Of a stretch of DNA of 64,000 nt, positions 1 through 64,000 are shown piece by piece. The first letter of the stretch is position 1. Each line of letters opens with the position of its first letter. The position numbers and the translations under genes are program-made. The stretch spans positions 85,524-149,523 of the forward strand of contig NZ_JAODNK010000086.1 of the NCBI RefSeq assembly GCF_025465275.1. The letters run 5' to 3'. The notes under the pieces were generated by a model, which saw nothing but the letters and a program-made list of their open reading frames with translations, was not told the origin of the DNA and ran no database searches. The stretch comes from Nocardia sp. GTDB lineage: Bacteria > Actinomycetota > Actinomycetes > Mycobacteriales > Mycobacteriaceae.

Positions 1-685
1 CATCCCGGTCCCCGGACGTCTCGGCGTTCCCGGCACGCAGTTCACGACTGCCGTCCCCGTCCGCGGGCTCAGTGAGCCACGGCGCCAGCACCTTCGAGGT
101 GGTCTCCTGGATTTTGCGTTGCAGCTGTTCGGGATCATCGATGGCCCCGGTCTGGAACAGCACGGTGAGCGCGCCCGAGACCGCGCCGACCACGGCACCG
201 ACCAGTGCCGCCGAACCCACTTCGTCGAGCTCCTCCGGGAAAGCTGCCCGCAAATGTTTGGCGATCTCCTGTTGCGCGGCCAACTGCGCATGGGCGGCAC
301 GCCCGCTCACCGCCGGCACGGTGCGCGAAACCTGTGCGCGCAGTACGGCGATCCGGGCGGGCAGGGTATCGCCGAGGTGAGCACCGGGATTGTCGCCGGC
401 CGCACGCAGCGCGCGCAACAGCACCTCGACCGGTCGTTCCCCCGGGCTGCGGGTGGCGATGGCTTGCGCCGCCGACTGCACCCGTTCGTCCGGTTCGGGG
501 AACAGCAGCTCCTCTTTACTGGCGAAGTAATTGAAGAAGGTCCGGGTCCCGACTTCGGCCGCTGCGGCGATATCGGCGACGGTGGTCGCGTCATAGCCTC
601 TGGCCTCGAATAGTTCGACGGCGGCCTCGAAAAGGGCGCGGCGGGTGCGTTCTCGTTTGCGGTCGCGAAGCGCTGATGGCGGCAC
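1..685 (-). CDS. TetR/AcrR family transcriptional regulator, C-terminus off window
   Basis: Reading the minus strand from a GTG at 685 gives a frame that stays open to the left edge; the ORF track misses it because no stop lies inside the window. The N-terminus has a classic TetR helix-turn-helix (ATTVADIAAAAEVGTRTFF, then FASKEEL, about residues 28-55). An Ala/Leu-rich helical ligand-binding domain follows. At least 228 codons are present, so the protein is nearly complete. It is divergent from tldD across a 180-bp gap and probably represses itself or a neighbour beyond the edge. The ligand is unknown. The family call is firm, the start less so. Confidence 0.85.
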   Translation of the reverse strand, partial: MPPSALRDRKRERTRRALFEAAVELFEARGYDATTVADIAAAAEVGTRTFFNYFASKEELLFPEPDERVQSAAQAIATRSPGERPVEVLLRALRAAGDNPGAHLGDTLPARIAVLRAQVSRTVPAVSGRAAHAQLAAQQEIAKHLRAAFPEELDEVGSAALVGAVVGAVSGALTVLFQTGAIDDPEQLQRKIQETTSKVLAPWLTEPADGDGSRELRAGNAETSGDRD

Positions 686-790
686 GCGGGCAGACGCTAC
701 GGCATTCGGGCGCGAAAACGCCGCATGTACTGGGCTTGTCGGGTGCGTTTCCTGGTGTGCTTCTTCGCACTTCGTGCATCGTTGCAGCGT

Positions 791-804
791 GTGCATGTTT
801 GCAC
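791..804. promoter_or_regulatory. Candidate TetR operator, short inverted repeat
   Basis: The gap between the TetR gene and tldD contains the perfect inverted repeat GTGCA-TGTT-TGCAC, embedded in a stretch with further GTGC motifs. Its place in a divergent promoter next to a TetR gene makes it a plausible operator. The arms are only 5 bp, so chance is not excluded. Confidence 0.35.
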
Positions 805-863
805 GGTGCGAATTCCATGGGGAGGCAGCGTGTTGTTGATCGACACCTACGGCACCCTCTAGC

Positions 864-2399
864 GTGGTCGGGGTGAGCATCGCAACCAAGGTCGTGGACG
901 AGCAGTTCCGCGCACTCCCCCTGGCAGCGCTTGCCGAGGCCGCTCTGTCGGCGGCGCGCGCGGCCGGGGCCGACTATGCCGATCTGCGGGTGCATCGACT
1001 TGTGCAGCAGTCCATCCGATTGCGTGACGGCCGGGTCGAATCGGTGCGCGACAGCACCGATCTCGGCTTCGCGGTGCGGGTGATCGTCGACGGCACCTGG
1101 GGTTTCGCCTCGCATGCCGACCTCACTCCGGAGGCGGCCGTTGAGGTCGCCCGGCGCGCCGTGACGGTTGCCAGCACATTGCGGGCCCTGAACCGCGAGC
1201 GTGTCGAGCTGGCCGACGAGCCCCGCTACGTCGACGCCGAATACGTGTCCGCCTACGACGTCGACCCCTTCGCGGTCCCGACACAGGACAAAGTGGCACT
1301 GCTGCTGGACTATTCGGAACGGCTCAAAGCCGCCGACGGCGTGGATCACGTGACGGCAACCGTGCTGCAGGTCAAGGAGCAGACCTTCTACGCCGACACA
1401 CTCGGCTCACGCATCACCCAGCAGCGGGTGCGACTGCATCCGCAATTGGAAGCCATCACCGTCGATCCATCAGCGGGCGTGTTCGAAACCATGCGCACCC
1501 TCGCCGCCCCGGCCGGGCGCGGCTGGGAGTACGTCACCGGCGCCGACGGAACCTGGGACTGGCACAGCGAACTCGCGCAGATCCCGGAGTGGCTGGCCGA
1601 GAAGGTGAAGGCCCCCACCGTCACCGCCGGCGCCACCGATCTGGTCATCGACCCGACCAATCTGTGGCTGACCATCCACGAATCCATCGGCCACGCCACC
1701 GAGTACGACCGCGCCATCGGCTACGAATCCGCCTACGCCGGAACCTCCTTCGCCACCCCCGACCAGCTGGGCACCCTGCGCTACGGCACCCCGATCATGC
1801 ATGTGACCGGCGACCGCACCCAGGAGCACGGCCTGGCCAGCATCGGCTGGGACGACGAGGGCGTGGCCGGGCAACGCTGGGATCTGGTACGCGACGGCAC
1901 TCTGGTCGGATATCAACTGGATCGGGTGTTCGCACCGCGACTCGGCCTGGAGCGTTCCAACGGCTGCTCCTACGCCGACTCCGCACACCATGTGCCGATC
2001 CAGCGCATGGCCAATGTGTCACTGCAACCCGATCCCGAGCGCGATACCTCGACCACCGAGCTCATCTCCCGGGTGCAGGACGGCATCTACATCGTCGGCG
2101 ACAAGTCCTGGTCGATCGATATGCAGCGCTACAACTTCCAGTTCACCGGCCAGCGCTTCTTCCGCATCCGCAATGGCGAGCTCGCCGGGCAGCTGCGGGA
2201 TGTCGCATACCAGGCCACCACCACCGACTTCTGGGGATCCATGGAGGCCGTCGGCGGCCCGTCCACCTGGCAGCTCGGCGGCGCGTTCAATTGCGGTAAG
2301 GCGCAGCCCGGCCAGGTGGCGGCGGTCTCGCACGGCTGCCCATCAGTCCTGGTGCGCGGCATCAATATTCTCAATACCCGCGCCGAAGCCGGGCAGTGA
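864..2399 (+). CDS. tldD: TldD family metalloprotease
   Basis: This is the large subunit of the TldD/TldE (PmbA) zinc protease family, which forms a heterodimer that degrades unfolded or modified peptides; E. coli TldD/E matures microcin B17 and degrades CcdA. The 511-residue length fits the family. The zinc motif HESIGHATE (HExxxH) lies near residue 270, followed by the conserved glycine-rich C-terminal beta domain with CSYADSAHH and HGCPSVLVRG. The GTG at 864 is taken as start; the in-frame GTG at 873 is an equal alternative, since neither has a clear ribosome site. pmbA follows after 16 bp, so the two are almost certainly co-transcribed. Confidence 0.93.
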   Translation: MVGVSIATKVVDEQFRALPLAALAEAALSAARAAGADYADLRVHRLVQQSIRLRDGRVESVRDSTDLGFAVRVIVDGTWGFASHADLTPEAAVEVARRAVTVASTLRALNRERVELADEPRYVDAEYVSAYDVDPFAVPTQDKVALLLDYSERLKAADGVDHVTATVLQVKEQTFYADTLGSRITQQRVRLHPQLEAITVDPSAGVFETMRTLAAPAGRGWEYVTGADGTWDWHSELAQIPEWLAEKVKAPTVTAGATDLVIDPTNLWLTIHESIGHATEYDRAIGYESAYAGTSFATPDQLGTLRYGTPIMHVTGDRTQEHGLASIGWDDEGVAGQRWDLVRDGTLVGYQLDRVFAPRLGLERSNGCSYADSAHHVPIQRMANVSLQPDPERDTSTTELISRVQDGIYIVGDKSWSIDMQRYNFQFTGQRFFRIRNGELAGQLRDVAYQATTTDFWGSMEAVGGPSTWQLGGAFNCGKAQPGQVAAVSHGCPSVLVRGINILNTRAEAGQ

Positions 2400-2415
2400 G
2401 GAAAGGACCGACACG

Positions 2416-3819
2416 ATGAGCGTGCTCCCCGCCCCCGAAGTAGTCGAACGCGCGCTGCGATCCTCGCACGCCGACGAAGCCGTGGTCATAGTCACCGACG
2501 CGCACGAGGCGTCGCTGCGCTGGGCCGGAAATTCCATGACCACCAACGGTTCCTCGATCGCGCGGGACTGGGCGGTGGTGTCGGTGCTGCGCGACGGCTC
2601 CGGCGCGGCCCGCGTCGGCAGTGTCAGTTCCACGAGTGTGGACCCGGGCGATATCGAGGCCGTGGTGCGCGCCAGTGAAGAGGCCGCCCGCACCGCCGAA
2701 CCGGCGCGCGATGCCATGCCGCTGCTCGATCCGCAGACCGTCGACACCGCGACGCTGGACTCGGCGCTGGAGTGGGACGGCCCGCCCGGCGCCACCGATA
2801 TCTCCGTATTCGCCGAGCTGGCACGCGATCTCGCGCCCGGCTTCGACGGCGCCGATCAGCTCTACGGTTTCGCCCATCACCAGGTGCACTCCACCTGGCT
2901 GGGCACCTCGACCGGTATTCGGCGGCGCTGGGTGCAGCCGACCGGATCGGCGGAGATCAATGGCAAGCGCGGATCGGGCGACGAGTTGGCCAGCGCCTGG
3001 GTCGGCACCGGCACCGGCGACTTCCAGAATGTGGATGTGCCAGGGCTACTCGCCGAACTGTCGCGCCGGCTCGATTGGAGCAAGCGCCGGGTGGATCTGC
3101 CCGCCGGTCGCTACGAGACGCTGCTGCCGCCTTCCGCCGTCGCCGATCTCATGATCTATCTGGCCTGGACCATGGAGGGCCGCGGCGCGCACGAGGGCCA
3201 TACGGCGCTCTCCCGCGCGGGCGGTACGCGAATCGGTGAGCGGCTCAGCGATATTCCACTGACCCTCTACTCCGATCCGAGCGCGGCCGGGCTGGAGTAC
3301 CGCCCGTTCGTGGCCACTCCCGCGTCCTCGGAGTCGCTGTCGGTCTTCGACAACGGCCTGAGCGCACAGCGTGCCGACTGGGTGCGCGACGGTGTGATCG
3401 AATCGCTGGTCTACCCGCGCGCCACCGCCGCCGAATTCGATGCTCCCGTCACGCTTCCCGGTGAGAACCTGCTCATGACCGGTGGTAGCGACGCGTCGCT
3501 CGCGGAGATGATCGCGAACACCGAACGCGGACTACTGCTCACCTGCCTCTGGTACATCCGCGAGGTGGATCCGGCGACCCTGCTGCTGACCGGTCTCACC
3601 CGGGACGGCGTCTACCTGGTCGAGAACGGTGAGGTCACCGCGGCGGTCAATAACTTCCGCTTCAACGAATCACCGCTGGATCTGCTGCGCCGGGTGAGCG
3701 AGGCGGGCCGCACCGAGATCACTCTCCCCCGCGAATGGAAGGACTGGTTCACCCGCACGGCCATGCCCGCCCTGCGCATCCCGGACTTCCACATGTCCTC
3801 GGTCAGCCGGGCGACGTAG
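2416..3819 (+). CDS. pmbA: TldE/PmbA family metalloprotease partner
   Basis: This is the partner subunit of TldD. The ORF track opens the frame at 1990, but that extension overlaps tldD; the ATG at 2416 lies 16 bp after the tldD stop, behind GAAAGGA, and gives 467 residues, the usual size. No HExxxH motif is present, as expected for TldE, whose role is to complete the active chamber while TldD carries the zinc. Conserved stretches include the central TALSRAGGTRIG and the C-terminal LLTCLWYIREVDP. The last 17 bp overlap the 3' end of the convergent MerR gene. Confidence 0.9.
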   Translation: MSVLPAPEVVERALRSSHADEAVVIVTDAHEASLRWAGNSMTTNGSSIARDWAVVSVLRDGSGAARVGSVSSTSVDPGDIEAVVRASEEAARTAEPARDAMPLLDPQTVDTATLDSALEWDGPPGATDISVFAELARDLAPGFDGADQLYGFAHHQVHSTWLGTSTGIRRRWVQPTGSAEINGKRGSGDELASAWVGTGTGDFQNVDVPGLLAELSRRLDWSKRRVDLPAGRYETLLPPSAVADLMIYLAWTMEGRGAHEGHTALSRAGGTRIGERLSDIPLTLYSDPSAAGLEYRPFVATPASSESLSVFDNGLSAQRADWVRDGVIESLVYPRATAAEFDAPVTLPGENLLMTGGSDASLAEMIANTERGLLLTCLWYIREVDPATLLLTGLTRDGVYLVENGEVTAAVNNFRFNESPLDLLRRVSEAGRTEITLPREWKDWFTRTAMPALRIPDFHMSSVSRAT

Positions 3820-4213
3820 CACCGACGGGAGTCTGCGATTCCGCTTCCACGCGGCGCACTTCCGCGACGTACCGGGCGACGGCGTCGCGATTACGTTCCA
3901 GGATGTGGATGCGCTCGGTCATGCGGTCGCGCTCGAGTTCGAGGGTGGCCAGCATTTCGGGAGTGGCGTCGAAGGAGTGGATGGCCCGGGGCGTGAGCAG
4001 GCACGGCAGGATCTGCTTGATGATCCGCGTGGGCAGCCCGGCTGCCAGCATGCCGCGGATCTGCAAAACCCTGTCGACCAGTGCGTCGTCATAGTCGCGG
4101 TAGCCGTTGGCCTCCCGGTCGGAGAAGATCAGACCCTGCTCCTCGTAGTACCGCAGCAGGCGGCGCGAGGTTTCCGTGCGCTGTGACAGCTCGCCGATTC
4201 GCATGTAACCCAC
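3803..4213 (-). CDS. MerR family transcriptional regulator
   Basis: A small (136 aa) MerR-type activator/repressor. The winged helix begins MRIGELSQRTETSRRLLRYY and is followed by a GYRDYD wing signature; a long coiled-coil dimerisation helix (about residues 85-128) follows. The short C-terminus has one Cys (LPCLLT), so there is no obvious metal or redox cluster and the inducer cannot be named. The start may be the ATG at 4213 or, better matching the family, the in-frame ATG at 4204. Its 3' end overlaps pmbA tail to tail. A candidate MerR-type promoter lies just upstream. Confidence 0.88.
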   Translation of the reverse strand: MGYMRIGELSQRTETSRRLLRYYEEQGLIFSDREANGYRDYDDALVDRVLQIRGMLAAGLPTRIIKQILPCLLTPRAIHSFDATPEMLATLELERDRMTERIHILERNRDAVARYVAEVRRVEAESQTPVGATSPG

Positions 4214-4231
4214 ATCTCACTCATCCGGCCC

Positions 4232-4262
4232 TTGACCCTCACATCAGTGTAAGGGTTTCAGT
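4232..4262. promoter_or_regulatory. Candidate MerR-type promoter/operator with 19-bp spacer
   Basis: Twenty bases upstream of the merR start is the imperfect palindrome CCCTnACA-N4-TGTnAGGG (4236-4255). On the plus strand it lies within TTGACC-N19-TTCAGT, the lengthened 19-bp spacer typical of promoters twisted open by MerR proteins. The minus strand offers CTGAAA at a similar place, so autoregulation is the simplest reading. Confidence 0.5.
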
Positions 4263-4309
4263 ATTCCTTTGTGACACACACGAAGTCGTCTACGAAGGAA
4301 GACTGTGTG

Positions 4310-4332
4310 CTCGGCGAGATGACCTCGCCGAG
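4310..4332 (-). terminator. Hairpin terminator after the glycosyltransferase operon
   Basis: A perfect 9-bp stem CTCGGCGAG / CTCGCCGAG with a 5-nt loop lies 10 bp after the glycosyltransferase stop codon. The U-run is weak (TCTTCCTT), as is usual for actinobacterial terminators. Confidence 0.65.
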
Positions 4333-4341
4333 CGCACGTCG

Positions 4342-5592
4342 TCAGACCTTCCGGACCGCGGCGAGTTGTGCTTCGATGATTTTCACCGCTGCGCCGACGC
4401 CGTCCTCCTCGGCGATAAGGGCTGCCAATCGAGTCGCGTTGCCGCGGAGGGTGGTATCGGTGATCGCGATGCGGATCGCCGCGGCGAGATTGTCCACGGA
4501 CAGTTTCGGATGCGGGATGGTCGCGGCGCTGACACCGAGCGCGGCCAGGCGCTCGGCCCAGAACGGCTGGTCCGAATAGACCGGTACGGCGATCGCGGGC
4601 ACCCCGGCGCGGATCCCCGCGGCGGTTGTGCCTGCGCCACAATGATGTACGACCGCGGACATGTGCGGGAACAGCCACTCGTGCGGGACCTCGCCGATGG
4701 TCATCAAGTCGTCGCCGCTCACATCCAGCTGCAACCAGCCCGCCTGCACGATCCCGCGCACACCCGCCTGCCGGAGCGCCTCGCCCACGATCTTCGATAC
4801 CCGCGCACTGTGTTCGGCGCTGCCGACCATGCTGCCGAACCCGACGAATACCGGCGGCGCTCCGGCCTTCAGAAACTCCGCCAGATCAGCGGGCGGTTCC
4901 CAATCCGTGGGCCGGGGCGGCCACCAGTAGCCGGTCACCTCCAGGCCCGGCCGCCAATCCGTGGGCCGCGGCGCCACATTCGGCGAATAGCCGTGCAGCA
5001 CCAGCCATTGCGCGGCCGTCCGGCGACGGCGAAGTTCCCGCATGGAGACCTCCGGCAGGCCCAACTCGCGGCGGAAACCCGCGACGACCCCGCCGAAAAC
5101 ACGATCGATGATCCACGCGCCGATCCCTGCGGCCCACCGGTTGCCGGTTGCGCCGAGGGAAACCGCGCCCATCGAGGCAGGTGGGTGGTCACCGGTCGAG
5201 GACATCGGCTGGAAGCGCAGCCCGATGGCCGGAATGCCCTTGGCCTCCGCGAGCGCGAAGCCCGCGAACTCGGTCAATTGCGCAAGCAGCAGCAGATCGG
5301 CGGGTTCGTCGCGCAGGGCCGCGATCATGCCCTCCCCCATGCCCCGGACACCGCGGGGGGAAGCGAACTTCCACCCGGCCTTCCGCTTGTCGACATCGGG
5401 ATCGGTCATATCAACATCGACATTGGTGTCCATCTCCCGGAATTCGAGGCCGCATCCGGTGATCAGGTCGGCGAAGACCGAATGCGCGGCCACCACAACC
5501 TCGTGCCCGACCTCCCGCAATCGCAGTCCGAGACCGGTCAGCGGCGCGATATCACCGCGGCTGCCGATGCCGGCCATAATGATCCTGCTCAT
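4342..5592 (-). CDS. MGT-type glycosyltransferase (UDP/NDP-sugar, GT1-like)
   Basis: A GT-B fold glycosyltransferase of the macroside/rhamnosyltransferase type (416 aa). The N-terminal acceptor domain opens MSRIIMAGIGSRGDIAPLTG; the C-terminal donor domain has VFVGFGSM and HHCGAGTTAAGIRAGVP, the His/Gly-rich sugar-nucleotide signature, then PVYSDQPFWAERL. The ATG at 5592 overlaps the stop of the condensation-domain gene by 4 bp (ATGA), so translation is coupled. Homologues glycosylate glycopeptidolipids, macrolides or small lipids; the acceptor here is unknown. It is the last gene of a four-gene operon and is followed by a hairpin. The ORF-track extension to 5790 is a shadow. Confidence 0.88.
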   Translation of the reverse strand: MSRIIMAGIGSRGDIAPLTGLGLRLREVGHEVVVAAHSVFADLITGCGLEFREMDTNVDVDMTDPDVDKRKAGWKFASPRGVRGMGEGMIAALRDEPADLLLLAQLTEFAGFALAEAKGIPAIGLRFQPMSSTGDHPPASMGAVSLGATGNRWAAGIGAWIIDRVFGGVVAGFRRELGLPEVSMRELRRRRTAAQWLVLHGYSPNVAPRPTDWRPGLEVTGYWWPPRPTDWEPPADLAEFLKAGAPPVFVGFGSMVGSAEHSARVSKIVGEALRQAGVRGIVQAGWLQLDVSGDDLMTIGEVPHEWLFPHMSAVVHHCGAGTTAAGIRAGVPAIAVPVYSDQPFWAERLAALGVSAATIPHPKLSVDNLAAAIRIAITDTTLRGNATRLAALIAEEDGVGAAVKIIEAQLAAVRKV

Positions 5593-6860
5593 GCCACCTC
5601 CACCGTTCCGATAATCGACAACCACTGCGCCACAATCTCTTTCACCCGATCGATGCCGATACCGCCGGTCGGCGAGTGCACCGAGTAGTGCACGCGCCGG
5701 ACACCGTCGTTCTGGCTCGCGCCGAGGAACATGCTCAGATCGAACACCGTGAGGCGCGCCTGCTCGCGGGAGTGCGCGCCCGGAATCCACACGCCGACAT
5801 CACCGAGGAAGTTGAAGTAGAACTTCGGGAAGTTGAATTCGATGAGCCGCGACCAGCTCTCGGGGTGATGCCAGAACAGCAGCGTGAAATCCTCCGGATT
5901 CTCCGGGTAGGTGGCAATCGCATCGCGCATGCGGTCGCTGTGACTGCCTGCCACCGGTCGCACCAGCCAGGGGTAATCGTCCGAGAGCCAGGCGACGGTC
6001 CGGCCGAGGTCGGTCCCCGGACGGAGCCGGCTGTAGCGGCCGTGCTTCTGCACCTGCACGGGCCGCGCGACACCGGTGACATCCTCGATCGCCAAACCCA
6101 GTGCCACGAGCAGAATCCGGGTGTAGGAACAGTCCAGCGCCGTGGGCAGTTCATCGAGCAACCGTTCCGCGACAGCACCTTCGATCACGCCGTCCAGGAA
6201 TGCGGATTCGGGTGCGGCGGGCCGGGTCTCGATATTGGGTTCGCTATCGGAGGCGCCGACCCAGTAGTCCACATCGGCGGCACGTGTGAGCGCGTACTCG
6301 TCCAGGAAAGCAGCCCAGTCCGAGCCGGTCGTCTGCTCCGGCGCCAGCGCAATGGTCTCGCCCGCTTCCCATTGCCGCACATAGGTCGCGACGTCGTCCC
6401 ACATCACCCACATGGCGACGCCGTCGATGGCGATGTGGTGAATGGTGAGCAGCAGAATATTGACATCCGTCGACCGGGTGAGCAGCGCCGCGGTCACGAG
6501 CTTGCCCGAGGGCGGGTCGAGCCGCAGATTACTCTTGGCGGTCTCCTCCTCCATCAACTGCGGCAGCAGGTTGTGGTCCAGATTCTCGATATCGACGGTC
6601 CGCACATCGATTCTGGCGGTATCGATCTCGCCGCCGGATGCGGGCTCGATGAGGCAGGTGGCCTCCATCCCGTAGCTGTAGCGGCTGCGCAGCGACTCGT
6701 GATTGTCCATGAGCGCATTGATCAGATGCTGCGCCTGTTCCAATCCCATGGAGACCGGAACGGGGCAGGGGATGGTGATCCCGAACAGGGCCGGATTCGG
6801 ATCCCACATCAGGAACTTCTTGGCGGCGGCGGTCAGCCGCCCGGGGCGCAGGTCTGTCAT
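5589..6860 (-). CDS. Stand-alone condensation-domain protein (acyltransferase-like)
   Basis: A free-standing NRPS-type condensation/PapA-like acyltransferase domain (423 aa). The active-site motif HHIAIDG (HHxxxDG) is intact at about residues 145-151, and a C-terminal NFLGDVG segment resembles the domain's latch/floor region. No adenylation or carrier domain is attached or nearby, so it should act in trans on a CoA- or carrier-bound acyl group. The ATG at 6860 has a CGAGGAC ribosome site and sits 11 bp after the acetyltransferase stop; the ORF-track start at 7211 overlaps that gene. Family members esterify or amidate lipids, sugars or amino-acid conjugates. The substrate is not predictable. 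Confidence 0.8.
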   Translation of the reverse strand: MTDLRPGRLTAAAKKFLMWDPNPALFGITIPCPVPVSMGLEQAQHLINALMDNHESLRSRYSYGMEATCLIEPASGGEIDTARIDVRTVDIENLDHNLLPQLMEEETAKSNLRLDPPSGKLVTAALLTRSTDVNILLLTIHHIAIDGVAMWVMWDDVATYVRQWEAGETIALAPEQTTGSDWAAFLDEYALTRAADVDYWVGASDSEPNIETRPAAPESAFLDGVIEGAVAERLLDELPTALDCSYTRILLVALGLAIEDVTGVARPVQVQKHGRYSRLRPGTDLGRTVAWLSDDYPWLVRPVAGSHSDRMRDAIATYPENPEDFTLLFWHHPESWSRLIEFNFPKFYFNFLGDVGVWIPGAHSREQARLTVFDLSMFLGASQNDGVRRVHYSVHSPTGGIGIDRVKEIVAQWLSIIGTVEVA

Positions 6861-6871
6861 GAATGTCCTCG

Positions 6872-8080
6872 TCAGAAGGGGGTGATATTGAAAGGCCGCC
6901 GAGTCGGGACCAATGCCTGATCCAGGGCCGCGACCGCACCGGCGGTGAGCTCCTCGATCCGTCCGGCGCGGTGCAGTTCCAGTGGCGTATGCGCACCGAA
7001 GTAGCTGCTGGCGAGCTCGACCGGGCCGAGGCGCAGGTCCGCCTGGGCGTCGCCGGGCGCAGGTTCCCAGCTGCCCTGACCATCGGTGATGTCGAGGAGG
7101 AACAGGCCCGGGCTCATGCCGTACGGATCGTCGACCCGTATCACGCCGTGGAAGTCCGCGCGATAGGTGCGCAGCCGGAAGGCCTTGGCGGCCTTCAGGA
7201 TCCACATCCATACGCCGGTGTCGACCCCGGTCACCGCGGCGACCCGCGGATCCTCCAGCAGTAGCGGTGTCGGATCGTCCACCGCGGTGTCCATCCGGAC
7301 CTCGTTGTATTCGCCGTGTCCCAGCAGGCAGCGCAGCAGTTCGCGGTGCGCGGCGACAGTGAGCACGCAGAAATCACGCACCAGCACGGTATCCCCGACA
7401 AGATCGAACACCACATAGCCGTCCGGATGGACGATCACGCACGACTGGTCGTCGAAGGTTGCGGGCCAGAAGAATTCACCACGACTCAGGGCCGCCGGAA
7501 TGGACTGCTGCCAGCGATCGTAGATCTCCCGCAGGCGCGGGCGGGCCGCACTGGGGCGCAGCTCCCGCACCAGGGCCGAATCATCGCCGCCCGCACGCAG
7601 TTTCGCGCGCCGGCGGTCGATGCGCAGATGCCGGGTATGACTGGCCACCCCGACCGCGCCGTAATTGCCGCCCGGTCCCGGCATGGCGGCGAAGACGTCC
7701 GCACCGGTCTCCAGCGCGATGTACATCATCTCGGCCTGGATCTTGGAGTACAGCCCGCGCTTCTGATGAGTGGTGGCGACCATGCCCTGCGCACACGCCG
7801 CGACCTGCAGTTGTGCGCCGCCGGGCACCGTGGTGCTCATCCGGATCACCGAGCCGGTGCCGACGATGAACGGCGCGTCCGGATCCGAAACATCCTCGGC
7901 CACAATGATATCGGTGAGCAGGAACTGCTGTTTCCAGCTCTCGAAGTCCTTGGTACGCACACCGCCGAAAGCGCGGGAGTAGCAGTCACGCAGGGCATCC
8001 CAATCGTCCTCGCGGGCCCGGCGGATGATCAGGCCGTCAACGGCGAGGCCCTCCCGGTAGGACATGAGCTCGGAAATCAT
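6872..8080 (-). CDS. Eis-like GNAT N-acetyltransferase
   Basis: A 402-residue three-part protein of the Eis (enhanced intracellular survival) family: N-terminal GNAT (IRRAREDDWDALRDCYSRAF), a central GNAT-like region and a C-terminal sterol-carrier-like domain. The acetyl-CoA loop TTHQKRGLYSK fits the GNAT pyrophosphate site. The chain ends in a free phenylalanine (NITPF); in mycobacterial Eis the C-terminal carboxylate is the catalytic base, so this ending supports the assignment. Eis enzymes multi-acetylate amines, including aminoglycosides. Here the gene overlaps the oxidoreductase upstream (ATGA, 8077-8080) and precedes the condensation-domain gene, so a biosynthetic amine substrate is at least as likely as resistance. 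Confidence 0.85.
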   Translation of the reverse strand: MISELMSYREGLAVDGLIIRRAREDDWDALRDCYSRAFGGVRTKDFESWKQQFLLTDIIVAEDVSDPDAPFIVGTGSVIRMSTTVPGGAQLQVAACAQGMVATTHQKRGLYSKIQAEMMYIALETGADVFAAMPGPGGNYGAVGVASHTRHLRIDRRRAKLRAGGDDSALVRELRPSAARPRLREIYDRWQQSIPAALSRGEFFWPATFDDQSCVIVHPDGYVVFDLVGDTVLVRDFCVLTVAAHRELLRCLLGHGEYNEVRMDTAVDDPTPLLLEDPRVAAVTGVDTGVWMWILKAAKAFRLRTYRADFHGVIRVDDPYGMSPGLFLLDITDGQGSWEPAPGDAQADLRLGPVELASSYFGAHTPLELHRAGRIEELTAGAVAALDQALVPTRRPFNITPF

Positions 8081-9114
8081 GCGTGCACGCCTTTCGTAGT
8101 GCGGGAATCGGTGTGCGCCGAGTCCTGCGCAGCGCCGATGCGGGGCAGCACCTCGTCACCGAGCAATCGCAGACCGGCCCAGCCCGCCGCCACCGGCAGG
8201 CCGCCGATCAACGGGTTCACAATGATTTCGGTACGGCCACCGGTGATTTGGGCGAGCAGCTGGCCGGGAGTCAGGATTTCGGCGTATCCGTGTGCCCGCA
8301 CCCGCTCGACGGAACTCACCGAGGCTTCATTGGGGCGCGGCAGTCCGGCCCGCCGCCAGGAAGCGTATTCGCGGGCCTCATTGAGGATGTACGGCCCGAA
8401 TTCCGCCCATGCCGCATCCGGATCCTCGTGCAGCAGTGTGATTCTGCTGCCAGGCTCGGGCCGATGCACAAAGCCCTGGTGGCCGTGAATTTCCAGCTCC
8501 CGCAGGTACAGCGCCTCGAGCGAGGGCATGGACATCGGCGGCGAGTAGGGCAGCCCGAACCGGGCGGCACGGCGGGCCGCCGCCTCGGTCATGCCGCCGA
8601 CGAACAGCAGCGGGTGCGGTTTCGTGAACGGTTTGGGCGTGACATCGATCAGCGCGCCGTTGTACTCGAACGGCGCATCACCCCAGGCCGCCAGCATGAC
8701 CTCGAGCGCGGTATCCATGAGCTGCCCGCGCCGGGCCCAGTCGCGGCCCATCGCGGCGTATTCCGCCGGCCGGTAACCCATTCCGGCGACAATGGCCAGC
8801 CGACCACCGGAAAGGTTGTCCAGCACCGCTATGTCCTCGGCCAGCCGCACCGGGTCGTACAGCGGTACCAGCAGGGCGCTGATACTCACCCCCGCAGTGC
8901 GGGTGCGGGCCGCTATCGCCGAGGCCAGCAGCAGCGGCGAGGGCAGCCACCCGGTACCGGAGAGATGGTGTTCCTCGCAGCTGACGGCGGCGAACCCGTG
9001 CCGATCGGCGTACTCGGCCATCTCCAGCGCCGCCTGATACCGCTGCTGGTGCCCCGCGGCGGGATCGTCGATATTGGTCATATTCAATCGGAGCGCGGTC
9101 ACCACGGGCGACAT
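8077..9114 (-). CDS. LLM-class (F420- or flavin-dependent) oxidoreductase
   Basis: A luciferase-like TIM-barrel oxidoreductase, 345 aa. It shows MAEYADRHGFAAVSCEEHH near the N-terminus, ARTRTAGVSISALLVPLYDP, and the GMGYRPAEYAAMGRDWARRG segment typical of the family. The ATG at 9114 is chosen because GCGGAG precedes it by 8 nt and because the longer ORF runs into non-conserved sequence. It is the first gene of the four-gene operon and overlaps the Eis-like gene by 4 bp. In actinomycetes such enzymes usually use reduced F420 or FMN to oxidise or reduce a small molecule; which cofactor applies cannot be read here. Confidence 0.83.
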   Translation of the reverse strand: MSPVVTALRLNMTNIDDPAAGHQQRYQAALEMAEYADRHGFAAVSCEEHHLSGTGWLPSPLLLASAIAARTRTAGVSISALLVPLYDPVRLAEDIAVLDNLSGGRLAIVAGMGYRPAEYAAMGRDWARRGQLMDTALEVMLAAWGDAPFEYNGALIDVTPKPFTKPHPLLFVGGMTEAAARRAARFGLPYSPPMSMPSLEALYLRELEIHGHQGFVHRPEPGSRITLLHEDPDAAWAEFGPYILNEAREYASWRRAGLPRPNEASVSSVERVRAHGYAEILTPGQLLAQITGGRTEIIVNPLIGGLPVAAGWAGLRLLGDEVLPRIGAAQDSAHTDSRTTKGVHA

Positions 9115-9195
9115 CGAATTCACTCCGCAAATATTGAATGTGAAGTCGCACTTGGCAAACGCTCGGATACCCCAGTCACTACCTCGCCGGCGGCG

Positions 9196-9235
9196 CGGTA
9201 CCACTGGGCGGATATCCGCCGCCCACCGGTACCAC
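9196..9235. promoter_or_regulatory. Palindrome flanked by direct repeats in divergent promoter
   Basis: The 298-bp gap between the oxidoreductase operon and the divergent hydrolase holds no gene. It contains the perfect 14-bp palindrome GGCGGATATCCGCC (9207-9220) framed by two copies of CGGTACCAC (9196-9204 and 9227-9235), 31 bp apart, about three helical turns. This symmetry suggests a regulator-binding array controlling one or both operons; no regulator gene is adjacent. Confidence 0.45.
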
Positions 9236-9412
9236 CGGCAGGGGCACCCCGCGCACTGACGTACCTTCGCAGTGCCGCGGCGGCGCGCCCGGACGTGGTT
9301 TCCCCCCGGAAGCTCCGCGAAAAGTGGCCTGCCGCGCGATGATTCCTGGGTATCGGCCCCGTCTGCATTGGTAAAGCCCCTCTTCAGTGTTCGCACACGA
9401 AGGATTCCCGCC

Positions 9413-10216
9413 ATGAGCACCTCGACCGTGATCTCCAAAGACGGCACCGTCATCGCCTACGACAAGGTGGGCAGCGGCCCCGCTGTCGTACTCGTCGACG
9501 GTGCGTTCTGCTACCGCGATATGGGCCCGTGCGCCGCTGTCGCGCAGGAACTCTCGGATCGCTATACCGTTTACACCTACGATCGGCGCGGGCGCGGGGA
9601 GAGCGGCAACACGCTGCCCTACGATCGGCAGCACGAGATCGAAGACCTAGCCGCCGTGGCCGCCGAGGCGGGCGAACCGGTCAGCCTCTGCACGTTCTCC
9701 TCAGGCGTCGGGCTGGTGCTGGCCGCTGTCGAGAACGGCCTCGCCGTCGACAAGCTCGCGCTATACGAATACCCGCTCATCACAGACGATTCCCGCAAGC
9801 CCGTACCGCACGGGTATCAGGACCACATCGCTGAACTCATCGCCGCCGATAAGCCCAGCGCGGCGATCAAGTACTTCCTGCACGCGGGCATCGGCCTGTC
9901 GAGCGTGCTGGTCGCCCTGTTCCCGCTGCTGCCCGGCTGGTCCAAGATGAGGAAGACCGCCTTCACCCTCACCTACGACCGCCACTTCATGGAGGACGCC
10001 CTCGACGGCCGCCCCATTCCCACCGGACGGTACGACTACATCACCGCCCCCACAACGGTTTTCGCCGGTTCCAAGAGCCCGCAGTGGATGCGGCACGGCA
10101 ATGTCGCACTCGCCCAGGCCATTCCCGGTGCGGTCTACGTCGAGCTGCCCGGCCAGACCCATCAGGTGAAGGCGAAGTTCTTCACACCCACCCTGAAGAA
10201 GTTCCTCGAGGCTTAG
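9413..10216 (+). CDS. Alpha/beta hydrolase
   Basis: A 267-residue alpha/beta hydrolase. It has the oxyanion strand VVLVDGAFCYRD, the YDRRGRGES motif after strand 4, a nucleophile elbow CTFSSGVG in which the usual first Gly is Thr, and a C-terminal His in LPGQTHQVK. The ATG at 9413 matches homologues; the ORF-track start at 9272 lies in the divergent promoter. It stands alone and is convergent with the 10280 gene, separated by a strong hairpin. Substrate unknown. Confidence 0.82.
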   Translation: MSTSTVISKDGTVIAYDKVGSGPAVVLVDGAFCYRDMGPCAAVAQELSDRYTVYTYDRRGRGESGNTLPYDRQHEIEDLAAVAAEAGEPVSLCTFSSGVGLVLAAVENGLAVDKLALYEYPLITDDSRKPVPHGYQDHIAELIAADKPSAAIKYFLHAGIGLSSVLVALFPLLPGWSKMRKTAFTLTYDRHFMEDALDGRPIPTGRYDYITAPTTVFAGSKSPQWMRHGNVALAQAIPGAVYVELPGQTHQVKAKFFTPTLKKFLEA

Positions 10217-10234
10217 TCTCCTGAACAACCGCAC

Positions 10235-10256
10235 GCCTGCCGGACATCCGGCAGGC
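10235..10256. terminator. Bidirectional hairpin terminator
   Basis: Perfect 10-bp arms GCCTGCCGGA / TCCGGCAGGC with a 2-nt centre lie between two convergent genes (stops at 10216 and 10280). The symmetry would serve both strands. Confidence 0.7.
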
Positions 10257-10279
10257 TCGGTTTCAGGTGCACCGGCGGA

Positions 10280-10669
10280 TCAGTATTCGACGGCGTCGAC
10301 GGGCCCATCGGTACTGGTGACGGGTGCATCCTCGAGCGGTGCGGGACGGCGGCGCGCCCACAGACTCACCGTCAGCACCACCGCGGACGCGATCAGTATG
10401 TGCGCCGCGAGCAGTACCAGCATCGGCAACGCGAAGCCCTCATCGGTGAGCGCGCCGCGCTCGCCCACGCAGTACAGCGTGTAGTTGGTCGATGTTCCCT
10501 CCGAGTCGTGCGTAGTGTCGGACACCACGATCGGCTCGGTGAAGGGGGCCGAACAGAACAGAGGCGCAGTCAGTTTCGCTTCCCCGGGCCAGATCGCCAC
10601 CGGAACCACACAGCTGAAGATGCCCGCACCGACTGCGGTCGACAGGACAGTCACAAACACTCGGCTCAC
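10280..10669 (-). CDS. Small two-helix membrane protein
   Basis: Not recognised as a named family. The 129-residue product has an N-terminal hydrophobic segment (VTVLSTAVGAGIFSCVVPVA), a middle extracytoplasmic stretch of about 55 residues with three cysteines in the protein overall (SCVV, LFCSAP, LYCVGE), and a second hydrophobic segment (LPMLVLLAAHILIASAVVL) followed by a positively charged tail. A GTG at 10669 starts 3 bp before the end of the upstream lipoprotein gene, so the two are an operon. The likely topology puts the Cys-containing loop outside the membrane. Confidence 0.65.
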   Translation of the reverse strand: MSRVFVTVLSTAVGAGIFSCVVPVAIWPGEAKLTAPLFCSAPFTEPIVVSDTTHDSEGTSTNYTLYCVGERGALTDEGFALPMLVLLAAHILIASAVVLTVSLWARRRPAPLEDAPVTSTDGPVDAVEY

Positions 10670-10672
10670 GGC

Positions 10673-11326
10673 TCACACCTGCTGCATTCGAAGAAAAGCA
10701 CCCGTGCGGTCGAACTCGGCGACCACCTCCGAGCGCGGCGACACCACATTGGCGACCATCCGGATATCGCTGCCGAATCGGCTCACCACGATCACGGTCA
10801 CCTGACCGTCTGGCAGTTCGCTGCGCGCCAGCGCCGTATCGACGACCTCCTCGAGCCGCGCCAGGCCCGTCACCTCGCCGACGGTGAAACATTCGCCCTC
10901 AAGATCGTCGTATGCCGAAACCCGTACCGGCTGCGCGGAACTGAGCGCGCCGAGCATGTACGAATAGTCGTCGACCTGCCGCGATCCGTCCGGATGCCGA
11001 ATCCGCAAGCGCACGGTGGGCGCGGTGGCGCTCATGTCATCGTGGTCGGCCAGGAACCTGCTCACCTGGGCCGGTTGGTCGTTCAGCACGAGGCGGAACT
11101 GCGTCGAATTCGGCGCGCTCAGCACCATCACATCGGCCTGCAGCTCGGCAGCGCCCACACGCTGTGCCAGCGCGATCACCGCCCCCTGCGGCAGCGCACT
11201 CACCAGTCCCCCACCGCGCGTACGGATCTGCTGCTCGAAATCCGCACGATCCACCGCGCCGATACATCCACTCGTCCCGAGCACGGCCAGACACAGTGCG
11301 ACTCGAAACCAACCAACCCCGCGCAT
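10673..11326 (-). CDS. Putative lipoprotein, function unknown
   Basis: The 217-residue product starts with a signal peptide ending in the lipobox LGTSGC, so it should be acylated on Cys and anchored to the outer face of the membrane. The mature part has no recognisable domain; it is mixed alpha/beta with one further Cys (EGECFTVG). The ATG at 11326 is preferred because it places the lipobox about 20 residues in; the longer ORF-track form would bury the signal. It forms an operon with the small membrane protein downstream. The two probably work together in the envelope. Confidence 0.68.
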   Translation of the reverse strand: MRGVGWFRVALCLAVLGTSGCIGAVDRADFEQQIRTRGGGLVSALPQGAVIALAQRVGAAELQADVMVLSAPNSTQFRLVLNDQPAQVSRFLADHDDMSATAPTVRLRIRHPDGSRQVDDYSYMLGALSSAQPVRVSAYDDLEGECFTVGEVTGLARLEEVVDTALARSELPDGQVTVIVVSRFGSDIRMVANVVSPRSEVVAEFDRTGAFLRMQQV

Positions 11327-11449
11327 ACCTCGAATGCTAAAGGCTCTCAGCCACATACGGCCGGCTACCAGAAGACGGCCGCATGATCCTTTCATGATCG
11401 ACAACCGAACCTCGCCCAGCAATCCAGCCGCAATCACGTGGCGGCACCC

Positions 11450-11607
11450 GTGTCAGCTCATCGTGCGCAATCCACCCTCAGATCGCCATGCGGGTCGGAG
11501 TGTCTGCTCGCCACAGGCCTATCGTGCCGGCTCGGCATGCGGATTCTGGTGTCAGCTCCCCACACCGGTCGTCGGGCGGGGTCGCATACGGGCTGCGGCG
11601 TCAGCTC
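11450..11607. repeat. Degenerate tandem repeat, about 50-bp unit, 3-4 copies
   Basis: Copies of a GTGTCAGCTC-like core begin at 11450, 11500, 11549 and 11598, with similar following sequence (forms of GCATGCGGGTCGG). The last copy runs into the final codons of the hydrolase at 11601. The regular 49-50-bp period suggests local duplication of that gene's 3' end. No protein or structured RNA is evident in it. Confidence 0.55.
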
Positions 11608-12428
11608 GCCGTGCGGGTCGCGGCCGCCTGTGCGGTCCATTCGAGGATGGTGCGCGCCACCAGTTCCGGGTCGTCGTACATCGGCACGTGGCCGACATCG
11701 GGCAGGGTGCGCCACGTTGCCGAGGGTGCGTAGCGACGCCAGCCCGCGGCATAGCGCTCGGCCGGGATGATGCGATCCTTCTCGCTCCAGGCGATGAGCA
11801 CCGGCGTATCGAGCATCCCGTAGGGCTCGTACTCGGTGGCGATCACCGCCGGAAAATCGTCCAGTGCCGTGCATTGCAGCGCATTTCGCCCCGCGAGCAC
11901 GGCCTGCTCGGCGGTGATCCGGTCACCGTGCTCGCAGACGGTGCGCAGCAGGGTGCGCCGCAGCATCGGCGACCGCATCACCAGCGGCAGCAGTGGTTCC
12001 CCGAATCGCAACTGGTTGTGCATGACGCGGAAGATCCGCGGCACCCGCGTCTCGGTGGTGGACCAGGCCCCGGCGGGCGAGAGCGCGATCAGGCTGCGCG
12101 CCCGCCCGCGGCGTACCAGCTCCATACCCAGCCAGCCGCCGAGCGAGTTCCCGGCAATGTGCGCGGTCTCGAATCCAGCCTCGTCCATGGTCTTTTCGAG
12201 CCAGTCGACGGCGGCGCTGATGGTGTACGGCCGCGGCAGATCGGGCATACCTGCATGCCCGGCCATGGTCGGGGCGAAGACATCGTGGTCGTCGAACAGC
12301 AAGGGCGCGACCGCTTCCCAGCAATGCCAGGAGCTGGTGCCGCCGTGTAGCAGCAGCAGCGGTTCGCCGTTTCCGGCCCGCAGCGAGGTGGCCGAGCTGG
12401 GCGGGAGGCGATTGTCGAGGTTCGTCAT
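11601..12428 (-). CDS. Alpha/beta hydrolase
   Basis: A 275-residue alpha/beta hydrolase close to the MhpC/ester hydrolase type. It shows the oxyanion motif LLLHGGTSSWHCW, the nucleophile elbow GNSLGG (Ser about residue 97), an acidic residue in WSEKDRIIP and the catalytic His in DVGHVPMY. It lies 16 bp downstream of the TetR gene in the same direction, so the pair is an operon divergent from the nitronate monooxygenase-like and acyl-CoA ligase genes. That context suggests hydrolysis of an ester or thioester in a shared catabolic route. The ORF-track start at 12743 overlaps the TetR gene and is rejected. Confidence 0.85.
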   Translation of the reverse strand: MTNLDNRLPPSSATSLRAGNGEPLLLLHGGTSSWHCWEAVAPLLFDDHDVFAPTMAGHAGMPDLPRPYTISAAVDWLEKTMDEAGFETAHIAGNSLGGWLGMELVRRGRARSLIALSPAGAWSTTETRVPRIFRVMHNQLRFGEPLLPLVMRSPMLRRTLLRTVCEHGDRITAEQAVLAGRNALQCTALDDFPAVIATEYEPYGMLDTPVLIAWSEKDRIIPAERYAAGWRRYAPSATWRTLPDVGHVPMYDDPELVARTILEWTAQAAATRTAS

Positions 12429-12444
12429 CGTTGACGACTCCTTT

Positions 12445-13062
12445 CTAGGGCGGATCGAGCAGCACCAAGCGCATGAGCTGCCCGAGCGAGCGCGCGGTGC
12501 GCTCCGGGGTGCCGGTGGACTGGACCAGATGGCTGAACAGCAAGCGGACCAGGCTGTCGGCGAAGAATTCCAGATCGATACCGGGACGGAACCGGCCGCT
12601 CCAGTGCTCTTCCATGCGCTGGAGCGCGAGCTGGGCCGCAGCGGCCACGAACGGGCCCGATCCGGTGGTGACCATGGACAGCATCTCGTCCGGGGCCTCC
12701 GGTGCGGCGTGCAGAACCACCGCCGCCAGCGGATCCTCCGCAATCGTCCGCAGCACGAATTCGGCGATCGCCGTCACCGCCGCGACCGGATCGTCGAGAT
12801 TCTCCTCGAACACCGCCGCCGCACCGGCGAGGTAGCGCGAGGTGTTCTGCCACGACATAGCCTCGAGCACAGCGGCTTTGGAGCCGAACTCGTTGAACAC
12901 CGTGCGCCTGCTCACGCCCGCCTGTGTCGCTATATCGACCATGCGGACCGCGTTCCAGCCGGTGGTACCGGCCAGCTCGATGGCGGCGTCGACAATGCGC
13001 TGACGGGCCAGGGTCCGGGCGGCCGCGCGCAGGGAGGGCGTCTCGCTTTTCACGATCCACAT
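12445..13062 (-). CDS. TetR family transcriptional regulator
   Basis: A 205-residue TetR repressor. The helix-turn-helix is VDIATQAGVSRRTVFNEFGS (about residues 41-60), preceded by ARQRIVDAAIELAGTTGW. The start is taken as the ATG at 13062; a GTG nine bases further in is possible. It precedes a hydrolase in the same direction and is divergent from the catabolic pair at 13204. A perfect 8-bp inverted repeat on top of a good promoter in the gap makes it likely to repress that pair and perhaps itself. Confidence 0.87.
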   Translation of the reverse strand: MWIVKSETPSLRAAARTLARQRIVDAAIELAGTTGWNAVRMVDIATQAGVSRRTVFNEFGSKAAVLEAMSWQNTSRYLAGAAAVFEENLDDPVAAVTAIAEFVLRTIAEDPLAAVVLHAAPEAPDEMLSMVTTGSGPFVAAAAQLALQRMEEHWSGRFRPGIDLEFFADSLVRLLFSHLVQSTGTPERTARSLGQLMRLVLLDPP

Positions 13063-13103
13063 CCTTCCCTGTCGCCACGATCGCTCAGCCCTTCGCCTCG
13101 CGG

Positions 13104-13158
13104 TTGACATCGGCCCGCCGCAACCTGGATAGTTGCACTCTACTTGATTCAGAGTGCA
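13104..13158 (+). promoter_or_regulatory. Sigma70-like promoter overlapped by TetR operator
   Basis: TTGACA (13104) and GATAGT (13128) are separated by 18 bp and point toward the 13204 gene. The perfect inverted repeat TGCACTCT-N9-AGAGTGCA (13134-13158) begins right after the -10 box, across the expected start of transcription. A repressor bound there would block initiation, which fits the adjacent TetR gene. A GGAGG ribosome site follows at 13195. Confidence 0.65.
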
Positions 13159-13203
13159 CTTAACGCACTTTCATGTCAACAAGATGCACATTTCGGAGGA
13201 TTC

Positions 13204-14124
13204 GTGGCACTACCCGCAGACTGGGCCGACCGGCTGGCGCTCCCGCTGATCGCCGCCCCGATGACCGGCGTGTCCGGCCCGGAACTGGTGGCCACGGCGT
13301 GCCGCAATGGTGTGATCGGCTCCTTCCCGACACACAATGCGGCCACCCCCGAGCTACTCGACGAATGGCTGACCCGCATCGCCGCGGATCTGCCGCCCGG
13401 GGCAGCGCCGATCGCACCCAATCTGGTGGTGCATCGCACCAACGCGCGCCTGACCGCCGACCTGGATCGACTCATCGCGCATCGCGTCGAACTGGTCATC
13501 ACCAGCGTCGGCTCCCCCGCACCCGTCATCGAACCGCTGCACCGGGCGGGCTGCCGCGTCTTCGCCGATGTCGCGACCCTGCGCCATGCCGAACGCGCTT
13601 TGGCCGCCGGCGTGGACGGCCTCATCCTGCTCACTGCGGGCGCAGGCGGCCAGACCGGATCGGCCAACCCCTTCGCCTTCGCGCGCGCGGTACGCGAAAC
13701 CTTCAGTGGCCCCATTGTCTTGGCCGGTGGCATCAGCGACGGCCACGCACTGCTGGCCGCCCAGGCACTGGGCGCGGACCTGGCCTATATGGGCACCGGA
13801 TTCATCGCCACGCCGGAAAGCCTGGCGCGCGAGGACTATCAGGCCGCGGTCGTCGCCGCGACCCTCGATGATGTCCGCGAGACCGCGCACGTCGGCGGAC
13901 TGCCCGCCAACCTGCTCACCGAGTGGCTGGACGCCCATGCCGCCCAGCAGGTTTCGGCAGGCGACTTCCAGACCGAACGGCTCCTGGGCGGGAACACCGT
14001 GTGGAGTGCCGGGCATTCGGTCTCCGGCGTGCACGGCGTGACCCCGGTCGCCGAGGTCATCGACCGCGTGCGGCGCGAATACCACGAGGCCCGCACCGCA
14101 CTTCTCGAAACCTCTTGCAAGTGA
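13204..14124 (+). CDS. Nitronate monooxygenase-like flavoprotein (2-NPD family)
   Basis: A 306-residue FMN TIM-barrel of the nitronate monooxygenase/2-nitropropane dioxygenase family. It has LPLIAAPMTGVSGPEL at the start, NLVVHRTN, and the phosphate-binding PIVLAGGISDG plus GADLAYMGTGFIATPES. The segment that in true nitronate monooxygenases carries the catalytic His (AGGHxG) reads TAGAGGQTGS here, so the His is absent and another oxidation or reduction is likely. The GTG at 13204 follows GGAGGATTC; the ORF-track start at 13144 would lie inside the operator. It is co-transcribed with the acyl-CoA ligase 14 bp downstream. Confidence 0.82.
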   Translation: MALPADWADRLALPLIAAPMTGVSGPELVATACRNGVIGSFPTHNAATPELLDEWLTRIAADLPPGAAPIAPNLVVHRTNARLTADLDRLIAHRVELVITSVGSPAPVIEPLHRAGCRVFADVATLRHAERALAAGVDGLILLTAGAGGQTGSANPFAFARAVRETFSGPIVLAGGISDGHALLAAQALGADLAYMGTGFIATPESLAREDYQAAVVAATLDDVRETAHVGGLPANLLTEWLDAHAAQQVSAGDFQTERLLGGNTVWSAGHSVSGVHGVTPVAEVIDRVRREYHEARTALLETSCK

Positions 14125-14138
14125 ACGGAACAACTGCC

Positions 14139-15713
14139 ATGACGGACCAGAACTCACTATGGGGCCCGGTCACCCGGGTCCTCGATCGAGCCTGCACCTA
14201 CTACTCCGACCGCACCGCGCTGATTGCCGGTGACCGGTCGCTGACCTACACCGAACTGCGATCGGTGACCAATCGCATTGCCAATGGCCTTCTCGCCCTG
14301 GGCATTACCCCCGGCGAACGCGTGGGCCTGCTCATGCCGAACATCCTGGAATTCGTGCCCACCCAGTACGGGATCTGGAAGTCGGGCGCCGTACCCGTGC
14401 AGATGGCCGCGAAGGCTTCCGCCGAGGACCACCGCTACTTTCTGACCGAATCCGGTGCCACCACTCTGATTTATCACGCGTCGTTCGACGCGACCGTCGC
14501 GGCGCTCGCGGATCAGGTGCCCACGCTGCGGCGGCTGATTCGCCTGGGCGAGCAGCCCGGCGACTCGGCGGCCGATTACTACGAAATCTTCGGCACCCAA
14601 GACGATTCCACACCGCCCGTGGATATCGGCCCGGGTGATCCCGCCCAGATCATGTTCACCTCCGGATCCACCGGAACCCCCAAGGGCGTGCTGTTCACAC
14701 ACGATCGGCTGAGCCACTATCTGCTCACCGCGGGCCTCGAAATCGGTGATACCCGCCCCGGCGAGGTCTTCGCGCACGGTGCGCCGCTGACCCACTTCAC
14801 CCAGATCTTCCTGCTGCCGACCTTCCTGCGCGGCGGCGCCAATGTGATCATGCCGGGCCTGGACGTGGACACGCTGCTCGATACCATCGTCCGGCATCGC
14901 GCGACGGCCACCGCCGTCGTGCCCACGGTGATCTATCTGATGCTCACCCATCCGAAACTCGCTGCGGCAGATCTGTCTTCGCTGGGCACGGTGATCTACG
15001 CCGGTTCACCCATGGCGCCGGAGAAGCTGCGCACGGCGATCGAGGCGCTCGGCCCGGTCTTCATCCAGACGTACGCGGGCACCGAACCGGGTTTCATCAG
15101 CTGTCTGCGCAAACAGGACCATATGCTCGACGATCCCGCCGCCCTCGCGCGGCTCGGCTCCGCCGGTCGTCCCCTGTTCCACGTCGATGTCTCCATTCAG
15201 GACGAACAGGACCGGCACCTGCCCGTCGGCGAGACCGGGGAGATCTGTGCGCGCCAACTCGGCCGCATGTCCGGCTATCTGGACTCGGGCAAGGACACCG
15301 AGGCACTCCGTGACGGCTGGGTGCACTCCGGCGATATCGGCTACCTCGACGCCGACGGCTATCTGTTCCTGGTGGACCGCAAGAAGGACCTTGTTGTCAC
15401 CGGCGGTTTCAATGTCTTCCCGCGTCAGGTCGAAGATGTCCTCACCCAGCACGCGGCGGTCGCCCAGTGCGCGGTCATCGGCATCCCGCATCCGAAATGG
15501 GGTGAGGCGGTGCATGCGGTCGTCGTCCCGAAGCCCGGCCACACCGTCACGGCGGAGCAACTGATCGCGCTGGTCAAGGCGCACAAAGGCAGCGTCTGGG
15601 CGCCCAAGACCCTCGACTTCGTGGACACCCTCCCGCTCAACGCTTCGGGCAAAGTGGACAAGAAAGCCCTGCGTGCGCCCTACTGGGCCGGACACGCCCG
15701 GCAGGTCAATTGA
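14139..15713 (+). CDS. AMP-forming acyl-CoA synthetase/ligase
   Basis: An ANL-superfamily ligase, 524 residues, activating a carboxylic acid to acyl-AMP and then acyl-CoA. Motifs in order: P-loop MFTSGSTGTPKGV, core YAGTEPG, DGWVHSGDIGYLD, the hinge VDRKKDLVVTGGFNVFP, and the catalytic Lys near NASGKVDKKAL. The ATG at 14139 lies 14 bp after the preceding stop. With the nitronate monooxygenase-like enzyme, the hydrolase and the TetR it forms a compact catabolic locus for a small, perhaps aromatic or branched, acid; the substrate is not deducible. Confidence 0.9.
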   Translation: MTDQNSLWGPVTRVLDRACTYYSDRTALIAGDRSLTYTELRSVTNRIANGLLALGITPGERVGLLMPNILEFVPTQYGIWKSGAVPVQMAAKASAEDHRYFLTESGATTLIYHASFDATVAALADQVPTLRRLIRLGEQPGDSAADYYEIFGTQDDSTPPVDIGPGDPAQIMFTSGSTGTPKGVLFTHDRLSHYLLTAGLEIGDTRPGEVFAHGAPLTHFTQIFLLPTFLRGGANVIMPGLDVDTLLDTIVRHRATATAVVPTVIYLMLTHPKLAAADLSSLGTVIYAGSPMAPEKLRTAIEALGPVFIQTYAGTEPGFISCLRKQDHMLDDPAALARLGSAGRPLFHVDVSIQDEQDRHLPVGETGEICARQLGRMSGYLDSGKDTEALRDGWVHSGDIGYLDADGYLFLVDRKKDLVVTGGFNVFPRQVEDVLTQHAAVAQCAVIGIPHPKWGEAVHAVVVPKPGHTVTAEQLIALVKAHKGSVWAPKTLDFVDTLPLNASGKVDKKALRAPYWAGHARQVN

Positions 15714-15814
15714 GACCCCACTGCGTCACAACGACATTGCGCCACCAGCGAACAGGATGCCGTGCCGCCCGCGCACAGGCATGCTGGGAGAAAGCAACGT
15801 AATCATGTAAGCGG

Positions 15815-16972
15815 GTGGTCGCCGTGAGTGATGAACCAGCCCTCTCGCCCGCGGCGAGACCGGATGACACCGGGCGTGAGCCCGATCCTGATGCCGTGCC
15901 CACGAGCAACGGCCAACTCCCCGCCGAACCCAGCATCGGGACGAACAGCGGGCCTACGGGTACTACCGCCGAGACCGGCTCCGGCCCAGGCGAAATCAGT
16001 ACAACGAGTACCGGATCCGGCAACGGCAACGGCGCGCGAGTCGGCGGGGCCGCGACGGACGCCGCTGCGCTCGATGCCTACTCGAGAACTGTGATCGCGG
16101 TGGCCGCGTCGGTGACGCCACATGTCGCCAGCGTGCAGACACGGCGCGGAGGCGGGTCCGCGGTGGTGTTCACCGATGACGGGGCGCTGCTGACCAATGC
16201 GCACGTGGTGGGGACGGCCAAGAACGGGGTCGTCGTCTTCGCGGACGGGGTCGAGTCGAGATTCGATGTGGTGGGCGTGGATCCGCTCTCGGATCTGGCA
16301 GTGCTGCGGGCGCGGGGCGGTGCGCCGCGGGCGGTTCCGATGGGAGACGCCGACGGCTTGGTGGTGGGGCAGCTGGTCGTCGCAGTGGGTAGTCCGCTGG
16401 GCCTGGCCGGATCAGTGACCGCGGGGGTGGTGAGTGCACTCGGACGCTCGGTACCGGTCGGGAACGGCCGCGCGGCACGCGTGATCGAGGACGTGATTCA
16501 AACCGACGCCGCCTTGAATCCAGGCAATTCCGGTGGCGCGCTGGCAGATTCAGCCGGTCGAGTTGTCGGTGTGAATACCGCCGTCGCGGGAATCGGACTG
16601 GGCCTGGCGATTCCGATCAATGTCACCACACGCCGGATCATTACCACCCTGCTGCACGAGGGACGGGTGAAGCGGGCCTATCTCGGCGTTGTCGGGGTAC
16701 CCGCTCCCCTGCCCGCGGCGGTCGCCGAACGCACCGGGCAGAGCGGCGGACTGCGCATTGTCGAGGTAGTGCGCGGTGGCCCCGCCGACCGCGCCGGATT
16801 ACGCCGCGGCGACCTGGTGCTGAGCGTGGCGCGCCGCGAAGTCCGTGACGCACAGGGCATTCAGCGCCAACTCTTCGGCGACGCCATCGGCCGCGCGATG
16901 CCGGTGACGGTACTGCGCAATGGCGCGATGGTCGATGTGATCGCCGTACCCATGGAACTCACCGTCGATTAG
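15815..16972 (+). CDS. Trypsin-like serine protease with PDZ domain
   Basis: An HtrA/DegP-like protease of 385 residues. After a 90-residue Gly/Thr/Pro-rich segment without signal peptide or transmembrane helix, the protease domain shows His in TNAHVV, Asp in DPLSDLAVL and Ser in GNSGGAL. A PDZ domain follows from about residue 290 (GLRIVEVVRGGPADRAGL). The absence of a membrane anchor is unusual for this family in actinomycetes, so the protein may be cytoplasmic or use an anchor missed by the start choice (GTG 15815 or 15824). The stop overlaps by 3-4 bp the end of a transposase fragment on the other strand. Confidence 0.88.
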   Translation: MVAVSDEPALSPAARPDDTGREPDPDAVPTSNGQLPAEPSIGTNSGPTGTTAETGSGPGEISTTSTGSGNGNGARVGGAATDAAALDAYSRTVIAVAASVTPHVASVQTRRGGGSAVVFTDDGALLTNAHVVGTAKNGVVVFADGVESRFDVVGVDPLSDLAVLRARGGAPRAVPMGDADGLVVGQLVVAVGSPLGLAGSVTAGVVSALGRSVPVGNGRAARVIEDVIQTDAALNPGNSGGALADSAGRVVGVNTAVAGIGLGLAIPINVTTRRIITTLLHEGRVKRAYLGVVGVPAPLPAAVAERTGQSGGLRIVEVVRGGPADRAGLRRGDLVLSVARREVRDAQGIQRQLFGDAIGRAMPVTVLRNGAMVDVIAVPMELTVD

Positions 16973-17133
16973 TACTGCAACCACGCCAGCGCGAGCATCG
17001 ACAGCGTGATGTGCGCGTACCAGGCCCGCCAGGAACGCACCTGGTAGTGATCGAGCCCGGCCTCGTTCTTGCCCTGCTGGAACCGTTCCTCGACATGCCA
17101 GCGTGATCCGGCGACCCACGCCAGATCCGCAGC
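16969..17133 (-). mobile_element. C-terminal remnant of an IS701-like transposase
   Basis: Reading the minus strand gives a frame ending at 16969 with VAGSRWHVEERFQQGKNEAG, then LDHYQVRSWRAWYAHITLSM and LALAWLQY. This matches the DDE-transposase C-terminus of IS701-type elements, where the catalytic Glu lies in the W-x-V-E-E-x-F-Q motif. Only about 55 residues survive; upstream the frame passes into the promoter of the next gene. No inverted repeat was found. The ORF track does not show it. It is non-functional and marks an old insertion or deletion. Confidence 0.7.
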
Positions 17134-17165
17134 ACGGACGCACCGTTCGATCCGAGGTGACGACC

Positions 17166-17966
17166 ATGACCTTCCTCGTCACCGGAGCCACCGGCAACGT
17201 CGGCTCCGAACTCGCAAGACTCCTTGCCGACCGTGGCTTGCCCGTGCGCGGAGTCTCACGGCGACCACCCGCTGAGGTTGCCCTCGGCGTGGGCGTCGAC
17301 AGCGTCCACGCCGACCTGCTCTCAGCTCAGACCATGGCACCAGCGTTCGCCGGCGTCCAGGCGGCGTTTCTGTTGGCGTCGGGAAACGAACGTGAACTGC
17401 TCGAGATCGCCGCGCGGCAGGGCGTGAACCGCATCGTGCTGCTATCAACGATTGCGGTACAAAGTCGGCCGGATTCATCGATCGGTCGCGACCACCGGCA
17501 CTGCGAACAGGCCGTCACCGACACCGCTGCGGAATGGACCATCCTGCGCCCCACCCACTTCGCCTCGAACGCGAAAGAATGGGCGCCTCAAATCCGCAGT
17601 GGCAGCCAGGTCACCGGCCGGCAGCCAGACACCGCCCTACCGGTCGTGAGCCCGACAGACATAGCCGCTGTTGCAGCCGAAGCGATGACCGCGGCCAGCT
17701 ACTCGCAGCAATACCTGCACCTGACCGGCCCGTACGCGATCACCGCCCGCGCCCGGCTTGCCACAATAGGACGAGTCATCGGCAAAACACTGCGGTACGT
17801 GAAAACGATGGCCGATATCGAACCCCACCTCCACGAAATATCAAATATCCGCGACAACCCATTACCGCTGGAGGTCGTGGTCACCGACACCGTGCGAGAC
17901 GTCACCGGCACCACCCCAGAATCCTTCGAAGCATGGGTCCGATCCCACGCCGACACATTCCGATGA
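17166..17966 (+). CDS. NmrA-like NAD(P)-binding protein (SDR family)
   Basis: An atypical short-chain dehydrogenase of the NmrA/HSCARG type, 266 residues. The Rossmann motif VTGATGNVGSELARLL is at the N-terminus; AAFLLASGN and ILRPTHFASN mark later strands. The YxxxK pair is not evident, so it may be a redox sensor or an NAD(P)H:quinone reductase-type enzyme. The ATG at 17166 follows GAGGTGACG. It sits directly beside a transposase remnant and a 760-bp empty stretch and uses slightly less GC-rich codons towards its 3' end, so it may have been acquired. Confidence 0.82.
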   Translation: MTFLVTGATGNVGSELARLLADRGLPVRGVSRRPPAEVALGVGVDSVHADLLSAQTMAPAFAGVQAAFLLASGNERELLEIAARQGVNRIVLLSTIAVQSRPDSSIGRDHRHCEQAVTDTAAEWTILRPTHFASNAKEWAPQIRSGSQVTGRQPDTALPVVSPTDIAAVAAEAMTAASYSQQYLHLTGPYAITARARLATIGRVIGKTLRYVKTMADIEPHLHEISNIRDNPLPLEVVVTDTVRDVTGTTPESFEAWVRSHADTFR

Positions 17967-18726
17967 CGACAGGGGCTGGGACCAACAGGGAGACTGAGTG
18001 ACCCCGAGAGTCCGCGCGGTCAGTTTCACGAGCTGGCGCCTCGTACAGATAGATCGGTGGGATAACCGAGTGTCGTTTTGGCCGTTCACCTTTCAGCGGT
18101 GATGCTGCCGGTGGAGGTGGTAACGGTGGCACGGAAACCGGAAGTGTTCGTCTGAGCGGTGACCCCGGCGCCTGCCATTGATCGCTGCGTCACCGCCAAC
18201 CGCGCGGCGGCCTCCTGGGCGACCGGCCCCTAACCCGATCCAGCTCGGCTGGGGGGCCGATCACCGCCGCTCGGTGTACTGCGGTCTGCCAGCGCGTTTC
18301 CTCCGTGGTGAGCACACCACGATCGGACAGCGACGAATCCCCGGCCCTTGCAGGTTCTCGATCGATCTTGCGCCGCCGGCCCCATCCGACTTCGGGCTTC
18401 GTGGCCGATTCTCCCCGCGTTTTCGGCCGTCCTTCTCACCGAAGTTGCGCTTTCTTCGCTGGTCCAGAACCGTTGACCTATCCGTCCGCTGCCGAACCCG
18501 TAAGGTTGCGATCCGGTGCTGATACGGCGATTCTCGGTGCCGCCGGTGAAGGATCGGAGTGCGCTCGGGGCGGACTCGGCGAGGACCCGCAGTTCACTGA
18601 TCGATCCAGCGGACCCGATGCAGGTGGCCGGCAGTATCAGGCCCGGCAATCGCATTACCGGCGGCGCGGCCACCCACTCACCTGAGTGCCGTTGCAGTAT
18701 TAGCCGACCGCGCGGTCCTACCCGGG
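17967..18726. other. 760-bp region without a recognisable gene
   Basis: Several short ORFs cover this stretch on both strands, but none shows the codon bias of its neighbours, a plausible ribosome site or a recognisable domain. It follows an NmrA-like gene next to a transposase tail, so it may hold decayed sequence. A minus-strand stretch at about 18540-18660 reads PGLILPATCIGSAG and could be a fragment of an old gene, but I do not recognise it. Confidence 0.5.
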
Positions 18727-19002
18727 TCAGGACGCGGTGCGCCTGGCGGTGTCGGACAGTACGGGCTGCCAGTTCTCAGCCAGGTCCTCGAGCGAGATAC
18801 CGAGGGCGCGACCGAGTGCGACGACCGTACCGAACGCCGGGGTGGGCAGCCGCCCGGATTCGATCTTGCGCAGCGTCTCCGGTGAAATACCGGCCGCAAC
18901 CGCCACCTCGGCCAGATCACGCTCGGCGCGGGCGGCGCGAAGCGCGGCGCCCAGCCGGCGGCCCGCTTGGACCTGAGCCGGAGTCAAGGGAAGTCGCACC
19001 AT
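18727..19002 (-). CDS. XRE family helix-turn-helix protein
   Basis: A 91-residue Cro/C1-type DNA-binding protein. The HTH is AEVAVAAGISPETLRKIESG, followed by a helix LGRALGISLEDLAE. The ATG at 19002 is preferred over the ORF-track 19038 start, which would translate through an operator repeat. It is divergent from map with 77 bp between, and two near-identical palindromes lie in that gap. Its size (DNA-binding domain only) suggests a simple dimeric repressor of the aminopeptidase gene and itself. Confidence 0.87.
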   Translation of the reverse strand: MVRLPLTPAQVQAGRRLGAALRAARAERDLAEVAVAAGISPETLRKIESGRLPTPAFGTVVALGRALGISLEDLAENWQPVLSDTARRTAS

Positions 19003-19020
19003 GTCCACCACCCTACGGTT

Positions 19021-19064
19021 GGTATAAAAATACCGCAACCCGCTATGGTCGGTATTAAAATACC
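19021..19064. promoter_or_regulatory. Twin palindromic operators GGTATNAAAATACC
   Basis: GGTATAAAAATACC (19021-19034) and GGTATTAAAATACC (19051-19064) are two 14-bp palindromes with perfect 5-bp arms, 30 bp apart (about three helical turns). They are AT-rich islands in a high-GC region and lie exactly between the divergent XRE and aminopeptidase genes. The second ends 16 bp before the map start codon. Confidence 0.75.
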
Positions 19065-19079
19065 GATACGGAGGTTGTC

Positions 19080-19847
19080 ATGGTGGAACTCAAGTCCGCG
19101 GCGGAGATCGCCCGCATGCGGGTGACAGGAGAATTTGTCGCGGCGGTGCTCGCCGAACTGCGCGCGAAGGCCGCGATCGGCGTGAACCTGCTGGAGCTGG
19201 AAGCCCATGTGCGCGAACGCATTCGCGAGCGCGGCGCCACCTCCTGCTACTGGGACTACTCACCGTCCTTCGGCCGCGGACCCTTCCGCAATACCGTTTG
19301 CCTGTCGGTGAACGACGCTGTGCTGCACGGCCTTCCGTTCGATTACGCCCTGCGCGACGGCGATGTGCTGACCATGGACCTGGCCGTCGACGTCGACGGC
19401 TGGGTCGCCGACTCGGCCACCACCGTCATCGTCGGCACCGCCGACCCCGCCGACACACGGCTGGTGCGCGCCACCGAAATCGCGCTCGACGCCGCCATTT
19501 CCGTGGCACAGCCCGGCAATCGGATCGGCGATATCTCCGCCGCCATCGCCGCGGTGGCCCGCGACCACGGCTACCCGGTGAATACCGAATTCGGCGGCCA
19601 CGGCCTGGGCCGCACCATGCACGAGGACCCGCACATCTCCAATGCCGGGCGCCCGGGCCGCGGCTACCAATTGCGCCCCGGCCTGACCATTGCCATCGAA
19701 CCGTGGTTCGCACGCACCACCGACCGGGTGATCACCGATCCGGACGGCTGGACCATTCGCTCCGCCGACGGCTCCCGCACCGCACACTCCGAGCACACAA
19801 TCGCCATTACCGCCGACGGTCCGGAGATCCTCACCCACACTGCCTGA
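19080..19847 (+). CDS. map: Type I methionyl aminopeptidase
   Basis: A pita-bread metallopeptidase (M24A) removing N-terminal Met from new proteins, 255 residues. The two-metal ligands are visible: Asp in DLAVDVDG, Asp about eleven residues later in VADSAT, His in GGHGLGRTMHEDP, Glu in AIEPWF and Glu in SEHTIAI. The ATG at 19080 follows GGAGG. It is paired with a small divergent XRE regulator and twin operators, so this copy is probably conditionally expressed and not the housekeeping enzyme. A 13-bp hairpin follows. Confidence 0.93.
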   Translation: MVELKSAAEIARMRVTGEFVAAVLAELRAKAAIGVNLLELEAHVRERIRERGATSCYWDYSPSFGRGPFRNTVCLSVNDAVLHGLPFDYALRDGDVLTMDLAVDVDGWVADSATTVIVGTADPADTRLVRATEIALDAAISVAQPGNRIGDISAAIAAVARDHGYPVNTEFGGHGLGRTMHEDPHISNAGRPGRGYQLRPGLTIAIEPWFARTTDRVITDPDGWTIRSADGSRTAHSEHTIAITADGPEILTHTA

Positions 19848-19880
19848 ATCCCGCTCAGCGCCCCCCGAGCGCCCTGCAAT

Positions 19881-19911
19881 AGTGCCGCCGTGTTCGATAC
19901 ACGGCGGCACT
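19881..19911 (+). terminator. Strong hairpin terminator after map
   Basis: Perfect 13-bp arms AGTGCCGCCGTGT / ACACGGCGGCACT, loop TCGAT, followed by TTCTGTCT. Confidence 0.8.
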
Positions 19912-19990
19912 TCTGTCTCAAATAGCCCTCTCACCTCGGCGTTTGAATACGCGCTTGACCAGGACATGTGACCCAGCTAACGTTCCGGTC

Positions 19991-20008
19991 ACTAAGCGCC
20001 CGCTTAGT
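19991..20008. promoter_or_regulatory. Candidate TetR operator ACTAAGCG-CC-CGCTTAGT
   Basis: A perfect palindrome with 8-bp arms and a 2-bp centre lies 40 bp upstream of the secreted-protein gene. Its form (TAAGCG/CGCTTA) is typical of actinobacterial TetR operators, and a TetR gene follows downstream of the secreted-protein gene. Confidence 0.6.
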
Positions 20009-20048
20009 AGATTCCAGTGACTGACGACACACCGCTGTAAGGACAAAG

Positions 20049-20741
20049 ATGAGGAAGATTGCCGCCACCTCCGCGCTGCTGATCGGCACCGCCGTCATCG
20101 GCTGTGGAACGGCCAACGCCGCGCCCGCCCCCATCGCACCCGTGAACTACACCGCGAAGACCCTCGACAATGCGGCGCTGATCTCCACCGACACCGGCTC
20201 GCTGGCCGTCGAGGACGGGGCGCTGAAGATCAAGGCGGCCGACGGCACCATGGTCGCGGGCACCGAATTGTCTTTCCGCGTCGATGATTTCGTCTTCCCC
20301 GTCGCGGCCGATATCTCCGGCCGCACCGCCACCCTCACCCCGCAGTTCGATATCGCGCACGCCGCCTACAAGCCGGTGGCGTTTGTGCTCGACGATGCCG
20401 GCCAGCGCGAAGCCCTCGCCTGGCAGCGCCTGACCAGCACCATCCTCGCCGGGGCCGCGGTCGGCACCGCGATCGGCGGAGTCGGCGGCGGCGCGGTCGG
20501 CTGCGTGCTCGGCGGCGCGGCCGCCGGGGCCGGGGCCACCCTCGCCACCGGCATTATCGGCGGCCTGTTCTCCTTCCTGCCCGCCGCCGCGGTCGGCTGC
20601 ATCGCGGGCGCCGCCGCAGTGGCCGCATTGGGAACCATCGCGGGCACCCTGCTGGTTACCGCTCCGGTCATGCTGGCCGCCGCGGCGCAATACTTCACGA
20701 CCATCAACGCACCCCTGCCCGCACCGCGCCCGGCGAACTGA
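20049..20741 (+). CDS. Secreted protein with C-terminal glycine-zipper membrane region
   Basis: Family not recognised. The 230-residue product has a signal peptide (ends about AANA-AP, residue 25), a polar beta-rich domain of about 90 residues, and a long hydrophobic C-terminal half full of GxxxG repeats (GTAIGGVGGGAVGCVLGG, GIIGGLFSF). It resembles in architecture the products at 25118 and 37431, sharing the order signal peptide, beta domain with short V-x-Y and V-x-L elements, and glycine-zipper hairpin; this copy has a longer hydrophobic part. Such tails can insert into membranes as oligomers. It is followed by a TetR gene in the same direction and preceded by a TetR-like operator. Confidence 0.7.
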   Translation: MRKIAATSALLIGTAVIGCGTANAAPAPIAPVNYTAKTLDNAALISTDTGSLAVEDGALKIKAADGTMVAGTELSFRVDDFVFPVAADISGRTATLTPQFDIAHAAYKPVAFVLDDAGQREALAWQRLTSTILAGAAVGTAIGGVGGGAVGCVLGGAAAGAGATLATGIIGGLFSFLPAAAVGCIAGAAAVAALGTIAGTLLVTAPVMLAAAAQYFTTINAPLPAPRPAN

Positions 20742-20848
20742 GGCATCGGCCGGTGAACGCATGGATCACGCCCGGCGACCACGGGCCCGGGCGTGCTCCG
20801 CGACCGGCCGCCGTACACCCGAAACCCGCTCCGCGCGATAATGTTTCG

Positions 20849-21544
20849 ATGGGTATAGACCACACACCGCCGGCCGACGCAGTTCCGGTCACCGGCGACG
20901 GCCACCCGCCCGGCGGCAATACGACACTGGCAACCGCGCTGGCGAACTTCGAACCTTCCGAGCGCCGCTATCCGGAAGGTCAGCGCCGGGTCTTCCTCGC
21001 CGCCATCGAGGCCTTCTCCGAACGCGGCTTCCACGCCACCACCACCCGCGATATCGCCGCCCGCGCCGGCCTCAGCCCCGCCGGACTGTATGTCCACTTC
21101 CGATCGAAAGAGGAAGTACTACACCGTATTTCCCTATCGTCCATGCGGCTGACCGAACAGGTCGCCGCGACCGCCGCCGCCGGGCCGGGCACGGTCGCCG
21201 ACCGGCTGGCCACGACCATTCACGACCTCACGGTCTGGCACGCCGAGCACAGCGCCTCGGTACGAGTGGTCCTGCACCATCTGACCGACCTCACCCCCGA
21301 GCATCACGCCGAGGTCGTCACTGTCCAGTACGCCATCTATTCCGTGGTCCGCGATCTGGTCACCGAGGGCGCGGCGGCGGGCGAATTCGACATCGCCGAA
21401 CCCGGCCCGACTGCCCTGGCACTGATCTCGCTCTGCATCGATACGGCCCGCTGGTATCGGCCCAGTTACCGCCGCACCCCCGAACAGATCGGCACCGACT
21501 ACGCCGCTGTCGCCCGGCGCATGGTCGCCGCCCACTCCGGCTGA
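20849..21544 (+). CDS. TetR family transcriptional regulator
   Basis: A 231-residue TetR protein. A disordered N-terminal stretch of about 45 residues precedes the HTH TTTRDIAARAGLSPAGLYVH and FRSKEEVLHRI. The ligand domain ends in TARWYRPS near the C-terminus, a signature also present in the TetR at 61834, suggesting a shared subgroup related to lipid-responsive regulators. The ATG at 20849 is taken as start; the ORF-track 20753 start lacks support. It lies 107 bp downstream of the secreted-protein gene and probably binds the ACTAAGCG palindrome upstream of that gene. Confidence 0.85.
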   Translation: MGIDHTPPADAVPVTGDGHPPGGNTTLATALANFEPSERRYPEGQRRVFLAAIEAFSERGFHATTTRDIAARAGLSPAGLYVHFRSKEEVLHRISLSSMRLTEQVAATAAAGPGTVADRLATTIHDLTVWHAEHSASVRVVLHHLTDLTPEHHAEVVTVQYAIYSVVRDLVTEGAAAGEFDIAEPGPTALALISLCIDTARWYRPSYRRTPEQIGTDYAAVARRMVAAHSG

Positions 21545-21561
21545 GCAGGCGGCACTCAGCT

Positions 21562-22272
21562 CTACCGCGCCAACCAGCGCTGCAGTTCGGCGACAATATC
21601 CAACTCGGCGACGACCACCGCGCGGTCGTCGGCCGACAGGTCGAGCAACTCGATCTCCGCGATCAGTTGCGCCACCCGCACCGAATCATCAGCTGCCGCG
21701 GCGATTTCGGCGAGCATTGCCAGCGCGCGAGCGCGATCCACGGCGGCAGCGGTCGCACCGTGCCTGCGCAGACCGGTGTCGATGACGCGCACGGCGGCGG
21801 CATCGTCATTCTTGGAGTCGCGCAGGACCCGGGCATTGTCCAGCACTCGCGCCAGCCCCTGGAGCTCCTTCGACCCGCCGTAGTCCGGATCGGGTTCATC
21901 GCGCTGGATATAGATGACGGTATTGCCGACCGGATCCACCACGGTGAACCGAGTCTGCCCCGGCCGGAACCGCGTGATGCGCGGAATTCCGCGTGCCGGG
22001 ATCTTCCCGTAGCGCGTCCGCAGCGCTGCGGTGAATTCGGTGTGCCAGGGCTCCACCTCATCGACGAGCACCAGGCATCCGATATTCGCCTGCTGCGCAT
22101 CCAGATCCTTCGGAGTGGGCCCGAAGTGCAGATCGAACCCGCTGCGGTGCACTGCCCCATAGGTATACGGGCGGGTCTGCTCGTAGGTGACGGTGTATCC
22201 GAGCGTGCGATAGAAGTCGAGCGTCTCCGGTAGGTTCCCGCCCCAGAGCATCGGAACCGACGTTGCTGCCAT
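21562..22272 (-). CDS. VOC (glyoxalase/bleomycin-resistance fold) protein
   Basis: A 236-residue protein whose first 120 residues form a glyoxalase/VOC module (VPMLWGGNLPETLDFYRTLG, then RFTVVDPVGNTVIYIQR). The C-terminal half is helical and has no recognised domain. The ATG at 22272 is chosen; the longer ORF-track frame has non-conserved low-complexity sequence. VOC proteins bind small hydrophobic ligands or act as metal-dependent isomerases; here the substrate is unknown. It is convergent with the TetR gene, only 17 bp away. Confidence 0.82.
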   Translation of the reverse strand: MAATSVPMLWGGNLPETLDFYRTLGYTVTYEQTRPYTYGAVHRSGFDLHFGPTPKDLDAQQANIGCLVLVDEVEPWHTEFTAALRTRYGKIPARGIPRITRFRPGQTRFTVVDPVGNTVIYIQRDEPDPDYGGSKELQGLARVLDNARVLRDSKNDDAAAVRVIDTGLRRHGATAAAVDRARALAMLAEIAAAADDSVRVAQLIAEIELLDLSADDRAVVVAELDIVAELQRWLAR

Positions 22273-22386
22273 TCGAAAATCCCTCCATGCGGTGGTCTCG
22301 AACCAGCCTATGAGCCCGCGGCGACACGCGCCTATAACCCGTCTGCGGGGTCTGCCGCCGTCCCCGGCACGGGATAGGCTGCAGGC

Positions 22387-22770
22387 GTGGATAATCCGTT
22401 CGGCCCCGCGGGGACCGCCAAGTACGTCCTGCTGACCACCTTCAAAAAGGACGGCACCCCGGTCGGTACGCCGATCTGGGCGGCGCTCGACGGTGGCCGC
22501 CTCTATGTCTGGACGGTCGCCGACAGCTGGAAGGTCAAGCGCGCCCGGCGCAATCCGCAGGTCACGGTGCAACCGTGCGATGTGCGCGGCAAGGCCTCGG
22601 GTGAGGTCGTGCAGGCCAAGGCCACCGTGCTGGACGGGGCGGGCAGCGAGCGGGTGCGCGGGCTGATCAAGCGGCGCTACGGGTTGCAGGGCCAGCTCGT
22701 TGTCGGTGCCAGCACGCTGCGGCGGGGCAAGGACGGCACCGTCGGCATCGAGATCACCGCCGACGCCTGA
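22387..22770 (+). CDS. PPOX-class F420-dependent oxidoreductase
   Basis: A 127-residue split-beta-barrel protein of the pyridoxamine-phosphate-oxidase-like F420 reductase type. It opens with FGPAGTAKYVLLTTFKKDGT and GTPIWAALDGGRLYVWT, then KVKRARRNPQVTVQPCDVRG, all typical of short F420-binding members. The GTG at 22387 is the start. Such enzymes use F420H2 to reduce quinones or other small molecules. It is convergent with the HxlR gene (21 bp between stops). Confidence 0.87.
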   Translation: MDNPFGPAGTAKYVLLTTFKKDGTPVGTPIWAALDGGRLYVWTVADSWKVKRARRNPQVTVQPCDVRGKASGEVVQAKATVLDGAGSERVRGLIKRRYGLQGQLVVGASTLRRGKDGTVGIEITADA

Positions 22771-22791
22771 CGGGCGCCTTTCGACTCGTAC

Positions 22792-23331
22792 TCAGCCGGC
22801 CGAACGATTCGAATCGGCCGGCTCCGCTGTGTCGTCGAGCCCGAACCTGCGCCGAACATCGGGGCGTGCCAAGAGTTTCGGCGGATATCCGGGTCCGGGA
22901 CGCGGGGTGACATCCGGCCATTCGAGGCGTTCTCCGCAATGTGAGCAGACGACCTCGGCCTCGGCGTCATGACCACAGCCCTCGTGCCGGGTGACAACGG
23001 GCGGACCCGCTTCCCCCGAGAGCCAGCGATCTCCCCACGCGGTCATTGCCAGCAGGACGCCGTAGAAATCGCGGCCGGACTCGGTGAGCACATACTCGTG
23101 GCGGACCGGCATGGTCTCGTAGACCTGCTTCTCCAGCAGTCCCGCCTCGACGAGTCGGCGCAGCCGCTCCGAGAGCGTATTGCGGGCAATCCCCAATTCC
23201 TGCTGAAACTCGTCGAACCGGCGGATGCCGTAGAACGCCTCACGCAGCACCAGGGGCGTCCACCAGTCGCCGAGTAGGTCCATGGTGCGAGCCACCGAGC
23301 AGGGCCAGTTCGCGAACGACGTGCGCTTCAT
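22792..23331 (-). CDS. HxlR family winged-helix regulator
   Basis: A 179-residue HxlR-type MarR-like regulator: CSVARTMDLLGDWWTPLVLR, then GIARNTLSERLRRLVEAGLL, the recognition region. The C-terminus is longer than usual and carries four cysteines with a His-rich start (HEGCGHDA..VCSHCGE), which looks like a small zinc-ribbon tail. It is divergent from the SRPBCC/LLM pair, with a perfect 7-bp inverted repeat in the gap. HxlR proteins often sense aldehydes, quinones or redox stress, which fits neighbouring oxidoreductases. Confidence 0.88.
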   Translation of the reverse strand: MKRTSFANWPCSVARTMDLLGDWWTPLVLREAFYGIRRFDEFQQELGIARNTLSERLRRLVEAGLLEKQVYETMPVRHEYVLTESGRDFYGVLLAMTAWGDRWLSGEAGPPVVTRHEGCGHDAEAEVVCSHCGERLEWPDVTPRPGPGYPPKLLARPDVRRRFGLDDTAEPADSNRSAG

Positions 23332-23345
23332 ATCGCAATCCTAGC

Positions 23346-23364
23346 GAGTCTCTCTTCGAGACTC
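23346..23364. promoter_or_regulatory. Candidate HxlR operator
   Basis: GAGTCTC-N5-GAGACTC is a perfect inverted repeat 15 bp upstream of the HxlR start and about 25 bp before a weak promoter (TTGCAC-N18-AACTAT, 23390-23419) aimed at the SRPBCC gene. Confidence 0.55.
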
Positions 23365-23447
23365 AGCAGATAAGAATCATGGACAGCTCTTGCACCCCTG
23401 AGTCTAGCTACGCAACTATGGACGTCAACGGATGGAAGGAGCTCGCT

Positions 23448-23960
23448 GTGGAATGGACCGGACAGGTGTACGCGGATACCCCGACAGTGTCGGCGGAGAC
23501 GTACATCGAAGCCGCGCCGCGCCAGGTGTGGGAGTGCGTCAGCGATATACAGCTCATGCCCCGGCTGAGCGCGGAACTGCGGAGCGTCGAGTGGCTCGAC
23601 GGTGCGAGCGGACCGGCGGTCGGCGCCAGGTTCGCCGGGCAGAACGTGCACGATGCGCTCGGCAGCTGGGAGACGATCAGCACGGTCGTCACGTACGAGC
23701 CGGAACACAGCTTCGCCTGGGCCGTCGGATCGCCCGAATACCCTTCCAGCATATGGCGATTCACGCTCCGGCCGGAGGGCTTGGGAACCGTGCTCGAGCA
23801 GTGGATGCAGATGGGCCCGGCCCGATCCGGCCTCAGCTACGCCATCGATGCCATGCCCGACAAGGAGCAGAAGATCGTCTTCGTGCGCCTGCGCGAATTC
23901 GAGAGTGGTATCGAAGCCAACCTCGCCGCCATCAAGACCCTGCTGGAACGTGAGGCGTAA
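23448..23960 (+). CDS. SRPBCC family protein (polyketide cyclase/START-like)
   Basis: A 170-residue START/Bet v1-like lipid- or ligand-binding fold: TYIEAAPRQVWECVSDIQLM, then a WRFTLRPEG strand and a long C-terminal helix. The GTG at 23448 is chosen because GGAAGGAG stands 6-7 nt before it; the ORF-track ATG at 23379 and an ATG at 23418 have no ribosome site, and a plausible promoter overlaps them. Its stop overlaps the ATG of the downstream LLM gene (TAATG), so the pair is coupled and probably under HxlR control. Confidence 0.85.
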   Translation: MEWTGQVYADTPTVSAETYIEAAPRQVWECVSDIQLMPRLSAELRSVEWLDGASGPAVGARFAGQNVHDALGSWETISTVVTYEPEHSFAWAVGSPEYPSSIWRFTLRPEGLGTVLEQWMQMGPARSGLSYAIDAMPDKEQKIVFVRLREFESGIEANLAAIKTLLEREA

Positions 23961-25006
23961 TGCGCACCGCGACAACGATCGAAGGCTCGGCGGGCAGCTG
24001 GCGCGATATCACCGATTTTGTGGTCGAGGCCGAAAAGCTCGGACTCGATATCTGCTGGGTGGCCGAGGCGTGGGGCACCGACGCACCGACACCGCTGGGC
24101 TTCCTGGCGGCTCGCACGCAGCGAATTCTGCTGGGCTCCGGCATTATTCAGCTCGGCACCCGCTCCCCCGTCACCATCGCACAGACCGCCATGACCCTGG
24201 CGCAGCTCTCGGAGGGACGGTTCCTGCTCGGCCTCGGGGCTTCGGGACCACAGGTCATCGAAGGGCTGCACGGCATTCCCTTCGCGCGCCCGCTGACGCG
24301 TATGCGCGAAACCGTCGAGATCATTCGAAATGTGTTCACCGGCAACAAGATCACCTACCAGGGCAAGCAGTTCACCATCCCGCTGCCGGGTGACAGTCGT
24401 CCGATGCGGTTGAGCATGCCGCCCGTCTCCGTGCCGATCTACCTGGCCACGCTGTCGCCGAAGATGCTGGAGCTCACCGGCGAACTCGCCGACGGCTGGC
24501 TCGGCACCAGCTTCGTTCCCGAAGGTGCGGACGCGTACTTCACGCATCTCGATGCCGGGCTGGCCCGTTCCGGTCGCACCCGCGCCGACCTCGATATCTG
24601 TCAGGGCGCGGAGATCAATATCGTCGCCGACGAAGCGCAGCTCGCCGAAATCCTCGGCAGCCGCAAGAAGGAGCTCGCCTTCTCACTCGGCGGTATGGGT
24701 TCCGGATCCACGAACTACTACAACAATGCCTACAGTCGGCAGGGCTGGGCCGAAGTCGCAGAGCGGGTCCGCGAACGCTGGCAGAGCGGCGACCGCGACG
24801 GTGCGGCAACCCTGATCACCGACGATATGGTCCTGGCCACCACCCTCATCGGCACCGAGGAGCGGGTGCGCGAGCGCCTGCGGGTCTGGCGGGACACCGG
24901 CGTGGACACCGTCCGCCTCTACCCGGCCGGTCACACCCTGCACGCCCGACTGGACAACCTCGGCCGCGGTATCGAGCTGGTGCGCGAACTCGGTGATCGC
25001 GCCTAG
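23960..25006 (+). CDS. LLM-class F420-dependent oxidoreductase
   Basis: A 348-residue luciferase-like TIM-barrel enzyme: FVVEAEKLGLDICWVAEAWG, GFLAARTQRILLGSGIIQLG, LLGLGASGPQVIEGLHG, typical of the F420-dependent methylenetetrahydromethanopterin-reductase-like group. It begins one base inside the SRPBCC stop codon. With the SRPBCC protein it may process a bound hydrophobic substrate by hydride transfer from F420H2. A strong hairpin follows. Confidence 0.9.
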   Translation: MRTATTIEGSAGSWRDITDFVVEAEKLGLDICWVAEAWGTDAPTPLGFLAARTQRILLGSGIIQLGTRSPVTIAQTAMTLAQLSEGRFLLGLGASGPQVIEGLHGIPFARPLTRMRETVEIIRNVFTGNKITYQGKQFTIPLPGDSRPMRLSMPPVSVPIYLATLSPKMLELTGELADGWLGTSFVPEGADAYFTHLDAGLARSGRTRADLDICQGAEINIVADEAQLAEILGSRKKELAFSLGGMGSGSTNYYNNAYSRQGWAEVAERVRERWQSGDRDGAATLITDDMVLATTLIGTEERVRERLRVWRDTGVDTVRLYPAGHTLHARLDNLGRGIELVRELGDRA

Positions 25007-25039
25007 CCGTCCGGAATGTCGTGCAAGCGTCACGGTCGA

Positions 25040-25069
25040 ACCGCCGGGCCGGTCGCCCGGTCCGGCGGT
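25040..25069. terminator. Hairpin terminator between convergent genes
   Basis: ACCGCCGGGCCGG pairs with CCGGTCCGGCGGT (one G-T pair) across a 4-nt loop, between the LLM stop (25006) and the convergent secreted-protein stop (25118). Confidence 0.65.
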
Positions 25070-25117
25070 CCGCCATACGCACGGCCGAGTGCTGCCCCGT
25101 GCACAGCCGTGCTCACC

Positions 25118-25657
25118 TCAGGGTTGATCTCCGGCGATGATCGCGCCGAGCAAGCCACCCACTCCGCAGCCGACAATGGCTCCGACAACGAAGAAGAAGA
25201 AACCGACCACGGCACCGACGATGCAGCCGATGACCGCACCGCCCACGATCGATCCGGCATTGGCCACGTTCTGCAGCGCGACCGTCTGCAGCGTGGGCGC
25301 CGCGATATCGGCCGCGTTCTCGGGCCGCACGGTCAATGTCGTACCGGCGGAATCGATTTCGGGGATGACGTTCAGGGAGCGATCGGCCAGCTGGTACGCC
25401 AGCGGTAGCGAAGCGATGGACTCACCACCCGGTCCGATCACATTCACCGTCCCGCCGGCCAGTTCGAAATGGCCACCGGCGAGGGTGGTGGTGACTGCGG
25501 AGCGATCGGGCGCCAGACTGGTGGTGTATTCGACCCCTCGATCGACACCACTGATGCCCGGTTGCGCCAGGACCGGTTCACCATGGGCGGTGACCGTCGC
25601 GACGCAGAGCGCGGCAATCGAAAGAAGTGTTGTTGCGGCGAATTTGGCGATTCTCAT
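25118..25657 (-). CDS. Secreted glycine-zipper protein (second copy)
   Basis: Unnamed family. The 179-residue product has a signal peptide (to about residue 27, VTAHG), a beta-rich domain starting GVDRGVEYTTSLAPDRSAV with TTTLAGGHFEL, and a C-terminal hydrophobic hairpin rich in small residues (GGAVIGCIVGAVVGFFFFVV, GCGVGGLLGAIIAG). Order and several motifs match the 37431 product: V-x-Y, then V-x-T-x-(L/V)-x-G-G-x-F, then V-x-L-P, then GxxxG tail ending near LLIAGGQP/IIAGDQP. Likely exported and membrane-inserted. It stands alone. Confidence 0.75.
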   Translation of the reverse strand: MRIAKFAATTLLSIAALCVATVTAHGEPVLAQPGISGVDRGVEYTTSLAPDRSAVTTTLAGGHFELAGGTVNVIGPGGESIASLPLAYQLADRSLNVIPEIDSAGTTLTVRPENAADIAAPTLQTVALQNVANAGSIVGGAVIGCIVGAVVGFFFFVVGAIVGCGVGGLLGAIIAGDQP

Positions 25658-25910
25658 AATGACTACCCTGCATTCGAAAGAGCCGATTCACCGCACGGTC
25701 GAGTAGGCGCATTCCGTGTCATCGATGACACGGCGGACGCCGGAGACTACGACTCGATTGCGCGTACAGGATTCACGCGGCGAATCAGGGAATCCACATC
25801 TAATTATCAATCCCACTAGTGTGGTCGGAGTTCCCGGCGCCTCCCCGAGTATGACGAGGGAACCATTCTTATGGTCCTCTCAGACTCGCCCGCAGGATAG
25901 AACAGGTGTC
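25658..25910. other. Intergenic region, AT-richer, no gene
   Basis: Between the secreted-protein start and the cobN 3' hairpin no coding sequence is seen. The stretch is less GC-rich than its surroundings and should hold the minus-strand promoter of the 25118 gene. Confidence 0.4.
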
Positions 25911-25945
25911 CGGGTTGTCCGCCGATGTCCTCTGCGGACAACCCG
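25911..25945 (-). terminator. Hairpin terminator after cobN
   Basis: Perfect 12-bp arms CGGGTTGTCCGC / GCGGACAACCCG with an 11-nt loop lie about 27 bp past the cobN stop codon. Confidence 0.7.
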
Positions 25946-25971
25946 TCACGCCGCGCGAAAGCGGAATTCGC

Positions 25972-28900
25972 TTATTCCAGTTCGCCTTCGGTTTCCAGGT
26001 AGACCTGGCGCAGACGGTCCAGCGTATCGGCCTCCGGGGCCTCCCAGAGCTTGCGCTCGGCCGCTTCCAGCAAACGCTCTGCAATGCCGTGCAGCGCCCA
26101 CGGATTCGACTGCTCCATGAACTTGCGATTCACGTCGTCGAAAACATAACTCTCCGCCAGCTTTTCATACATCCAGTCGGCGACCACATTGGTGGTGGCG
26201 TCGTAGCCGAACAGATAGTCGACCGTGGCCGCCATTTCGAACGCGCCCTTGTAGCCGTGCCGGCGCATGGCCTCGAGCCATCGCGGATTCACCACACGAG
26301 CCCGGAATACCCGAGCGGTCTCTTCCGACAGCGTGCGGGTGCGCACGGCGTCCGGCCGCGTGCTGTCGCCGATATACGCCTCGGGATTCTTACCGGTGAG
26401 CGCGCGCACCGCGGCGACCATGCCGCCGTGATACTGGAAATAGTCATCGGAGTCGGCAATATCGTGTTCGCGGGTGTCGGTGTTCTTGGCCGCCACCGCA
26501 ATTCGGCGATACGCGGTGCGCATATCATCGGCGGCGGGCGCACCGTCGAGATCGCGGCCGTAGGCGAACCCGCCCCAGGCCGTATAGACCTGCGCCAGAT
26601 CGTCATCGGTGCGCCAGCTCTTGGAATCGATGAGCTGGAGCAGACCCGCACCGTAGGTGCCGGGCTTGGACCCGAAGATGCGGGTGGTGGCACGGCGCTC
26701 GTCGCCGTGCTCGGCCAGATCCGCCTGGGCATGTGCGCGAACATAATTGGACTCGGCGGGCTCGTCGAGCTCGGCGACCAAGCGCACCGCATCATCGAGC
26801 AGTGCCAGCACATGCGGGAAGGCGTCGCGGAAGAAGCCGCTGATGCGCACGGTCACATCGATGCGCGGACGGCCCAATTCCTCGAGATCGATCGCCGCCA
26901 GAGTGGTGACGCGGCGGCTGGCCTCATCCCACACGGGGCGCACCCCGAGCAGCGCGAAGACCTCGGCAATATCGTCGCCGGAGGTGCGCATGGCGGAGGT
27001 TCCCCACACCGAAAGACCCACGGAGCGAGGGTATTCGCCATGATCGGCGAGGTAGCGCGCCAGCAGCGAATCGGCCATGGCCTGACCGGTTTCCCAAGCC
27101 AGCCGCGACGGGACGGCCTTGGGATCGACCGAGTAGAAATTGCGCCCGGTGGGCAGCACATTGATGAGCCCGCGCAGCGGCGAACCGCTGGGACCGGCCG
27201 GAATGAATCCGCCATTGAGGGCGTGCAGAATGCGGGCGATCTCGATACCAGTCTGCCGCAGGCGCGGAACCACCTCTGTCGCAGCGAATCCCATCACGCG
27301 CCGCACGACGTCGAGGCGAGCGGCATCCTCGGTACCGACCAGGTCTTCGGTAATGGCGTCGATGGAATCGACATCCCAGTCGACCTCCTGCATGGCCGCG
27401 ACCAACTCGCGGGCACGTGCCTCGACGGTGTCGACCCGCTCGCGCGATTCGTCGCCGCTTTCGCTGAGCCCCAGCGCTTCTCGCAGACCTGGCACATTCA
27501 CCTCGCCGCCCCACAGCTGGCGGGCGCGCAGCATGGCGAGCACCAGGTCGACCTCGGCCTCACCAACGGGCGCCTGGCCGAGAATGTGCAGGCCGTCGCG
27601 GATCTGCACATCCTTGATCTCGCACAGCCAGCCGTCGACGTGCAGCAGCATATCGTCGAAGACATCCTCCTCCGGCCGCTCGGCCAGCCCTAGGTCGTGG
27701 TCCATCTTGGCCGCGCGCATGAGCGTCCAGATCTGCTGGCGAATGGCGGGCAGCTTGGCCGGATCGAGCGTGGAGATATTGGCGTGCTCGTCGAGCAGCT
27801 GCTCCAAACGCGAGATATCGCCATAACTTTCGGCGCGCGCCATGGGCGGAATCAGGTGATCGACCAGGGTGGCGTGGGCGCGGCGCTTGGCCTGCGTGCC
27901 CTCGCCCGGATCGTTCACCAGGAACGGGTAGATGAGCGGCAGATCCCCGAGCGCCGCATCGGTGCCACAGGAAGCGGACATGCCGAGGGTCTTGCCCGGC
28001 AGCCATTCCAGATTGCCGTGCTTACCCAGGTGCACCATGGCGTCGGCGGCGAACCCGTCGGGCGCGGCCAGCCAGCGGTAGGCCGCCAGATAGTGGTGGC
28101 TGGGCGACAGGTCCGGGTCGTGGTAGATGGCGACCGGGTTCTCACCGAAGCCGCGCGGCGGCTGCACGATCAGCACGATATTGCCGAAACGCAGTGCGGC
28201 GATGACGATCTCACCCTTGGGATCGGCGGAGCGATCCACATACAGTTCACCCGGCGCGGCGCCCCACGCCTCGGTGACGCTCGCGCGCAGATCCTCCGGC
28301 AGCGTGGCGAACCAGGCGCCGTAGGTGTCGGCGCCGATGCGAATCGGGTTGCCTTCCAGCTGCTGCGCGGTCAGCCAGTCCGGGTCCTGGCCACCGGCGG
28401 CAATCAGGGCGTGGATGAGCTTGTCGCCATCACCCTCCTCGAGCCCGGGGATCTCCCCCGGCTCGCCGAGATAGTAACCGGCGGAACGTAATTCGTTCAG
28501 AATCCGGAGCGCACTGGCCGGGGTGTCCAGGCCGACGGCATTGCCGATGCGAGCATGCTTGGTCGGATAGGCCGACAGCACGATCGCAATATGCTTGTCC
28601 GCATTGGGAATATGCCGAAGTCGCGCGTACCGCACCGCGATTCCGGCCACCCGGGCAGCGCGCTCTGGATCGGGCACATAGGTGGACAGGCCATCGGCGT
28701 CGAACTCCTTGAAGGAGAACGGCACCGTGATGATGCGGCCGTCGAACTCCGGCACCGCCACCTGGGTGGCGACGTCCAGGGGCGAGAGGCCGTCGTCATT
28801 GGCCTGCCACTGCTCGCGGCCACTGGTGAGGCAGAGTCCCTGCAGGATCGGCACATCCAGGTCGGCGAGCGCGCCCACATCCCAGGCTTCGTCATCACCA

Positions 28901-29580
28901 CCGGCCGACGCCGTGGCCGGCTTGGTGCCACCGGCCGCGAGCACGGTCACCACGAGCGCGTCCGCCTGGCGCAGCTCGGCCAGCAGATCGGTTTCCGCGG
29001 TCCGCAGCGAAGCACAGTACACCGGCAACGCCCGCGCACCCTTGTCCTCGATGGCTTGACACAGCGCTTCGATATAGCCGGTGTTCCCGGCCAGATGCTG
29101 AGCGCGGTAGTAGACGACCGCCACCGTCGGCGCACCCTCGGCTACCGGGCGCGAATCCCGTTCCAGCCGGCCCCAGCTGGGCAGCTCCACCGGCGGCTCG
29201 AAGCCGAATCCGGTGAGCAGCACAGTGTCGGAGAGGAAGTTGTGCAGCTGCAAGAGGTTTCCGGGCCCACCGGCCGCCAGATAGTTGTGCGCGTCGGCGG
29301 CGACACCGCCGGGCACGGTGGAGCACTCCATGAGCTCGGCATCGGGTGCGATCTCACCGCCGAGGGCGACCAGCGGAGTCCCGCTGGCGCGCACCGCCTC
29401 CAGGCCTTCCTCCCACGCGCGCTTACCGCCGAGAATGCGCACGATCACCAGATCGGCGCCGGCGAGCAGCGCCGGCAGATCCTCCGGCAGCAGGCGCGCG
29501 GGATTGGCGAGCCGATACTCGGCTCCGCTGGCACGTGCGCTCAGCAGATCGGTATCGGACGTGGACAGCAGCAAAATCAC
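25972..29580 (-). CDS. cobN: Cobaltochelatase subunit CobN
   Basis: The large (1202 aa) subunit of the aerobic, ATP-dependent cobaltochelatase that inserts Co(II) into hydrogenobyrinate a,c-diamide with CobS and CobT. The CobN/magnesium-chelatase domain is full length: e.g. MVHLGKHGNLEWLPGKTLG (metal/tetrapyrrole region), SAYPTKHARIGNAVGLDTPA and VSVWGTSAMRTSGDD-like segments. The GTG at 29580 is the start because GAGGAAGG lies 9 nt before it and a cobalamin riboswitch precedes it; the ORF-track start at 29676 would translate the riboswitch. It is divergent from cobG-side genes and followed by a hairpin. cobS and cobT are not in the window. Confidence 0.95.
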   Translation of the reverse strand: MILLLSTSDTDLLSARASGAEYRLANPARLLPEDLPALLAGADLVIVRILGGKRAWEEGLEAVRASGTPLVALGGEIAPDAELMECSTVPGGVAADAHNYLAAGGPGNLLQLHNFLSDTVLLTGFGFEPPVELPSWGRLERDSRPVAEGAPTVAVVYYRAQHLAGNTGYIEALCQAIEDKGARALPVYCASLRTAETDLLAELRQADALVVTVLAAGGTKPATASAGGDDEAWDVGALADLDVPILQGLCLTSGREQWQANDDGLSPLDVATQVAVPEFDGRIITVPFSFKEFDADGLSTYVPDPERAARVAGIAVRYARLRHIPNADKHIAIVLSAYPTKHARIGNAVGLDTPASALRILNELRSAGYYLGEPGEIPGLEEGDGDKLIHALIAAGGQDPDWLTAQQLEGNPIRIGADTYGAWFATLPEDLRASVTEAWGAAPGELYVDRSADPKGEIVIAALRFGNIVLIVQPPRGFGENPVAIYHDPDLSPSHHYLAAYRWLAAPDGFAADAMVHLGKHGNLEWLPGKTLGMSASCGTDAALGDLPLIYPFLVNDPGEGTQAKRRAHATLVDHLIPPMARAESYGDISRLEQLLDEHANISTLDPAKLPAIRQQIWTLMRAAKMDHDLGLAERPEEDVFDDMLLHVDGWLCEIKDVQIRDGLHILGQAPVGEAEVDLVLAMLRARQLWGGEVNVPGLREALGLSESGDESRERVDTVEARARELVAAMQEVDWDVDSIDAITEDLVGTEDAARLDVVRRVMGFAATEVVPRLRQTGIEIARILHALNGGFIPAGPSGSPLRGLINVLPTGRNFYSVDPKAVPSRLAWETGQAMADSLLARYLADHGEYPRSVGLSVWGTSAMRTSGDDIAEVFALLGVRPVWDEASRRVTTLAAIDLEELGRPRIDVTVRISGFFRDAFPHVLALLDDAVRLVAELDEPAESNYVRAHAQADLAEHGDERRATTRIFGSKPGTYGAGLLQLIDSKSWRTDDDLAQVYTAWGGFAYGRDLDGAPAADDMRTAYRRIAVAAKNTDTREHDIADSDDYFQYHGGMVAAVRALTGKNPEAYIGDSTRPDAVRTRTLSEETARVFRARVVNPRWLEAMRRHGYKGAFEMAATVDYLFGYDATTNVVADWMYEKLAESYVFDDVNRKFMEQSNPWALHGIAERLLEAAERKLWEAPEADTLDRLRQVYLETEGELE

Positions 29581-29623
29581 AGGTTTCGGCCTTCCTCGGG
29601 TGACGCGCCCAGCACGGTGTGGC

Positions 29624-29699
29624 GCTCGACGGGAAGGTCTGACTGTCACAGTGGCGCGACCGCACCGGAATTGCACCGGCTACTTCTCGTCCGACGAGC
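29624..29699 (-). ncRNA. Cobalamin riboswitch upstream of cobN
   Basis: On the minus strand the leader reads GAAGTAGCCGGTGCAATTCC then GGTGCGGTCGCGCCACTGTG and CAGTCAGACC, matching the conserved cobalamin-binding core (GCCGGTG-n-A-n-TCCGG ... GCCACTGT). A closing P1 helix is visible: GCTCGTCGG (29699-29691) with CCGTCGAGC (29632-29624), one mismatch. The cobN ribosome site lies 25-35 nt downstream, so control is probably of translation or early termination. Cobalamin binding should lower cobN expression. Confidence 0.87.
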
Positions 29700-29788
29700 C
29701 CGCCGATGCTATCGCGCCCGGATCACAGTGCGGCAAAGCCTGGTCGGCGATGCTGTTCGGCTATGGAATCCGCGCGTACGCTGCCGGT

Positions 29789-30145
29789 ATGCCGATTACT
29801 CCGGGATGGGTCAGGCGGAACCGCTTCGCTGCCTGGTCAGGATATCTTTGCGCATTGGTTGCCTTCGCAATGCTGGGCATGACTTTGGTCGCCGCCGGCA
29901 GTGGCAATACGCGGTACGCGATGCTGGCGGGCATCATCTTCGCCGCAACAGCTCTCTTCGGGATCACGGTGCAGATGACCACCGTGCACCGGGACCACCT
30001 CGATCACCACAACACCCCGAACCTGCTCCAGGACACCTGGGAAACGTCCCCGGCCTTCGCCCTGCGACGCGGTGTCCCGAGCTCGATCGAACCGCATCAG
30101 GCCGGTTGGCCGGAATGGCAAGCGCAGCACGGACCTAATAGCTGA
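29789..30145 (+). CDS. Small two-helix membrane protein
   Basis: Family not recognised. The 118-residue product begins MPITPGWVRRNRFAAWSGYL and has two hydrophobic helices (ALVAFAMLGMTLVAAG, MLAGIIFAATALFGITV), then a polar tail with a His-rich patch (TTVHRDHLDHHN). The ATG at 29789 gives this form; the upstream ORF-track extension runs through the riboswitch region. It is divergent from cobN and 33 bp upstream of cobG, so it may be co-transcribed with cobG. Confidence 0.65.
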   Translation: MPITPGWVRRNRFAAWSGYLCALVAFAMLGMTLVAAGSGNTRYAMLAGIIFAATALFGITVQMTTVHRDHLDHHNTPNLLQDTWETSPAFALRRGVPSSIEPHQAGWPEWQAQHGPNS

Positions 30146-30178
30146 CCGCAGTGCCGGTCGCCGTAAGCTTGACCGGTC

Positions 30179-31378
30179 ATGACCCGAACAGATCCCGACT
30201 CCTGCCCGGGCGTGCTGCGCCTGCACGACGCCGCCGACGGGCCCCTCGCGCGCATTCGTGTGCCCGGCGGGCAATTGTCTCCGCAGCAATTGCAAGCCCT
30301 GGCCGCCGCGGCGACCGAACTTGCCGACGGCAATATCGAACTGACCTCGCGCGGCAATGTGCAACTGCGGCAGGTACGCGATGCGAGCGCGCTCGAAGCG
30401 CAGCTGACCGCAGCCGGGCTGCTGCCGAGCGCCTCGCACGAGCGGATTCGCAATATCATCGCCTCACCCTTGGCCGGGCGGGTCGGCGGCCGGAGCGATG
30501 TGCACGGGCTGGTGCCCGCGCTGGACGCCGGGCTGCAGGCCGACCCGCGGCTCGCGGAATTGCCGGGGCGCGTGCTGTTCACGCTCGACGACGGGCGCGG
30601 TGATGTCAGCGGGCTCGGCGGGGATATCGGCGTGCACGCCGTGGACGGCGACACCTATGCGCTGCTGCTCGCGGGTGCCGATACCGGGGTTCGAGTACCT
30701 GCGGGCGATGCGGTCGACCTCATGCTCGCGGCCGCGCACGGCTTTCTCGAATTGCGCGACGGGCAATGGCGGCTGCATGAAATCCCTGATGCCGGTATCC
30801 GTCTCACCGATCGACTGCTGACCACTCGATCCGGGCTCCATACCAGCGACGAAGCCACCGAAGTTGTTGTGCAGCACGAGATTCCGATCGGCTGGATGAC
30901 CCAGAGCGATGATCGTGTGGCATTGGGCGCGGGCGTGCGGCTCGGTTCCCTGCCCGCGCGCACCGCCGAATTCATTGCCGCCGTCGAGCGCCCGATTCTG
31001 CTCACCCCGTGGCGCAGTCTCGTCATCGCCGACCTCGACGAGTGGGCCGCCGAGCAGGTAGTGCGCGTGCTCGCTCCCATGGGATTGATCTTCGACGCCC
31101 ACTCCCCCTGGCTCCTGGCCAGCGCTTGTGCGGGCATGCCGGGCTGCGCGAAATCCCGGACCGATGTGCGCGCCGATGTGGCCGAGGCGGTCGAATCCGG
31201 CCGCATAGTGCCCGCCGGGGGGCCTCAATTCGCACGCGAGGGCCTGGAAGCCACCGAAATCGTGGCCTCCGGTCGTCAGCACTGGTCCGGCTGTGAGCGC
31301 CGCTGCGGCCGGCCGCGCGGCGCGGTCACCGACATCATCGCCACCGGCGACGGCTACCGCATCGATCCGGCCGACTGA
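30179..31378 (+). CDS. cobG: Precorrin-3B synthase CobG
   Basis: The Fe-S monooxygenase of the aerobic cobalamin pathway, converting precorrin-3A to precorrin-3B. It has the sulfite/nitrite-reductase-like ferredoxin domains (ELADGNIELTSRGNVQLRQV) and the 4Fe-4S cysteines in CAGMPGC and, about 45 residues later, GCERRCG. Length 399 fits actinobacterial CobG. The gene lies between a small membrane protein and another membrane protein; cobH follows only 2.2 kb on, after an inserted arginine-hydrolase/Lrp pair. Confidence 0.93.
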   Translation: MTRTDPDSCPGVLRLHDAADGPLARIRVPGGQLSPQQLQALAAAATELADGNIELTSRGNVQLRQVRDASALEAQLTAAGLLPSASHERIRNIIASPLAGRVGGRSDVHGLVPALDAGLQADPRLAELPGRVLFTLDDGRGDVSGLGGDIGVHAVDGDTYALLLAGADTGVRVPAGDAVDLMLAAAHGFLELRDGQWRLHEIPDAGIRLTDRLLTTRSGLHTSDEATEVVVQHEIPIGWMTQSDDRVALGAGVRLGSLPARTAEFIAAVERPILLTPWRSLVIADLDEWAAEQVVRVLAPMGLIFDAHSPWLLASACAGMPGCAKSRTDVRADVAEAVESGRIVPAGGPQFAREGLEATEIVASGRQHWSGCERRCGRPRGAVTDIIATGDGYRIDPAD

Positions 31379-31520
31379 GCTTCGGCACGACTCCCCGGTC
31401 GTAGGGGTGCGAGGTCGCCGCAGGGCTATCCACGTCGATCTTTCGGGTGCACAGTGGATGTTTCAGGCGGCTTGGAGTGTTGTCCGAATCAGGCATACGG
31501 ATCGGGTGCAGGAGGTCGGC

Positions 31521-32069
31521 ATGACCATTTCGAGAATGGGCGCTGAAGAGATCGCGGCCATGTCCGACCTGGAGCGGCGCGAGCTCATCAAACGGTTGCG
31601 GGTGCACGAGCCCAGACTGCCCCGGCCCGAGTTGGTGCGGTTGCATCGGCGGATTCGATTGACGCTCATGGTCGGCGGCTGTCTCGCCATGATTCCGTGG
31701 CTCGTCTATCTGGGGTTGACGTTGCCCGCCGACTATCACGCGCGCAACTGGTCGCTGACCTGGATCGGGTTCGATGTGCTGCTGGTACTCATGATGGCCG
31801 CGACGGCCTATCTCGGGTGGCGGCGGCAGGTTTTCCTGATCCTGCCAGCGTTCGGCACCGGAATGCTGCTCCTCGTGGACGCCTGGTTCGACATCGTCAC
31901 CGCCGCGCCCGAAGATCTCTGGGTATCGGTGACCACCGCCGTCGTGGCCGAGATCCCGCTGGCGCTCCTTCAGATCAGCGGAGCGGTCCTCCTACTACGG
32001 TTCCTCGTGCAGGCGCATCCGCTGCACGATCCGACGGTCAGTCCGTGGAAGGCAACGCTCCCATTCTGA
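31521..32069 (+). CDS. Four-helix membrane protein
   Basis: Unnamed actinobacterial membrane family, 182 residues. A charged cytoplasmic N-terminus (SDLERRELIKRLRVHEPRLP) is followed by four hydrophobic segments (about residues 46-65, 80-100, 105-125, 140-162). The ATG at 31521 follows AGGAGGTCGGC; the ORF-track start at 31293 overlaps cobG. The last 32 bp overlap the 3' end of the convergent arginine hydrolase gene. No function can be given. Confidence 0.75.
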   Translation: MTISRMGAEEIAAMSDLERRELIKRLRVHEPRLPRPELVRLHRRIRLTLMVGGCLAMIPWLVYLGLTLPADYHARNWSLTWIGFDVLLVLMMAATAYLGWRRQVFLILPAFGTGMLLLVDAWFDIVTAAPEDLWVSVTTAVVAEIPLALLQISGAVLLLRFLVQAHPLHDPTVSPWKATLPF

Positions 32070-32913
32070 CCGAATGCTGTTCCATGGTGCAGCACTTCAC
32101 GCTGCCACCGGCCTTCAGCAATTCCGACAGGTCGATGCCCACCGGCTCGTAGCCGCGCGCCCGCAATTGCGCCGCCAGGCCGGTAGCGCGCTCGCTCATG
32201 AAGACGTGGTAGCCGTCGCAGACACCATTGAGGCCGAGCACATTCGCATCGTCCTCGGTGGCGAGCAGGGCGTCCGGGTACATGCCGGCCAGCAGGCGCG
32301 CGCTCTCCCCGCTGAAGGCCGCCGGGTAGTAGGCGATGGTGTCGTCGAGCACCATGAGCGCGGTATCGAGGTGGTAGAAGCGCGGATCGATCAATTCCAG
32401 TGAGATGACCGGCAATTCGAAGAACTCCTGCACCTCCTCGTGCGCGGCGCGGGAGCTGCGGAATCCGGTGCCCGCCAGAATGCGGTCCCCGGCAATGGCG
32501 AAATCACCCTCGCCCTCATTGGTTTCCCGGGCGGCCAGCACCTGGGTGAAGCGTTGTGCGACAAGCCAATCGTGATAGGCCGGGCCTTCGGCGGCGCGCT
32601 CGGGATTGGCGAAGCGGGCGGACAGCGCCCTCTCACCGATCACCAGACCGCCATTGGCGGCGAACACCATGTCGGGCAGGGCGGCCACGCCCTCGACCAC
32701 ATCGACCAGATGGCCGTGCCGTTCATAGGTGGCCCGCAGGTTCTCCCATTGCGCCCGTGCCAGCGCACGGTCCACGGGAGCCGAGGTGTCCATCCACGGA
32801 TTGATCGCGTAGTAGACGTCGAAGTGGTCGGGGCGGCACATGAGGTAGCGGCGCGGAGTCGGGCGGCGGGTGCCTGCGGGTTCGGGTGCGCGAAGCGTGG
32901 CTACGGAGGTCAA
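32038..32913 (-). CDS. ddaH: Dimethylarginine dimethylaminohydrolase-like amidinotransferase-fold enzyme
   Basis: A 291-residue guanidine-modifying enzyme (DDAH/arginine deiminase superfamily) that would hydrolyse methylated arginine to citrulline and methylamine. The catalytic His is in DPRFYHLDTAL and the nucleophilic Cys in GGSVKCCTME near the C-terminus; an N-terminal DMVFAANGG binds substrate. A TTG at 32913 is the start: AAGGAG stands 6-7 nt before it, and the ORF-track ATG at 32994 lies in the operator region. Divergent from an Lrp/AsnC gene, the arrangement of Mtb Rv2323c/Rv2324; rocD, the usual third member, is absent here. Confidence 0.85.
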   Translation of the reverse strand: MTSVATLRAPEPAGTRRPTPRRYLMCRPDHFDVYYAINPWMDTSAPVDRALARAQWENLRATYERHGHLVDVVEGVAALPDMVFAANGGLVIGERALSARFANPERAAEGPAYHDWLVAQRFTQVLAARETNEGEGDFAIAGDRILAGTGFRSSRAAHEEVQEFFELPVISLELIDPRFYHLDTALMVLDDTIAYYPAAFSGESARLLAGMYPDALLATEDDANVLGLNGVCDGYHVFMSERATGLAAQLRARGYEPVGIDLSELLKAGGSVKCCTMEQHSVRMGALPSTD

Positions 32914-32984
32914 CGAGGCTCCTTCGGAACAGCGCGGACAATGCTTGATGCCGAAGATAAGTGGCGTACCGTTGCGCTTGAAAT

Positions 32985-33030
32985 AGCGAATCATTGCGTA
33001 TATTTGTATTTCAGCAGCGAATCATTGCGT
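32985..33030. promoter_or_regulatory. 15-bp direct repeats, probable Lrp/AsnC operator
   Basis: AGCGAATCATTGCGT occurs at 32985-32999 and, identically, at 33016-33030. The 31-bp spacing is about three helical turns. The pair lies in the gap between the arginine hydrolase and Lrp genes, where an octameric Lrp would wrap DNA. Confidence 0.65.
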
Positions 33031-33070
33031 CACGACGGAAACTGCCACGCTTCGGCGAACGGAGAGACCG

Positions 33071-33508
33071 GTGGACGACCTCGATCGGCGAATTCTGGCC
33101 CACCTGCTCAAACAGGCCCGCGCCTCCTTCCAGGAGATCGGTGCGGTGGTCGGACTCTCGGCCCCGGCCGTCAAGCGCCGGGTCGACAAGATGGTGGCGG
33201 GCGGGCAGATCACCGGATTCACCGCGCTGGTCAATCCCGCCGCGCTGGGCTGGCGCACCGAGGCGTACGTCGAGGTCTACTACCGCGACAACATCTCTCC
33301 GGCCGAACTGCGCCGCAGCCTCGAACCGATCCCCCAGGTGATCGGTATCTGGACGATTGCCGGTGAGGCCGACGCCCTGGTGCACGTCATGGCCACCGAT
33401 ATGGCCGAAATCGAGGTCACCGTCGAGCGCATCCGCGAGAACGCCCGTGTCGGCCGCACCCGCAGCAGCATCGTCATGTCGCGGTTGCTGGAACGCCCGC
33501 GCACCTGA
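33071..33508 (+). CDS. Lrp/AsnC family transcriptional regulator
   Basis: A 145-residue feast/famine regulator. The N-terminal HTH reads [20 protein letters not shown] and [19 protein letters not shown]; the C-terminal RAM domain (about residues 65-140) would bind an amino acid and form dimers to octamers. It is divergent from the arginine hydrolase gene, and a 15-bp direct repeat lies between, so it probably controls arginine or methylarginine breakdown. It sits within the cob cluster without obvious link to it. Confidence 0.9.
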
Positions 33509-33570
33509 TTTCCGGGGAGCGACGCCACCCGCTCCCCGGTCACGCGCAGGGGAAATCTAGGGTGGACGCC

Positions 33571-34206
33571 ATGTCCGACGTGCGCACCAGCTACCTCACC
33601 GACGGGGCCGAGATCTATCGGCGCTCGTTCGCGACCATTCGCTCCGAAGCGGATCTGGCCCGCTTCCCGGCGGACGTGTCGCAGGTGGTGGTGCGAATGA
33701 TTCACGCCTGCGGGCAGGTGGATCTGGCCGGGGACATCGAGTTCAGCAACGATGTGGTGACCAAGGCGCGGGCCGCGATGCGCGCCGGCGCGCCGATCCT
33801 GTGCGATGCGAATATGGTCGCCTCCGGCGTTACCCGCAAGCGGCTGCCCGCCGACAATGAAGTCCTGTGCCTGCTCGGCGATCCGCGCGTCCCGGGTCTC
33901 GCGGCCGAGATGAACAACACCAGATCCGTTGCGGCGCTGGAACTGCTGCGCGACCGCATGGAAGGCGCGGTGGTGGCCATCGGCAATGCGCCGACCGCGC
34001 TGTTCCACCTGCTCGACATGCTCGACGCCGGTGCCCCGAAACCTGCTGCCGTGCTCGGCATTCCGGTCGGATTCATCGGCGCGGCCGAATCCAAGCAGGC
34101 CCTCGCCGAATACACCGGCATCGAATTCCTGACCGTGCGTGGCCGGCGCGGCGGTAGCGCCATGACCGCCGCCGCCCTCAATGCGATTGCGAGCGAACAA
34201 GAATGA
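33571..34206 (+). CDS. cobH: Precorrin-8X methylmutase CobH
   Basis: Moves the C-11 methyl to C-12, turning precorrin-8X into hydrogenobyrinate. The catalytic His lies in [15 protein letters not shown]; other conserved parts are [30 protein letters not shown] and [13 protein letters not shown]. Length 211 residues from the ATG at 33571; the GTG at 33562 is an equal alternative. Its last bases overlap the cobIJ start (ATGA), so translation is coupled. Confidence 0.94.
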
Positions 34207-36122
34207 GCGGCAAGCTCTGGGGTGTCGGCCTCGGCCCCGGTGATCCGGAACTGGTGACGGTCAAGGCGGCGCGGATTATCGGCGCGGCCGATGTCATCGC
34301 CTTCCACAGCGCCAAGCACGGACGCAGCATCTCCCGCGCCATCGCGGCCCCCTACATGCGCGAGGGCCAGCTCGAAGAGCACCTCGTCTACCCGGTGACC
34401 ACCGAGACCACCGATCACCCCGGTGGCTATCAGGGCGCCATCGACGAGTTCTACGAAACCGCCGCCGCCCGCCTCGCCGAACACCTGGCCGCCGGACGTT
34501 CGGTGGCTCTGCTGGCGGCCGGAGACCCGCTGTTCTACAGCTCCTTCCAGCACATGCACCGCCGCCTGGCCGACCACTTCGATACCGAGATCATCCCCGG
34601 CGTCACCTCGGTCAGCGCCGCCTCGGCCGCCCTGGGCACCCCCCTCGTCGAGGGCGATCAGGTCCTCACCGTCCTGCCCGGCACCATGCCCACCGACGAA
34701 CTCACCCGCCGCCTCCGCGAGGCCGACGGCGTCGCCATCATGAAGCTCGGCCGCACCTACCCCGGTGTCCGCCAGGCCCTCGCCGACTCCGGCCGTCTGG
34801 CCGACGCCTACTACGTCGAACGCGCCAGCTCCACCCGCCAGCGCGTTCTCCGCGCCGCCGACGTGGACGAAGCCAGCGTCCCGTACTTCGCCATCACCGT
34901 GGTTCCCGGGCCCAAACCCGCGACGCGAATCACCCTGACGGACAGCACATCCGACGCTTCATCGACCAATTCCACGCTGGCAGCCGCCGGAGCCGCGGGC
35001 ACAGTCGACACAAACCGCCGCACTGCCAGCGGAGCAGACGCATCGCAACCAACCACCGCGCGGGCCGCGACCGCCTCGGACACTGGTACTCCCGGAGCCG
35101 GCGCACCCGCCGGGGATACCGCCGTCACGACTACCAGCACACCAGGTACCGATACCAGCACGGTGCCTGTCGCTCCATCGACCGCAGCCGACCCCGCTGC
35201 CACGACGACGAGCACAACAGCTGCCGGCACCGTTGCGGCGCATGCCGTTCCAGCGACCGCGGCGGTGACGAGCGCGCCCGCAGCGGATACCGCCGGCGCG
35301 ACAACGAGCACGATTGTCGCCGGCACTGTAGCGGCTCTCGCCGTCGCCGCGAGCGCGGGCGCGGCGCAGGGTGATTCGATCGGTGAGGTGGTGGTGATCG
35401 GGCTGGGCCCCGGTGCCGCGGAGTGGACTACGCCGGAGGTGACGCGCGCGCTGGACGAGGCTACCGATATCGTTGGGTACGCGACGTATGTGAATCGGGT
35501 GCCGGAGCGGGTGGGACAGCGACGGCATTCCAGTGACAACAAGGTCGAATCCGAGCGGGCGGCAATGGCTTTGGATCTGGCCAAGGGTGGTGCGAGGGTC
35601 GTGGTTGTTTCGGGTGGAGATCCCGGGGTATTCGCCATGGCGGCGGCAGTGGTCGAGGAGTCGGCCGATCCGCAGTGGCGGGATGTGCCGGTGCGAGTGC
35701 TGCCCGGAGTGACCGCGGCCAGTGCCGTGGCCAGCCGGGTTGGTGCGCCGCTGGGCCACGATTTCGCCATGATCTCCCTCTCGGATCGATTGAAGCCGTG
35801 GGAGGTGGTGGCCGGGCGGATAGCCGCGGTGGCCGCCGCGGATATGGCGTTCGCCGTCTACAACCCGGCCTCGTCGCAGCGCACCTGGCAGGTGGCCGCC
35901 ATGCGTGATCTCGTGCTCGAGCATCGCAAGCCGGAGACCCCGGTGGTGATCGGGCGGGACGTGGGTGGTCCGACCGAGTCGGTGCGGGTGGTAACGCTCG
36001 CCGATCTCGACCCGGCCGAGGTCGATATGCGCACCCTGCTGATCGTGGGCGCCTCGACCACCACGGTGTTCGACGCGGCCGGCGGGCCCCGGGTGTTCAC
36101 TTCTCGACGGTACGGCGACTAA
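34203..36122 (+). CDS. cobIJ: Bifunctional precorrin-2 C20- / precorrin-3B C17-methyltransferase (CobI-CobJ fusion)
   Basis: A fusion of two SAM-dependent class III methyltransferases. CobI spans residues about 1-240 ([42 protein letters not shown]); CobJ spans about 395-635 ([53 protein letters not shown]). Between them lies a Thr/Ala/Ser-rich linker of about 145 residues with internal repeats ([15 protein letters not shown] and [15 protein letters not shown]). Mycobacterial CobIJ fusions are about 500 residues, so the extra linker is the oddity. Starts at 34203 overlapping cobH by 4 bp. Confidence 0.92.
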
Positions 36123-36123
36123 T

Positions 36124-36138
36124 ATTCCATAGTGGAAT
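36124..36138. promoter_or_regulatory. Candidate PadR operator ATTCCA-TAG-TGGAAT
   Basis: A perfect 6-bp-arm inverted repeat lies 19 bp upstream of the PadR start codon and 1-2 bp after the cobIJ stop. It fits autoregulation by the PadR protein. Confidence 0.6.
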
Positions 36139-36157
36139 GCAGGCTGGAAGGAGTGTA

Positions 36158-36703
36158 GTGGCAGACGACAAGACGCGGCGCCCTCTCAATTCGACGGCCG
36201 CATCCTTACTGGGTTTCCTACATCAGGGCGATATGTCCGGCTGGGACCTGGTCGCCCAGGCGCAGGATCGCATCGGCGACTTCTGGACCATCACCCAGAG
36301 TCAGGTGTACCGCGAGCTGGCGACCATGCACCAGCACGGCCTCGTCGAGAAGGGCGAGGCCGGAGCGCGCGACCGCACGCCCTATCGCATTACCGAGGAC
36401 GGCCGGGAGGCGTTCGCGGAGTGGATCGCCCGCGATCCGGGCGCGGAGACCATCCGGGTGCCGCTCCTGCTCACCCTGTCCTTCGGCGAATACGTCGACC
36501 CGCCACGCCTGGAACGCATTATCGCCGCCAATCGCCCACTGCACGAACAGCGCCTGACCTCGTATCTCGCCGGACACGACGAGCAGCGCATGTCCCCGTT
36601 CGAGCGCGCCACCGTGGATTTCGGCATTCGCTACGAACGCGCCGTGCTGGATTGGTTCGACCGGCTCCCCGAGCTGCTCGACCCCAGCAGCCGGTTGTCC
36701 TAA
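36158..36703 (+). CDS. PadR family transcriptional regulator
   Basis: A 181-residue PadR-like winged helix regulator: STAASLLGFLHQGDMSGWDL, WTITQSQVYRELATMHQHGL, DRTPYRITEDGREAF, then a helical C-terminal domain (PadR subfamily 2). The GTG at 36158 is preferred because GGAAGGAG precedes it by 5 nt. PadR proteins respond to phenolics or drugs; no efflux or catabolic target lies adjacent, and the gene ends overlapping cobK by 4 bp on the other strand. A palindrome just upstream suggests self-control. Confidence 0.88.
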   Translation: MADDKTRRPLNSTAASLLGFLHQGDMSGWDLVAQAQDRIGDFWTITQSQVYRELATMHQHGLVEKGEAGARDRTPYRITEDGREAFAEWIARDPGAETIRVPLLLTLSFGEYVDPPRLERIIAANRPLHEQRLTSYLAGHDEQRMSPFERATVDFGIRYERAVLDWFDRLPELLDPSSRLS

Positions 36704-37434
36704 GCCTGTTGCCGCAGCCAATCCCACGCTGCGGCAATGGTTTCCACCTGCACCGCACCCGCCGGCAGCGGCGGGCGCTCGATCATCACCACAGGCAGCG
36801 CGAGTGCACGGGCAGCGGCGAGCTTGGCCTCGGTCAAGGCTCCCCCGCTGTCCTTGGTCACCAGCACATCGATGCGCCGATCGGTGAGTAGCGCGGTTTC
36901 ATCTGCGACGCTGAAGGGTCCACGCGCCAGCAGCAATTCATGCCGGGCGGGCACCGCATCCTCGGGCGGGTCGATAGCGCGAATCAGGAACCACTGTTGC
37001 GATCCAGCAAAGGCTGCCACCCCCTGGCGGCCGATGGTGAGGAATACGCGCTCCCCCAGTCCGGCAACGGTTTCCGCCGCCGCGGCCAGGTTCGGCACCC
37101 CGATCCACCGATCCCCCGCCTGCTCGCTCCAGCCGGGGCGGCGCACATGCAGCACCGGCAGCCCGGCCGCCGCGGCGGCCTGCGCGGCATTCGCGGTAAT
37201 ACCCCCGGCAAAAGGATGCGTGGCATCGATCACAACGTCGATCCCATTGTCGCCAAGCCACTTCCGCAGCCCCTCGGCTCCCCCGAATCCCCCCACCCGC
37301 ACCGCGCCGATCGGCAGCACGGGTTCGCGCACGCGTCCGGCGAGCGAGGAGACGATCTCGAATCCTCGCTCGCCGGAGGCGATGTCAGCGATTTCCCGGG
37401 CTTCCCGGGTACCGCCGAGAATCAGAATTTTCAG
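36700..37434 (-). CDS. cobK: Precorrin-6A reductase CobK
   Basis: NADPH-dependent reductase of the corrin ring, 244 residues. Rossmann motif ILILGGTREAREIA at the N-terminus; DATHPFAGGITANA, VFLTIGRQGVAAF and VTKDSGG are family hallmarks. The ORF-track start at 37602 overlaps the secreted-protein gene; no ATG, GTG or TTG lies near the conserved N-terminus. A CTG at 37434 overlaps that gene's stop as CTGA, mirroring the usual ATGA, so a rare CTG start with translational coupling is the best reading. cobL and cobM, usual neighbours, are not in the window. Confidence 0.88.
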   Translation of the reverse strand: MKILILGGTREAREIADIASGERGFEIVSSLAGRVREPVLPIGAVRVGGFGGAEGLRKWLGDNGIDVVIDATHPFAGGITANAAQAAAAAGLPVLHVRRPGWSEQAGDRWIGVPNLAAAAETVAGLGERVFLTIGRQGVAAFAGSQQWFLIRAIDPPEDAVPARHELLLARGPFSVADETALLTDRRIDVLVTKDSGGALTEAKLAAARALALPVVMIERPPLPAGAVQVETIAAAWDWLRQQA

Positions 37435-38009
37435 GGCTGACCGCTGAAGTAGGCCAGGCCCGAATCGATCAGCGGCTGACCACCGGCGATCAGCAGCCCG
37501 ATGAGCGCACCGAACGGCAGACCGATACCGAAGAAGAAGGCACCGATGATCGCGCCGATCACGCCGCCCAGCGCGGCATGCTGCAGCTCGGAGAAGAACC
37601 AATCCTGCGAGCCGATGTACTTGAGCGACACATTGTTCGCCTGCGGGGTCAGCGACAGCTGCTGTCCGCCATTGTCGATCGCGGCCGTCAGGGCGATGTC
37701 CTGAGTGCCCGCCTTACCACTGATCGGCAGCTGGGCGACAACGTCTCCGGCCTGGTTCTTCAGGGTGACAGCCTTGCCATCGGCGTCGAGCGAGAAAACG
37801 CCGCCGGTCACCTGGGTGACAACGGTCTGACCGGTCTCGGCCATCTTCACCGAATAGTCGACGCCCTGGACCTGGCCCTGCGGCGGCAATCCGGCAACCG
37901 TCTGGACGGCCGGAGCCGGATCGGCAGGAGCGGCGTAGCCGGTCCCCGCCGCAACACCGGTTGCGGCGACCGCGATCATGGCGGTGATCGCGAACTTCTT
38001 GTAATTCAT
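37431..38009 (-). CDS. Secreted glycine-zipper protein (third copy)
   Basis: A 192-residue product with signal peptide (to about residue 28, GYAAPADP), a beta-rich domain (VQGVDYSVKMAETGQTVV, VTGGVFSLD, VVAQLPIS) and a C-terminal GxxxG hairpin (LGGVIGAIIGAFFFGIGLPF, GALIGLLIAGGQP). It is a clear relative of the 25118 product and shares the layout of the 20049 product. The ATG at 38009 has GGGAG about 9 nt before it; the ORF-track start is 5 codons further up. Its stop overlaps cobK, so cobK translation may depend on it. Confidence 0.77.
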   Translation of the reverse strand: MNYKKFAITAMIAVAATGVAAGTGYAAPADPAPAVQTVAGLPPQGQVQGVDYSVKMAETGQTVVTQVTGGVFSLDADGKAVTLKNQAGDVVAQLPISGKAGTQDIALTAAIDNGGQQLSLTPQANNVSLKYIGSQDWFFSELQHAALGGVIGAIIGAFFFGIGLPFGALIGLLIAGGQPLIDSGLAYFSGQP

Positions 38010-38063
38010 AAATAAATCTCCCAAAACTTGAGCGTCCGTGCAGGATAGCGGCTCGGCTCAGGC

Positions 38064-38279
38064 TCAGGGCACCTCGGAATTGAGTTTTACTGCAACTTCG
38101 GCCGGCCTCAGGTCCTCCAGCACCTCTGGGTTGTCCACCACGACACGCATGTAGCCCTGCGGATCTAGGTAGTGGCGAACCGCCACACCGGCACCGTCCG
38201 CATGGCCCAATTGCGCACTAGCAAGCCGCTTGTCACCTGTCTCCCCTGCGACATATGTAGCCGCGGTGTCCCACGTCAC
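38064..38279 (-). pseudogene. C-terminal remnant of a tyrosine recombinase/integrase
   Basis: The 71-residue frame contains ETGDKRLASAQLGHADGAGV followed by VRHYLD, matching the last catalytic His (LGH) and Tyr (HY) of phage-type integrases. The earlier R-K/H-x-x-R elements are missing; where the HxxRKT motif should be, the sequence reads VTWDTAATYV. So only the C-terminal third survives and it cannot act alone. It lies between the cob cluster and the sugar operon and probably marks an island boundary. Confidence 0.7.
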
Positions 38280-38309
38280 CCATTCGAGGATCGAGATGCC
38301 GGTCCGCCA

Positions 38310-40676
38310 TCACTGGGCTCCTGTCCGCGAGCGGCGCCGGGTCGGGGCACGCCCGGGAGGCTGGGTGGGCGGTGGGGTCGCCACCGCGGGGTCAGGGATC
38401 GGCAGGGTGGCCGAGTGCTCAGCGGTCACGTCGAGCGCGTGATCGTGGTGGGTGATGCGCAGTGGTTCGCCCTCGTGCAGGGTGTAGGTCACGGCGTGGG
38501 CGGTGATGTCGACGGCGAGGCGTCGTCCCTGCCAGTGGAAGGTGAAAGCGAGCCGAGTCACGGTGTCGGGCAGTCGGGGCGCGAAGGTCAAGGTGCGGTT
38601 CTGATCTCGCATGCCGGCCAGTCCGGCGATCACGGCGATCCAGGCGCCTGCGAGAGCGGCGATATGCAGACCGTCGCCGGTGTTGTGTTCGAGGTCGTCG
38701 AGGTCCATGAGGGCGGCCTCGGCGAGATAGTCGTAGGCGAGGCTGAGGTGTCCGACCTCGGCGGCGATGACCGCCTGAGTGCACGCCGACAGTGAGGAGT
38801 CACGGACGGTGAGCCGTTCGTAGTAGTCGAAGTTGCGGGCCTTCTGATCCGGGGTGAAGGCGTCGGTACGGCGATGCATGGCAAGGACGAGGTCGGCCTG
38901 TTTGACGACCTGTTTGCGGTACAGGTCGAAGTAGGGGTAATTGAGCAGCAAGGGATAGTGCTCGGCGGGGGTGGCGGCGAAGTCCCACGTCTGATGGTCG
39001 GTGAAACCCTCGGCCTGCGGGTGCACCCCGAGCGCTTTGTCGTAGGGGATGTGTATGGTTTCGGCGGCGTCGCGCCAGCGGGCGGTTTCCTCGTCGTCGA
39101 TCCCGAGCCCGCGGGCGATGTCGGGGTGCCGGGCGGCGGCGTCGGCGGCGGCGTGCAAGTTCTGTTGCGCCATCAGGTTGGTGTAGACGTTGTTGTCGGC
39201 GATGGCACTGTACTCATCGGGACCGGTCACACCGTCGATGCGGAAACGGCCGTTGACGTCGTGGTGGCCGAGACTGGCCCAGAGCCTGGCGGTTTCGGCC
39301 AGCAGTTCCACGCCGACCTCGCGCTCGAATGCTTGGTCGCCGGTGGTGTCGAGGTAGCGCAGCACGGCGTCGGCAATGTCGGCGTTGATGTGGAACGCGT
39401 CCGTCCCCGCGGGCCAGTAGCTCGAGCATTCCTCGCCGTGGATCGTGCGCCACGGAAATGCGGCGCCGGCGAGGCCGAGCTGACCGGCCCGCGCGGTAGC
39501 CATGGGCAGGGTGGCGTGCCGCCAGCGCAATGCGTGGGCCGCCGCTTCGGGAACGACCTGGGTCAGCACCGGCAAGACATACGACTCGGTGTCCCAGAAA
39601 CAATGCCCGTCGTAGCCGGGACCGGTGAGGCCCTTCGCCGGGATCGCCCGGCCTTCCGCACGGGCACCGGCCTGCAACACGTGAAAAATCGAAAACCGCA
39701 CCGCCTGTTGGATTTCGGGATCGCCCTCGAGCAGAATGTCTGCGCGAGACCAGAATTCGTCGAGGTAGTCGCGTTGTTCGGCGCACAGACCGTCCCACCC
39801 GGTGCCGCGTGCACCAACGAGAGCGGCGTAGACCTGGTCGCGGACAGCGGGCAGGGACCGGGTTCCCGACCACCCGTAGGCGACGAACTTGTCCAGCCGA
39901 AGCCGTTGTCCCGGCTGCAGTTCCGTGGTCACGGTCACCCGGCCCAGATCCGGGAAGCTTTCCGACTCGACCCGGGTGGAGTCGGGTCCGTCGACGATAT
40001 GGTCCATCGCCGCGGCGATATACAGCCCGCTGCGCCCGGTCGAATGCACCAGCCCGGCGCGGGCGCCCTTCGCAGCGTGCTCCTCCCCCACCAGCGACGC
40101 CGAATCCGCCGGCCCGGCCCTCGGGTCGGCGGCCGGCGCCGGCAGTTCTTCATTGGCGACGAGTTCGGACTGCACCACCACCCGTACCGGCCGGTCGAGA
40201 GCCTGCACTTCGTAGCGGATTGCGGCGATCGAACGCTGCACCAGCGACACCAGACGGGTCGAGGACACCCGTACCGGACAATCTGCCGGGGATACCCAGT
40301 CGGTACGCCGGTGCAGAACCCCGTCCCGGAAGTCCAGGCACCATTCATGAGCGTCCAGTCGGCCGTAGGTGAGATCGAAGGGTTCGTCGTCGACGAGCAG
40401 CCGGATCACCTTGCCATTGGTCACATTGATGACCGTCTGACCGGACTCCGGATAGCCGTAGCCAGGCTCCGCATACGGCAACGTGAGCAACTGGTGCACC
40501 CCGTTGAGATACGAACCGGGCAACCCGTGCGGTTCCCCCTCGTCGAGATTTCCGCGCCAGCCGATATGCCCGTTCGACAGCGCGAACACCGACTCCGCTT
40601 GCGCGAGTACGTCGAGATCGAGGCCGGTCGCCCGCAGGCACCAGGGCTCGACCGTGAACAAAGGATGGTTGATCAT
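38310..40676 (-). CDS. Glycoside hydrolase family 65 protein (disaccharide phosphorylase-like)
   Basis: A 788-residue GH65 protein, the family of maltose, trehalose and kojibiose phosphorylases, which release beta-glucose 1-phosphate. N-terminal beta-sandwich (ESVFALSNGHIGWRGNLDEG), then the (alpha/alpha)6 barrel with HCFWDTESYVLPVL and the general-acid Glu in DGVTGPDEYSAI; a phosphate-binding region is suggested by KQADLVLAMH. The last 40 residues are a Pro/Thr/Arg tail outside the domain. It overlaps the HAD gene by 4 bp. The pair matches Mtb Rv3401/Rv3400. With the downstream phosphoglucomutase it would feed glucose 6-phosphate to zwf. Confidence 0.9.
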   Translation of the reverse strand: MINHPLFTVEPWCLRATGLDLDVLAQAESVFALSNGHIGWRGNLDEGEPHGLPGSYLNGVHQLLTLPYAEPGYGYPESGQTVINVTNGKVIRLLVDDEPFDLTYGRLDAHEWCLDFRDGVLHRRTDWVSPADCPVRVSSTRLVSLVQRSIAAIRYEVQALDRPVRVVVQSELVANEELPAPAADPRAGPADSASLVGEEHAAKGARAGLVHSTGRSGLYIAAAMDHIVDGPDSTRVESESFPDLGRVTVTTELQPGQRLRLDKFVAYGWSGTRSLPAVRDQVYAALVGARGTGWDGLCAEQRDYLDEFWSRADILLEGDPEIQQAVRFSIFHVLQAGARAEGRAIPAKGLTGPGYDGHCFWDTESYVLPVLTQVVPEAAAHALRWRHATLPMATARAGQLGLAGAAFPWRTIHGEECSSYWPAGTDAFHINADIADAVLRYLDTTGDQAFEREVGVELLAETARLWASLGHHDVNGRFRIDGVTGPDEYSAIADNNVYTNLMAQQNLHAAADAAARHPDIARGLGIDDEETARWRDAAETIHIPYDKALGVHPQAEGFTDHQTWDFAATPAEHYPLLLNYPYFDLYRKQVVKQADLVLAMHRRTDAFTPDQKARNFDYYERLTVRDSSLSACTQAVIAAEVGHLSLAYDYLAEAALMDLDDLEHNTGDGLHIAALAGAWIAVIAGLAGMRDQNRTLTFAPRLPDTVTRLAFTFHWQGRRLAVDITAHAVTYTLHEGEPLRITHHDHALDVTAEHSATLPIPDPAVATPPPTQPPGRAPTRRRSRTGAQ

Positions 40677-41467
40677 TTTTTGCCCAGCAGGTCGGCCAGA
40701 TCGGTCACGACCCGGTCTGCGCCGTGCGCCAGGAGCTGCTCGGCCTGCCCTACCCGGTCGACCCCGATCACGTAGCCGAATCCACCGGCGCGACCGGCGG
40801 CGACTCCGGCCAGGGCGTCCTCGAACACGACCGCCTCCGCCGGGTCGACGTCGAGCGCCCGCGCCCCGGCGAGGAACATGTCCGGGGCCGGCTTACCGGC
40901 CAGATGCTGCTGCTGTGCGGTGATGCCGTCGATGCGTTCCTCGAACAGATCCTCGACATGGGCGGCGACGAGCACGTCATGGCAATTGGTGCTCGAGGAC
41001 ACCACCGCCCGCCGCAGCCCGGCCTCGCGCACCGCACGCACATAGGCGACCGAGCCCGGATATGCCTGCACCCCATCGTCGTGGATGCGGCGCAGCACGA
41101 TCCGGTTCTTGCGGTTCCCCAGGCCCTGCACCGTCTCGGCGTCGGGCGGGTCATCCGAATTCCCTTCGGGCACAGTGATTCCCCGGGATTTCAGAAATGC
41201 CCGAGTGCCGTCGGCGCGCGGCATGCCATCGACATAGGTGTCGTAATCCGCCGCCGGATCGAAAGCGACGAACGGCTCATGGCCGCGCTCGGCTCGGGTC
41301 TTCAGGTAGGCGTCGAACATTTCCTTCCACGCCGCGGCATGCACCTTCGCGGTTTCGGTGATCACCCCGTCGAGGTCGAACAGGCAGGCGCGGATCCCGC
41401 GCGGCAGCCCCACCGCATCGGGCCCACCGGAAACGGTTGGTAGCTGCGGGTTTTGGTGTGTGGTCAT
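40673..41467 (-). CDS. HAD-superfamily beta-phosphoglucomutase-like protein
   Basis: A 264-residue HAD phosphatase-fold enzyme. Motif I is LFDLDGVITETAKVHAAAWK, motif II VVSSSTN, motif III Lys in AGKPAPDMF, motif IV VFEDALAGVAAG. The DxD and cap region match beta-phosphoglucomutases, which turn beta-glucose 1-phosphate into glucose 6-phosphate, exactly the product/substrate link between a GH65 phosphorylase and zwf. It overlaps both neighbours by 4 bp (ATGA), so the operon is tightly coupled. Confidence 0.9.
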   Translation of the reverse strand: MTTHQNPQLPTVSGGPDAVGLPRGIRACLFDLDGVITETAKVHAAAWKEMFDAYLKTRAERGHEPFVAFDPAADYDTYVDGMPRADGTRAFLKSRGITVPEGNSDDPPDAETVQGLGNRKNRIVLRRIHDDGVQAYPGSVAYVRAVREAGLRRAVVSSSTNCHDVLVAAHVEDLFEERIDGITAQQQHLAGKPAPDMFLAGARALDVDPAEAVVFEDALAGVAAGRAGGFGYVIGVDRVGQAEQLLAHGADRVVTDLADLLGKK

Positions 41468-42414
41468 GAGATGGCACCTGTCGTCGGCGTGTCGCCGATG
41501 GCATGTTTCGCCGCATTCCGGTAGGTATCGATCATGTCGAGGTAGTTGCCGGCGATGCGGCGACGGGCCGCCTCCCGGTCGAGCCGGCCGCCGACGTAGT
41601 CGGCCAGCGGGTCGTGCCAGATCGTGCGGCCGGCGGCGAAACCGGCATAGCCGACTACTCCGGCCGCCACGGACAGCCAGCCCCGGACACGTTCGGCGTC
41701 GGCGCCGTGGCCGAGCACAATGCAGGTGACCTGGTCACGTCCGTGGATTCGGGCCTGCGCCACAGCGCGCTCACAACCGCCTCGATCGTCGATGCCTTGA
41801 ATTTTCCAGACATCTGGTTCTACCCCCGCATTTTGCAGCGCGGCGATCGCATCAACGATGAGCAAGGGTAATAGCTGCTGTTCGTAGACGAGCGAATCGT
41901 CGCCGGTCTGCGCGCTCTGTGCTGCGGTGGGCGGAATCAGCAGTTCGAACAGCAGCCGGCGGTCCTGGGCACGAAGCCATTGCGACAATTGGGCCAGACG
42001 GGTCTCCTGCGGACGGTTGTTCGCGGCATCGTCCTGCGGGTTGTAGCGGACGAGCACCTTCACGAAGTCGGGGTCGAAATCCTCGATGTGGCGGGCGAAT
42101 TCGTCGCCGTAGGCGAGCTCGAACTCGTCCTGGCCGGATTTCTCCACGGGCATCGCCAACGTCACGCCCGCCGCGCGTGCGGCGCGCGCGACATCAGCGC
42201 CGTATTCCTCATCGACAAGTACCCCGCAACTCTCGCGGGGCGCACCGTGGTCGAGCGCGTACTCGAAGGCCTCCCAGATCACCATTTTCAGGTCGGAAGC
42301 TTCGCGACGGTGGGCCTGGTCGGGAGCGCCGGTGACACCGAGCAGGCCGGAAGTGAACGAGGCACGGTGGTCGAAGGGCAGCAGGTACAGCGGATGGGCG
42401 ATGCCAATGTCCAT
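41464..42414 (-). CDS. DUF2090 / aldolase-like TIM-barrel protein
   Basis: A 316-residue protein of the DUF2090 family (the C-terminal domain of some IolC proteins, linked to 2-deoxy-5-keto-gluconate-6-phosphate aldolase). Conserved parts: YLLPFDHRASF, CGVLVDEEYGA, MPVEKSGQDEFEL, KVLVRYNP, DVWKIQGIDD and VGYAGFAAGRTIW. The pattern of strand-end Asp/Glu/Lys fits a class I aldolase barrel. Its place between the gnd remnant and the HAD gene suggests a sugar-phosphate or sugar-acid step. It overlaps the HAD gene by 4 bp. Confidence 0.8.
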   Translation of the reverse strand: MDIGIAHPLYLLPFDHRASFTSGLLGVTGAPDQAHRREASDLKMVIWEAFEYALDHGAPRESCGVLVDEEYGADVARAARAAGVTLAMPVEKSGQDEFELAYGDEFARHIEDFDPDFVKVLVRYNPQDDAANNRPQETRLAQLSQWLRAQDRRLLFELLIPPTAAQSAQTGDDSLVYEQQLLPLLIVDAIAALQNAGVEPDVWKIQGIDDRGGCERAVAQARIHGRDQVTCIVLGHGADAERVRGWLSVAAGVVGYAGFAAGRTIWHDPLADYVGGRLDREAARRRIAGNYLDMIDTYRNAAKHAIGDTPTTGAIS

Positions 42415-42419
42415 GAGAC

Positions 42420-42566
42420 TCAGTCCTTCTTCTCGTCGTGGCCGCCAAAACCCTTGCGCATGGCGGAAAGTGCCTTGTTTGCGAAGTCGTCGAGACCGCG
42501 GAAGATATCGGCTCCCATCCGTCCGAGTCCGATGACGCCGAGTTGCTGCGGACCGCTCGAGGCCAT
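42420..42566 (-). pseudogene. gnd: Internally deleted 6-phosphogluconate dehydrogenase remnant
   Basis: A 48-codon frame, too short for the ORF track, joins the N-terminus of a 6-phosphogluconate dehydrogenase (QLGVIGLGRMGADIFRGL, the Rossmann start) directly to its C-terminal tail (FANKALSAMRKGFGGHDEKK). The normal enzyme has about 300-480 residues, so the whole middle, including the active site, has been removed in frame. It lies 5 bp before the DUF2090 gene and 52 bp after zwf, where gnd normally sits. It cannot be enzymatic but keeps the operon continuous. Confidence 0.82.
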
Positions 42567-42618
42567 CGTCAGTTCTCCGCCTGTGGTGTGCGTCGTCTCG
42601 GGTTCGCGAGGCGTTCGG

Positions 42619-44031
42619 TCATCGGCCGGTGCCTTCGGGTGTGGGCAACCAGGGCAGCTGCCAGCCGGGGTGACCGCGCAGCAGTTCGGCGGCGCCGGTC
42701 GGCCCCCACGACCCGCGCGGATAGGACACCGGTTTCGGCGGATGGTCGATCAGTGGTTGCAGTATTCGCCAGGTCTCTTCCACGACATCCTCACGAGCGA
42801 AGAGTGAATGCTCACCGGTCAGCGCATCGTGCAGCAGGCGCTCGTAGGGTTCGGGGGGTTGGCCGAGTTCGGCGGCGAAAGGCAGATCCATGTGCACGGC
42901 CCGCACGCTCGTACCGGCTGCGTTCTGGGAGGCCAGTATCAATCGCAGACCGGGGTCCGGGTCGATCCGCAGTACCAGCTGGTTGGCGGCGATGTGCTGG
43001 GGTTGTGGCAGGAAGGCCAGGGGTGGTGGGCGGCGGAAGATCATCCTGACCTCGGTGGCGCGGGTGGCCAGAGCCTTACCTGCCCGGATGAACCATGGCA
43101 CACCCCGCCAGCGCGGGGTGTTCACCTCCAGGCGCAGCGCCATGTAGGTCTCGGTCTCCGATTCGCTGCTCACGCCGGTCACGTCGTGGTACCCCGCATA
43201 TTGGCCGGTCACAGCGCGGGCGGGGTCGACGTCGGCGGTAGCCCGGAAGACGTCGGCCTTCGTGTCCCACAAGGCGCCGGGACCCGGTCCGGCCGGGGCC
43301 TCCATGGCGAGGAGCGCGAGGACCTGCATGAGGTGGTTCTGCACCACGTCGCGCAATGCCCCGACCGAGTCGTAGAACGCGCCACGGTCCTCGACACCGA
43401 AATCCTCGGCCATCGTGATCTGCACGGCGGCAACGTGATCGCGATTCCACACCGGCTCGAACATGATGTTGTCGAAGCGCAGGAAGGCGAGATCGAGTAC
43501 TGGTTGTTTGCCCAGGAAGTGGTCGATGCGCAGGATCTGGTCTTCGCCGAGCGTGCGGTGCAGTTCCTCGTTGAGAGTGCGGGCCGAGGCGAGATCGCGG
43601 CCGAAGGGCTTCTCGATCAGTACCGAGGCCCCGGTCGTGAGTTTCGCCTGCCCCAGCGCCGCGACCACCGGGGCGAACAGCGCGGGCGGGATCTCCAGAT
43701 AGAACAGCGGCGCCGAGGCGTGCTCGAGGCGTTTCGCGAGCTCCTGGTAGGTGGCGGGGTCGGTGAAATTGCCACGCAGATAGGTCATCCGCCGGGCCAG
43801 CCGCTCGAAGGCCTCCTCTTCAACGGCCTGGCCGGTGGCTGCGAGCCCGTCGCGCGCCGAGGCAACCAGCTGACCATGGGACCAATCACGTTGTCCCAGA
43901 CCGATGATCGGGCAATGCAGCCGCCCGGCCGCCTCGAGCCGGTACAGCGCACGGAAGGTCATCTTCGCCGCCAGATCCCCAGTTATCCCGAAGATAACCA
44001 AGGCATCGGCGCGGGTGCTTTTCTCGTTCAT
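42619..44031 (-). CDS. zwf: Glucose-6-phosphate dehydrogenase
   Basis: Oxidises glucose 6-phosphate to 6-phosphogluconolactone with NAD(P)+, first step of the oxidative pentose phosphate route. Nucleotide motif FGITGDLAAKMTF at the N-terminus, active site RIDHFLGKQ with the catalytic His about 13 residues on, and IEKPFGRDL. Length 470 is normal. The ATG at 44031 (MNEKST) is preferred to 44100 because the family motif starts 15 residues later and a GGGGAG stands upstream. It heads the sugar operon: zwf, gnd remnant, DUF2090, HAD, GH65. With gnd lost, 6-phosphogluconate must be used by another copy or route. Confidence 0.94.
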   Translation of the reverse strand: MNEKSTRADALVIFGITGDLAAKMTFRALYRLEAAGRLHCPIIGLGQRDWSHGQLVASARDGLAATGQAVEEEAFERLARRMTYLRGNFTDPATYQELAKRLEHASAPLFYLEIPPALFAPVVAALGQAKLTTGASVLIEKPFGRDLASARTLNEELHRTLGEDQILRIDHFLGKQPVLDLAFLRFDNIMFEPVWNRDHVAAVQITMAEDFGVEDRGAFYDSVGALRDVVQNHLMQVLALLAMEAPAGPGPGALWDTKADVFRATADVDPARAVTGQYAGYHDVTGVSSESETETYMALRLEVNTPRWRGVPWFIRAGKALATRATEVRMIFRRPPPLAFLPQPQHIAANQLVLRIDPDPGLRLILASQNAAGTSVRAVHMDLPFAAELGQPPEPYERLLHDALTGEHSLFAREDVVEETWRILQPLIDHPPKPVSYPRGSWGPTGAAELLRGHPGWQLPWLPTPEGTGR

Positions 44032-44273
44032 GTCGGGCGCACTCCCCCGCACTGTCGTAGTGATGACACCACCAGCCACGACAGCGTGGCCGATATGCAT
44101 AGATTGCCACTAACCAGCTCCACAGGGCGTGTACCCGGCGGGAATCAGTTGAATCAAAGATCTGTGCCTGCTCCCACGAGGTTCGTAGCAAGCACACGGC
44201 AATCTCACAGTGGGACGGAGTTTCGTGGATGGCGATGGAATGCAATGTTCAATCGAAGAACAGGAGCTTCGTC

Positions 44274-44468
44274 ATGAGGAGAAATACCCTGATCGCCGCC
44301 GGTGCGGCCCTCTTCATCGCCGCAGGCGTAGCCACCGCGGGTGTCGCCGCAGCCGACACCTCGTGCCCCTACCCAGTGGCAGGCAATCCGTCCTGCACCT
44401 TCAGCCGCGACAGCGGCGGCGGCGCCTTCGGCAACGGCAACCACCACTCCGGCAACCACCACCACTGA
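44274..44468 (+). CDS. Small secreted protein with His-rich tail
   Basis: A 64-residue product: signal peptide (MRRNTLIAAGAALFIAAGVA, cleavage about AAA-DT), then a 35-residue mature peptide with two Cys (SCPYPVAGNPSC) and a tail GNGNHHSGNHHH. The ATG at 44274 follows AGGAGCTTC; the ORF-track start adds a non-conserved leader. The five histidines suggest metal binding outside the cell; this is inference from composition only. It is convergent with the GPP34-like gene, 12 bp between stops. Confidence 0.68.
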   Translation: MRRNTLIAAGAALFIAAGVATAGVAAADTSCPYPVAGNPSCTFSRDSGGGAFGNGNHHSGNHHH

Positions 44469-44480
44469 CCTCCCCCGTGG

Positions 44481-45074
44481 TCACCACTGCGGCTGGCGCT
44501 GGAAGATCGGTTGCACCATTCCGCAGAACGAGGCGGCATAGTCCGCCTGCGTCCGACGCCGCACGACATCGAGAATCTCGCGGCACGCCGGGTGTGCCCG
44601 CAGAACCCGCCACGCCAGTCGATCGACCTCGTCCGATTGCCGATCCGGCCACTGCGCAGCCATGCCGTGCACCGCGGTGAGCAGTGCGATGAGAACGGCC
44701 GTTCGCACATCGGTGCCCGCGGTATCGGACAGCGCCCGCCGGATCGATCCACGAAGCGCGCGTTTTCCAGAAAAATCGAGCGTCGGCCAACTCCACATGC
44801 GAAATATGCCGAATCGACGGGCAGGCATCGCGCAGGTCCGGCCGCGCTCAGCGGCTCGAAACAGCACATCCTCGAGGTGGTTTCGCCGCAGCGCGGTGAA
44901 ACCGAATCGCCCGTCGGCCAGCATTTCCCCCACGGTGACCTCAGTCAGGTCCGCCGCCATATCGAGCAGGGCAGCCACTTCGACAGCGAACGCAACGTGA
45001 CCGCGGTCCACGAGGAACTCCCCGCTGTTGTCGTCGAGAAGCAGCCACACCAGATCCTCGGCAATCGAACTCAT
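44481..45074 (-). CDS. GPP34 (GOLPH3-like) family protein
   Basis: A 197-residue protein with the GOLPH3/GPP34 pattern: DLVWLLLDDNSGEFLVDRGH at the start, a helix AVEVAALLDMAAD, and TDVRTAVLIALLTAVHGM near the C-terminus (the conserved LR..RTA-L-ALL helix). In eukaryotes the fold binds phosphatidylinositol-4-phosphate; in actinomycetes its role is unknown and it often lies among regulatory or secondary-metabolism genes. No membrane segments. Confidence 0.72.
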   Translation of the reverse strand: MSSIAEDLVWLLLDDNSGEFLVDRGHVAFAVEVAALLDMAADLTEVTVGEMLADGRFGFTALRRNHLEDVLFRAAERGRTCAMPARRFGIFRMWSWPTLDFSGKRALRGSIRRALSDTAGTDVRTAVLIALLTAVHGMAAQWPDRQSDEVDRLAWRVLRAHPACREILDVVRRRTQADYAASFCGMVQPIFQRQPQW

Positions 45075-45219
45075 GGCATCGAGACTGCAGAATGCCCGCT
45101 GAGAACGCGCTGAGATCGAAAGACTGACCCGTTTGCGCCAGCCGACTCGAGACCGAATGTTGGATCGCGGGGGGCCGGCCGGATCATCAATATCGCTTCC
45201 GCCGGAGGAAAGCGAGGTT

Positions 45220-45579
45220 TCAGCTCAGTGCCGCTTCGACGGCAGCTTTCGCCTCCGGTGTAACCGGGTCGAGGAGGTCGTCGAAGTCGTGGTGCTTCTG
45301 CACGAAGGCCGCGACAAACGGGCAGATGGGGACTATGCGCCTGCCTGCCGAGCGGGTGTCGGTCAGGGCGGCGCGAATCAGCTTGCCGGCCAGGCCGCGT
45401 CCGGTGAATCGGTCGTCGATCTCGGTGTGGAAGAAGATCCTTTGCTGGTCTCGGTCCACGTAGGAGGTGAATCCCGCCCGTTCTCCGTCGAGGCTGATCT
45501 CGTAGCGCGGCGGGTTCAGGTCGGCCGCCTGGGTGATGATCGGCTCCAGTTGCGCCGTGCCGCTCTCGGATTCATTCAT
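45220..45579 (-). CDS. GNAT/YjdJ-type N-acetyltransferase
   Basis: A small 119-residue acetyltransferase of the Gtn/YjdJ type: YEISLDGERAGFTSYVDRDQ, HTEIDDRFTGRGLAGKLIRA (acetyl-CoA loop), PICPFVAAFVQKHHDFDDLL (conserved C-terminal PxCPF..F motif). The ATG at 45579 is the start. It is the fourth gene in a row with the XRE, methyltransferase and DUF397-like genes, 31 bp downstream of the last, so it may belong to that unit. Confidence 0.86.
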   Translation of the reverse strand: MNESESGTAQLEPIITQAADLNPPRYEISLDGERAGFTSYVDRDQQRIFFHTEIDDRFTGRGLAGKLIRAALTDTRSAGRRIVPICPFVAAFVQKHHDFDDLLDPVTPEAKAAVEAALS

Positions 45580-45610
45580 CACTGCTCCCTCTCCGTCGGT
45601 TCCGCTCACT

Positions 45611-46027
45611 CTATCGACCGCTCGCGGTCCACAGGAATGCCGATCGCTCGAACTCGTTCTGCTTCACGGCTTGCACGAACGCGGAGTACTCGAGGTGGTC
45701 GAAGTACAGCCTGGCGGCGCCGACCGAGGACTCGCATTCGGGCGAGGCACTGAATTCGTAGAGGCCGTCCGCGCCCTGCACGATCAGCAGGATTTGCCGG
45801 AGCGGCCTGCCCGTTCGCAGCGCCTGCTGGATGACCTCGAATTGGTCGTGATCGAAGGTCAGGCACTGGTCGGCGGGGACGCTCGATTCCGCGGTGTCGA
45901 CCGAAGCGGTGAGTTTGTCGTCCCATACGAGGGTTCGATAGTCGTCGCGGTAGACCATGACACAGGCCTGTTGCGGTGAGCTGGCGGCCGCTTTGAGGAA
46001 TTGTCCGACAGTGGGTGTCCTCGGCAT
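45611..46027 (-). CDS. Protein with DUF397-like C-terminus
   Basis: A 138-residue protein without a named domain over its first 95 residues. The end, RLYFDHLEYSAFVQAVKQNE, resembles the C-terminal strand-helix of DUF397, the small partner protein that usually accompanies XRE-DUF5753 regulators (as in BldB-like/WhiJ-type pairs). The ATG at 46027 is used; the ORF-track start at 46204 overlaps the methyltransferase gene. It follows the methyltransferase by 59 bp. Its position exactly where DUF397 is expected supports the reading. Confidence 0.6.
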   Translation of the reverse strand: MPRTPTVGQFLKAAASSPQQACVMVYRDDYRTLVWDDKLTASVDTAESSVPADQCLTFDHDQFEVIQQALRTGRPLRQILLIVQGADGLYEFSASPECESSVGAARLYFDHLEYSAFVQAVKQNEFERSAFLWTASGR

Positions 46028-46086
46028 GGTGGATCCTTTCGAACTGCGCCGGCGACGTCGGCGGCCGCACAACGCATCTGATTGCG

Positions 46087-46911
46087 CTAGGGAAGGCTTC
46101 CCACAGCGGCGAAGTTGCACGGTCGGGCGTAGTCGTCGGTATCGACCGGCTGATCGGGGTGCCAGTCCGTGGCGTAAGTGATGCCCGGTTCGGCCATCGT
46201 CCAACCGTCGAAGAACGTCGCGAACTGGTTTCGGGTGCGGAGCGTGACCGGTGTGCTGGCGTCGGTGAAAACCGCCGCGCCGGCGGCCACCTGCTCTTTG
46301 ATCTTCTGTCCTGCGTCTTCGAGCGACACATGTGTCATCGCGATGTGGCTACCGGGCGCAACAGCCTCACGCAGCCGTCGCACCAGTGCTGCGGGCTCAT
46401 CGGCGTCGGTCACCCAGGGCAGCACCGAAACCACCAGCAGTCCCACCGGCTGGGAGAAGTCGATAAGCCGTTGTGTGTCAGGGTGTTCGAGAATTCGCGC
46501 CGGATCACGCAGGTCGGCGTCCACCATCGCGGTGGTCTCGAGTACCTGTTCGTTCTGCAGGAGATCGCGCGCGCGGTTGATGGCCTCTTCGTCATTGTCG
46601 ACGTAGACGACGCGGGCATCGGGCACGAGCTCCCGGGCCACCTCATGGGTGTTGCCGCCGGTCGGCAGGCCTGATCCGATATCGAGGAACTGCCGAATTC
46701 CATTGCCCGCCATGTACCGCACGGCCCGTGCGAGGAACCGGCGATTGTGCTGAGCCCAGATCGGATAGAACGGGATGTCGGCGTAGAGCCGATGGATGAA
46801 GGGCAGATCCGATTCGAAGATCACTTCGCCGGTGATCATGTGGTGGTAGATGCGTGCGGAGCTCGGCTTGTGCGTGTCGATCGGCCGTGGCTCGAAGTCA
46901 TTGCTGGACAA
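46087..46911 (-). CDS. S-adenosyl-methionine methyltransferase, DUF574 type
   Basis: A 274-residue class I methyltransferase of the actinobacterial DUF574 (SAM_MT) family. SAM-binding motif RQFLDIGSGLPTGGNTHEVA, then ARVVYVDNDEEAI; ARIYHHMITGE near the start matches the family's A-R-x-Y-D/H-x-x-L/I-G signature. Target unknown. It lies 33 bp downstream of an XRE-DUF5753 gene; a second such pair occurs at 59477-61250. These are frequent in Nocardia and Streptomyces next to DUF397 genes. Confidence 0.88.
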   Translation of the reverse strand: MSSNDFEPRPIDTHKPSSARIYHHMITGEVIFESDLPFIHRLYADIPFYPIWAQHNRRFLARAVRYMAGNGIRQFLDIGSGLPTGGNTHEVARELVPDARVVYVDNDEEAINRARDLLQNEQVLETTAMVDADLRDPARILEHPDTQRLIDFSQPVGLLVVSVLPWVTDADEPAALVRRLREAVAPGSHIAMTHVSLEDAGQKIKEQVAAGAAVFTDASTPVTLRTRNQFATFFDGWTMAEPGITYATDWHPDQPVDTDDYARPCNFAAVGSLP

Positions 46912-46944
46912 CGTGTTTCCTATTCAGTCGAGTGGGCCGGCGGG

Positions 46945-47838
46945 TTATCGATGAACGGTCGGCCGACTGCGCAGACCGCGGGCGAGGTGTTCGATGAACT
47001 GGCGTGAGTCGGCGGGGCTGAGCGCGGTCATGGCGAGGCGGTTGAAGATCTTGTCGCGAATCCCGACGGCGGGCTTGTCATCGATGTAGCGAATCTCGCC
47101 CTGTGCTTCCACCACCGCCATCTCGAGGTCGCCCGCGGCTCCGGGTGAGGGCACCCGGACCAGGATGTAGCGGTCTTCCATTCCCGCGCCCGGTGCCTGG
47201 TGGGTGAACGGCATGACCTGGATCTGGATGTTCGGGCGCCGGGACAGCTCGATGAGGTGGCTGAGCTGATCGAGCATCACCGCATCCCCGCCGTAGGTTC
47301 GCCGGAGACACGATTCGGACAGGATCGTGTGGGATTCGGGCGCATGGCGCTTGAACAGGATCTGCTGACGCGCGATCCTCGCCTCCACGTAGTCCTCGAC
47401 CGTCACCGCGTCCGGATCGTCGGGATCGAGCTGCAGGGGTTCGTGCAGCGCTCGAATGTAGTTGGGGTGCTGCAGCAGACCGGGAACGATCTCGGCCGCG
47501 GTTTCCCGCAGCCGATCCGCCACATCTTCGAGGTCGACCAGCAGTCGCAGCTCCTCGATATAGGCGCGCCGGTAACCCGAGGTCCAGAACCCGCGGCGAT
47601 GGCTGTCGCCGCGCAGGTCGAGCAGGATCCGAATGTAGACCTCGTCGGCGACGCCGAGTTTTCTCGCCAGCTGTTCGAGATCGTCGGCGCTGAGATTGCC
47701 GTTGCCGGCGACCGCTGCCGCGATTCGGGACTGGCTGACCCCGATCAGTTTGCCCGCGTCGGCCTGGGTGGTGCGCGCGCGGCGCAGCATCGCGTCAATT
47801 TCCCGGCCCAGGAGCACTTTTCGTGCGGTTCTTGCCAT
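46945..47838 (-). CDS. XRE regulator with DUF5753 (Scr1-type) domain
   Basis: A 297-residue regulator: N-terminal HTH (LIGVSQSRIAAAVAGNGNLS), then the DUF5753 domain (RETAAEIVPGLLQHPNYIRA, ARQQILFK, IQVMPFTHQAPGAGM, the conserved VLP-F-like strand). DUF5753 proteins form WhiJ/AmfJ-like modules with DUF397 partners and control development or metabolites. It heads a minus-strand unit with methyltransferase, DUF397-like and GNAT genes. The divergent gap carries three evenly spaced GATTATC repeats. Confidence 0.9.
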   Translation of the reverse strand: MARTARKVLLGREIDAMLRRARTTQADAGKLIGVSQSRIAAAVAGNGNLSADDLEQLARKLGVADEVYIRILLDLRGDSHRRGFWTSGYRRAYIEELRLLVDLEDVADRLRETAAEIVPGLLQHPNYIRALHEPLQLDPDDPDAVTVEDYVEARIARQQILFKRHAPESHTILSESCLRRTYGGDAVMLDQLSHLIELSRRPNIQIQVMPFTHQAPGAGMEDRYILVRVPSPGAAGDLEMAVVEAQGEIRYIDDKPAVGIRDKIFNRLAMTALSPADSRQFIEHLARGLRSRPTVHR

Positions 47839-47889
47839 GGCTCCCCACCGTATCGGGCTGCGCTTCGAACGCCACTATTCCATAATTCT

Positions 47890-47922
47890 GATTATCAGGT
47901 TAGATTATCAACCACGATTATC
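47890..47922. promoter_or_regulatory. Three GATTATC direct repeats with 13-bp period
   Basis: GATTATC occurs at 47890, 47903 and 47916, exactly 13 bp apart. The middle copy is framed by GGTT and AACC. The repeats lie in the divergent gap between the XRE-DUF5753 gene and the XRE-TPR gene, in an AT-rich patch that should include promoters for both. Confidence 0.65.
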
Positions 47923-48002
47923 GCGCGAAACGGCTTGTGGGCCAACGTCGTACCGCACCTGCCCTACTGCGCTTCCAGCGAGCCGAAGAAGGGCGGGGGA
48001 CC

Positions 48003-49454
48003 ATGGACGTCACAGACCCCCACACCGACCACAGCGACCCCCAGGCCGCGACCATCAGCTCATGGGGTCGATATTTACGCACCTTCCGCCGCATCCAATT
48101 AGGGCTCAGCCGTGGGGATTTCGCCGAACTGGTCAATGAGCAGGGCCGGCGGCAGGGCATCAATGTCGCGTGTTCGGAACGGCATGTAGCGCGCTGGGAA
48201 CTCGGAGAGGTCACCCGGCCGAACAAGACCTATCGCGATCTGCTGGCCGCGATCGGCGCACCGGATCCCGCGGCCGCCGGTTCGCCCGCACCCTCGGGTC
48301 CTGCCGATTCCCCTCCGCCGGCGACGGCTCACCACACCGGTGCGGAAACCGCAGCACGCGAACGCGATAGGACACTTCTCGAGGCACTCGCCACCGCGGT
48401 CGTCGGCTCTCCTGACATCCTCACACCGTGGCTGCCGCTGCTGGACGAGGCCGAACCCGAGACGCTCATCGGGCACACCGGGCAGTTCGATCTCGACTTC
48501 GTGCGCAGCGCCACCGCCCGGTTGCGGGAAGTCGACCAAAGTCACGGCGGGTCCGCAGTGGCCGAACAGGCCGTCAACCTCTTGACATTGACGACCGCAC
48601 TGCTGGCACGGTGCCGGGGCGAAGCACGCGAACATTCGATGCTGATCGCCTCCGCAGATCTCGCACGCTTGGTCGGATGGGCCTTCCACGATGTCGGCGA
48701 CCAGTATCGCGCACGCCAATACGCCACGCTGGCACTGTTTTTCGCACGCCGGGCCGGGGCGGACAGCCTGGTCGCGTCGATCCTGTACGTCCTGGGACGG
48801 ATCAACTTGATCGAACACGATCCGCGCACGGCCCTGCGCATCTTCCAGCTCGGGCAAATGCCCGCCCAGGATGCCGCCAACAGTGGGGAATCGGCCCGCC
48901 TCTACGCCAATGAGGCCTGGGCGCACGCCATGATGGGCGACGCCAACCGAATGCGGTTCGCACTGGGACGCGCCGAAGACGAGATCGCCCGCGTCGGTGA
49001 CCTCATCGACCCGTGGACCCGAGTGTTCTTCACCCCGGGCGAATTCACCGGTATGCAGTCGGTGATCCACAGCGAGTACGCGCTCACCGCAAGCGGTCCG
49101 GCCGTCGAACGCTATACCCTCGCGGCCGTCGAAGGCGCGCAGGCGTCGCTGGCCGCCTCCGCGCCGGGACGACCCGCTCGCAGCATTCTGTTCGACAACA
49201 TCACCATTGCCACCGGGGCTTTCCGCCTCGGTCAGATCGGTGACGCCGTTTCGTTCGCCAACGCCTCGCTGGCATTGACCAGCCAGGTCGACAGCGGAAG
49301 AGTCGCCGGCCGACTCAGCCGGATGGCGCAGGCCGCCACCCTCTCCTCACCGCGGTCCGACGTCAAAGACGTCTGTCACGCGGTACAGCGAGCGCTCGAC
49401 ACCGCCCCGCGCAGACCACAGTCGATCGAGTACCAGCTCGCCACCACCGCGTGA
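48003..49454 (+). CDS. Large XRE-type regulator with TPR-like C-terminus
   Basis: A 483-residue protein: N-terminal HTH (RRIQLGLSRGDFAELVNEQG, then SERHVARWELGE), a Pro/Ala linker, and a helical repeat domain (about residues 150-470) with TPR-like pairs such as GRINLIEHDPRTALRIFQLG. It resembles the Streptomyces-type regulators that couple an XRE domain to peptide-sensing TPRs. The ATG at 48003 follows GGGCGGGGGACC. It is divergent from the DUF5753 unit and upstream of two genes of unknown role. Confidence 0.8.
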   Translation: MDVTDPHTDHSDPQAATISSWGRYLRTFRRIQLGLSRGDFAELVNEQGRRQGINVACSERHVARWELGEVTRPNKTYRDLLAAIGAPDPAAAGSPAPSGPADSPPPATAHHTGAETAARERDRTLLEALATAVVGSPDILTPWLPLLDEAEPETLIGHTGQFDLDFVRSATARLREVDQSHGGSAVAEQAVNLLTLTTALLARCRGEAREHSMLIASADLARLVGWAFHDVGDQYRARQYATLALFFARRAGADSLVASILYVLGRINLIEHDPRTALRIFQLGQMPAQDAANSGESARLYANEAWAHAMMGDANRMRFALGRAEDEIARVGDLIDPWTRVFFTPGEFTGMQSVIHSEYALTASGPAVERYTLAAVEGAQASLAASAPGRPARSILFDNITIATGAFRLGQIGDAVSFANASLALTSQVDSGRVAGRLSRMAQAATLSSPRSDVKDVCHAVQRALDTAPRRPQSIEYQLATTA

Positions 49455-49624
49455 GGACTCCGAATGTCCTGATCAGGTCTGCCGATGTCATCCGCGGGAG
49501 TGGTCGGACACAGAATGCCCTGTCGAATGTCATTGTCGCAGAACCAGTTCAACGATTGACTCAATACATGACTTTCCGACCGCCGGCATTGACGCTTACC
49601 CAGAACTAGCCCGGGAACATACTC

Positions 49625-50515
49625 ATGTGGTTCGGATATGCCCGTATGGAACTGCTGCCGATCAATGTCCGGCGCGCCGTTCCGCACGCGATTCGCGTGT
49701 ACGCCACCGACCGTGGATTCGGCGACGGGGAGGTGCTTTTCGAACCTATCGCCCCCGAGATTCTGCTACGCGACATGCTCTCCGACCTCGATCGGGCCGA
49801 CCCCGTCGCGACGGTCATGCCCCGCCTGCGGCAGGCCGCGCAGCACTGGGGTATCGACCTCGATCGCGTCTTCGACGGTCCGCGACGCGCAGATGTGTTA
49901 TGGCACATCGTGAATTCGATCGAGGGCTCGGCGGGAGCGCAATTGATCGTGCCCTCCCACGAGCATCTGACCGACCTCGGTCCCTCCGGACGCGCGGTCG
50001 TCGCTCAACTCTCGGGGATGCGCACCCTCGAGGTTCACTACCTCGACGAGACCTCCGCCGTGGCCGATCTGCAGCGATCGAGCACGTCCGAGGACGCACC
50101 CAGCGACGACGACCAGGTGCTGGTGGAAACTCGAATCGGCGCGATCCCGGCCGTGGCCCAACTCGACGCGGCCACCGAGCTCAGTCGCCTCGGACGGCCG
50201 GAGATCATCGAGTACGTCGACGCGATCTATGTGGCATTGATCGACGACGCCGTCACCACCGCACCGGTGTCCGGCGTCCTCGAATTTCCGCCGGACGCCG
50301 GTCGCGCTGCCATCCGGCTGCTCACCGCGGCAGCGACCGGGCGGCTGATCGTGGAACTCGAGGAACCTCGCCACCGCACGGACCCGGTAGCGGCGGCGCT
50401 GATCACCTTGTGCGAGAACACCCTACGGTTCACCGACGGGTCTCGGACATTCACCCGCTGCACCCTGCCCGACGGGGCGCGCTCCTCGGACGTCGAGTCG
50501 AGGGATCGAGGATGA
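49625..50515 (+). CDS. Unknown protein, possible resolvase-like N-terminal domain
   Basis: A 296-residue product without firm assignment. The part around residues 95-140 (LIVPSHEHLTDLGPSGRAVV) resembles the helix-strand pattern of divergent serine-recombinase-like or restriction-type domains found beside actinobacterial XRE genes; no catalytic Ser is evident. The C-terminal half ends in a conserved-looking RLIVELEEPRHRTDPVAAAL. The ATG at 49625 is used; 49646 is possible. It overlaps the DUF4254 gene by 4 bp (ATGA), so the two are coupled. Confidence 0.6.
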   Translation: MWFGYARMELLPINVRRAVPHAIRVYATDRGFGDGEVLFEPIAPEILLRDMLSDLDRADPVATVMPRLRQAAQHWGIDLDRVFDGPRRADVLWHIVNSIEGSAGAQLIVPSHEHLTDLGPSGRAVVAQLSGMRTLEVHYLDETSAVADLQRSSTSEDAPSDDDQVLVETRIGAIPAVAQLDAATELSRLGRPEIIEYVDAIYVALIDDAVTTAPVSGVLEFPPDAGRAAIRLLTAAATGRLIVELEEPRHRTDPVAAALITLCENTLRFTDGSRTFTRCTLPDGARSSDVESRDRG

Positions 50516-51069
50516 ACCGAACGACGCAGCCCGGCAAGACATCCCCGGCGCCGAGACCCAATCTATGGCCCCGCGAGCGCGTCCGACCGGCCGAGGGGCT
50601 GTTGGACGCCCGCGAACTGCTGCTCGCCGTCGCCGGCAACCTGGCGGGGGGTTCCCCGCTGATCGGCTGGGCGCGCGAACTGGCCGACCTGCACTCCACC
50701 CTCACCACCGCGACCGTGTCCCCGGCGCGCCGTCCAGCCGACTTCGACGACAGCACAGTTCGCGGGCAGATCGGCGAAGTCATCGGCCTGATCGACGAGT
50801 GGTCGGTACTGCATCTCCCGCGCCCGACCGCCGGGCGCCGCCATACGCATTCCCTCGGCGAGGTGATCAGCCACGTTGCCACCACCTATGCGCAGATGCA
50901 GCGCACGCTGCGCCACAGTGGCAGCGCGGCGCACCAGCATCACGCCGCCATGCGCTTCGCGCAGGTCCAGGAAGGCTATTCCGACCTCGTCGGCGAGATT
51001 CGAACATTGCGCGTCCAACTTCCCTTGGGCTCACACGGATCCGCGAAGGCACGATCTGTGCCGAAGTGA
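50512..51069 (+). CDS. DUF4254 domain protein
   Basis: A 185-residue helical protein matching the DUF4254 pattern common in Nocardia: LIGWARELADLHSTL, IGLIDEWSVLHLPRP, RRHTHSLGEVISHVATTYAQ. Function unknown. The ATG at 50512 overlaps the upstream stop. The ORF-track start at 49627 is a shadow of the previous gene. It probably shares the XRE-TPR transcript. Confidence 0.78.
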   Translation: MNRTTQPGKTSPAPRPNLWPRERVRPAEGLLDARELLLAVAGNLAGGSPLIGWARELADLHSTLTTATVSPARRPADFDDSTVRGQIGEVIGLIDEWSVLHLPRPTAGRRHTHSLGEVISHVATTYAQMQRTLRHSGSAAHQHHAAMRFAQVQEGYSDLVGEIRTLRVQLPLGSHGSAKARSVPK

Positions 51070-51269
51070 AGGGGTGCCCGAATCCGGTGTGATGGCGGCG
51101 AAGCCTGGTGCCTCGGTCGGCGGTGTCGCAGGTCTGCTGCGGCCCGCCGGTTCCGCACGCGGACGTCTCTGCGTGGCATGACTTTTCGCACCTACGTCGG
51201 AACGAACCGGGTGCGCGGAACGTAAGCCTCGTGTAATGCTGAGCGCGGTGTCCAACGAGGGAGTCGCCC

Positions 51270-51566
51270 GTGCAGAATCGACCGTCGGCAGCCGAGCTCC
51301 TGGAGGCACTGGCCGAGCTGCTGGAGGACACGTTATTGCCGGCGTTGCCGCCTGGGCTGCACCACCGTGCGCGGGTCGGGGCGAATCTGGCCAGGATCCT
51401 GAGTCGCGAGATCGACCTCGGGCCGGAGGCGGACCGAAGCGAAATCGAGTTGCTGGCGGCCGTCCCCGACGGCGACAAGCGGGCATTGTGGCAAGCGCTG
51501 ACCGAGGTGGTGCGCGCCGATCTGGCGATCGCCAAGCCTGGCTACGACAGCTGGGAGGGTGAGTGA
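51270..51566 (+). CDS. DUF6285 domain protein
   Basis: A 98-residue helical protein: RPSAAELLEALAELLEDTLL, HHRARVGANLARILSREIDL. It matches the small DUF6285 protein usually placed between or before an APH-type phosphotransferase and an acyl-CoA dehydrogenase. The GTG at 51270 follows GAGGGAG. It overlaps the phosphotransferase gene by 4 bp (GTGA). It may be an accessory subunit. Confidence 0.82.
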   Translation: MQNRPSAAELLEALAELLEDTLLPALPPGLHHRARVGANLARILSREIDLGPEADRSEIELLAAVPDGDKRALWQALTEVVRADLAIAKPGYDSWEGE

Positions 51567-52564
51567 TCACCGATCCGGTCGCGGGCCTGGCCGCGTTTTT
51601 GACAGAAACCTTCGGCAAACCGGTTCAGGTCACCGAGGTGGAAGTTCTGTCGGCTGGTGCGCGCCGGCGCAATGTCGCCTTCACCGCGCACATCGAGGGT
51701 GAGGGTCCACGCAAACTGGTCGCCACCCTCGTTCCGCCCGCGGTGCAGATCATTTCGGTCGATACCGAAGCGGCAGTGCGCGAACTGGCTCGCGCGCACG
51801 GCGTTCCGGTGCCCGAGGTGGTGGCGGTGTGCGGCGACCTCCGGGCGGGGGAGCCGTTCGTGATCTCGGTCCACGTGGACGGAGAGACCGTCCCGCGCAA
51901 GGTGTTACGCCTCATCGCGGTTGCCGGTAACGCCGAAACCGTGGCCCGTCAGTGGGGCGAGGCGATGGGCAGGCTGCACGCCATCGACCCGGGCGCAGCA
52001 CCCGAGGTCCTGCCGGCTGCAAGTACCGATCCGGCCGCCGACACCCTTCGCGCTGCGGAGAAGGGCGTGCGCACACTACTGGGCGAGCGGCCGGTGTTCG
52101 CGATGGCGCTGCGCTGGCTCGAACGCAGGCAACCGGCCCCGCCGCCACGTATCGCGCTGCTGCACACCGATCTACGCAACGGGAACATCATCGTCGGCGA
52201 GGATGGTCTGCGCGCCGTGCTCGACTGGGAAGGTGCGCAACGCTTCGGCGACCCGATGCGCGATGTGGCCTGGCCCGCCCTGCGGATGTGGCGCTTCCGC
52301 GAGGACGCGAAAGAGTTCGGCGGTTTCGCCGATCGCGCGACCTTCGTTCGCGGCTACGAGTCTGCGGGCGGCGAGTTCGACCTGGACCGCTTCCGCTGGT
52401 GGAAGGTGATGGGCACGCTGGTGTGGGGCGTCGGGCTGGCGTCGCAGGCGGCCGCGCACCTGGACGGCACCGTCCGGGACATCGTCATGGCCGCCAGCGG
52501 CCGCCGCGTGTCCGAGATCGAGTGGGATCTGCTCATGCAGATCCGGCCGGACGCGAAAGCTTAG
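51563..52564 (+). CDS. APH-family phosphotransferase (ACAD10/11 type)
   Basis: A 333-residue aminoglycoside-phosphotransferase-fold kinase. The catalytic loop is LLHTDLRNGNIIV, the metal site AVLDWEGAQRFGDP. In animals and actinobacteria this kinase works with an acyl-CoA dehydrogenase: it phosphorylates 4-hydroxyacyl-CoAs, and the dehydrogenase then eliminates phosphate (ACAD10/11). The order DUF6285, kinase, dehydrogenase is conserved, so a hydroxy-acid breakdown role fits. GTG start overlapping DUF6285; 8 bp to the dehydrogenase. Confidence 0.87.
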   Translation: MITDPVAGLAAFLTETFGKPVQVTEVEVLSAGARRRNVAFTAHIEGEGPRKLVATLVPPAVQIISVDTEAAVRELARAHGVPVPEVVAVCGDLRAGEPFVISVHVDGETVPRKVLRLIAVAGNAETVARQWGEAMGRLHAIDPGAAPEVLPAASTDPAADTLRAAEKGVRTLLGERPVFAMALRWLERRQPAPPPRIALLHTDLRNGNIIVGEDGLRAVLDWEGAQRFGDPMRDVAWPALRMWRFREDAKEFGGFADRATFVRGYESAGGEFDLDRFRWWKVMGTLVWGVGLASQAAAHLDGTVRDIVMAASGRRVSEIEWDLLMQIRPDAKA

Positions 52565-52572
52565 GAGCGAGT

Positions 52573-53835
52573 ATGGATTTCGAACTGCCCGACGAACTGA
52601 CCGCGTATCTGCAAGAACTGGACTCGTTCATCGAGGCCGAGATCATCCCGCTCGAACAACAACACGACAATATCCGCTTCTTCGACCATCGCCGTGAGGA
52701 CGCCCGCACCGACTGGGACCGCGGCGGCCTTCCCAGCGCCGAATGGGAGGAACTGCTGGCCCGAGCGCGCCGAACCGCCGACGCCGCAGGCCATTACCGC
52801 TACGCCTTCCCCAAGGAGTTCGGCGGGCGCGACGGCACCAACCTCGGCATGGCCGTGATCCGGGAGCACCTCGCCAAGCGGGGCCTGGGCCTGCACTGCG
52901 ACCTGCAGAACGAGCACGCCATCGTCGCCAACAACGTGGGTCTGATGCTCATGCTCGAATACGGGTCAGACACCCAGAAGGCGCACTGGGTGGACGGACT
53001 CGCCGCGGGCGCCAAGTTCTTCGCCTTCGCCATCACCGAGCCCGAGCACGGCTCCGATGCCACCCATATGGAGACCACCGCCGTCCGCGACGGCGACGAG
53101 TGGATCATCAACGGCGCCAAAACCTGGAACACCGGTGTGCACATCGCCGACGCTGATCTGATCTTCGCGCGCACCGCCGGCCAGGCAGGTGACGGACGCG
53201 GCATCACCGCGTTCCTGGTGCCCACCGACACTCCCGGTTTCCAGGTCGAGGAGTACCTCTGGACCTTCAATATGCCCACCGACCACGCGCGCATCTCGCT
53301 GACCGATATGCGAGTGCCGAATTCGGCGATCTTCGGGCAGGAAGGACGCGGTCTCGGGGTTGTGCAGCACTTCTTCAACGAGAACCGGATCCGGCAGGCC
53401 GCGTCCAGTCTCGGTGCGGCGCAGTACTGCATCGACCAGTCCGTCGCTTACGCCAAGGAGCGCAAGCCTTTCGGCAAACCGCTCGCCACCAACCAGGCCA
53501 TCCAATTCCCGCTGGTGGAACTGCACACCCAGTGCGAGATGCTGCGCGCGTTGATCCACAAGACCGCTTGGTCGATGGACACCTACGGCACTTTCGCTGT
53601 CTCCGAACAGGTTTCGATGTGCAACTACTGGGCCAACCGACTCTGCTGTGAGGCCGCCGATCGGGCCATGCAGGTCCACGGCGGTCTCGGCTACTCCCGG
53701 CATAAGCCCTTCGAACACATCTACCGCCATCACCGCCGCTACCGCATTACCGAAGGCGCGGAAGAGATCCAGCTGCGGCGCGTGGCCGGCTACCTGTTCG
53801 GCTTCATGGATCGGACTGCGGTCAAGGGCGTGTGA
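52573..53835 (+). CDS. Acyl-CoA dehydrogenase (ACAD10/11 type)
   Basis: A 420-residue FAD enzyme. FAFAITEPEHGSDATHM binds FAD/substrate, QVHGGLGYSRHKPFEHIYRH is the C-terminal signature, and the last helix contains ITEGAEEIQLRRVAG. A long N-terminal segment with DHRREDARTDWDRGG is typical of the ACAD10/11-like group that pairs with APH kinases. The ATG at 52573 follows GGAGCG 6 nt before; the ORF-track start at 51952 overlaps the kinase. Confidence 0.92.
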   Translation: MDFELPDELTAYLQELDSFIEAEIIPLEQQHDNIRFFDHRREDARTDWDRGGLPSAEWEELLARARRTADAAGHYRYAFPKEFGGRDGTNLGMAVIREHLAKRGLGLHCDLQNEHAIVANNVGLMLMLEYGSDTQKAHWVDGLAAGAKFFAFAITEPEHGSDATHMETTAVRDGDEWIINGAKTWNTGVHIADADLIFARTAGQAGDGRGITAFLVPTDTPGFQVEEYLWTFNMPTDHARISLTDMRVPNSAIFGQEGRGLGVVQHFFNENRIRQAASSLGAAQYCIDQSVAYAKERKPFGKPLATNQAIQFPLVELHTQCEMLRALIHKTAWSMDTYGTFAVSEQVSMCNYWANRLCCEAADRAMQVHGGLGYSRHKPFEHIYRHHRRYRITEGAEEIQLRRVAGYLFGFMDRTAVKGV

Positions 53836-53931
53836 CAGCACCTCGGCCCGCCAATGTTGTTGCCGCACAGTGTCGACAGCCGGACCACCCGATCCGCTCC
53901 ATGTCCCGGGCTACTCGATTAGCTTGGTGCC

Positions 53932-54555
53932 ATGGGACTTTCTGCCGCCGAGGTGTTCGACGAGCTCGGCATGGACTACGAGAAGGCGTTCGCTGGGCTG
54001 ACGACGCACCGTGAGGAGCTCGAGTGGCTGTTGAACCAGCTGTCGGGTAGGACAAAAGTGCTCGATGTCGGTTGCGGCACAGGACGACCGACCGCCGAGC
54101 TACTGGTGGCCGCGGGCCATGATGTCACTGGTTGCGATGTCTCGCCCGGGATGGTCGAGCTCGCCCGCGAGCAGGTCCCCGGTGCTCGATTCGAGGTCGC
54201 GGATCTGCGGACGCTGTCGTATCCGCCCGGGAATTGGGACGCGGTGACGGCATTCTTTCCGCTCCTGCAACTGACCAGGGCCGAAATCGACGCCGCGCTG
54301 GTGAAATTCGCCGGATGGCTCGCGCCAGGCGGCTTCTTCCTGCTGGCCACAGTGCCCGCCGATGTCGAGAGCATCGATATCGAGTTCATGGGAAAACCGG
54401 TCACAGTCAGCAGCTACCCACCGGAAGAGTTCGACCGCCGCCTGACCGCCGCAGGCCTGGAAGTCGTCCGTCACCGAGTAGTCGAATTCCAGCCCGATCA
54501 CCCAGCCGCAGTCCCCGAACACGACCTCTTCATCGCCGCCCGCAAGCCGTCCTGA
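53932..54555 (+). CDS. Class I SAM-dependent methyltransferase
   Basis: A 207-residue methyltransferase: motif I VLDVGCGTGRPTAELL, motif II VTGCDVSPGMVELAR, then FEVADLR and the post-motif LAPGGFFLLATVPAD. The substrate is unknown; the compact size fits small-molecule methyltransferases. The ATG at 53932 is the start. It is separated from the dehydrogenase by 96 bp and probably has its own promoter. Confidence 0.87.
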   Translation: MGLSAAEVFDELGMDYEKAFAGLTTHREELEWLLNQLSGRTKVLDVGCGTGRPTAELLVAAGHDVTGCDVSPGMVELAREQVPGARFEVADLRTLSYPPGNWDAVTAFFPLLQLTRAEIDAALVKFAGWLAPGGFFLLATVPADVESIDIEFMGKPVTVSSYPPEEFDRRLTAAGLEVVRHRVVEFQPDHPAAVPEHDLFIAARKPS

Positions 54556-54653
54556 CGTCGCCGGTGCCCGCAAAGCCACGATGACCAGCAGGAAAGTCCC
54601 GTGCGTTCCTTCGCACCGCCCATCACGTCCCGCACCGACGTCAGTAGCCGGGC

Positions 54654-54746
54654 CTAGGGCCGCGAATGCAGTTGTGCCAGCAGGGTATTCATATCGCGGT
54701 AGGTGGCGGTGACGGGTTCGGCGTCGGGGGCGTGGAAGCGGCGCAT
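54654..54746 (-). other. 30-codon ORF, possible C-terminal gene fragment
   Basis: On the minus strand a short frame reads MRRFHAPDAEPVTATYRDMN and ends HSRP before TAG. Codon use is actinobacterial. It starts at the same CATG where the truncated YdeI frame starts on the other strand, so it may be a leftover piece at a rearrangement point. I do not recognise it. Confidence 0.25.
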
Positions 54747-54996
54747 GCACCCGTCCGGTCTCATCGAGGTCGCGGCGGCCGAGGCCGACGGCCGGTGGCA
54801 CGCCGCTTACGCACCGCAAAGCGATGCCGAGATTCCCGCCGACCTCGCCGCCGCGCTGGCGGCGAACCCGCACGCAGGCACCCGGTTCGAGGCGCTGGAC
54901 AGGACCGCCCGCTATCTGGTGATCCTTCCGTTGTTGAAAGCGCGCACCCCGGCCGTACGCAAAGCTCGCCTGCAGAAAGCCATCTCAGCGCTGTAG
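54745..54996 (+). pseudogene. N-terminally truncated YdeI/OmdA family gene
   Basis: The frame holds the C-terminal OmdA-type domain of YdeI proteins: MHPSGLIEVAAAEADGRWHA, AYAPQSDAEIPADLAAAL, then a final basic helix. Full-length YdeI proteins have about 190 residues and an N-terminal domain ahead of this point; here only 83 residues exist. The sequence upstream (to 54703) is unrelated and the frame has no good ribosome site. Homologues are linked to bacteriocin or acid resistance. Probably a remnant. Confidence 0.6.
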
Positions 54997-55257
54997 CGCG
55001 TCATGCCACAGACGTGCCGAGCGTTCCAGCCGAGCCCTGCCAGACCACACCCTCCGTTCGAACCCGATGGCCGACTTGATATCTGCCGCCGGCAGGTCGG
55101 CTCCCGCGCGCGAAAGCGCCTGATCCATAAGACCAATATGCCGTCCAGGGATAGTGCGGCGATTGATTCTGGTGTGGCCCTACGCCTGCGGGCTGCGACT
55201 CAATGTTTGAGCCGCCGGCGCCGCGCAGGATAGACCACGCTAAGGCTGGTTCCCTGA

Positions 55258-55734
55258 TCAGAAGGGGCCGAGGTGATCGAGCTCCGCGCCGATCACTTGT
55301 CGTAGGCGATCGTGATGGGGGCTGAGTGCGTAGCGCGGATCGCTCCAATGCTCACTCGGGTACAGCCACACCGGGGCGCGCACCATATCGGCTGGCTCCC
55401 AGTCGAATCGCGGCCAGACATGCGCGTGCAGGAAGGTGTGGGTGTTGCCCAGGATCTCCAGGTTCACACGCAGGAAGGCCGGGTCGAGGCTGCGGCAGGC
55501 ACGTTCGACGGCTTCGCCGAGCCGGTCCATATCGGCGAGGAAGACCATTCGCCTACTCCTGGGCAGGTCGGAAAGACGTTGTACCGCAGGGTTGTCCGAA
55601 AGAAGCAACGAATATCCGGGCAAGAACTGAACGTCGCCGATCACCGCGAACCCCGCACCCAGCCGACGCAGCACCGTGGGGTTCTCCCCGCGCAGGGCAC
55701 TGCCGATTCTCTCGGTTCGAAAATCACCACTCAT
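55258..55734 (-). CDS. HIT family nucleotide-binding protein
   Basis: A 158-residue histidine-triad hydrolase. The HIT motif is in THTFLHAHVWPRF (H-x-H-x-W, with the last His replaced by Trp/Pro). The start RGENPTVLRRLGAGFAVIGD and LPGYSLLLSD match HIT proteins that cleave nucleotide phosphoramidates or diadenosine polyphosphates. Loss of the third His suggests altered or lower activity. 64 bp upstream of it on the same strand ends the hypothetical... gene at 55799, so an operon is possible. Confidence 0.8.
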   Translation of the reverse strand: MSGDFRTERIGSALRGENPTVLRRLGAGFAVIGDVQFLPGYSLLLSDNPAVQRLSDLPRSRRMVFLADMDRLGEAVERACRSLDPAFLRVNLEILGNTHTFLHAHVWPRFDWEPADMVRAPVWLYPSEHWSDPRYALSPHHDRLRQVIGAELDHLGPF

Positions 55735-55798
55735 CGCTGATGAGCCTCAGTGCCGTACCTGCTGCGTGACCAGTACCCACTCGCCCGGTGCGGGTGCC

Positions 55799-56515
55799 CT
55801 AGACCGACTGTTTCCGCTGCTGCCGGCCTTGCCACCACACCGCCTTGTTCGCATCGATCTCGTCGGCGTGCACGTAAGCTCGGAACAGTTGGGTTGCCCG
55901 GTAGCCGGCGCTGTCGGCGGCACGCTCGAGCTCGGTGATGTCATGCCAGCGGTGCGCACGGTCGAGCAGTTCCGCAGCAAGCAGCGACAGCACGGGGAGT
56001 GGGCCGGCGGTGGCAGTGGCGATCAAGGCGTCCGCTCCGAGGGTGCCGGTCCATACTGCCCGCAGTTCGCCGGCGTCACAGCGTTGGACGAACTCGAGGA
56101 CACTGCGGGGTTTTGTGCCTTCAGGACTGTCCATCACCAGTCGGATCGCGACCGCGCGTTGCCGGTGCGCGAGGTAGTCGGCGACCGTCAGCGCCGGTGG
56201 GATCGCATCGGCCGCCCGGTGAGTATGGCGCTCTGGGTGATCAGCTGCTGCCGGATACCTGTTGCCGGTAGGGCCGCTGCAGTCGATCATCTTCTGCAGC
56301 TCCGAGCCGGTCAGTGTGAACACCCACGCCGGCAGCCGGGGGCACACTTTCGTCGACGGCATCCTCAACGTCGTCGGCTCGCCGCCGCGGGGCTCCGGGT
56401 CCGCCGGCGTTGCGGGTTCGGCGTCGGGTACGGACGGGTCGACCGAAACCACGATGTCGGTAGTGCGCCGCACCAGCTGGCGCAGCCGGGCTAAGCGAGA
56501 AGCGTTGTCGGACAT
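55799..56515 (-). CDS. Hypothetical protein
   Basis: No recognised family. From the ATG at 56515 the 238-residue product has a Pro-rich segment (about residues 25-55), then LPAWVFTLTGSELQKMIDC and a helical C-terminal half with VWTGTLGADALIA and RATQLFRAYVHADEIDANKA. The ORF-track start at 56698 adds 61 non-conserved residues. It lies upstream of the HIT gene on the same strand. Confidence 0.6.
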   Translation of the reverse strand: MSDNASRLARLRQLVRRTTDIVVSVDPSVPDAEPATPADPEPRGGEPTTLRMPSTKVCPRLPAWVFTLTGSELQKMIDCSGPTGNRYPAAADHPERHTHRAADAIPPALTVADYLAHRQRAVAIRLVMDSPEGTKPRSVLEFVQRCDAGELRAVWTGTLGADALIATATAGPLPVLSLLAAELLDRAHRWHDITELERAADSAGYRATQLFRAYVHADEIDANKAVWWQGRQQRKQSV

Positions 56516-56743
56516 GTCGAGCACTCCCTCGAACAAGACCTCGGCACACATGCCTCGGAATCTCCACGGTAGCGACGAAACACGCCATCGCCCACCAGAA
56601 CGGGTTCGTCGGCTCAGGATCGAGATGCGGCACATCTGCACGGCTCCAGCCGCGGGCCGGCAGATAACCACGCATAAATCGGTACCGCTTCTCGACATCC
56701 GCTGTTAGCGTTCAAGGCAACACAAACGACGAAAGGCACGGCA

Positions 56744-56851
56744 ATGACCCGGTATACGGATTCCACGCTCGCGTGGCACCGTGCTGCCGGTGATCGCCTT
56801 CCGTTGGAAGGGTTTTCGCGCAGCACCAGCGACCTGACAGACGGCCCGTAA
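56744..56851 (+). CDS. Possible 35-residue small ORF
   Basis: An ATG at 56744 follows GAAAGGCACGGCA and opens MTRYTDSTLAWHRAAGDRLP, ending at a TAA. It is followed by a hairpin and T-run before the tRNA array. No known family; it may be a leader peptide or chance. Confidence 0.3.
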   Translation: MTRYTDSTLAWHRAAGDRLPLEGFSRSTSDLTDGP

Positions 56852-56883
56852 CACGACCATCTCGTCATCGAAGGGTCGCACCC

Positions 56884-56914
56884 GGCGGAAACGCCAAGGG
56901 GAGCGGCCCTTTTT
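56884..56914 (+). terminator. Double hairpin with T-run before tRNA array
   Basis: GGCG-GAAA-CGCC (56884-56895) is followed at once by AAGGG-N6-CCCTT and TTTT (56896-56914). It is one of few T-run terminators in the window and would end a transcript from the small ORF. Confidence 0.45.
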
Positions 56915-56943
56915 CGTTTCCCGTCGCCGGCGCGTGATCGAAT

Positions 56944-57017
56944 GCCTTCGTAGCTCAATGGACAGAGCGCCTGATTTCGGATCAGGGCCGTTGGAGGTTC
57001 GAATCCTCTCGAAGGCT
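56944..57017 (+). tRNA. tRNA-Arg (TCG)
   Basis: Cloverleaf: acceptor GCCTTCG/CGAAGGC, D-stem GCTC/GAGC, anticodon stem CCTGA/TCAGG with loop TTTCGGA (anticodon TCG), T-stem GGAGG/CCTCT around TTCGAAT. CCA is not encoded. A TCG anticodon for CGA codons is unusual in actinomycetes, which normally read CGN with ACG. Confidence 0.85.
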
Positions 57018-57046
57018 CGAGTTCGAATCCCGCCGCGCGTATGCAT
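57018..57046 (+). other. Possible 3' remnant of a tRNA
   Basis: Between tRNA-Arg and tRNA-His the spacer contains AGTTCGAATCCCGC, a T-arm-like piece (TTCGAAT followed by CCCGC) without the rest of a cloverleaf. It may be a degenerate tRNA end left by recombination in the array. Confidence 0.35.
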
Positions 57047-57124
57047 GGTGAACGAGGCCGAAGTGGTCGAAGCACCAGTTTGTGGAACTGGAGAAAGCGG
57101 GTTCGAGTCCCGTCGTTCACCCCA
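57047..57124 (+). tRNA. tRNA-His (GTG)
   Basis: The acceptor GGTGAACG pairs with CGTTCACC and includes the extra -1 G opposite C73 that marks tRNA-His. Anticodon stem CCAGT/ACTGG, loop TTGTGGA (GTG). T-stem GCGGG/CCCGT. CCA is encoded (57122-57124). The D-arm is weak (GGCC/GGTC). Confidence 0.8.
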
Positions 57125-57125
57125 C

Positions 57126-57204
57126 GGGGGCGAGGAGCCTGGTGGCTCAGCCTGACTGTAAATCAGGTGCGTTCGCACGGCAGGTTCGATCCCTGCCGCC
57201 CTCA
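57126..57204 (+). tRNA. tRNA-Tyr (GTA)
   Basis: Acceptor GGGGGCG/CGCCCTC (one G-T), anticodon stem CCTGA/TCAGG with loop CTGTAAA (GTA), a short extra arm TGCG-TTC-GCAC as in class II tRNA-Tyr, T-stem GCAGG/CCTGC. It begins 1 nt after tRNA-His. Confidence 0.85.
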
Positions 57205-57249
57205 CGGCCAGACGCTGGAAACCCATCCAGCCGTAGGTAAGTGGCCCAA

Positions 57250-57321
57250 GCTTCTCTAGCTTAATCGGCAAAGCTCCTGTCTTGTAAACAGGCGTCCTCG
57301 GTTCGATTCCGGGGGGAAGCT
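57250..57321 (+). tRNA. tRNA-Thr (TGT)
   Basis: Acceptor GCTTCTC/GGGAAGC, D-stem GCTT/AAGC, anticodon stem CCTGT/ACAGG with loop CTTGTAA (TGT), T-stem CTCGG/CCGGG. Followed by CCG, so CCA is not encoded. Confidence 0.87.
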
Positions 57322-57329
57322 CCGATTTC

Positions 57330-58280
57330 TCAGCTCAGCGGGTAGTGCGCTCGGGCGAACAGCCCGGCCACGATCCCGTCGATGGTTTCGGTGAATACGT
57401 CGGGCTGATCCAGCATCACAAAATGTTTGGCTGGTTCTATCGGCACGACGGTGACGTTCGGTGCCTTGGCGAGCAGATTCCGGTAGTAGTCGGCTTTGTC
57501 TGTGGCGCTGGCGAACGATCGTTGCTCGCGTGGCTGGTAGTACGGGGCGACTTCCCAGATCGGGGTGGTTGCCCCGCCCAGTTCCGCACGACTGTCGGCT
57601 ATGACGTCTTCCCGCAGGTACTCGGCGGCAGCGCTGAAATCACTGCGCGCCATGAGCGGTGCGTACTGTTCGGCCAGCGCAGGATCGATGACACCCACGT
57701 AACGCAGATAGTCGCGCGCATAGGCGAGCTTCGCGTCGGGAGTTTGCGCCATCCGCGCCGACCCCGCTGCGGCGTCGGCAAGCTCGGTCCGCCGTGGTTC
57801 AGCAACGTCCTCGTAGCCGGGATACACCGGCAATCCTTCGACCGCGATCACACCGGATACCAGGTCAGGGTGTTCGGCCGCGATGTGCAGGGCGATAGTG
57901 CCGCCGATGCTGTGGCCGATCACGATTGGTTTCACCAGCCGCCGGGTCGAGATCAACTTCACCACCTCGTCCGTATATCGGCCGATGAGGTCGTGGGTGT
58001 CGGCCGGGGCGGGCGCCCCGTCGAATCCGGGGAAGGCGACCGCGTAGACGGTGTGGTGGTGTCTACGCAGTGCCTCGATCGTGGTGCGCCACTCCCACGG
58101 CCCGCACAAAGACCCCGGCAGCAGAATGACCGGCGAACCGGCCGTGCCGATCTGCTCGACGCGCATGCCATCGACCCAGTCGGTCGACGCCGGCTGTGAC
58201 CGGGTGCAGCCACTCGCCATAATCAGCGCGGCGACCGCAACCCAGCGGCCCCACCACACCGGTTGCCCCCGTGTACGCAC
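57330..58280 (-). CDS. Alpha/beta hydrolase lipoprotein
   Basis: A 316-residue exported hydrolase. The signal peptide ends in the lipobox MASGC, so the enzyme should sit on the outer face of the membrane. Hydrolase motifs: VILLPGSLCGPWEW (oxyanion), nucleophile elbow GHSIGG, catalytic His near EPAKHFVML. The ORF ends 8 bp from tRNA-Thr on the opposite strand. It is probably a lipase/esterase of unknown substrate. Confidence 0.87.
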   Translation of the reverse strand: MRTRGQPVWWGRWVAVAALIMASGCTRSQPASTDWVDGMRVEQIGTAGSPVILLPGSLCGPWEWRTTIEALRRHHHTVYAVAFPGFDGAPAPADTHDLIGRYTDEVVKLISTRRLVKPIVIGHSIGGTIALHIAAEHPDLVSGVIAVEGLPVYPGYEDVAEPRRTELADAAAGSARMAQTPDAKLAYARDYLRYVGVIDPALAEQYAPLMARSDFSAAAEYLREDVIADSRAELGGATTPIWEVAPYYQPREQRSFASATDKADYYRNLLAKAPNVTVVPIEPAKHFVMLDQPDVFTETIDGIVAGLFARAHYPLS

Positions 58281-58672
58281 CGCACTCCCCCATCGACGAT
58301 CAGTAGATCCGCACCAGTCTTCGCTGACGACCTTGGTGAATACTTAAAGAGCACAGCGGATCTCGCCTGATCGCCCCGACCCGATCACGGCCGATGATGG
58401 TTCGCGCTGCTGCTCCCATGCTCGTTTGGTGTTTGGCGGGGTTTTGACATGCGCAGATTACATAGTTAGATGCGCATATTTCCATGTTCATACACTATTC
58501 AATATCGACACGTCACCGTACGAAGACGCCCGCGCCCTCGGCAAAATAGTCTTGTCCGGCGGGATTGGCGCGAGGGCTGATCCCGCTCGCCTCGACCTCC
58601 GCAGCGTTCCCGTCCCTGATTCATCCGGGGGCCGGGCCTCCAGTAATCCTCATGACGACAGGAGCCTCAGGT
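58281..58672. promoter_or_regulatory. 392-bp intergenic region with promoter and twin ATGCGCA sites
   Basis: No gene seen. An AT-rich core carries TTGACA (58444-58449) with a possible -10 TAGATG 17 bp on, and ATGCGCA at 58449 and again at 58470, 21 bp (two helical turns) apart. TGCGCA is itself a palindrome, so a dimeric regulator is plausible. The promoter faces the DUF1275 gene about 200 bp downstream. Confidence 0.45.
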
Positions 58673-59407
58673 ATGAAGCAGCATCTGATCGCCGCGCGGG
58701 AGTTGATTGTGCCGCCGCGCGGGCATCCGCACGGGCCGCTGCCGCCGATGCTGCTCGCCTTGACGGTTGTCACCGGGTTGGTCGATGCGTTCAGCTATCT
58801 CGAGCTGGGGCATGTTCTGGTCGCGAATATGACGGGAAACGTTGTGTTCCTCGGGTTCTCCGTCGCCGACGCGCCCGGTTTCGTGTGGTGGGCGCTGCTG
58901 CTGGCCGTGGCCATTTTCCTGATCGGGGCGATGAGCGGCGGCCGGCTGCACACGCGCCTCGGCATGCATCGCGGCCGCCACCTCTTCGGGGCGGTGCTGA
59001 CTCAGCTGGTGCTGATCACCGCGGCGTGGGTGACCGCGCTGCTCATCGATCACCCGTACCGGGAGTGGTCGCTGGCAGTGCTGATCGTGTTCCTCGCGGC
59101 GGGCCTGGGGTTGCAGAACGCGACGGCTCGGGCGCTGGCCGTCCCCGACCTCACGACCACGGTCCTGACGCTGACACTCACCGGGATCGCGGCCGACAGC
59201 ACGGCCGCCGGCGGCAGTGGAAGCAAGCTGGGCCGCCGGCTGATTCCGGTGACCGCCATGTTCCTGGGTGCGGCGATCGGCGCCACCCTCGTCGTGCACG
59301 GCCACGGAACGGCCACACTCGCGGTGGCGGTACTCCTCCTCGCCGGTATCACCGTCTTCGCGTACCGCGCTGCGAGATCAACCCAAGCTTGGACGAGCAA
59401 GCCTTGA
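58673..59407 (+). CDS. DUF1275 (YoaK-like) membrane protein
   Basis: A 244-residue polytopic membrane protein of the DUF1275/YoaK family, with about six to seven hydrophobic helices; ALTVVTGLVDAFSYLELGHV and MTGNVVFLGF are the family start, GLQNATARALAVPDLTTTVL the conserved middle. Function unknown, possibly transport. The ATG at 58673 is chosen because ACAGGAG precedes it; an ATG at 58652 (MTTGASG) overlaps that site. Confidence 0.87.
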   Translation: MKQHLIAARELIVPPRGHPHGPLPPMLLALTVVTGLVDAFSYLELGHVLVANMTGNVVFLGFSVADAPGFVWWALLLAVAIFLIGAMSGGRLHTRLGMHRGRHLFGAVLTQLVLITAAWVTALLIDHPYREWSLAVLIVFLAAGLGLQNATARALAVPDLTTTVLTLTLTGIAADSTAAGGSGSKLGRRLIPVTAMFLGAAIGATLVVHGHGTATLAVAVLLLAGITVFAYRAARSTQAWTSKP

Positions 59408-59476
59408 CGCAATTCGGCTGACTCGCCAGAAACCATGGCGGGCAGCCGAACCCGCGGCTGCCCTCCGGCCCCGGAG

Positions 59477-60307
59477 TCAGGGCTTGCGGCCGATACCGGC
59501 CCAGTACCAAGCGCTTTCGGCGTCGGCGACGGCGGTGGGACGGTTGGTGAGTTCGGGTCGCCATGTGGCGACCGGGACGAGTCCCGGATCGATCAGCGTG
59601 GTGCCGGAGAACAGTTCATTGGTATCGGATCTGCTGCGGGGATAGAAGGTGATGCCGGAGCTCTCTGCGGCCGCGGCGACTCCCGCCATTGCTTCGGGCG
59701 CGAAATCCGCTGTGGGGTGCGTAATTACGATGTAGCTGCCGGAGGGGACCGCATCCAGGAGCGCGGTGATGATTTCCTGTGGATGGTCGCTGTCGCGGAA
59801 GTACATCATGATCGCGACGAGCATGATGGCGACGGGTTCGGACAGGTCCAGGGTGCCGGCGAGATCTGGATTGCCGAGGATCGAGTCCGGGTCGTGCAGG
59901 TCGGCGTGGATGAACCGGGTGCGGCCCTGCGGTGTGCTGTCCATCAACGCGCGAGCGTGGGCGAGCACGATCGGGTCTTTGTCGACGTAGACCACGCGAG
60001 CGTTGGGATCCAGACTTTGGGCGACCTCGTGGGTATTGCCCGCTGTCGGAATTCCGGTGCCGATATCGAGGAATTGCGTGATCCCGGCCTCGGCGACCAG
60101 GTAGCGAACGGCACGGCCCAAAAAGGCGCGGTTGGCGCGCGCCATGGTCTTGATAGTGGGCACGTGCTCGGCGATCGTGTCCCCCAGTGCCCGATCGGCG
60201 GGGTAGTTCTCCTTGCCGCCGAGCCAGTAGTCGTAGACCCGAGCCTCGTGCGGAATGGTGGTGTCGATCTCGGTCGGCAGTTGGGTGTCGAAAACGTTGT
60301 CGGGCAT
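59477..60307 (-). CDS. S-adenosyl-methionine methyltransferase, DUF574 type (second)
   Basis: A 276-residue relative of the 46087 protein. ARVYDYWLGGKENYPADRAL is the family signature, ITQFLDIGTGIPTAGNTHEV the SAM site, ARVVYVDKDPIVL motif II. The ATG at 60307 is used. It is 25 bp downstream of the XRE-DUF5753 gene, forming the second such pair in the window; no DUF397 gene follows here. Confidence 0.9.
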   Translation of the reverse strand: MPDNVFDTQLPTEIDTTIPHEARVYDYWLGGKENYPADRALGDTIAEHVPTIKTMARANRAFLGRAVRYLVAEAGITQFLDIGTGIPTAGNTHEVAQSLDPNARVVYVDKDPIVLAHARALMDSTPQGRTRFIHADLHDPDSILGNPDLAGTLDLSEPVAIMLVAIMMYFRDSDHPQEIITALLDAVPSGSYIVITHPTADFAPEAMAGVAAAAESSGITFYPRSRSDTNELFSGTTLIDPGLVPVATWRPELTNRPTAVADAESAWYWAGIGRKP

Positions 60308-60332
60308 GGGATCTCTGTTCTGATCGGTGACT

Positions 60333-61250
60333 CTAGCGGTTGACGCCGGCCGCACAGCGGGTCGATGTGAGAGTTTCCAGGGCCGCCGCGGTTCGCTCGG
60401 GCGGAGTCGCGCACACGCACAATCGGTCCCAGATCGCATTGAAGCGGTCCAGGTCGGTGCGTTTGTCGAGGAACTGGGGGCCGGTCGGGTGCGGAAAGTG
60501 GGCGAGATCGTTCAACTCAGAGGCGGCGAACCTCAGCATGGTGAAAGCGGTGCCGCTGATCGCGGGCCCGCCGACATGATCGGGTAGCACCTGCACGGTG
60601 ATATTGGGCCGGGCCGCCAACTCGGCCAGATGGTCCAGTTGTCCTTGCCAGACCGCGTTCCCGCCGATCGGGCGCCGGAGCGCAGCCTCCTCCACGACGA
60701 ACCACGCCCTGGGCGGATCGGTGCGGGTGAGCAGTCGCTGCCGCCGCACCAGTGATTCCACCCGGCGCTGGATATCGGCCGCCGGCTCACGGTCGGCGAT
60801 CGCGAAGACCGTATGCGCGTAGGAGGGCGTCCACAACAGTTCGGGCACCAAACCCGGTGCGTAGCAACGAATCAGCGAGGAGGCGTCCTCCATTGCCAGA
60901 TAGGTATCCGGTCGCGCCGTCGCCAGATCCGGACCGGCCTGCCAGCGTCCCACGGCATTGGCGCGCTGCGCCAGCAGCAGATATTCGGCCCGCGTACCCG
61001 CGTCGCGCACACCGTAGGCGGTCAGCAGATCGGCGATATCCCTGGCGCGGAAGCTCACTCGCCCTGCTTCCAGTCGGCTGATCTTCGAGTGTGAGGCGCG
61101 GATCGCCCGGCCTGCGCCGTCCCCGCTGATGCCGGCCGACTCGCGCAATCTGCGCAGACGGACCCCGAGGACTCGGCGGAGCAATGCCGGATCCTCACCC
61201 GGCTCCTCGGCAGTGCGATTACTCCCTACGCTGGTCAAGTCCTCGATCAC
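60333..61250 (-). CDS. XRE regulator with DUF5753 domain (second)
   Basis: A 305-residue regulator: HTH (GAGRAIRASHSKISRLEAGR), then DUF5753 (YAPGLVPELLWTPSYAHTVF, RQRLLTRTDPPRAWFVVEEA, ITVQVLPDHVGGP). The GTG at 61250 is preferred: CAGGAG stands 5 nt before it, within the ORF-track's longer form from 61268. It heads the unit with the methyltransferase and is divergent from a 72-residue unknown protein; twin GCACGTGC palindromes lie between. Confidence 0.9.
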   Translation of the reverse strand: MIEDLTSVGSNRTAEEPGEDPALLRRVLGVRLRRLRESAGISGDGAGRAIRASHSKISRLEAGRVSFRARDIADLLTAYGVRDAGTRAEYLLLAQRANAVGRWQAGPDLATARPDTYLAMEDASSLIRCYAPGLVPELLWTPSYAHTVFAIADREPAADIQRRVESLVRRQRLLTRTDPPRAWFVVEEAALRRPIGGNAVWQGQLDHLAELAARPNITVQVLPDHVGGPAISGTAFTMLRFAASELNDLAHFPHPTGPQFLDKRTDLDRFNAIWDRLCVCATPPERTAAALETLTSTRCAAGVNR

Positions 61251-61324
61251 GGCCACTCCTGTCGGCATCTGTCATGCGAACCCGAGTGTGCCACAACCTA
61301 TTACAACTCACACATCGACGCCTA

Positions 61325-61344
61325 GCACGTGCAAATGCACGTGC
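61325..61344. promoter_or_regulatory. Twin GCACGTGC palindromes, candidate operator
   Basis: GCACGTGC occurs at 61325-61332 and 61337-61344, 12 bp apart, in the gap between the XRE-DUF5753 gene and the small divergent gene. The second is part of the 10-bp palindrome TGCACGTGCA. Confidence 0.65.
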
Positions 61345-61395
61345 AAGAGGTTATGGTTGGGCGGGAATCGCCAGGCATTCCCAATGGGGGCCGTG

Positions 61396-61614
61396 ATGAA
61401 GACGAGTACTACCGCTCGAGGATTCGGCGCCGATCCCTTCAGCAGGATCGGGATAGCCGATGTTGTCATGAACTACGGACTGGACGCGGTCCAGCGCAGG
61501 ATCGAACAACTGCGCGTCACCGGACTTCACTACGCCGCAACGGCGATCGAAAGCGAACTCGAAACCGCACAGGTCACCGAATCGGCAGCGCTCGTCCGGC
61601 GCCAGTCGGCATAG
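61396..61614 (+). CDS. Small hypothetical protein
   Basis: A 72-residue product from an ATG at 61396 with TGGGGG 6 nt before it. It reads MKTSTTARGFGADPFSRIGI, then a helix DAVQRRIEQLRVTGLHYAAT. No family is recognised. The ORF-track frame from 61129 overlaps the XRE gene and is a shadow in that part. It is divergent from the XRE-DUF5753 gene and may be its target, in the place DUF397 or similar partners occupy elsewhere. Confidence 0.55.
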   Translation: MKTSTTARGFGADPFSRIGIADVVMNYGLDAVQRRIEQLRVTGLHYAATAIESELETAQVTESAALVRRQSA

Positions 61615-61636
61615 CACAAAGCAGATATGTGGCGTG

Positions 61637-61738
61637 TCACATGAGCTGCATATCCATCATGTCCATCGTCGCCGGGAGAATGCCCTGCTGGTGCAACCAC
61701 ACAATCAGCGTGTGCAGCATTGCGTGCAGATCGTTCAT
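61637..61738 (-). CDS. Possible 33-residue Met/His-rich small protein
   Basis: Below the track's size limit. ATG at 61738, GGAG 10 nt upstream; MNDLHAMLHTLIVWLHQQGI then PATMDMMDMQLM and TGA. Seven Met and three His in 33 residues; the first 19 form an amphipathic or membrane-seeking helix. It lies 96 bp downstream of the TetR gene on the same strand. Unknown function; could be chance, but start, site and codon use look good. Confidence 0.4.
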   Translation of the reverse strand: MNDLHAMLHTLIVWLHQQGILPATMDMMDMQLM

Positions 61739-61833
61739 CGCCGCTCATCTCCTCGAGCTCGGCTGTCCGGCGCCACAGACGCCTGCCACTTTCCATATCA
61801 CCACCGCAGCGGCAGGAAAGACAGAGCCGAAGG

Positions 61834-62454
61834 TCACGGATTCGCTTGTTGCTCTGGATGACTGGCACCGACGATGCGCAGGGCGAGGTCGACGTAGTAG
61901 TCACCTAGCTCTTCGGGCGACCACGCGCCGTCCTCGCGGTACCAGCGCGCGATATCGATGCCGAGCGACAGCACCGCCACCGCGGCGATGTGCGAGTTCG
62001 GATTGTCGAAGGACCCGTCGGCCACACCGTGCTCGATCAGACTCCGGACCTCGGCATCGATGGTGTGGCGAATGTCCTTGACCTCCCGCTGATGCTCGGG
62101 ACTGAGCGCGGCGAGCTCGTAATTGATGACGCGGGCGACGGTGTGGGCCCGGGCATGATGGATAGCGAAGTCCCGCACCAGCGCTACGAGCTGCTCGGTG
62201 GGCTCCGCCGAGGAGGCGATCGCGGCCCGGATGCGCTCCAGGGTGTCCAGGTGACCGGTGCGCGAAATCTGGTAGAGCAGTTCCTCTTTGGAGCGATGGT
62301 GCACATAGATCGCCGCGGTGCTCAATCCGGCGATCGAGGTGACGTCACGGGTGGTGGAGCCGTGGAAACCGCGGTCGGCGAAGGCGACCACGGCGGCATC
62401 GAGCAGCCGTGTTCGAGTCTCGTCGGCACGTGAGCGGTCCTCTGCATCGGCCAC
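61834..62454 (-). CDS. TetR family transcriptional regulator
   Basis: A 206-residue TetR protein: HTH STTRDVTSIAGLSTAAIYVH, then HRSKEELLYQISR. The C-terminal IDIARWYREDGAWSPEELGD resembles the 20849 TetR, placing both in one subgroup (similar ligand pocket). The GTG at 62454 is chosen because GGGAG precedes it; the ORF-track start at 62517 has no support. A terminator separates it from the oxidoreductase upstream, so it has its own promoter, but it may regulate the acyl-CoA dehydrogenase/oxidoreductase operon. Confidence 0.86.
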   Translation of the reverse strand: MADAEDRSRADETRTRLLDAAVVAFADRGFHGSTTRDVTSIAGLSTAAIYVHHRSKEELLYQISRTGHLDTLERIRAAIASSAEPTEQLVALVRDFAIHHARAHTVARVINYELAALSPEHQREVKDIRHTIDAEVRSLIEHGVADGSFDNPNSHIAAVAVLSLGIDIARWYREDGAWSPEELGDYYVDLALRIVGASHPEQQANP

Positions 62455-62512
62455 CTGGACAGTCTCCCATTCATTCGGACCGTGGCATGCCAGGCACCCG
62501 CCGGCCGCCCTG

Positions 62513-62542
62513 CGCACCCGGCCTTGTCAAGGGCCGGGTGCG
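62513..62542 (-). terminator. Hairpin terminator after the oxidoreductase gene
   Basis: Perfect 11-bp arms CGCACCCGGCC / GGCCGGGTGCG with an 8-nt loop, 11 bp after the oxidoreductase stop. Confidence 0.72.
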
Positions 62543-62552
62543 TAAACCTCCC

Positions 62553-63554
62553 TCAGACCGCCAGCACGAGCTTCCCGGTATTCGCGCCGGTGAACAGCAT
62601 GTTCAAGGTCTCACCGAAGCGCGCGACACCGCCCTCGACAACGTGTTCGCGACTCTTGATCCGGCCCTCGGCCAGCCATTGCGCCAGCTGCGCGCCGGCT
62701 TCGGGATAGCGGTCGGCGTAGTCGAAGACCACAAATCCGGTCATGGAGGCGCGGAAGACCAGCAGCGACATGTACCGCGACGGGCCCGGCGGCGGCTTCT
62801 CCTCGTTGTACGCCGAGATCGCGCCGCACAGCACGATGCGCGCGCCGCGGCGGAGGTTGGCCAGCGCGGCGTCGAGAATCTCACCGCCCACATTGTCGAA
62901 ATAGACGTCGATGCCGCCGGGGGCGGCAGTGCGCAGCTGCCGCAGGACATTGCCTTCGCGGTAGTCGATCGCCGCGTCGAATCCCAGCTCCTCGGTGAGC
63001 ATCCGGCACTTCTCCGGACCACCCGCGATACCGATCACGGTGGCGCCCTTGGCTTTCGCGATCTGTCCGGCCACACTGCCGACAGCGCCCGCGGCCGCGG
63101 AAACCAGCACGGTCTCCCCCGCGCTCAGCTTCCCGACGTCGAGCAGGCCGAAATACGCTGTCATGCCCGGGATTCCGAGCGTGCCCAGCCAGGTGGGGCC
63201 GGACGCGACGCTCAGATCGACCGGCTGCACGCCGCGACCGTCGCTGATGGCGTACTCGGTCACGCCGAAGATGCCGCTGACCGTGTCACCGGCGGCGAAG
63301 TCCGGATGGGTCGATTCGACAACCGTCGCGATGTCCAGCGACCGCATCACCTCCCCGATCCCGACCGGTGGCAGATACGAGCGGACGTCGTTGAGCCAGC
63401 CGCGCATGGCCGGATCCAGGGAGATGAAGCCGACCTTGACCAGGATCTCGCCCGGTCCGAGGTCGGGCAGTTCGGTGGTCGTCACGGTCCAGGTATCCGC
63501 GGTTGTCAGACCGGTCGGCCGCTGGGCCAGGCGTACCTGCTGGGTTTTCGTCAT
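62553..63554 (-). CDS. NADP-dependent zinc-free MDR oxidoreductase
   Basis: A 333-residue medium-chain reductase of the leukotriene B4 dehydrogenase/prostaglandin reductase type. ISLDPAMRGWLND is the family start; VLVSAAAGAVGSVAGQIAKA the NADP-binding motif, followed by GIAGGPEKC; FDNVGGEILDAAL completes it. No zinc-binding cysteines. It reduces enones or quinones with NADPH. It lies 41 bp downstream of the acyl-CoA dehydrogenase gene on the same strand, so the pair is an operon. Confidence 0.9.
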   Translation of the reverse strand: MTKTQQVRLAQRPTGLTTADTWTVTTTELPDLGPGEILVKVGFISLDPAMRGWLNDVRSYLPPVGIGEVMRSLDIATVVESTHPDFAAGDTVSGIFGVTEYAISDGRGVQPVDLSVASGPTWLGTLGIPGMTAYFGLLDVGKLSAGETVLVSAAAGAVGSVAGQIAKAKGATVIGIAGGPEKCRMLTEELGFDAAIDYREGNVLRQLRTAAPGGIDVYFDNVGGEILDAALANLRRGARIVLCGAISAYNEEKPPPGPSRYMSLLVFRASMTGFVVFDYADRYPEAGAQLAQWLAEGRIKSREHVVEGGVARFGETLNMLFTGANTGKLVLAV

Positions 63555-63595
63555 TCGCCACTCCTTCTCGACAAGGTCGAATTCATGTCCGTGCC

Positions 63596-64000
63596 TCAGG
63601 CTTTCCGGCCCCAGGAGGGATCCCGGCGCCGCAATTCCATCTGCGCGATGGTCCGCTTGTGCACCTCGTCCGGACCGTCGGCCAGTCGCAGCGTCCGTGC
63701 GTGCGCGTACATGCTGGCCAGCGGGAAGTCGTCGGAGACACCGCCGCCACCGTGTACCTGGATGGCCCGATCGATCACCTTCAGCGCCATCTGGGGCGCC
63801 GCGACCTTGATGGCGGCGATCTCGGTGCGCGCGTTCTTGTTTCCGACGGTGTCCATCAGATACGCGGCTTTCAAGGTCAGCAGCCGGACCATCTCGATCT
63901 CGATGCGGGACTCCGCGATCCAGTCCTGGATATTGGCCCGATTGGCCACCGGCTCACCGAAAGTGGTGCGGGACTGGGCCCGATCGATCATCAGATCCAG
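63596..64000 (-). CDS. Acyl-CoA dehydrogenase, N-terminus off window
   Basis: The last 134 residues of an acyl-CoA dehydrogenase; the frame is open to the right edge (the ORF-track Met at 63991 is internal). Conserved C-terminal parts: [60 protein letters not shown]. This form (GG-V-DDFPL, DGPDEVH) is typical of the long ACAD10/11-like or FadE-type enzymes in actinomycetes. It begins an operon with the MDR oxidoreductase. Confidence 0.9.

Follow-up and report, generated by a model that had tools for sequence, protein, structure and literature searches.

We suggest that the four-gene operon found in the window, the stretch of 64,000 nucleotides of Nocardia sp. DNA that was analysed here, very probably encodes the tailoring steps of an aminocyclitol pathway whose genes are split between two loci, and that its proteins would modify 2-deoxy-scyllo-inosamine (DOIA). 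Aminocyclitols are the core ring type of aminoglycoside antibiotics. The initial annotation described the operon as an orphan, a description that the data do not support: the scaffold genes, coding for 2-deoxy-scyllo-inosose synthase (DOIS) and L-Gln:DOI aminotransferase (AT), lie at a second locus of the genome behind the same promoter, and in relatives they are linked to the tailoring genes. The best reading of the two loci is that of one regulon that would make DOIA and lead it through N-acylation, O-acylation, glycosylation and sometimes oxidation.

The four genes are present and intact on the minus strand, in the order LLM-class oxidoreductase, Eis-like acetyltransferase, condensation-type protein (C) and glycosyltransferase (GT; Table 1). 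ATGA overlaps join LLM to Eis and C to GT, 11 bp lie between Eis and C, the motifs HHIAIDG and HCGAGTT are both found, and Eis ends in Phe. The terminal hairpin exists as annotated, with a stem of 10 bp and not 9 bp; it has a folding energy of -29.6 kcal/mol (z -4.8 vs shuffles) and no U-tract. Annotation of LLM, Eis and GT one by one yields broad families only. An AMP-dependent acyl ligase is encoded 5 kb from the operon (14136-15713). This gene and the NMO genes (13144-15713 together) were considered as operon partners and rejected, as no close copies are found at 12 orthologous loci.

Table 1. Features of the operon and its upstream region in the window.
Feature	Coordinates	Strand	Remarks
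LLM-class (luciferase-like) flavin/F420 oxidoreductase	8077..9114	-	first gene of operon; Pfam Bac_luciferase E 6e-40
Eis-family GNAT + SCP2 N-acetyltransferase	6872..8080	-	Pfam Acetyltransf_9, Acetyltransf_17, SCP2_2
Stand-alone condensation-superfamily protein (C)	5589..6860	-	Pfam Condensation; nearest are NRPS epimerization domains
GT1-type (GtfA / sterol-glucosyltransferase-like) glycosyltransferase (MGT)	4342..5592	-	Pfam EryCIII-like_C, Glyco_transf_28
Terminator-like hairpin 3' of last gene	4290..4341	-	10-bp perfect stem, 5-nt loop
Promoter element TGACTGGGGTATCC-N6-TTGCCAA	9152..9178	-	matched in unlinked DOIS-AT block
Direct repeat pair GTGGTACC (31 bp apart), 5' of promoter element	9197..9236	-	candidate regulator sites

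The link to DOIS and AT comes from gene content. C is a core gene whose orthologues, present in 16 of 152 Nocardia genomes, define the pathway genomes; none was found among 399 genomes of the order outside Nocardia or in the family sample, and GTDB contigs give Nocardia only. All 16 C-bearing genomes encode both AT and a DOIS of at least 69% identity, and no DOIS at this identity occurs without C among the 152 genomes. When C is compared with all 21 DOIS genomes, the probability of a chance overlap is 1e-17, with genomes treated as independent despite possible kinship; the 16 genomes may share genes partly by descent. The closest match of DOIS is BtrC (E 1e-71, compared with 1e-40 for DHQ synthase and 7e-20 for valiolone synthase), and AT matches L-Gln:DOI aminotransferases at E 3e-95, the next kind being at 2e-48.

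DOIS-AT stands immediately upstream of the tailoring genes in six of the 16 genomes, and in N. stercoris the order DOIS-LLM-AT-Eis-C-MGT is contiguous. In the window genome it lies on a separate contig, with DOIS at C128:1950-3098 and AT adjoining it (L049:3133-4428). Gene order is rearranged in several ways across genomes while the gene set is retained. The co-occurrence proposed for the four genes was borne out in part: the complete set is together in six genomes and the Eis-C pair in eleven, but several pathway genomes lack LLM or GT. The final stretch of the LLM gene, which encodes RTTKGVHA, is similar to the 3' end of the AT gene of linked relatives, as is the DNA preceding the Eis start in the window, and 0 of 526 control starts match equally. 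This fits an AT gene that once stood between LLM and Eis and was lost.

The operon and the DOIS-AT block have a promoter element in common. TGACTGGGGTATCC-N6-TTGCCAA has exactly two copies, with zero mismatches, in the 9.67-Mb window genome, one before the operon and one upstream of DOIS, and the reversed-pattern control gives 0 matches. Exactly two copies are also present in G271, N. jejuensis and N. uniformis; in G271, a near-complete genome, the two element-bearing loci are 3.1 Mb apart. The element matches 15 of the 16 pathway genomes and one of 136 other Nocardia genomes. TTGCCA is a plausible -35 sequence, with AATATT (9135-9130) as a plausible -10. Repeat pairs like GTGGTACC, 30-31 bp apart and at an equal distance to the element, precede DOIS in N. 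inohanensis and the C-MGT operon in N. uniformis.

Eis is the other core gene of the set. It is single-copy in 15 of the 16 pathway genomes, the 16th being cut by a contig end, and adjoins C or, in four genomes where C is elsewhere, DOIS-AT. It was previously proposed that the operon acts as one functional unit on one small molecule without an NRPS or PKS, and this agrees with the single-copy state of Eis and C and their presence in the same Nocardia genomes (15/16). The Eis family is known chiefly from aminoglycoside resistance and also from host interaction. The window protein matches M. smegmatis and M. tuberculosis Eis (E 9e-36) and shares with mycobacterial Eis two GNAT regions, an SCP2 domain, the catalytic Tyr and a free C-terminal carboxylate. 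Its Tyr140, which aligns to the general-acid Tyr126 of M. tuberculosis Eis, is invariant in nine aligned proteins, of which seven end in Phe and two in Val. Unlike mycobacterial Eis, it is encoded inside a biosynthetic set.

The C protein was first called a condensation domain, which is right for its Pfam superfamily, but by profile and AF2/Foldseek it is of the epimerization (E) domain type. The nearest solved structures by both methods are all E domains (BacC, GrsA, TycA, TycB3, and PvdL), which make up the top 12 Foldseek matches; the free-standing C enzymes SgcC5 and CmnI are also among the matches. With these proteins C shares the fold, the HHxxxD motif and the motifs HGR..DL.RTV.W and FNFLGD. 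His142 and Asp146 are invariant in aligned orthologues, whereas the Gly of HHxxxDG is Ala in four. Unlike NRPS E domains, C is stand-alone, neither the operon nor the genes around it show a carrier protein partner, and the E-domain catalytic Glu (EGHGR motif) is replaced by Gln271, invariant in 13 of 13 aligned orthologues. Because of this Gln the chemistry of C is uncertain, and we infer that it may be an acyltransferase.

LLM and GT are accessory and not core genes. LLM, whose PDB neighbours are PuwE, bacterial luciferases and F420-dependent enzymes, has an orthologue in 10 of the 16 pathway genomes. GT is present in about 10-11 of them, with one to three tandem copies in relatives, and its PDB matches include sterol 3-beta-glucosyltransferase (E 2e-46) and GtfA. 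Since both genes are absent from several pathway genomes, their role may be peripheral.

From the observed gene content, linkage, co-occurrence and promoter element we infer the substrates, donors, step order and product as follows. DOIS, encoded elsewhere in the genome, would cyclise glucose-6-phosphate to 2-deoxy-scyllo-inosose, which AT would convert to DOIA; these two predicted steps are strongly supported by the sequence matches. The Eis-like GNAT would then acylate, probably acetylate, the amine of DOIA, and C would add another acyl group, with a hydroxyl as the probable acceptor. The donor for C is probably acyl-CoA, because the neighbourhood has no conserved carrier protein or ligase. 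GT would attach a sugar, and LLM, where present, would oxidise or reduce the ring or an acyl group.

One question raised by this scheme is whether C instead depends on a carrier. The pathway would be the same, with C acting as a condensation enzyme or epimerase that is supplied with an (amino)acyl group by an acyl carrier protein or NRPS encoded at another locus. SgcC5 in C-1027 biosynthesis is such a free-standing, carrier-dependent enzyme, and its presence with CmnI among the structural matches, together with closest folds that act on carrier-bound substrates, speaks for this option. We consider it unlikely: neither half has a conserved carrier or adenylation gene, the promoter-pattern search of the window genome gives no third copy of the element and thus no further regulon member able to supply an acyl donor, and the catalytic Glu is lost in every aligned orthologue.

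Another hypothesis is detoxification or self-resistance, in which an aminoglycoside-like compound, either entering from outside or made by the cell itself, is acetylated by Eis and glycosylated by GT. Eis proteins are known to acetylate aminoglycosides, mycobacterial Eis and macrolide or rifamycin GTs act in such resistance, and the best NCBIfam model for GT is a rifamycin-inactivating GT, although at 135 bits it is far below the cut-off. As a reading of the whole operon this is very improbable, since C has to our knowledge no resistance role, every linked genome has its single-copy Eis amid biosynthetic genes, the promoter is common to the operon and DOIS and found nowhere else in the genome, and no sugar genes such as a full aminoglycoside would need are seen around DOIS. 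Eis itself might still serve in self-protection instead of synthesis. That the four genes are chance neighbours with separate housekeeping roles, linked to DOIS by the common descent of one Nocardia group, seems hardly credible. The genes are indeed confined to a subset of Nocardia, and LLM relatives of 58-63% identity occur in four genomes that lack C; yet the set outlives the reshuffling of its order, the one Eis per genome sits beside either half, and an exact promoter element is common to loci megabases apart.

A split aminocyclitol pathway thus remains our preferred reading. With it, an operon that had no explanation gains a pathway that can be tested, with DOIA as the predicted first intermediate. 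An Eis-type acetyltransferase may on this reading take part in biosynthesis, and the epimerization-domain fold may have a new use. It is quite possible, if tentative, that the products are new acylated aminocyclitol glycosides, made with an E-domain descendant as carrier-independent acyltransferase and an Eis homologue as dedicated biosynthetic N-acyltransferase, from a cluster that in several species has come apart into two distant operons with one promoter. Such distant halves may be missed by cluster-based genome mining.

Butirosin, neomycin and gentamicin 2-deoxystreptamine pathways share DOIS and L-Gln:DOI aminotransferase with the window pathway. Inspection of gene calls, with Pfam on selected neighbours only, revealed no second-amination dehydrogenase and no paromamine-type (N-acetylglucosaminyl) glycosyltransferase or deacetylase within 20 kb of DOIS or the window locus, and the core is expected to be a monoamine, unlike in those pathways. 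Among known products the nabscessins of Nocardia abscessus come closest; in them 2-deoxy-scyllo-inosamine carries 3-hydroxybenzoate and 6-methylsalicylate (PMC11364655). Their aminocyclitol core also comes from DOIS, and a nabscessin-type cluster in another genome (G401, L170) has DOIS (57%), AT (62%) and an Eis homologue (35%) together. This cluster contains an iterative, 6-MSA-type PKS, KS-III, chorismatase and carbamoyltransferase, with no C-type protein or GT seen, whereas the window pathway has C, GT and LLM, and no such PKS, KS-III or chorismatase is seen around its DOIS locus or operon. Among products already described, neither those of N. inohanensis (inohanalactone, a butyrolactone) nor those of N. 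uniformis (uniformides, transvalencin-like) are aminocyclitols. As a separate observation, an XRE/MmyB-type regulator adjoins DOIS.

Sixteen of the 152 Nocardia genomes in the genus sample encode a clear orthologue of the stand-alone condensation-type protein of the window's operon (C protein, P0003), and all 16 also carry a 2-deoxy-scyllo-inosose synthase (DOIS, at least 69% identity) and an L-Gln:DOI aminotransferase (AT). No DOIS at this identity was found outside the 16 in that sample. A hypergeometric count, which ignores the relatedness of the genomes, gives a chance of 1e-17 for the overlap of the C protein with the 21 DOIS genomes. The sugar-phosphate cyclase and the DegT/StrS aminotransferase directly precede the tailoring genes in N. 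acididurans, N. inohanensis, N. yamanashiensis, N. stercoris, N. salmonicida and N. crassostreae. By similarity the cyclase comes closest to the DOIS BtrC (E 1e-71; dehydroquinate synthase 1e-40, a valiolone synthase 7e-20) and the aminotransferase to L-glutamine:2-deoxy-scyllo-inosose aminotransferases (E 3e-95, with 2e-48 for the next kind). In the window's genome (9.67 Mb) the operon lies on contig C147 and both scaffold genes on contig C128, and these are 71-74% identical to their N. inohanensis counterparts. DOIS is preceded there by genes for an alpha/beta hydrolase and an XRE/MmyB-type regulator, which accompany it in the linked genomes as well. In the pathway we propose, DOIS and AT would make 2-deoxy-scyllo-inosamine and the operon would tailor it; its product, donors and order of steps we infer.

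The four genes of the operon, for an LLM oxidoreductase (LLM), an Eis-like acetyltransferase (Eis), the C protein and a GT1 glycosyltransferase (GT, MGT), are intact, and gene calls and Pfam bear out the gene overlaps, the spacing of 11 bp and the motifs of the initial annotation. The closing hairpin is also present, with a stability far above shuffles, and its stem has 10 bp rather than the 9 bp first given. A TldD-like gene, with what is probably a partner gene downstream, lies beside the operon; among the compared loci this is seen also in the close relative G271.

Coordinates of the features discussed
Feature	Location	Coordinates	Strand	Remark
Four-gene operon	window	9114-4342	minus	
TGACTGGGGTATCC-N6-TTGCCAA, then -10-like AATATT	window	9178-9152	minus	upstream of the operon
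Two GTGGTACC direct repeats	window			31 bp apart, just upstream of the promoter element
TldD-like gene	window	864-2399		
Three tandem GT1 genes	N. inohanensis, N. yamanashiensis (L007, L011)	11269-14993		
Different LLM oxidoreductase	N. salmonicida (L012)	10133-11029		downstream of C and P450
Different LLM oxidoreductase	N. crassostreae (L013)	12696-13346		downstream of C and P450
Nabscessin-type cluster	G401, contig C19 (L170)	1-14810		
Distant sugar-phosphate cyclase	G475, contig C8 (L174)	118924-120039		

Neighbourhoods were compared by tblastn and our own gene calls in the loci, and orthology was judged by identity and gene context. Clear C protein orthologues occur in 12 Nocardia species (GTDB contigs) and no other genus, and in 7 genomes of the family-wide sample (n = 401); every named orthologue is from a Nocardia record, the window's genome falls in this genus group too, and none was found outside Nocardia among 399 genomes of the order. 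LLM-Eis-C-MGT is contiguous in five genomes (the window's, G271, N. jejuensis, SYP-A9097 and G065); N. stercoris has the same set but with AT lying between LLM and Eis. Other arrangements are Eis-C-MGT with one to three GTs (three genomes), Eis-C (two), LLM-C (four genomes, in one of which a shortened GT is also present) and, in N. uniformis, C-MGT-MGT. Fifteen of the 16 pathway genomes have one copy of Eis each (at least 61% identity); the exception is N. seriolae, whose DOIS-AT block is cut off by a contig end. In all four genomes where Eis is not next to C it adjoins DOIS-AT. LLM (at least 66% identity) is found in 10/16 and GT in 10-11/16. The three tandem GT1 genes of two species suggest several sugars or sites, and the different LLM of N. 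salmonicida and N. crassostreae perhaps replaces the window's type. A conserved P450 gene lies next to C or to DOIS-AT(-Eis) in nine pathway genomes (loci L176-L182, L012 and L013); in the window's genome and in G271, neither half was seen to have one nearby.

The two halves share a putative promoter element. The unlinked DOIS gene has the same element upstream at nearly equal spacing, and a scan of the whole genome allowing up to 3 mismatches gave exactly these two sites, both perfect, while the reversed pattern gave no match. G271 (loci 3.1 Mb apart), N. jejuensis and N. uniformis each have exactly two copies, one upstream of each half, and linked genomes with a match have a single copy, upstream of DOIS. 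Genus-wide, matches occur in 15/16 pathway genomes; among the 136 others there is 1 genome with a match, against 7 for the reversed control. N. niigatensis, N. terrae and G485 have degenerate forms (4-9 mismatches) ahead of their LLM-C operons, as do G065 and SYP-A9097 ahead of their LLM operons and N. stercoris ahead of DOIS. The element may be a working promoter on which the regulator beside DOIS could act.

In the window, the stretch made up of the last LLM codons and the ribosome-binding region of Eis is similar to the AT 3' end of linked relatives, and not one of 526 control gene starts gives an equally good match; the trace is weaker in G065 and SYP-A9097. Together with the order DOIS-LLM-AT-Eis-C-MGT in N. 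stercoris, the best reading of this is that AT was lost from between LLM and Eis once the cluster had been duplicated or moved. Trees of Eis and C differ in N. uniformis, N. niigatensis and N. terrae, as expected if the halves had been exchanged or reciprocally lost.

Eis has a free C-terminus and retains the Tyr that corresponds in the alignment to the general acid of the M. tuberculosis enzyme. The GT is similar to GtfA and sterol glucosyltransferases. The C protein is nearest to NRPS epimerization domains: its predicted model (pLDDT 80) best matches epimerization domains, the E domains of BacC, GrsA and TycA lead the profile ranking, and the motifs HHxxxD, HGR..DL.RTV.W and FNFLGD are present. 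Yet all 13 aligned orthologues have Gln at the position of the E-domain catalytic Glu, which makes epimerization unlikely, and from which we infer that the protein would catalyse acyl transfer.

The papers searched contained no description of a pathway like this one. N. abscessus makes the nabscessins, 2-deoxy-scyllo-inosamine derivatives with 3-hydroxybenzoate and 6-methylsalicylate, for which a six-gene DOIS cluster was proposed (PMC11364655). The nabscessin-type cluster of genome G401 encodes an iterative 6-MSA-like PKS, KS-III, a carbamoyltransferase, DOIS, AT, an FkbO/Hyg5 chorismatase and an Eis homologue. It has DOIS, AT and an Eis-type protein in common with the window's pathway, whereas PKS, KS-III and chorismatase stand in place of the C-type protein, GT and LLM. 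Three Nocardia genomes (L171, L172 and L173 of G410, G477 and G496) contain an orphan DOIS locus of a second kind (~60% identity), in which C and Eis are absent and DOIS adjoins a different LLM-like oxidoreductase (~312 aa). The more distant cyclase of G475 (40%) lies amid cupin, SDR and acyl-CoA genes.
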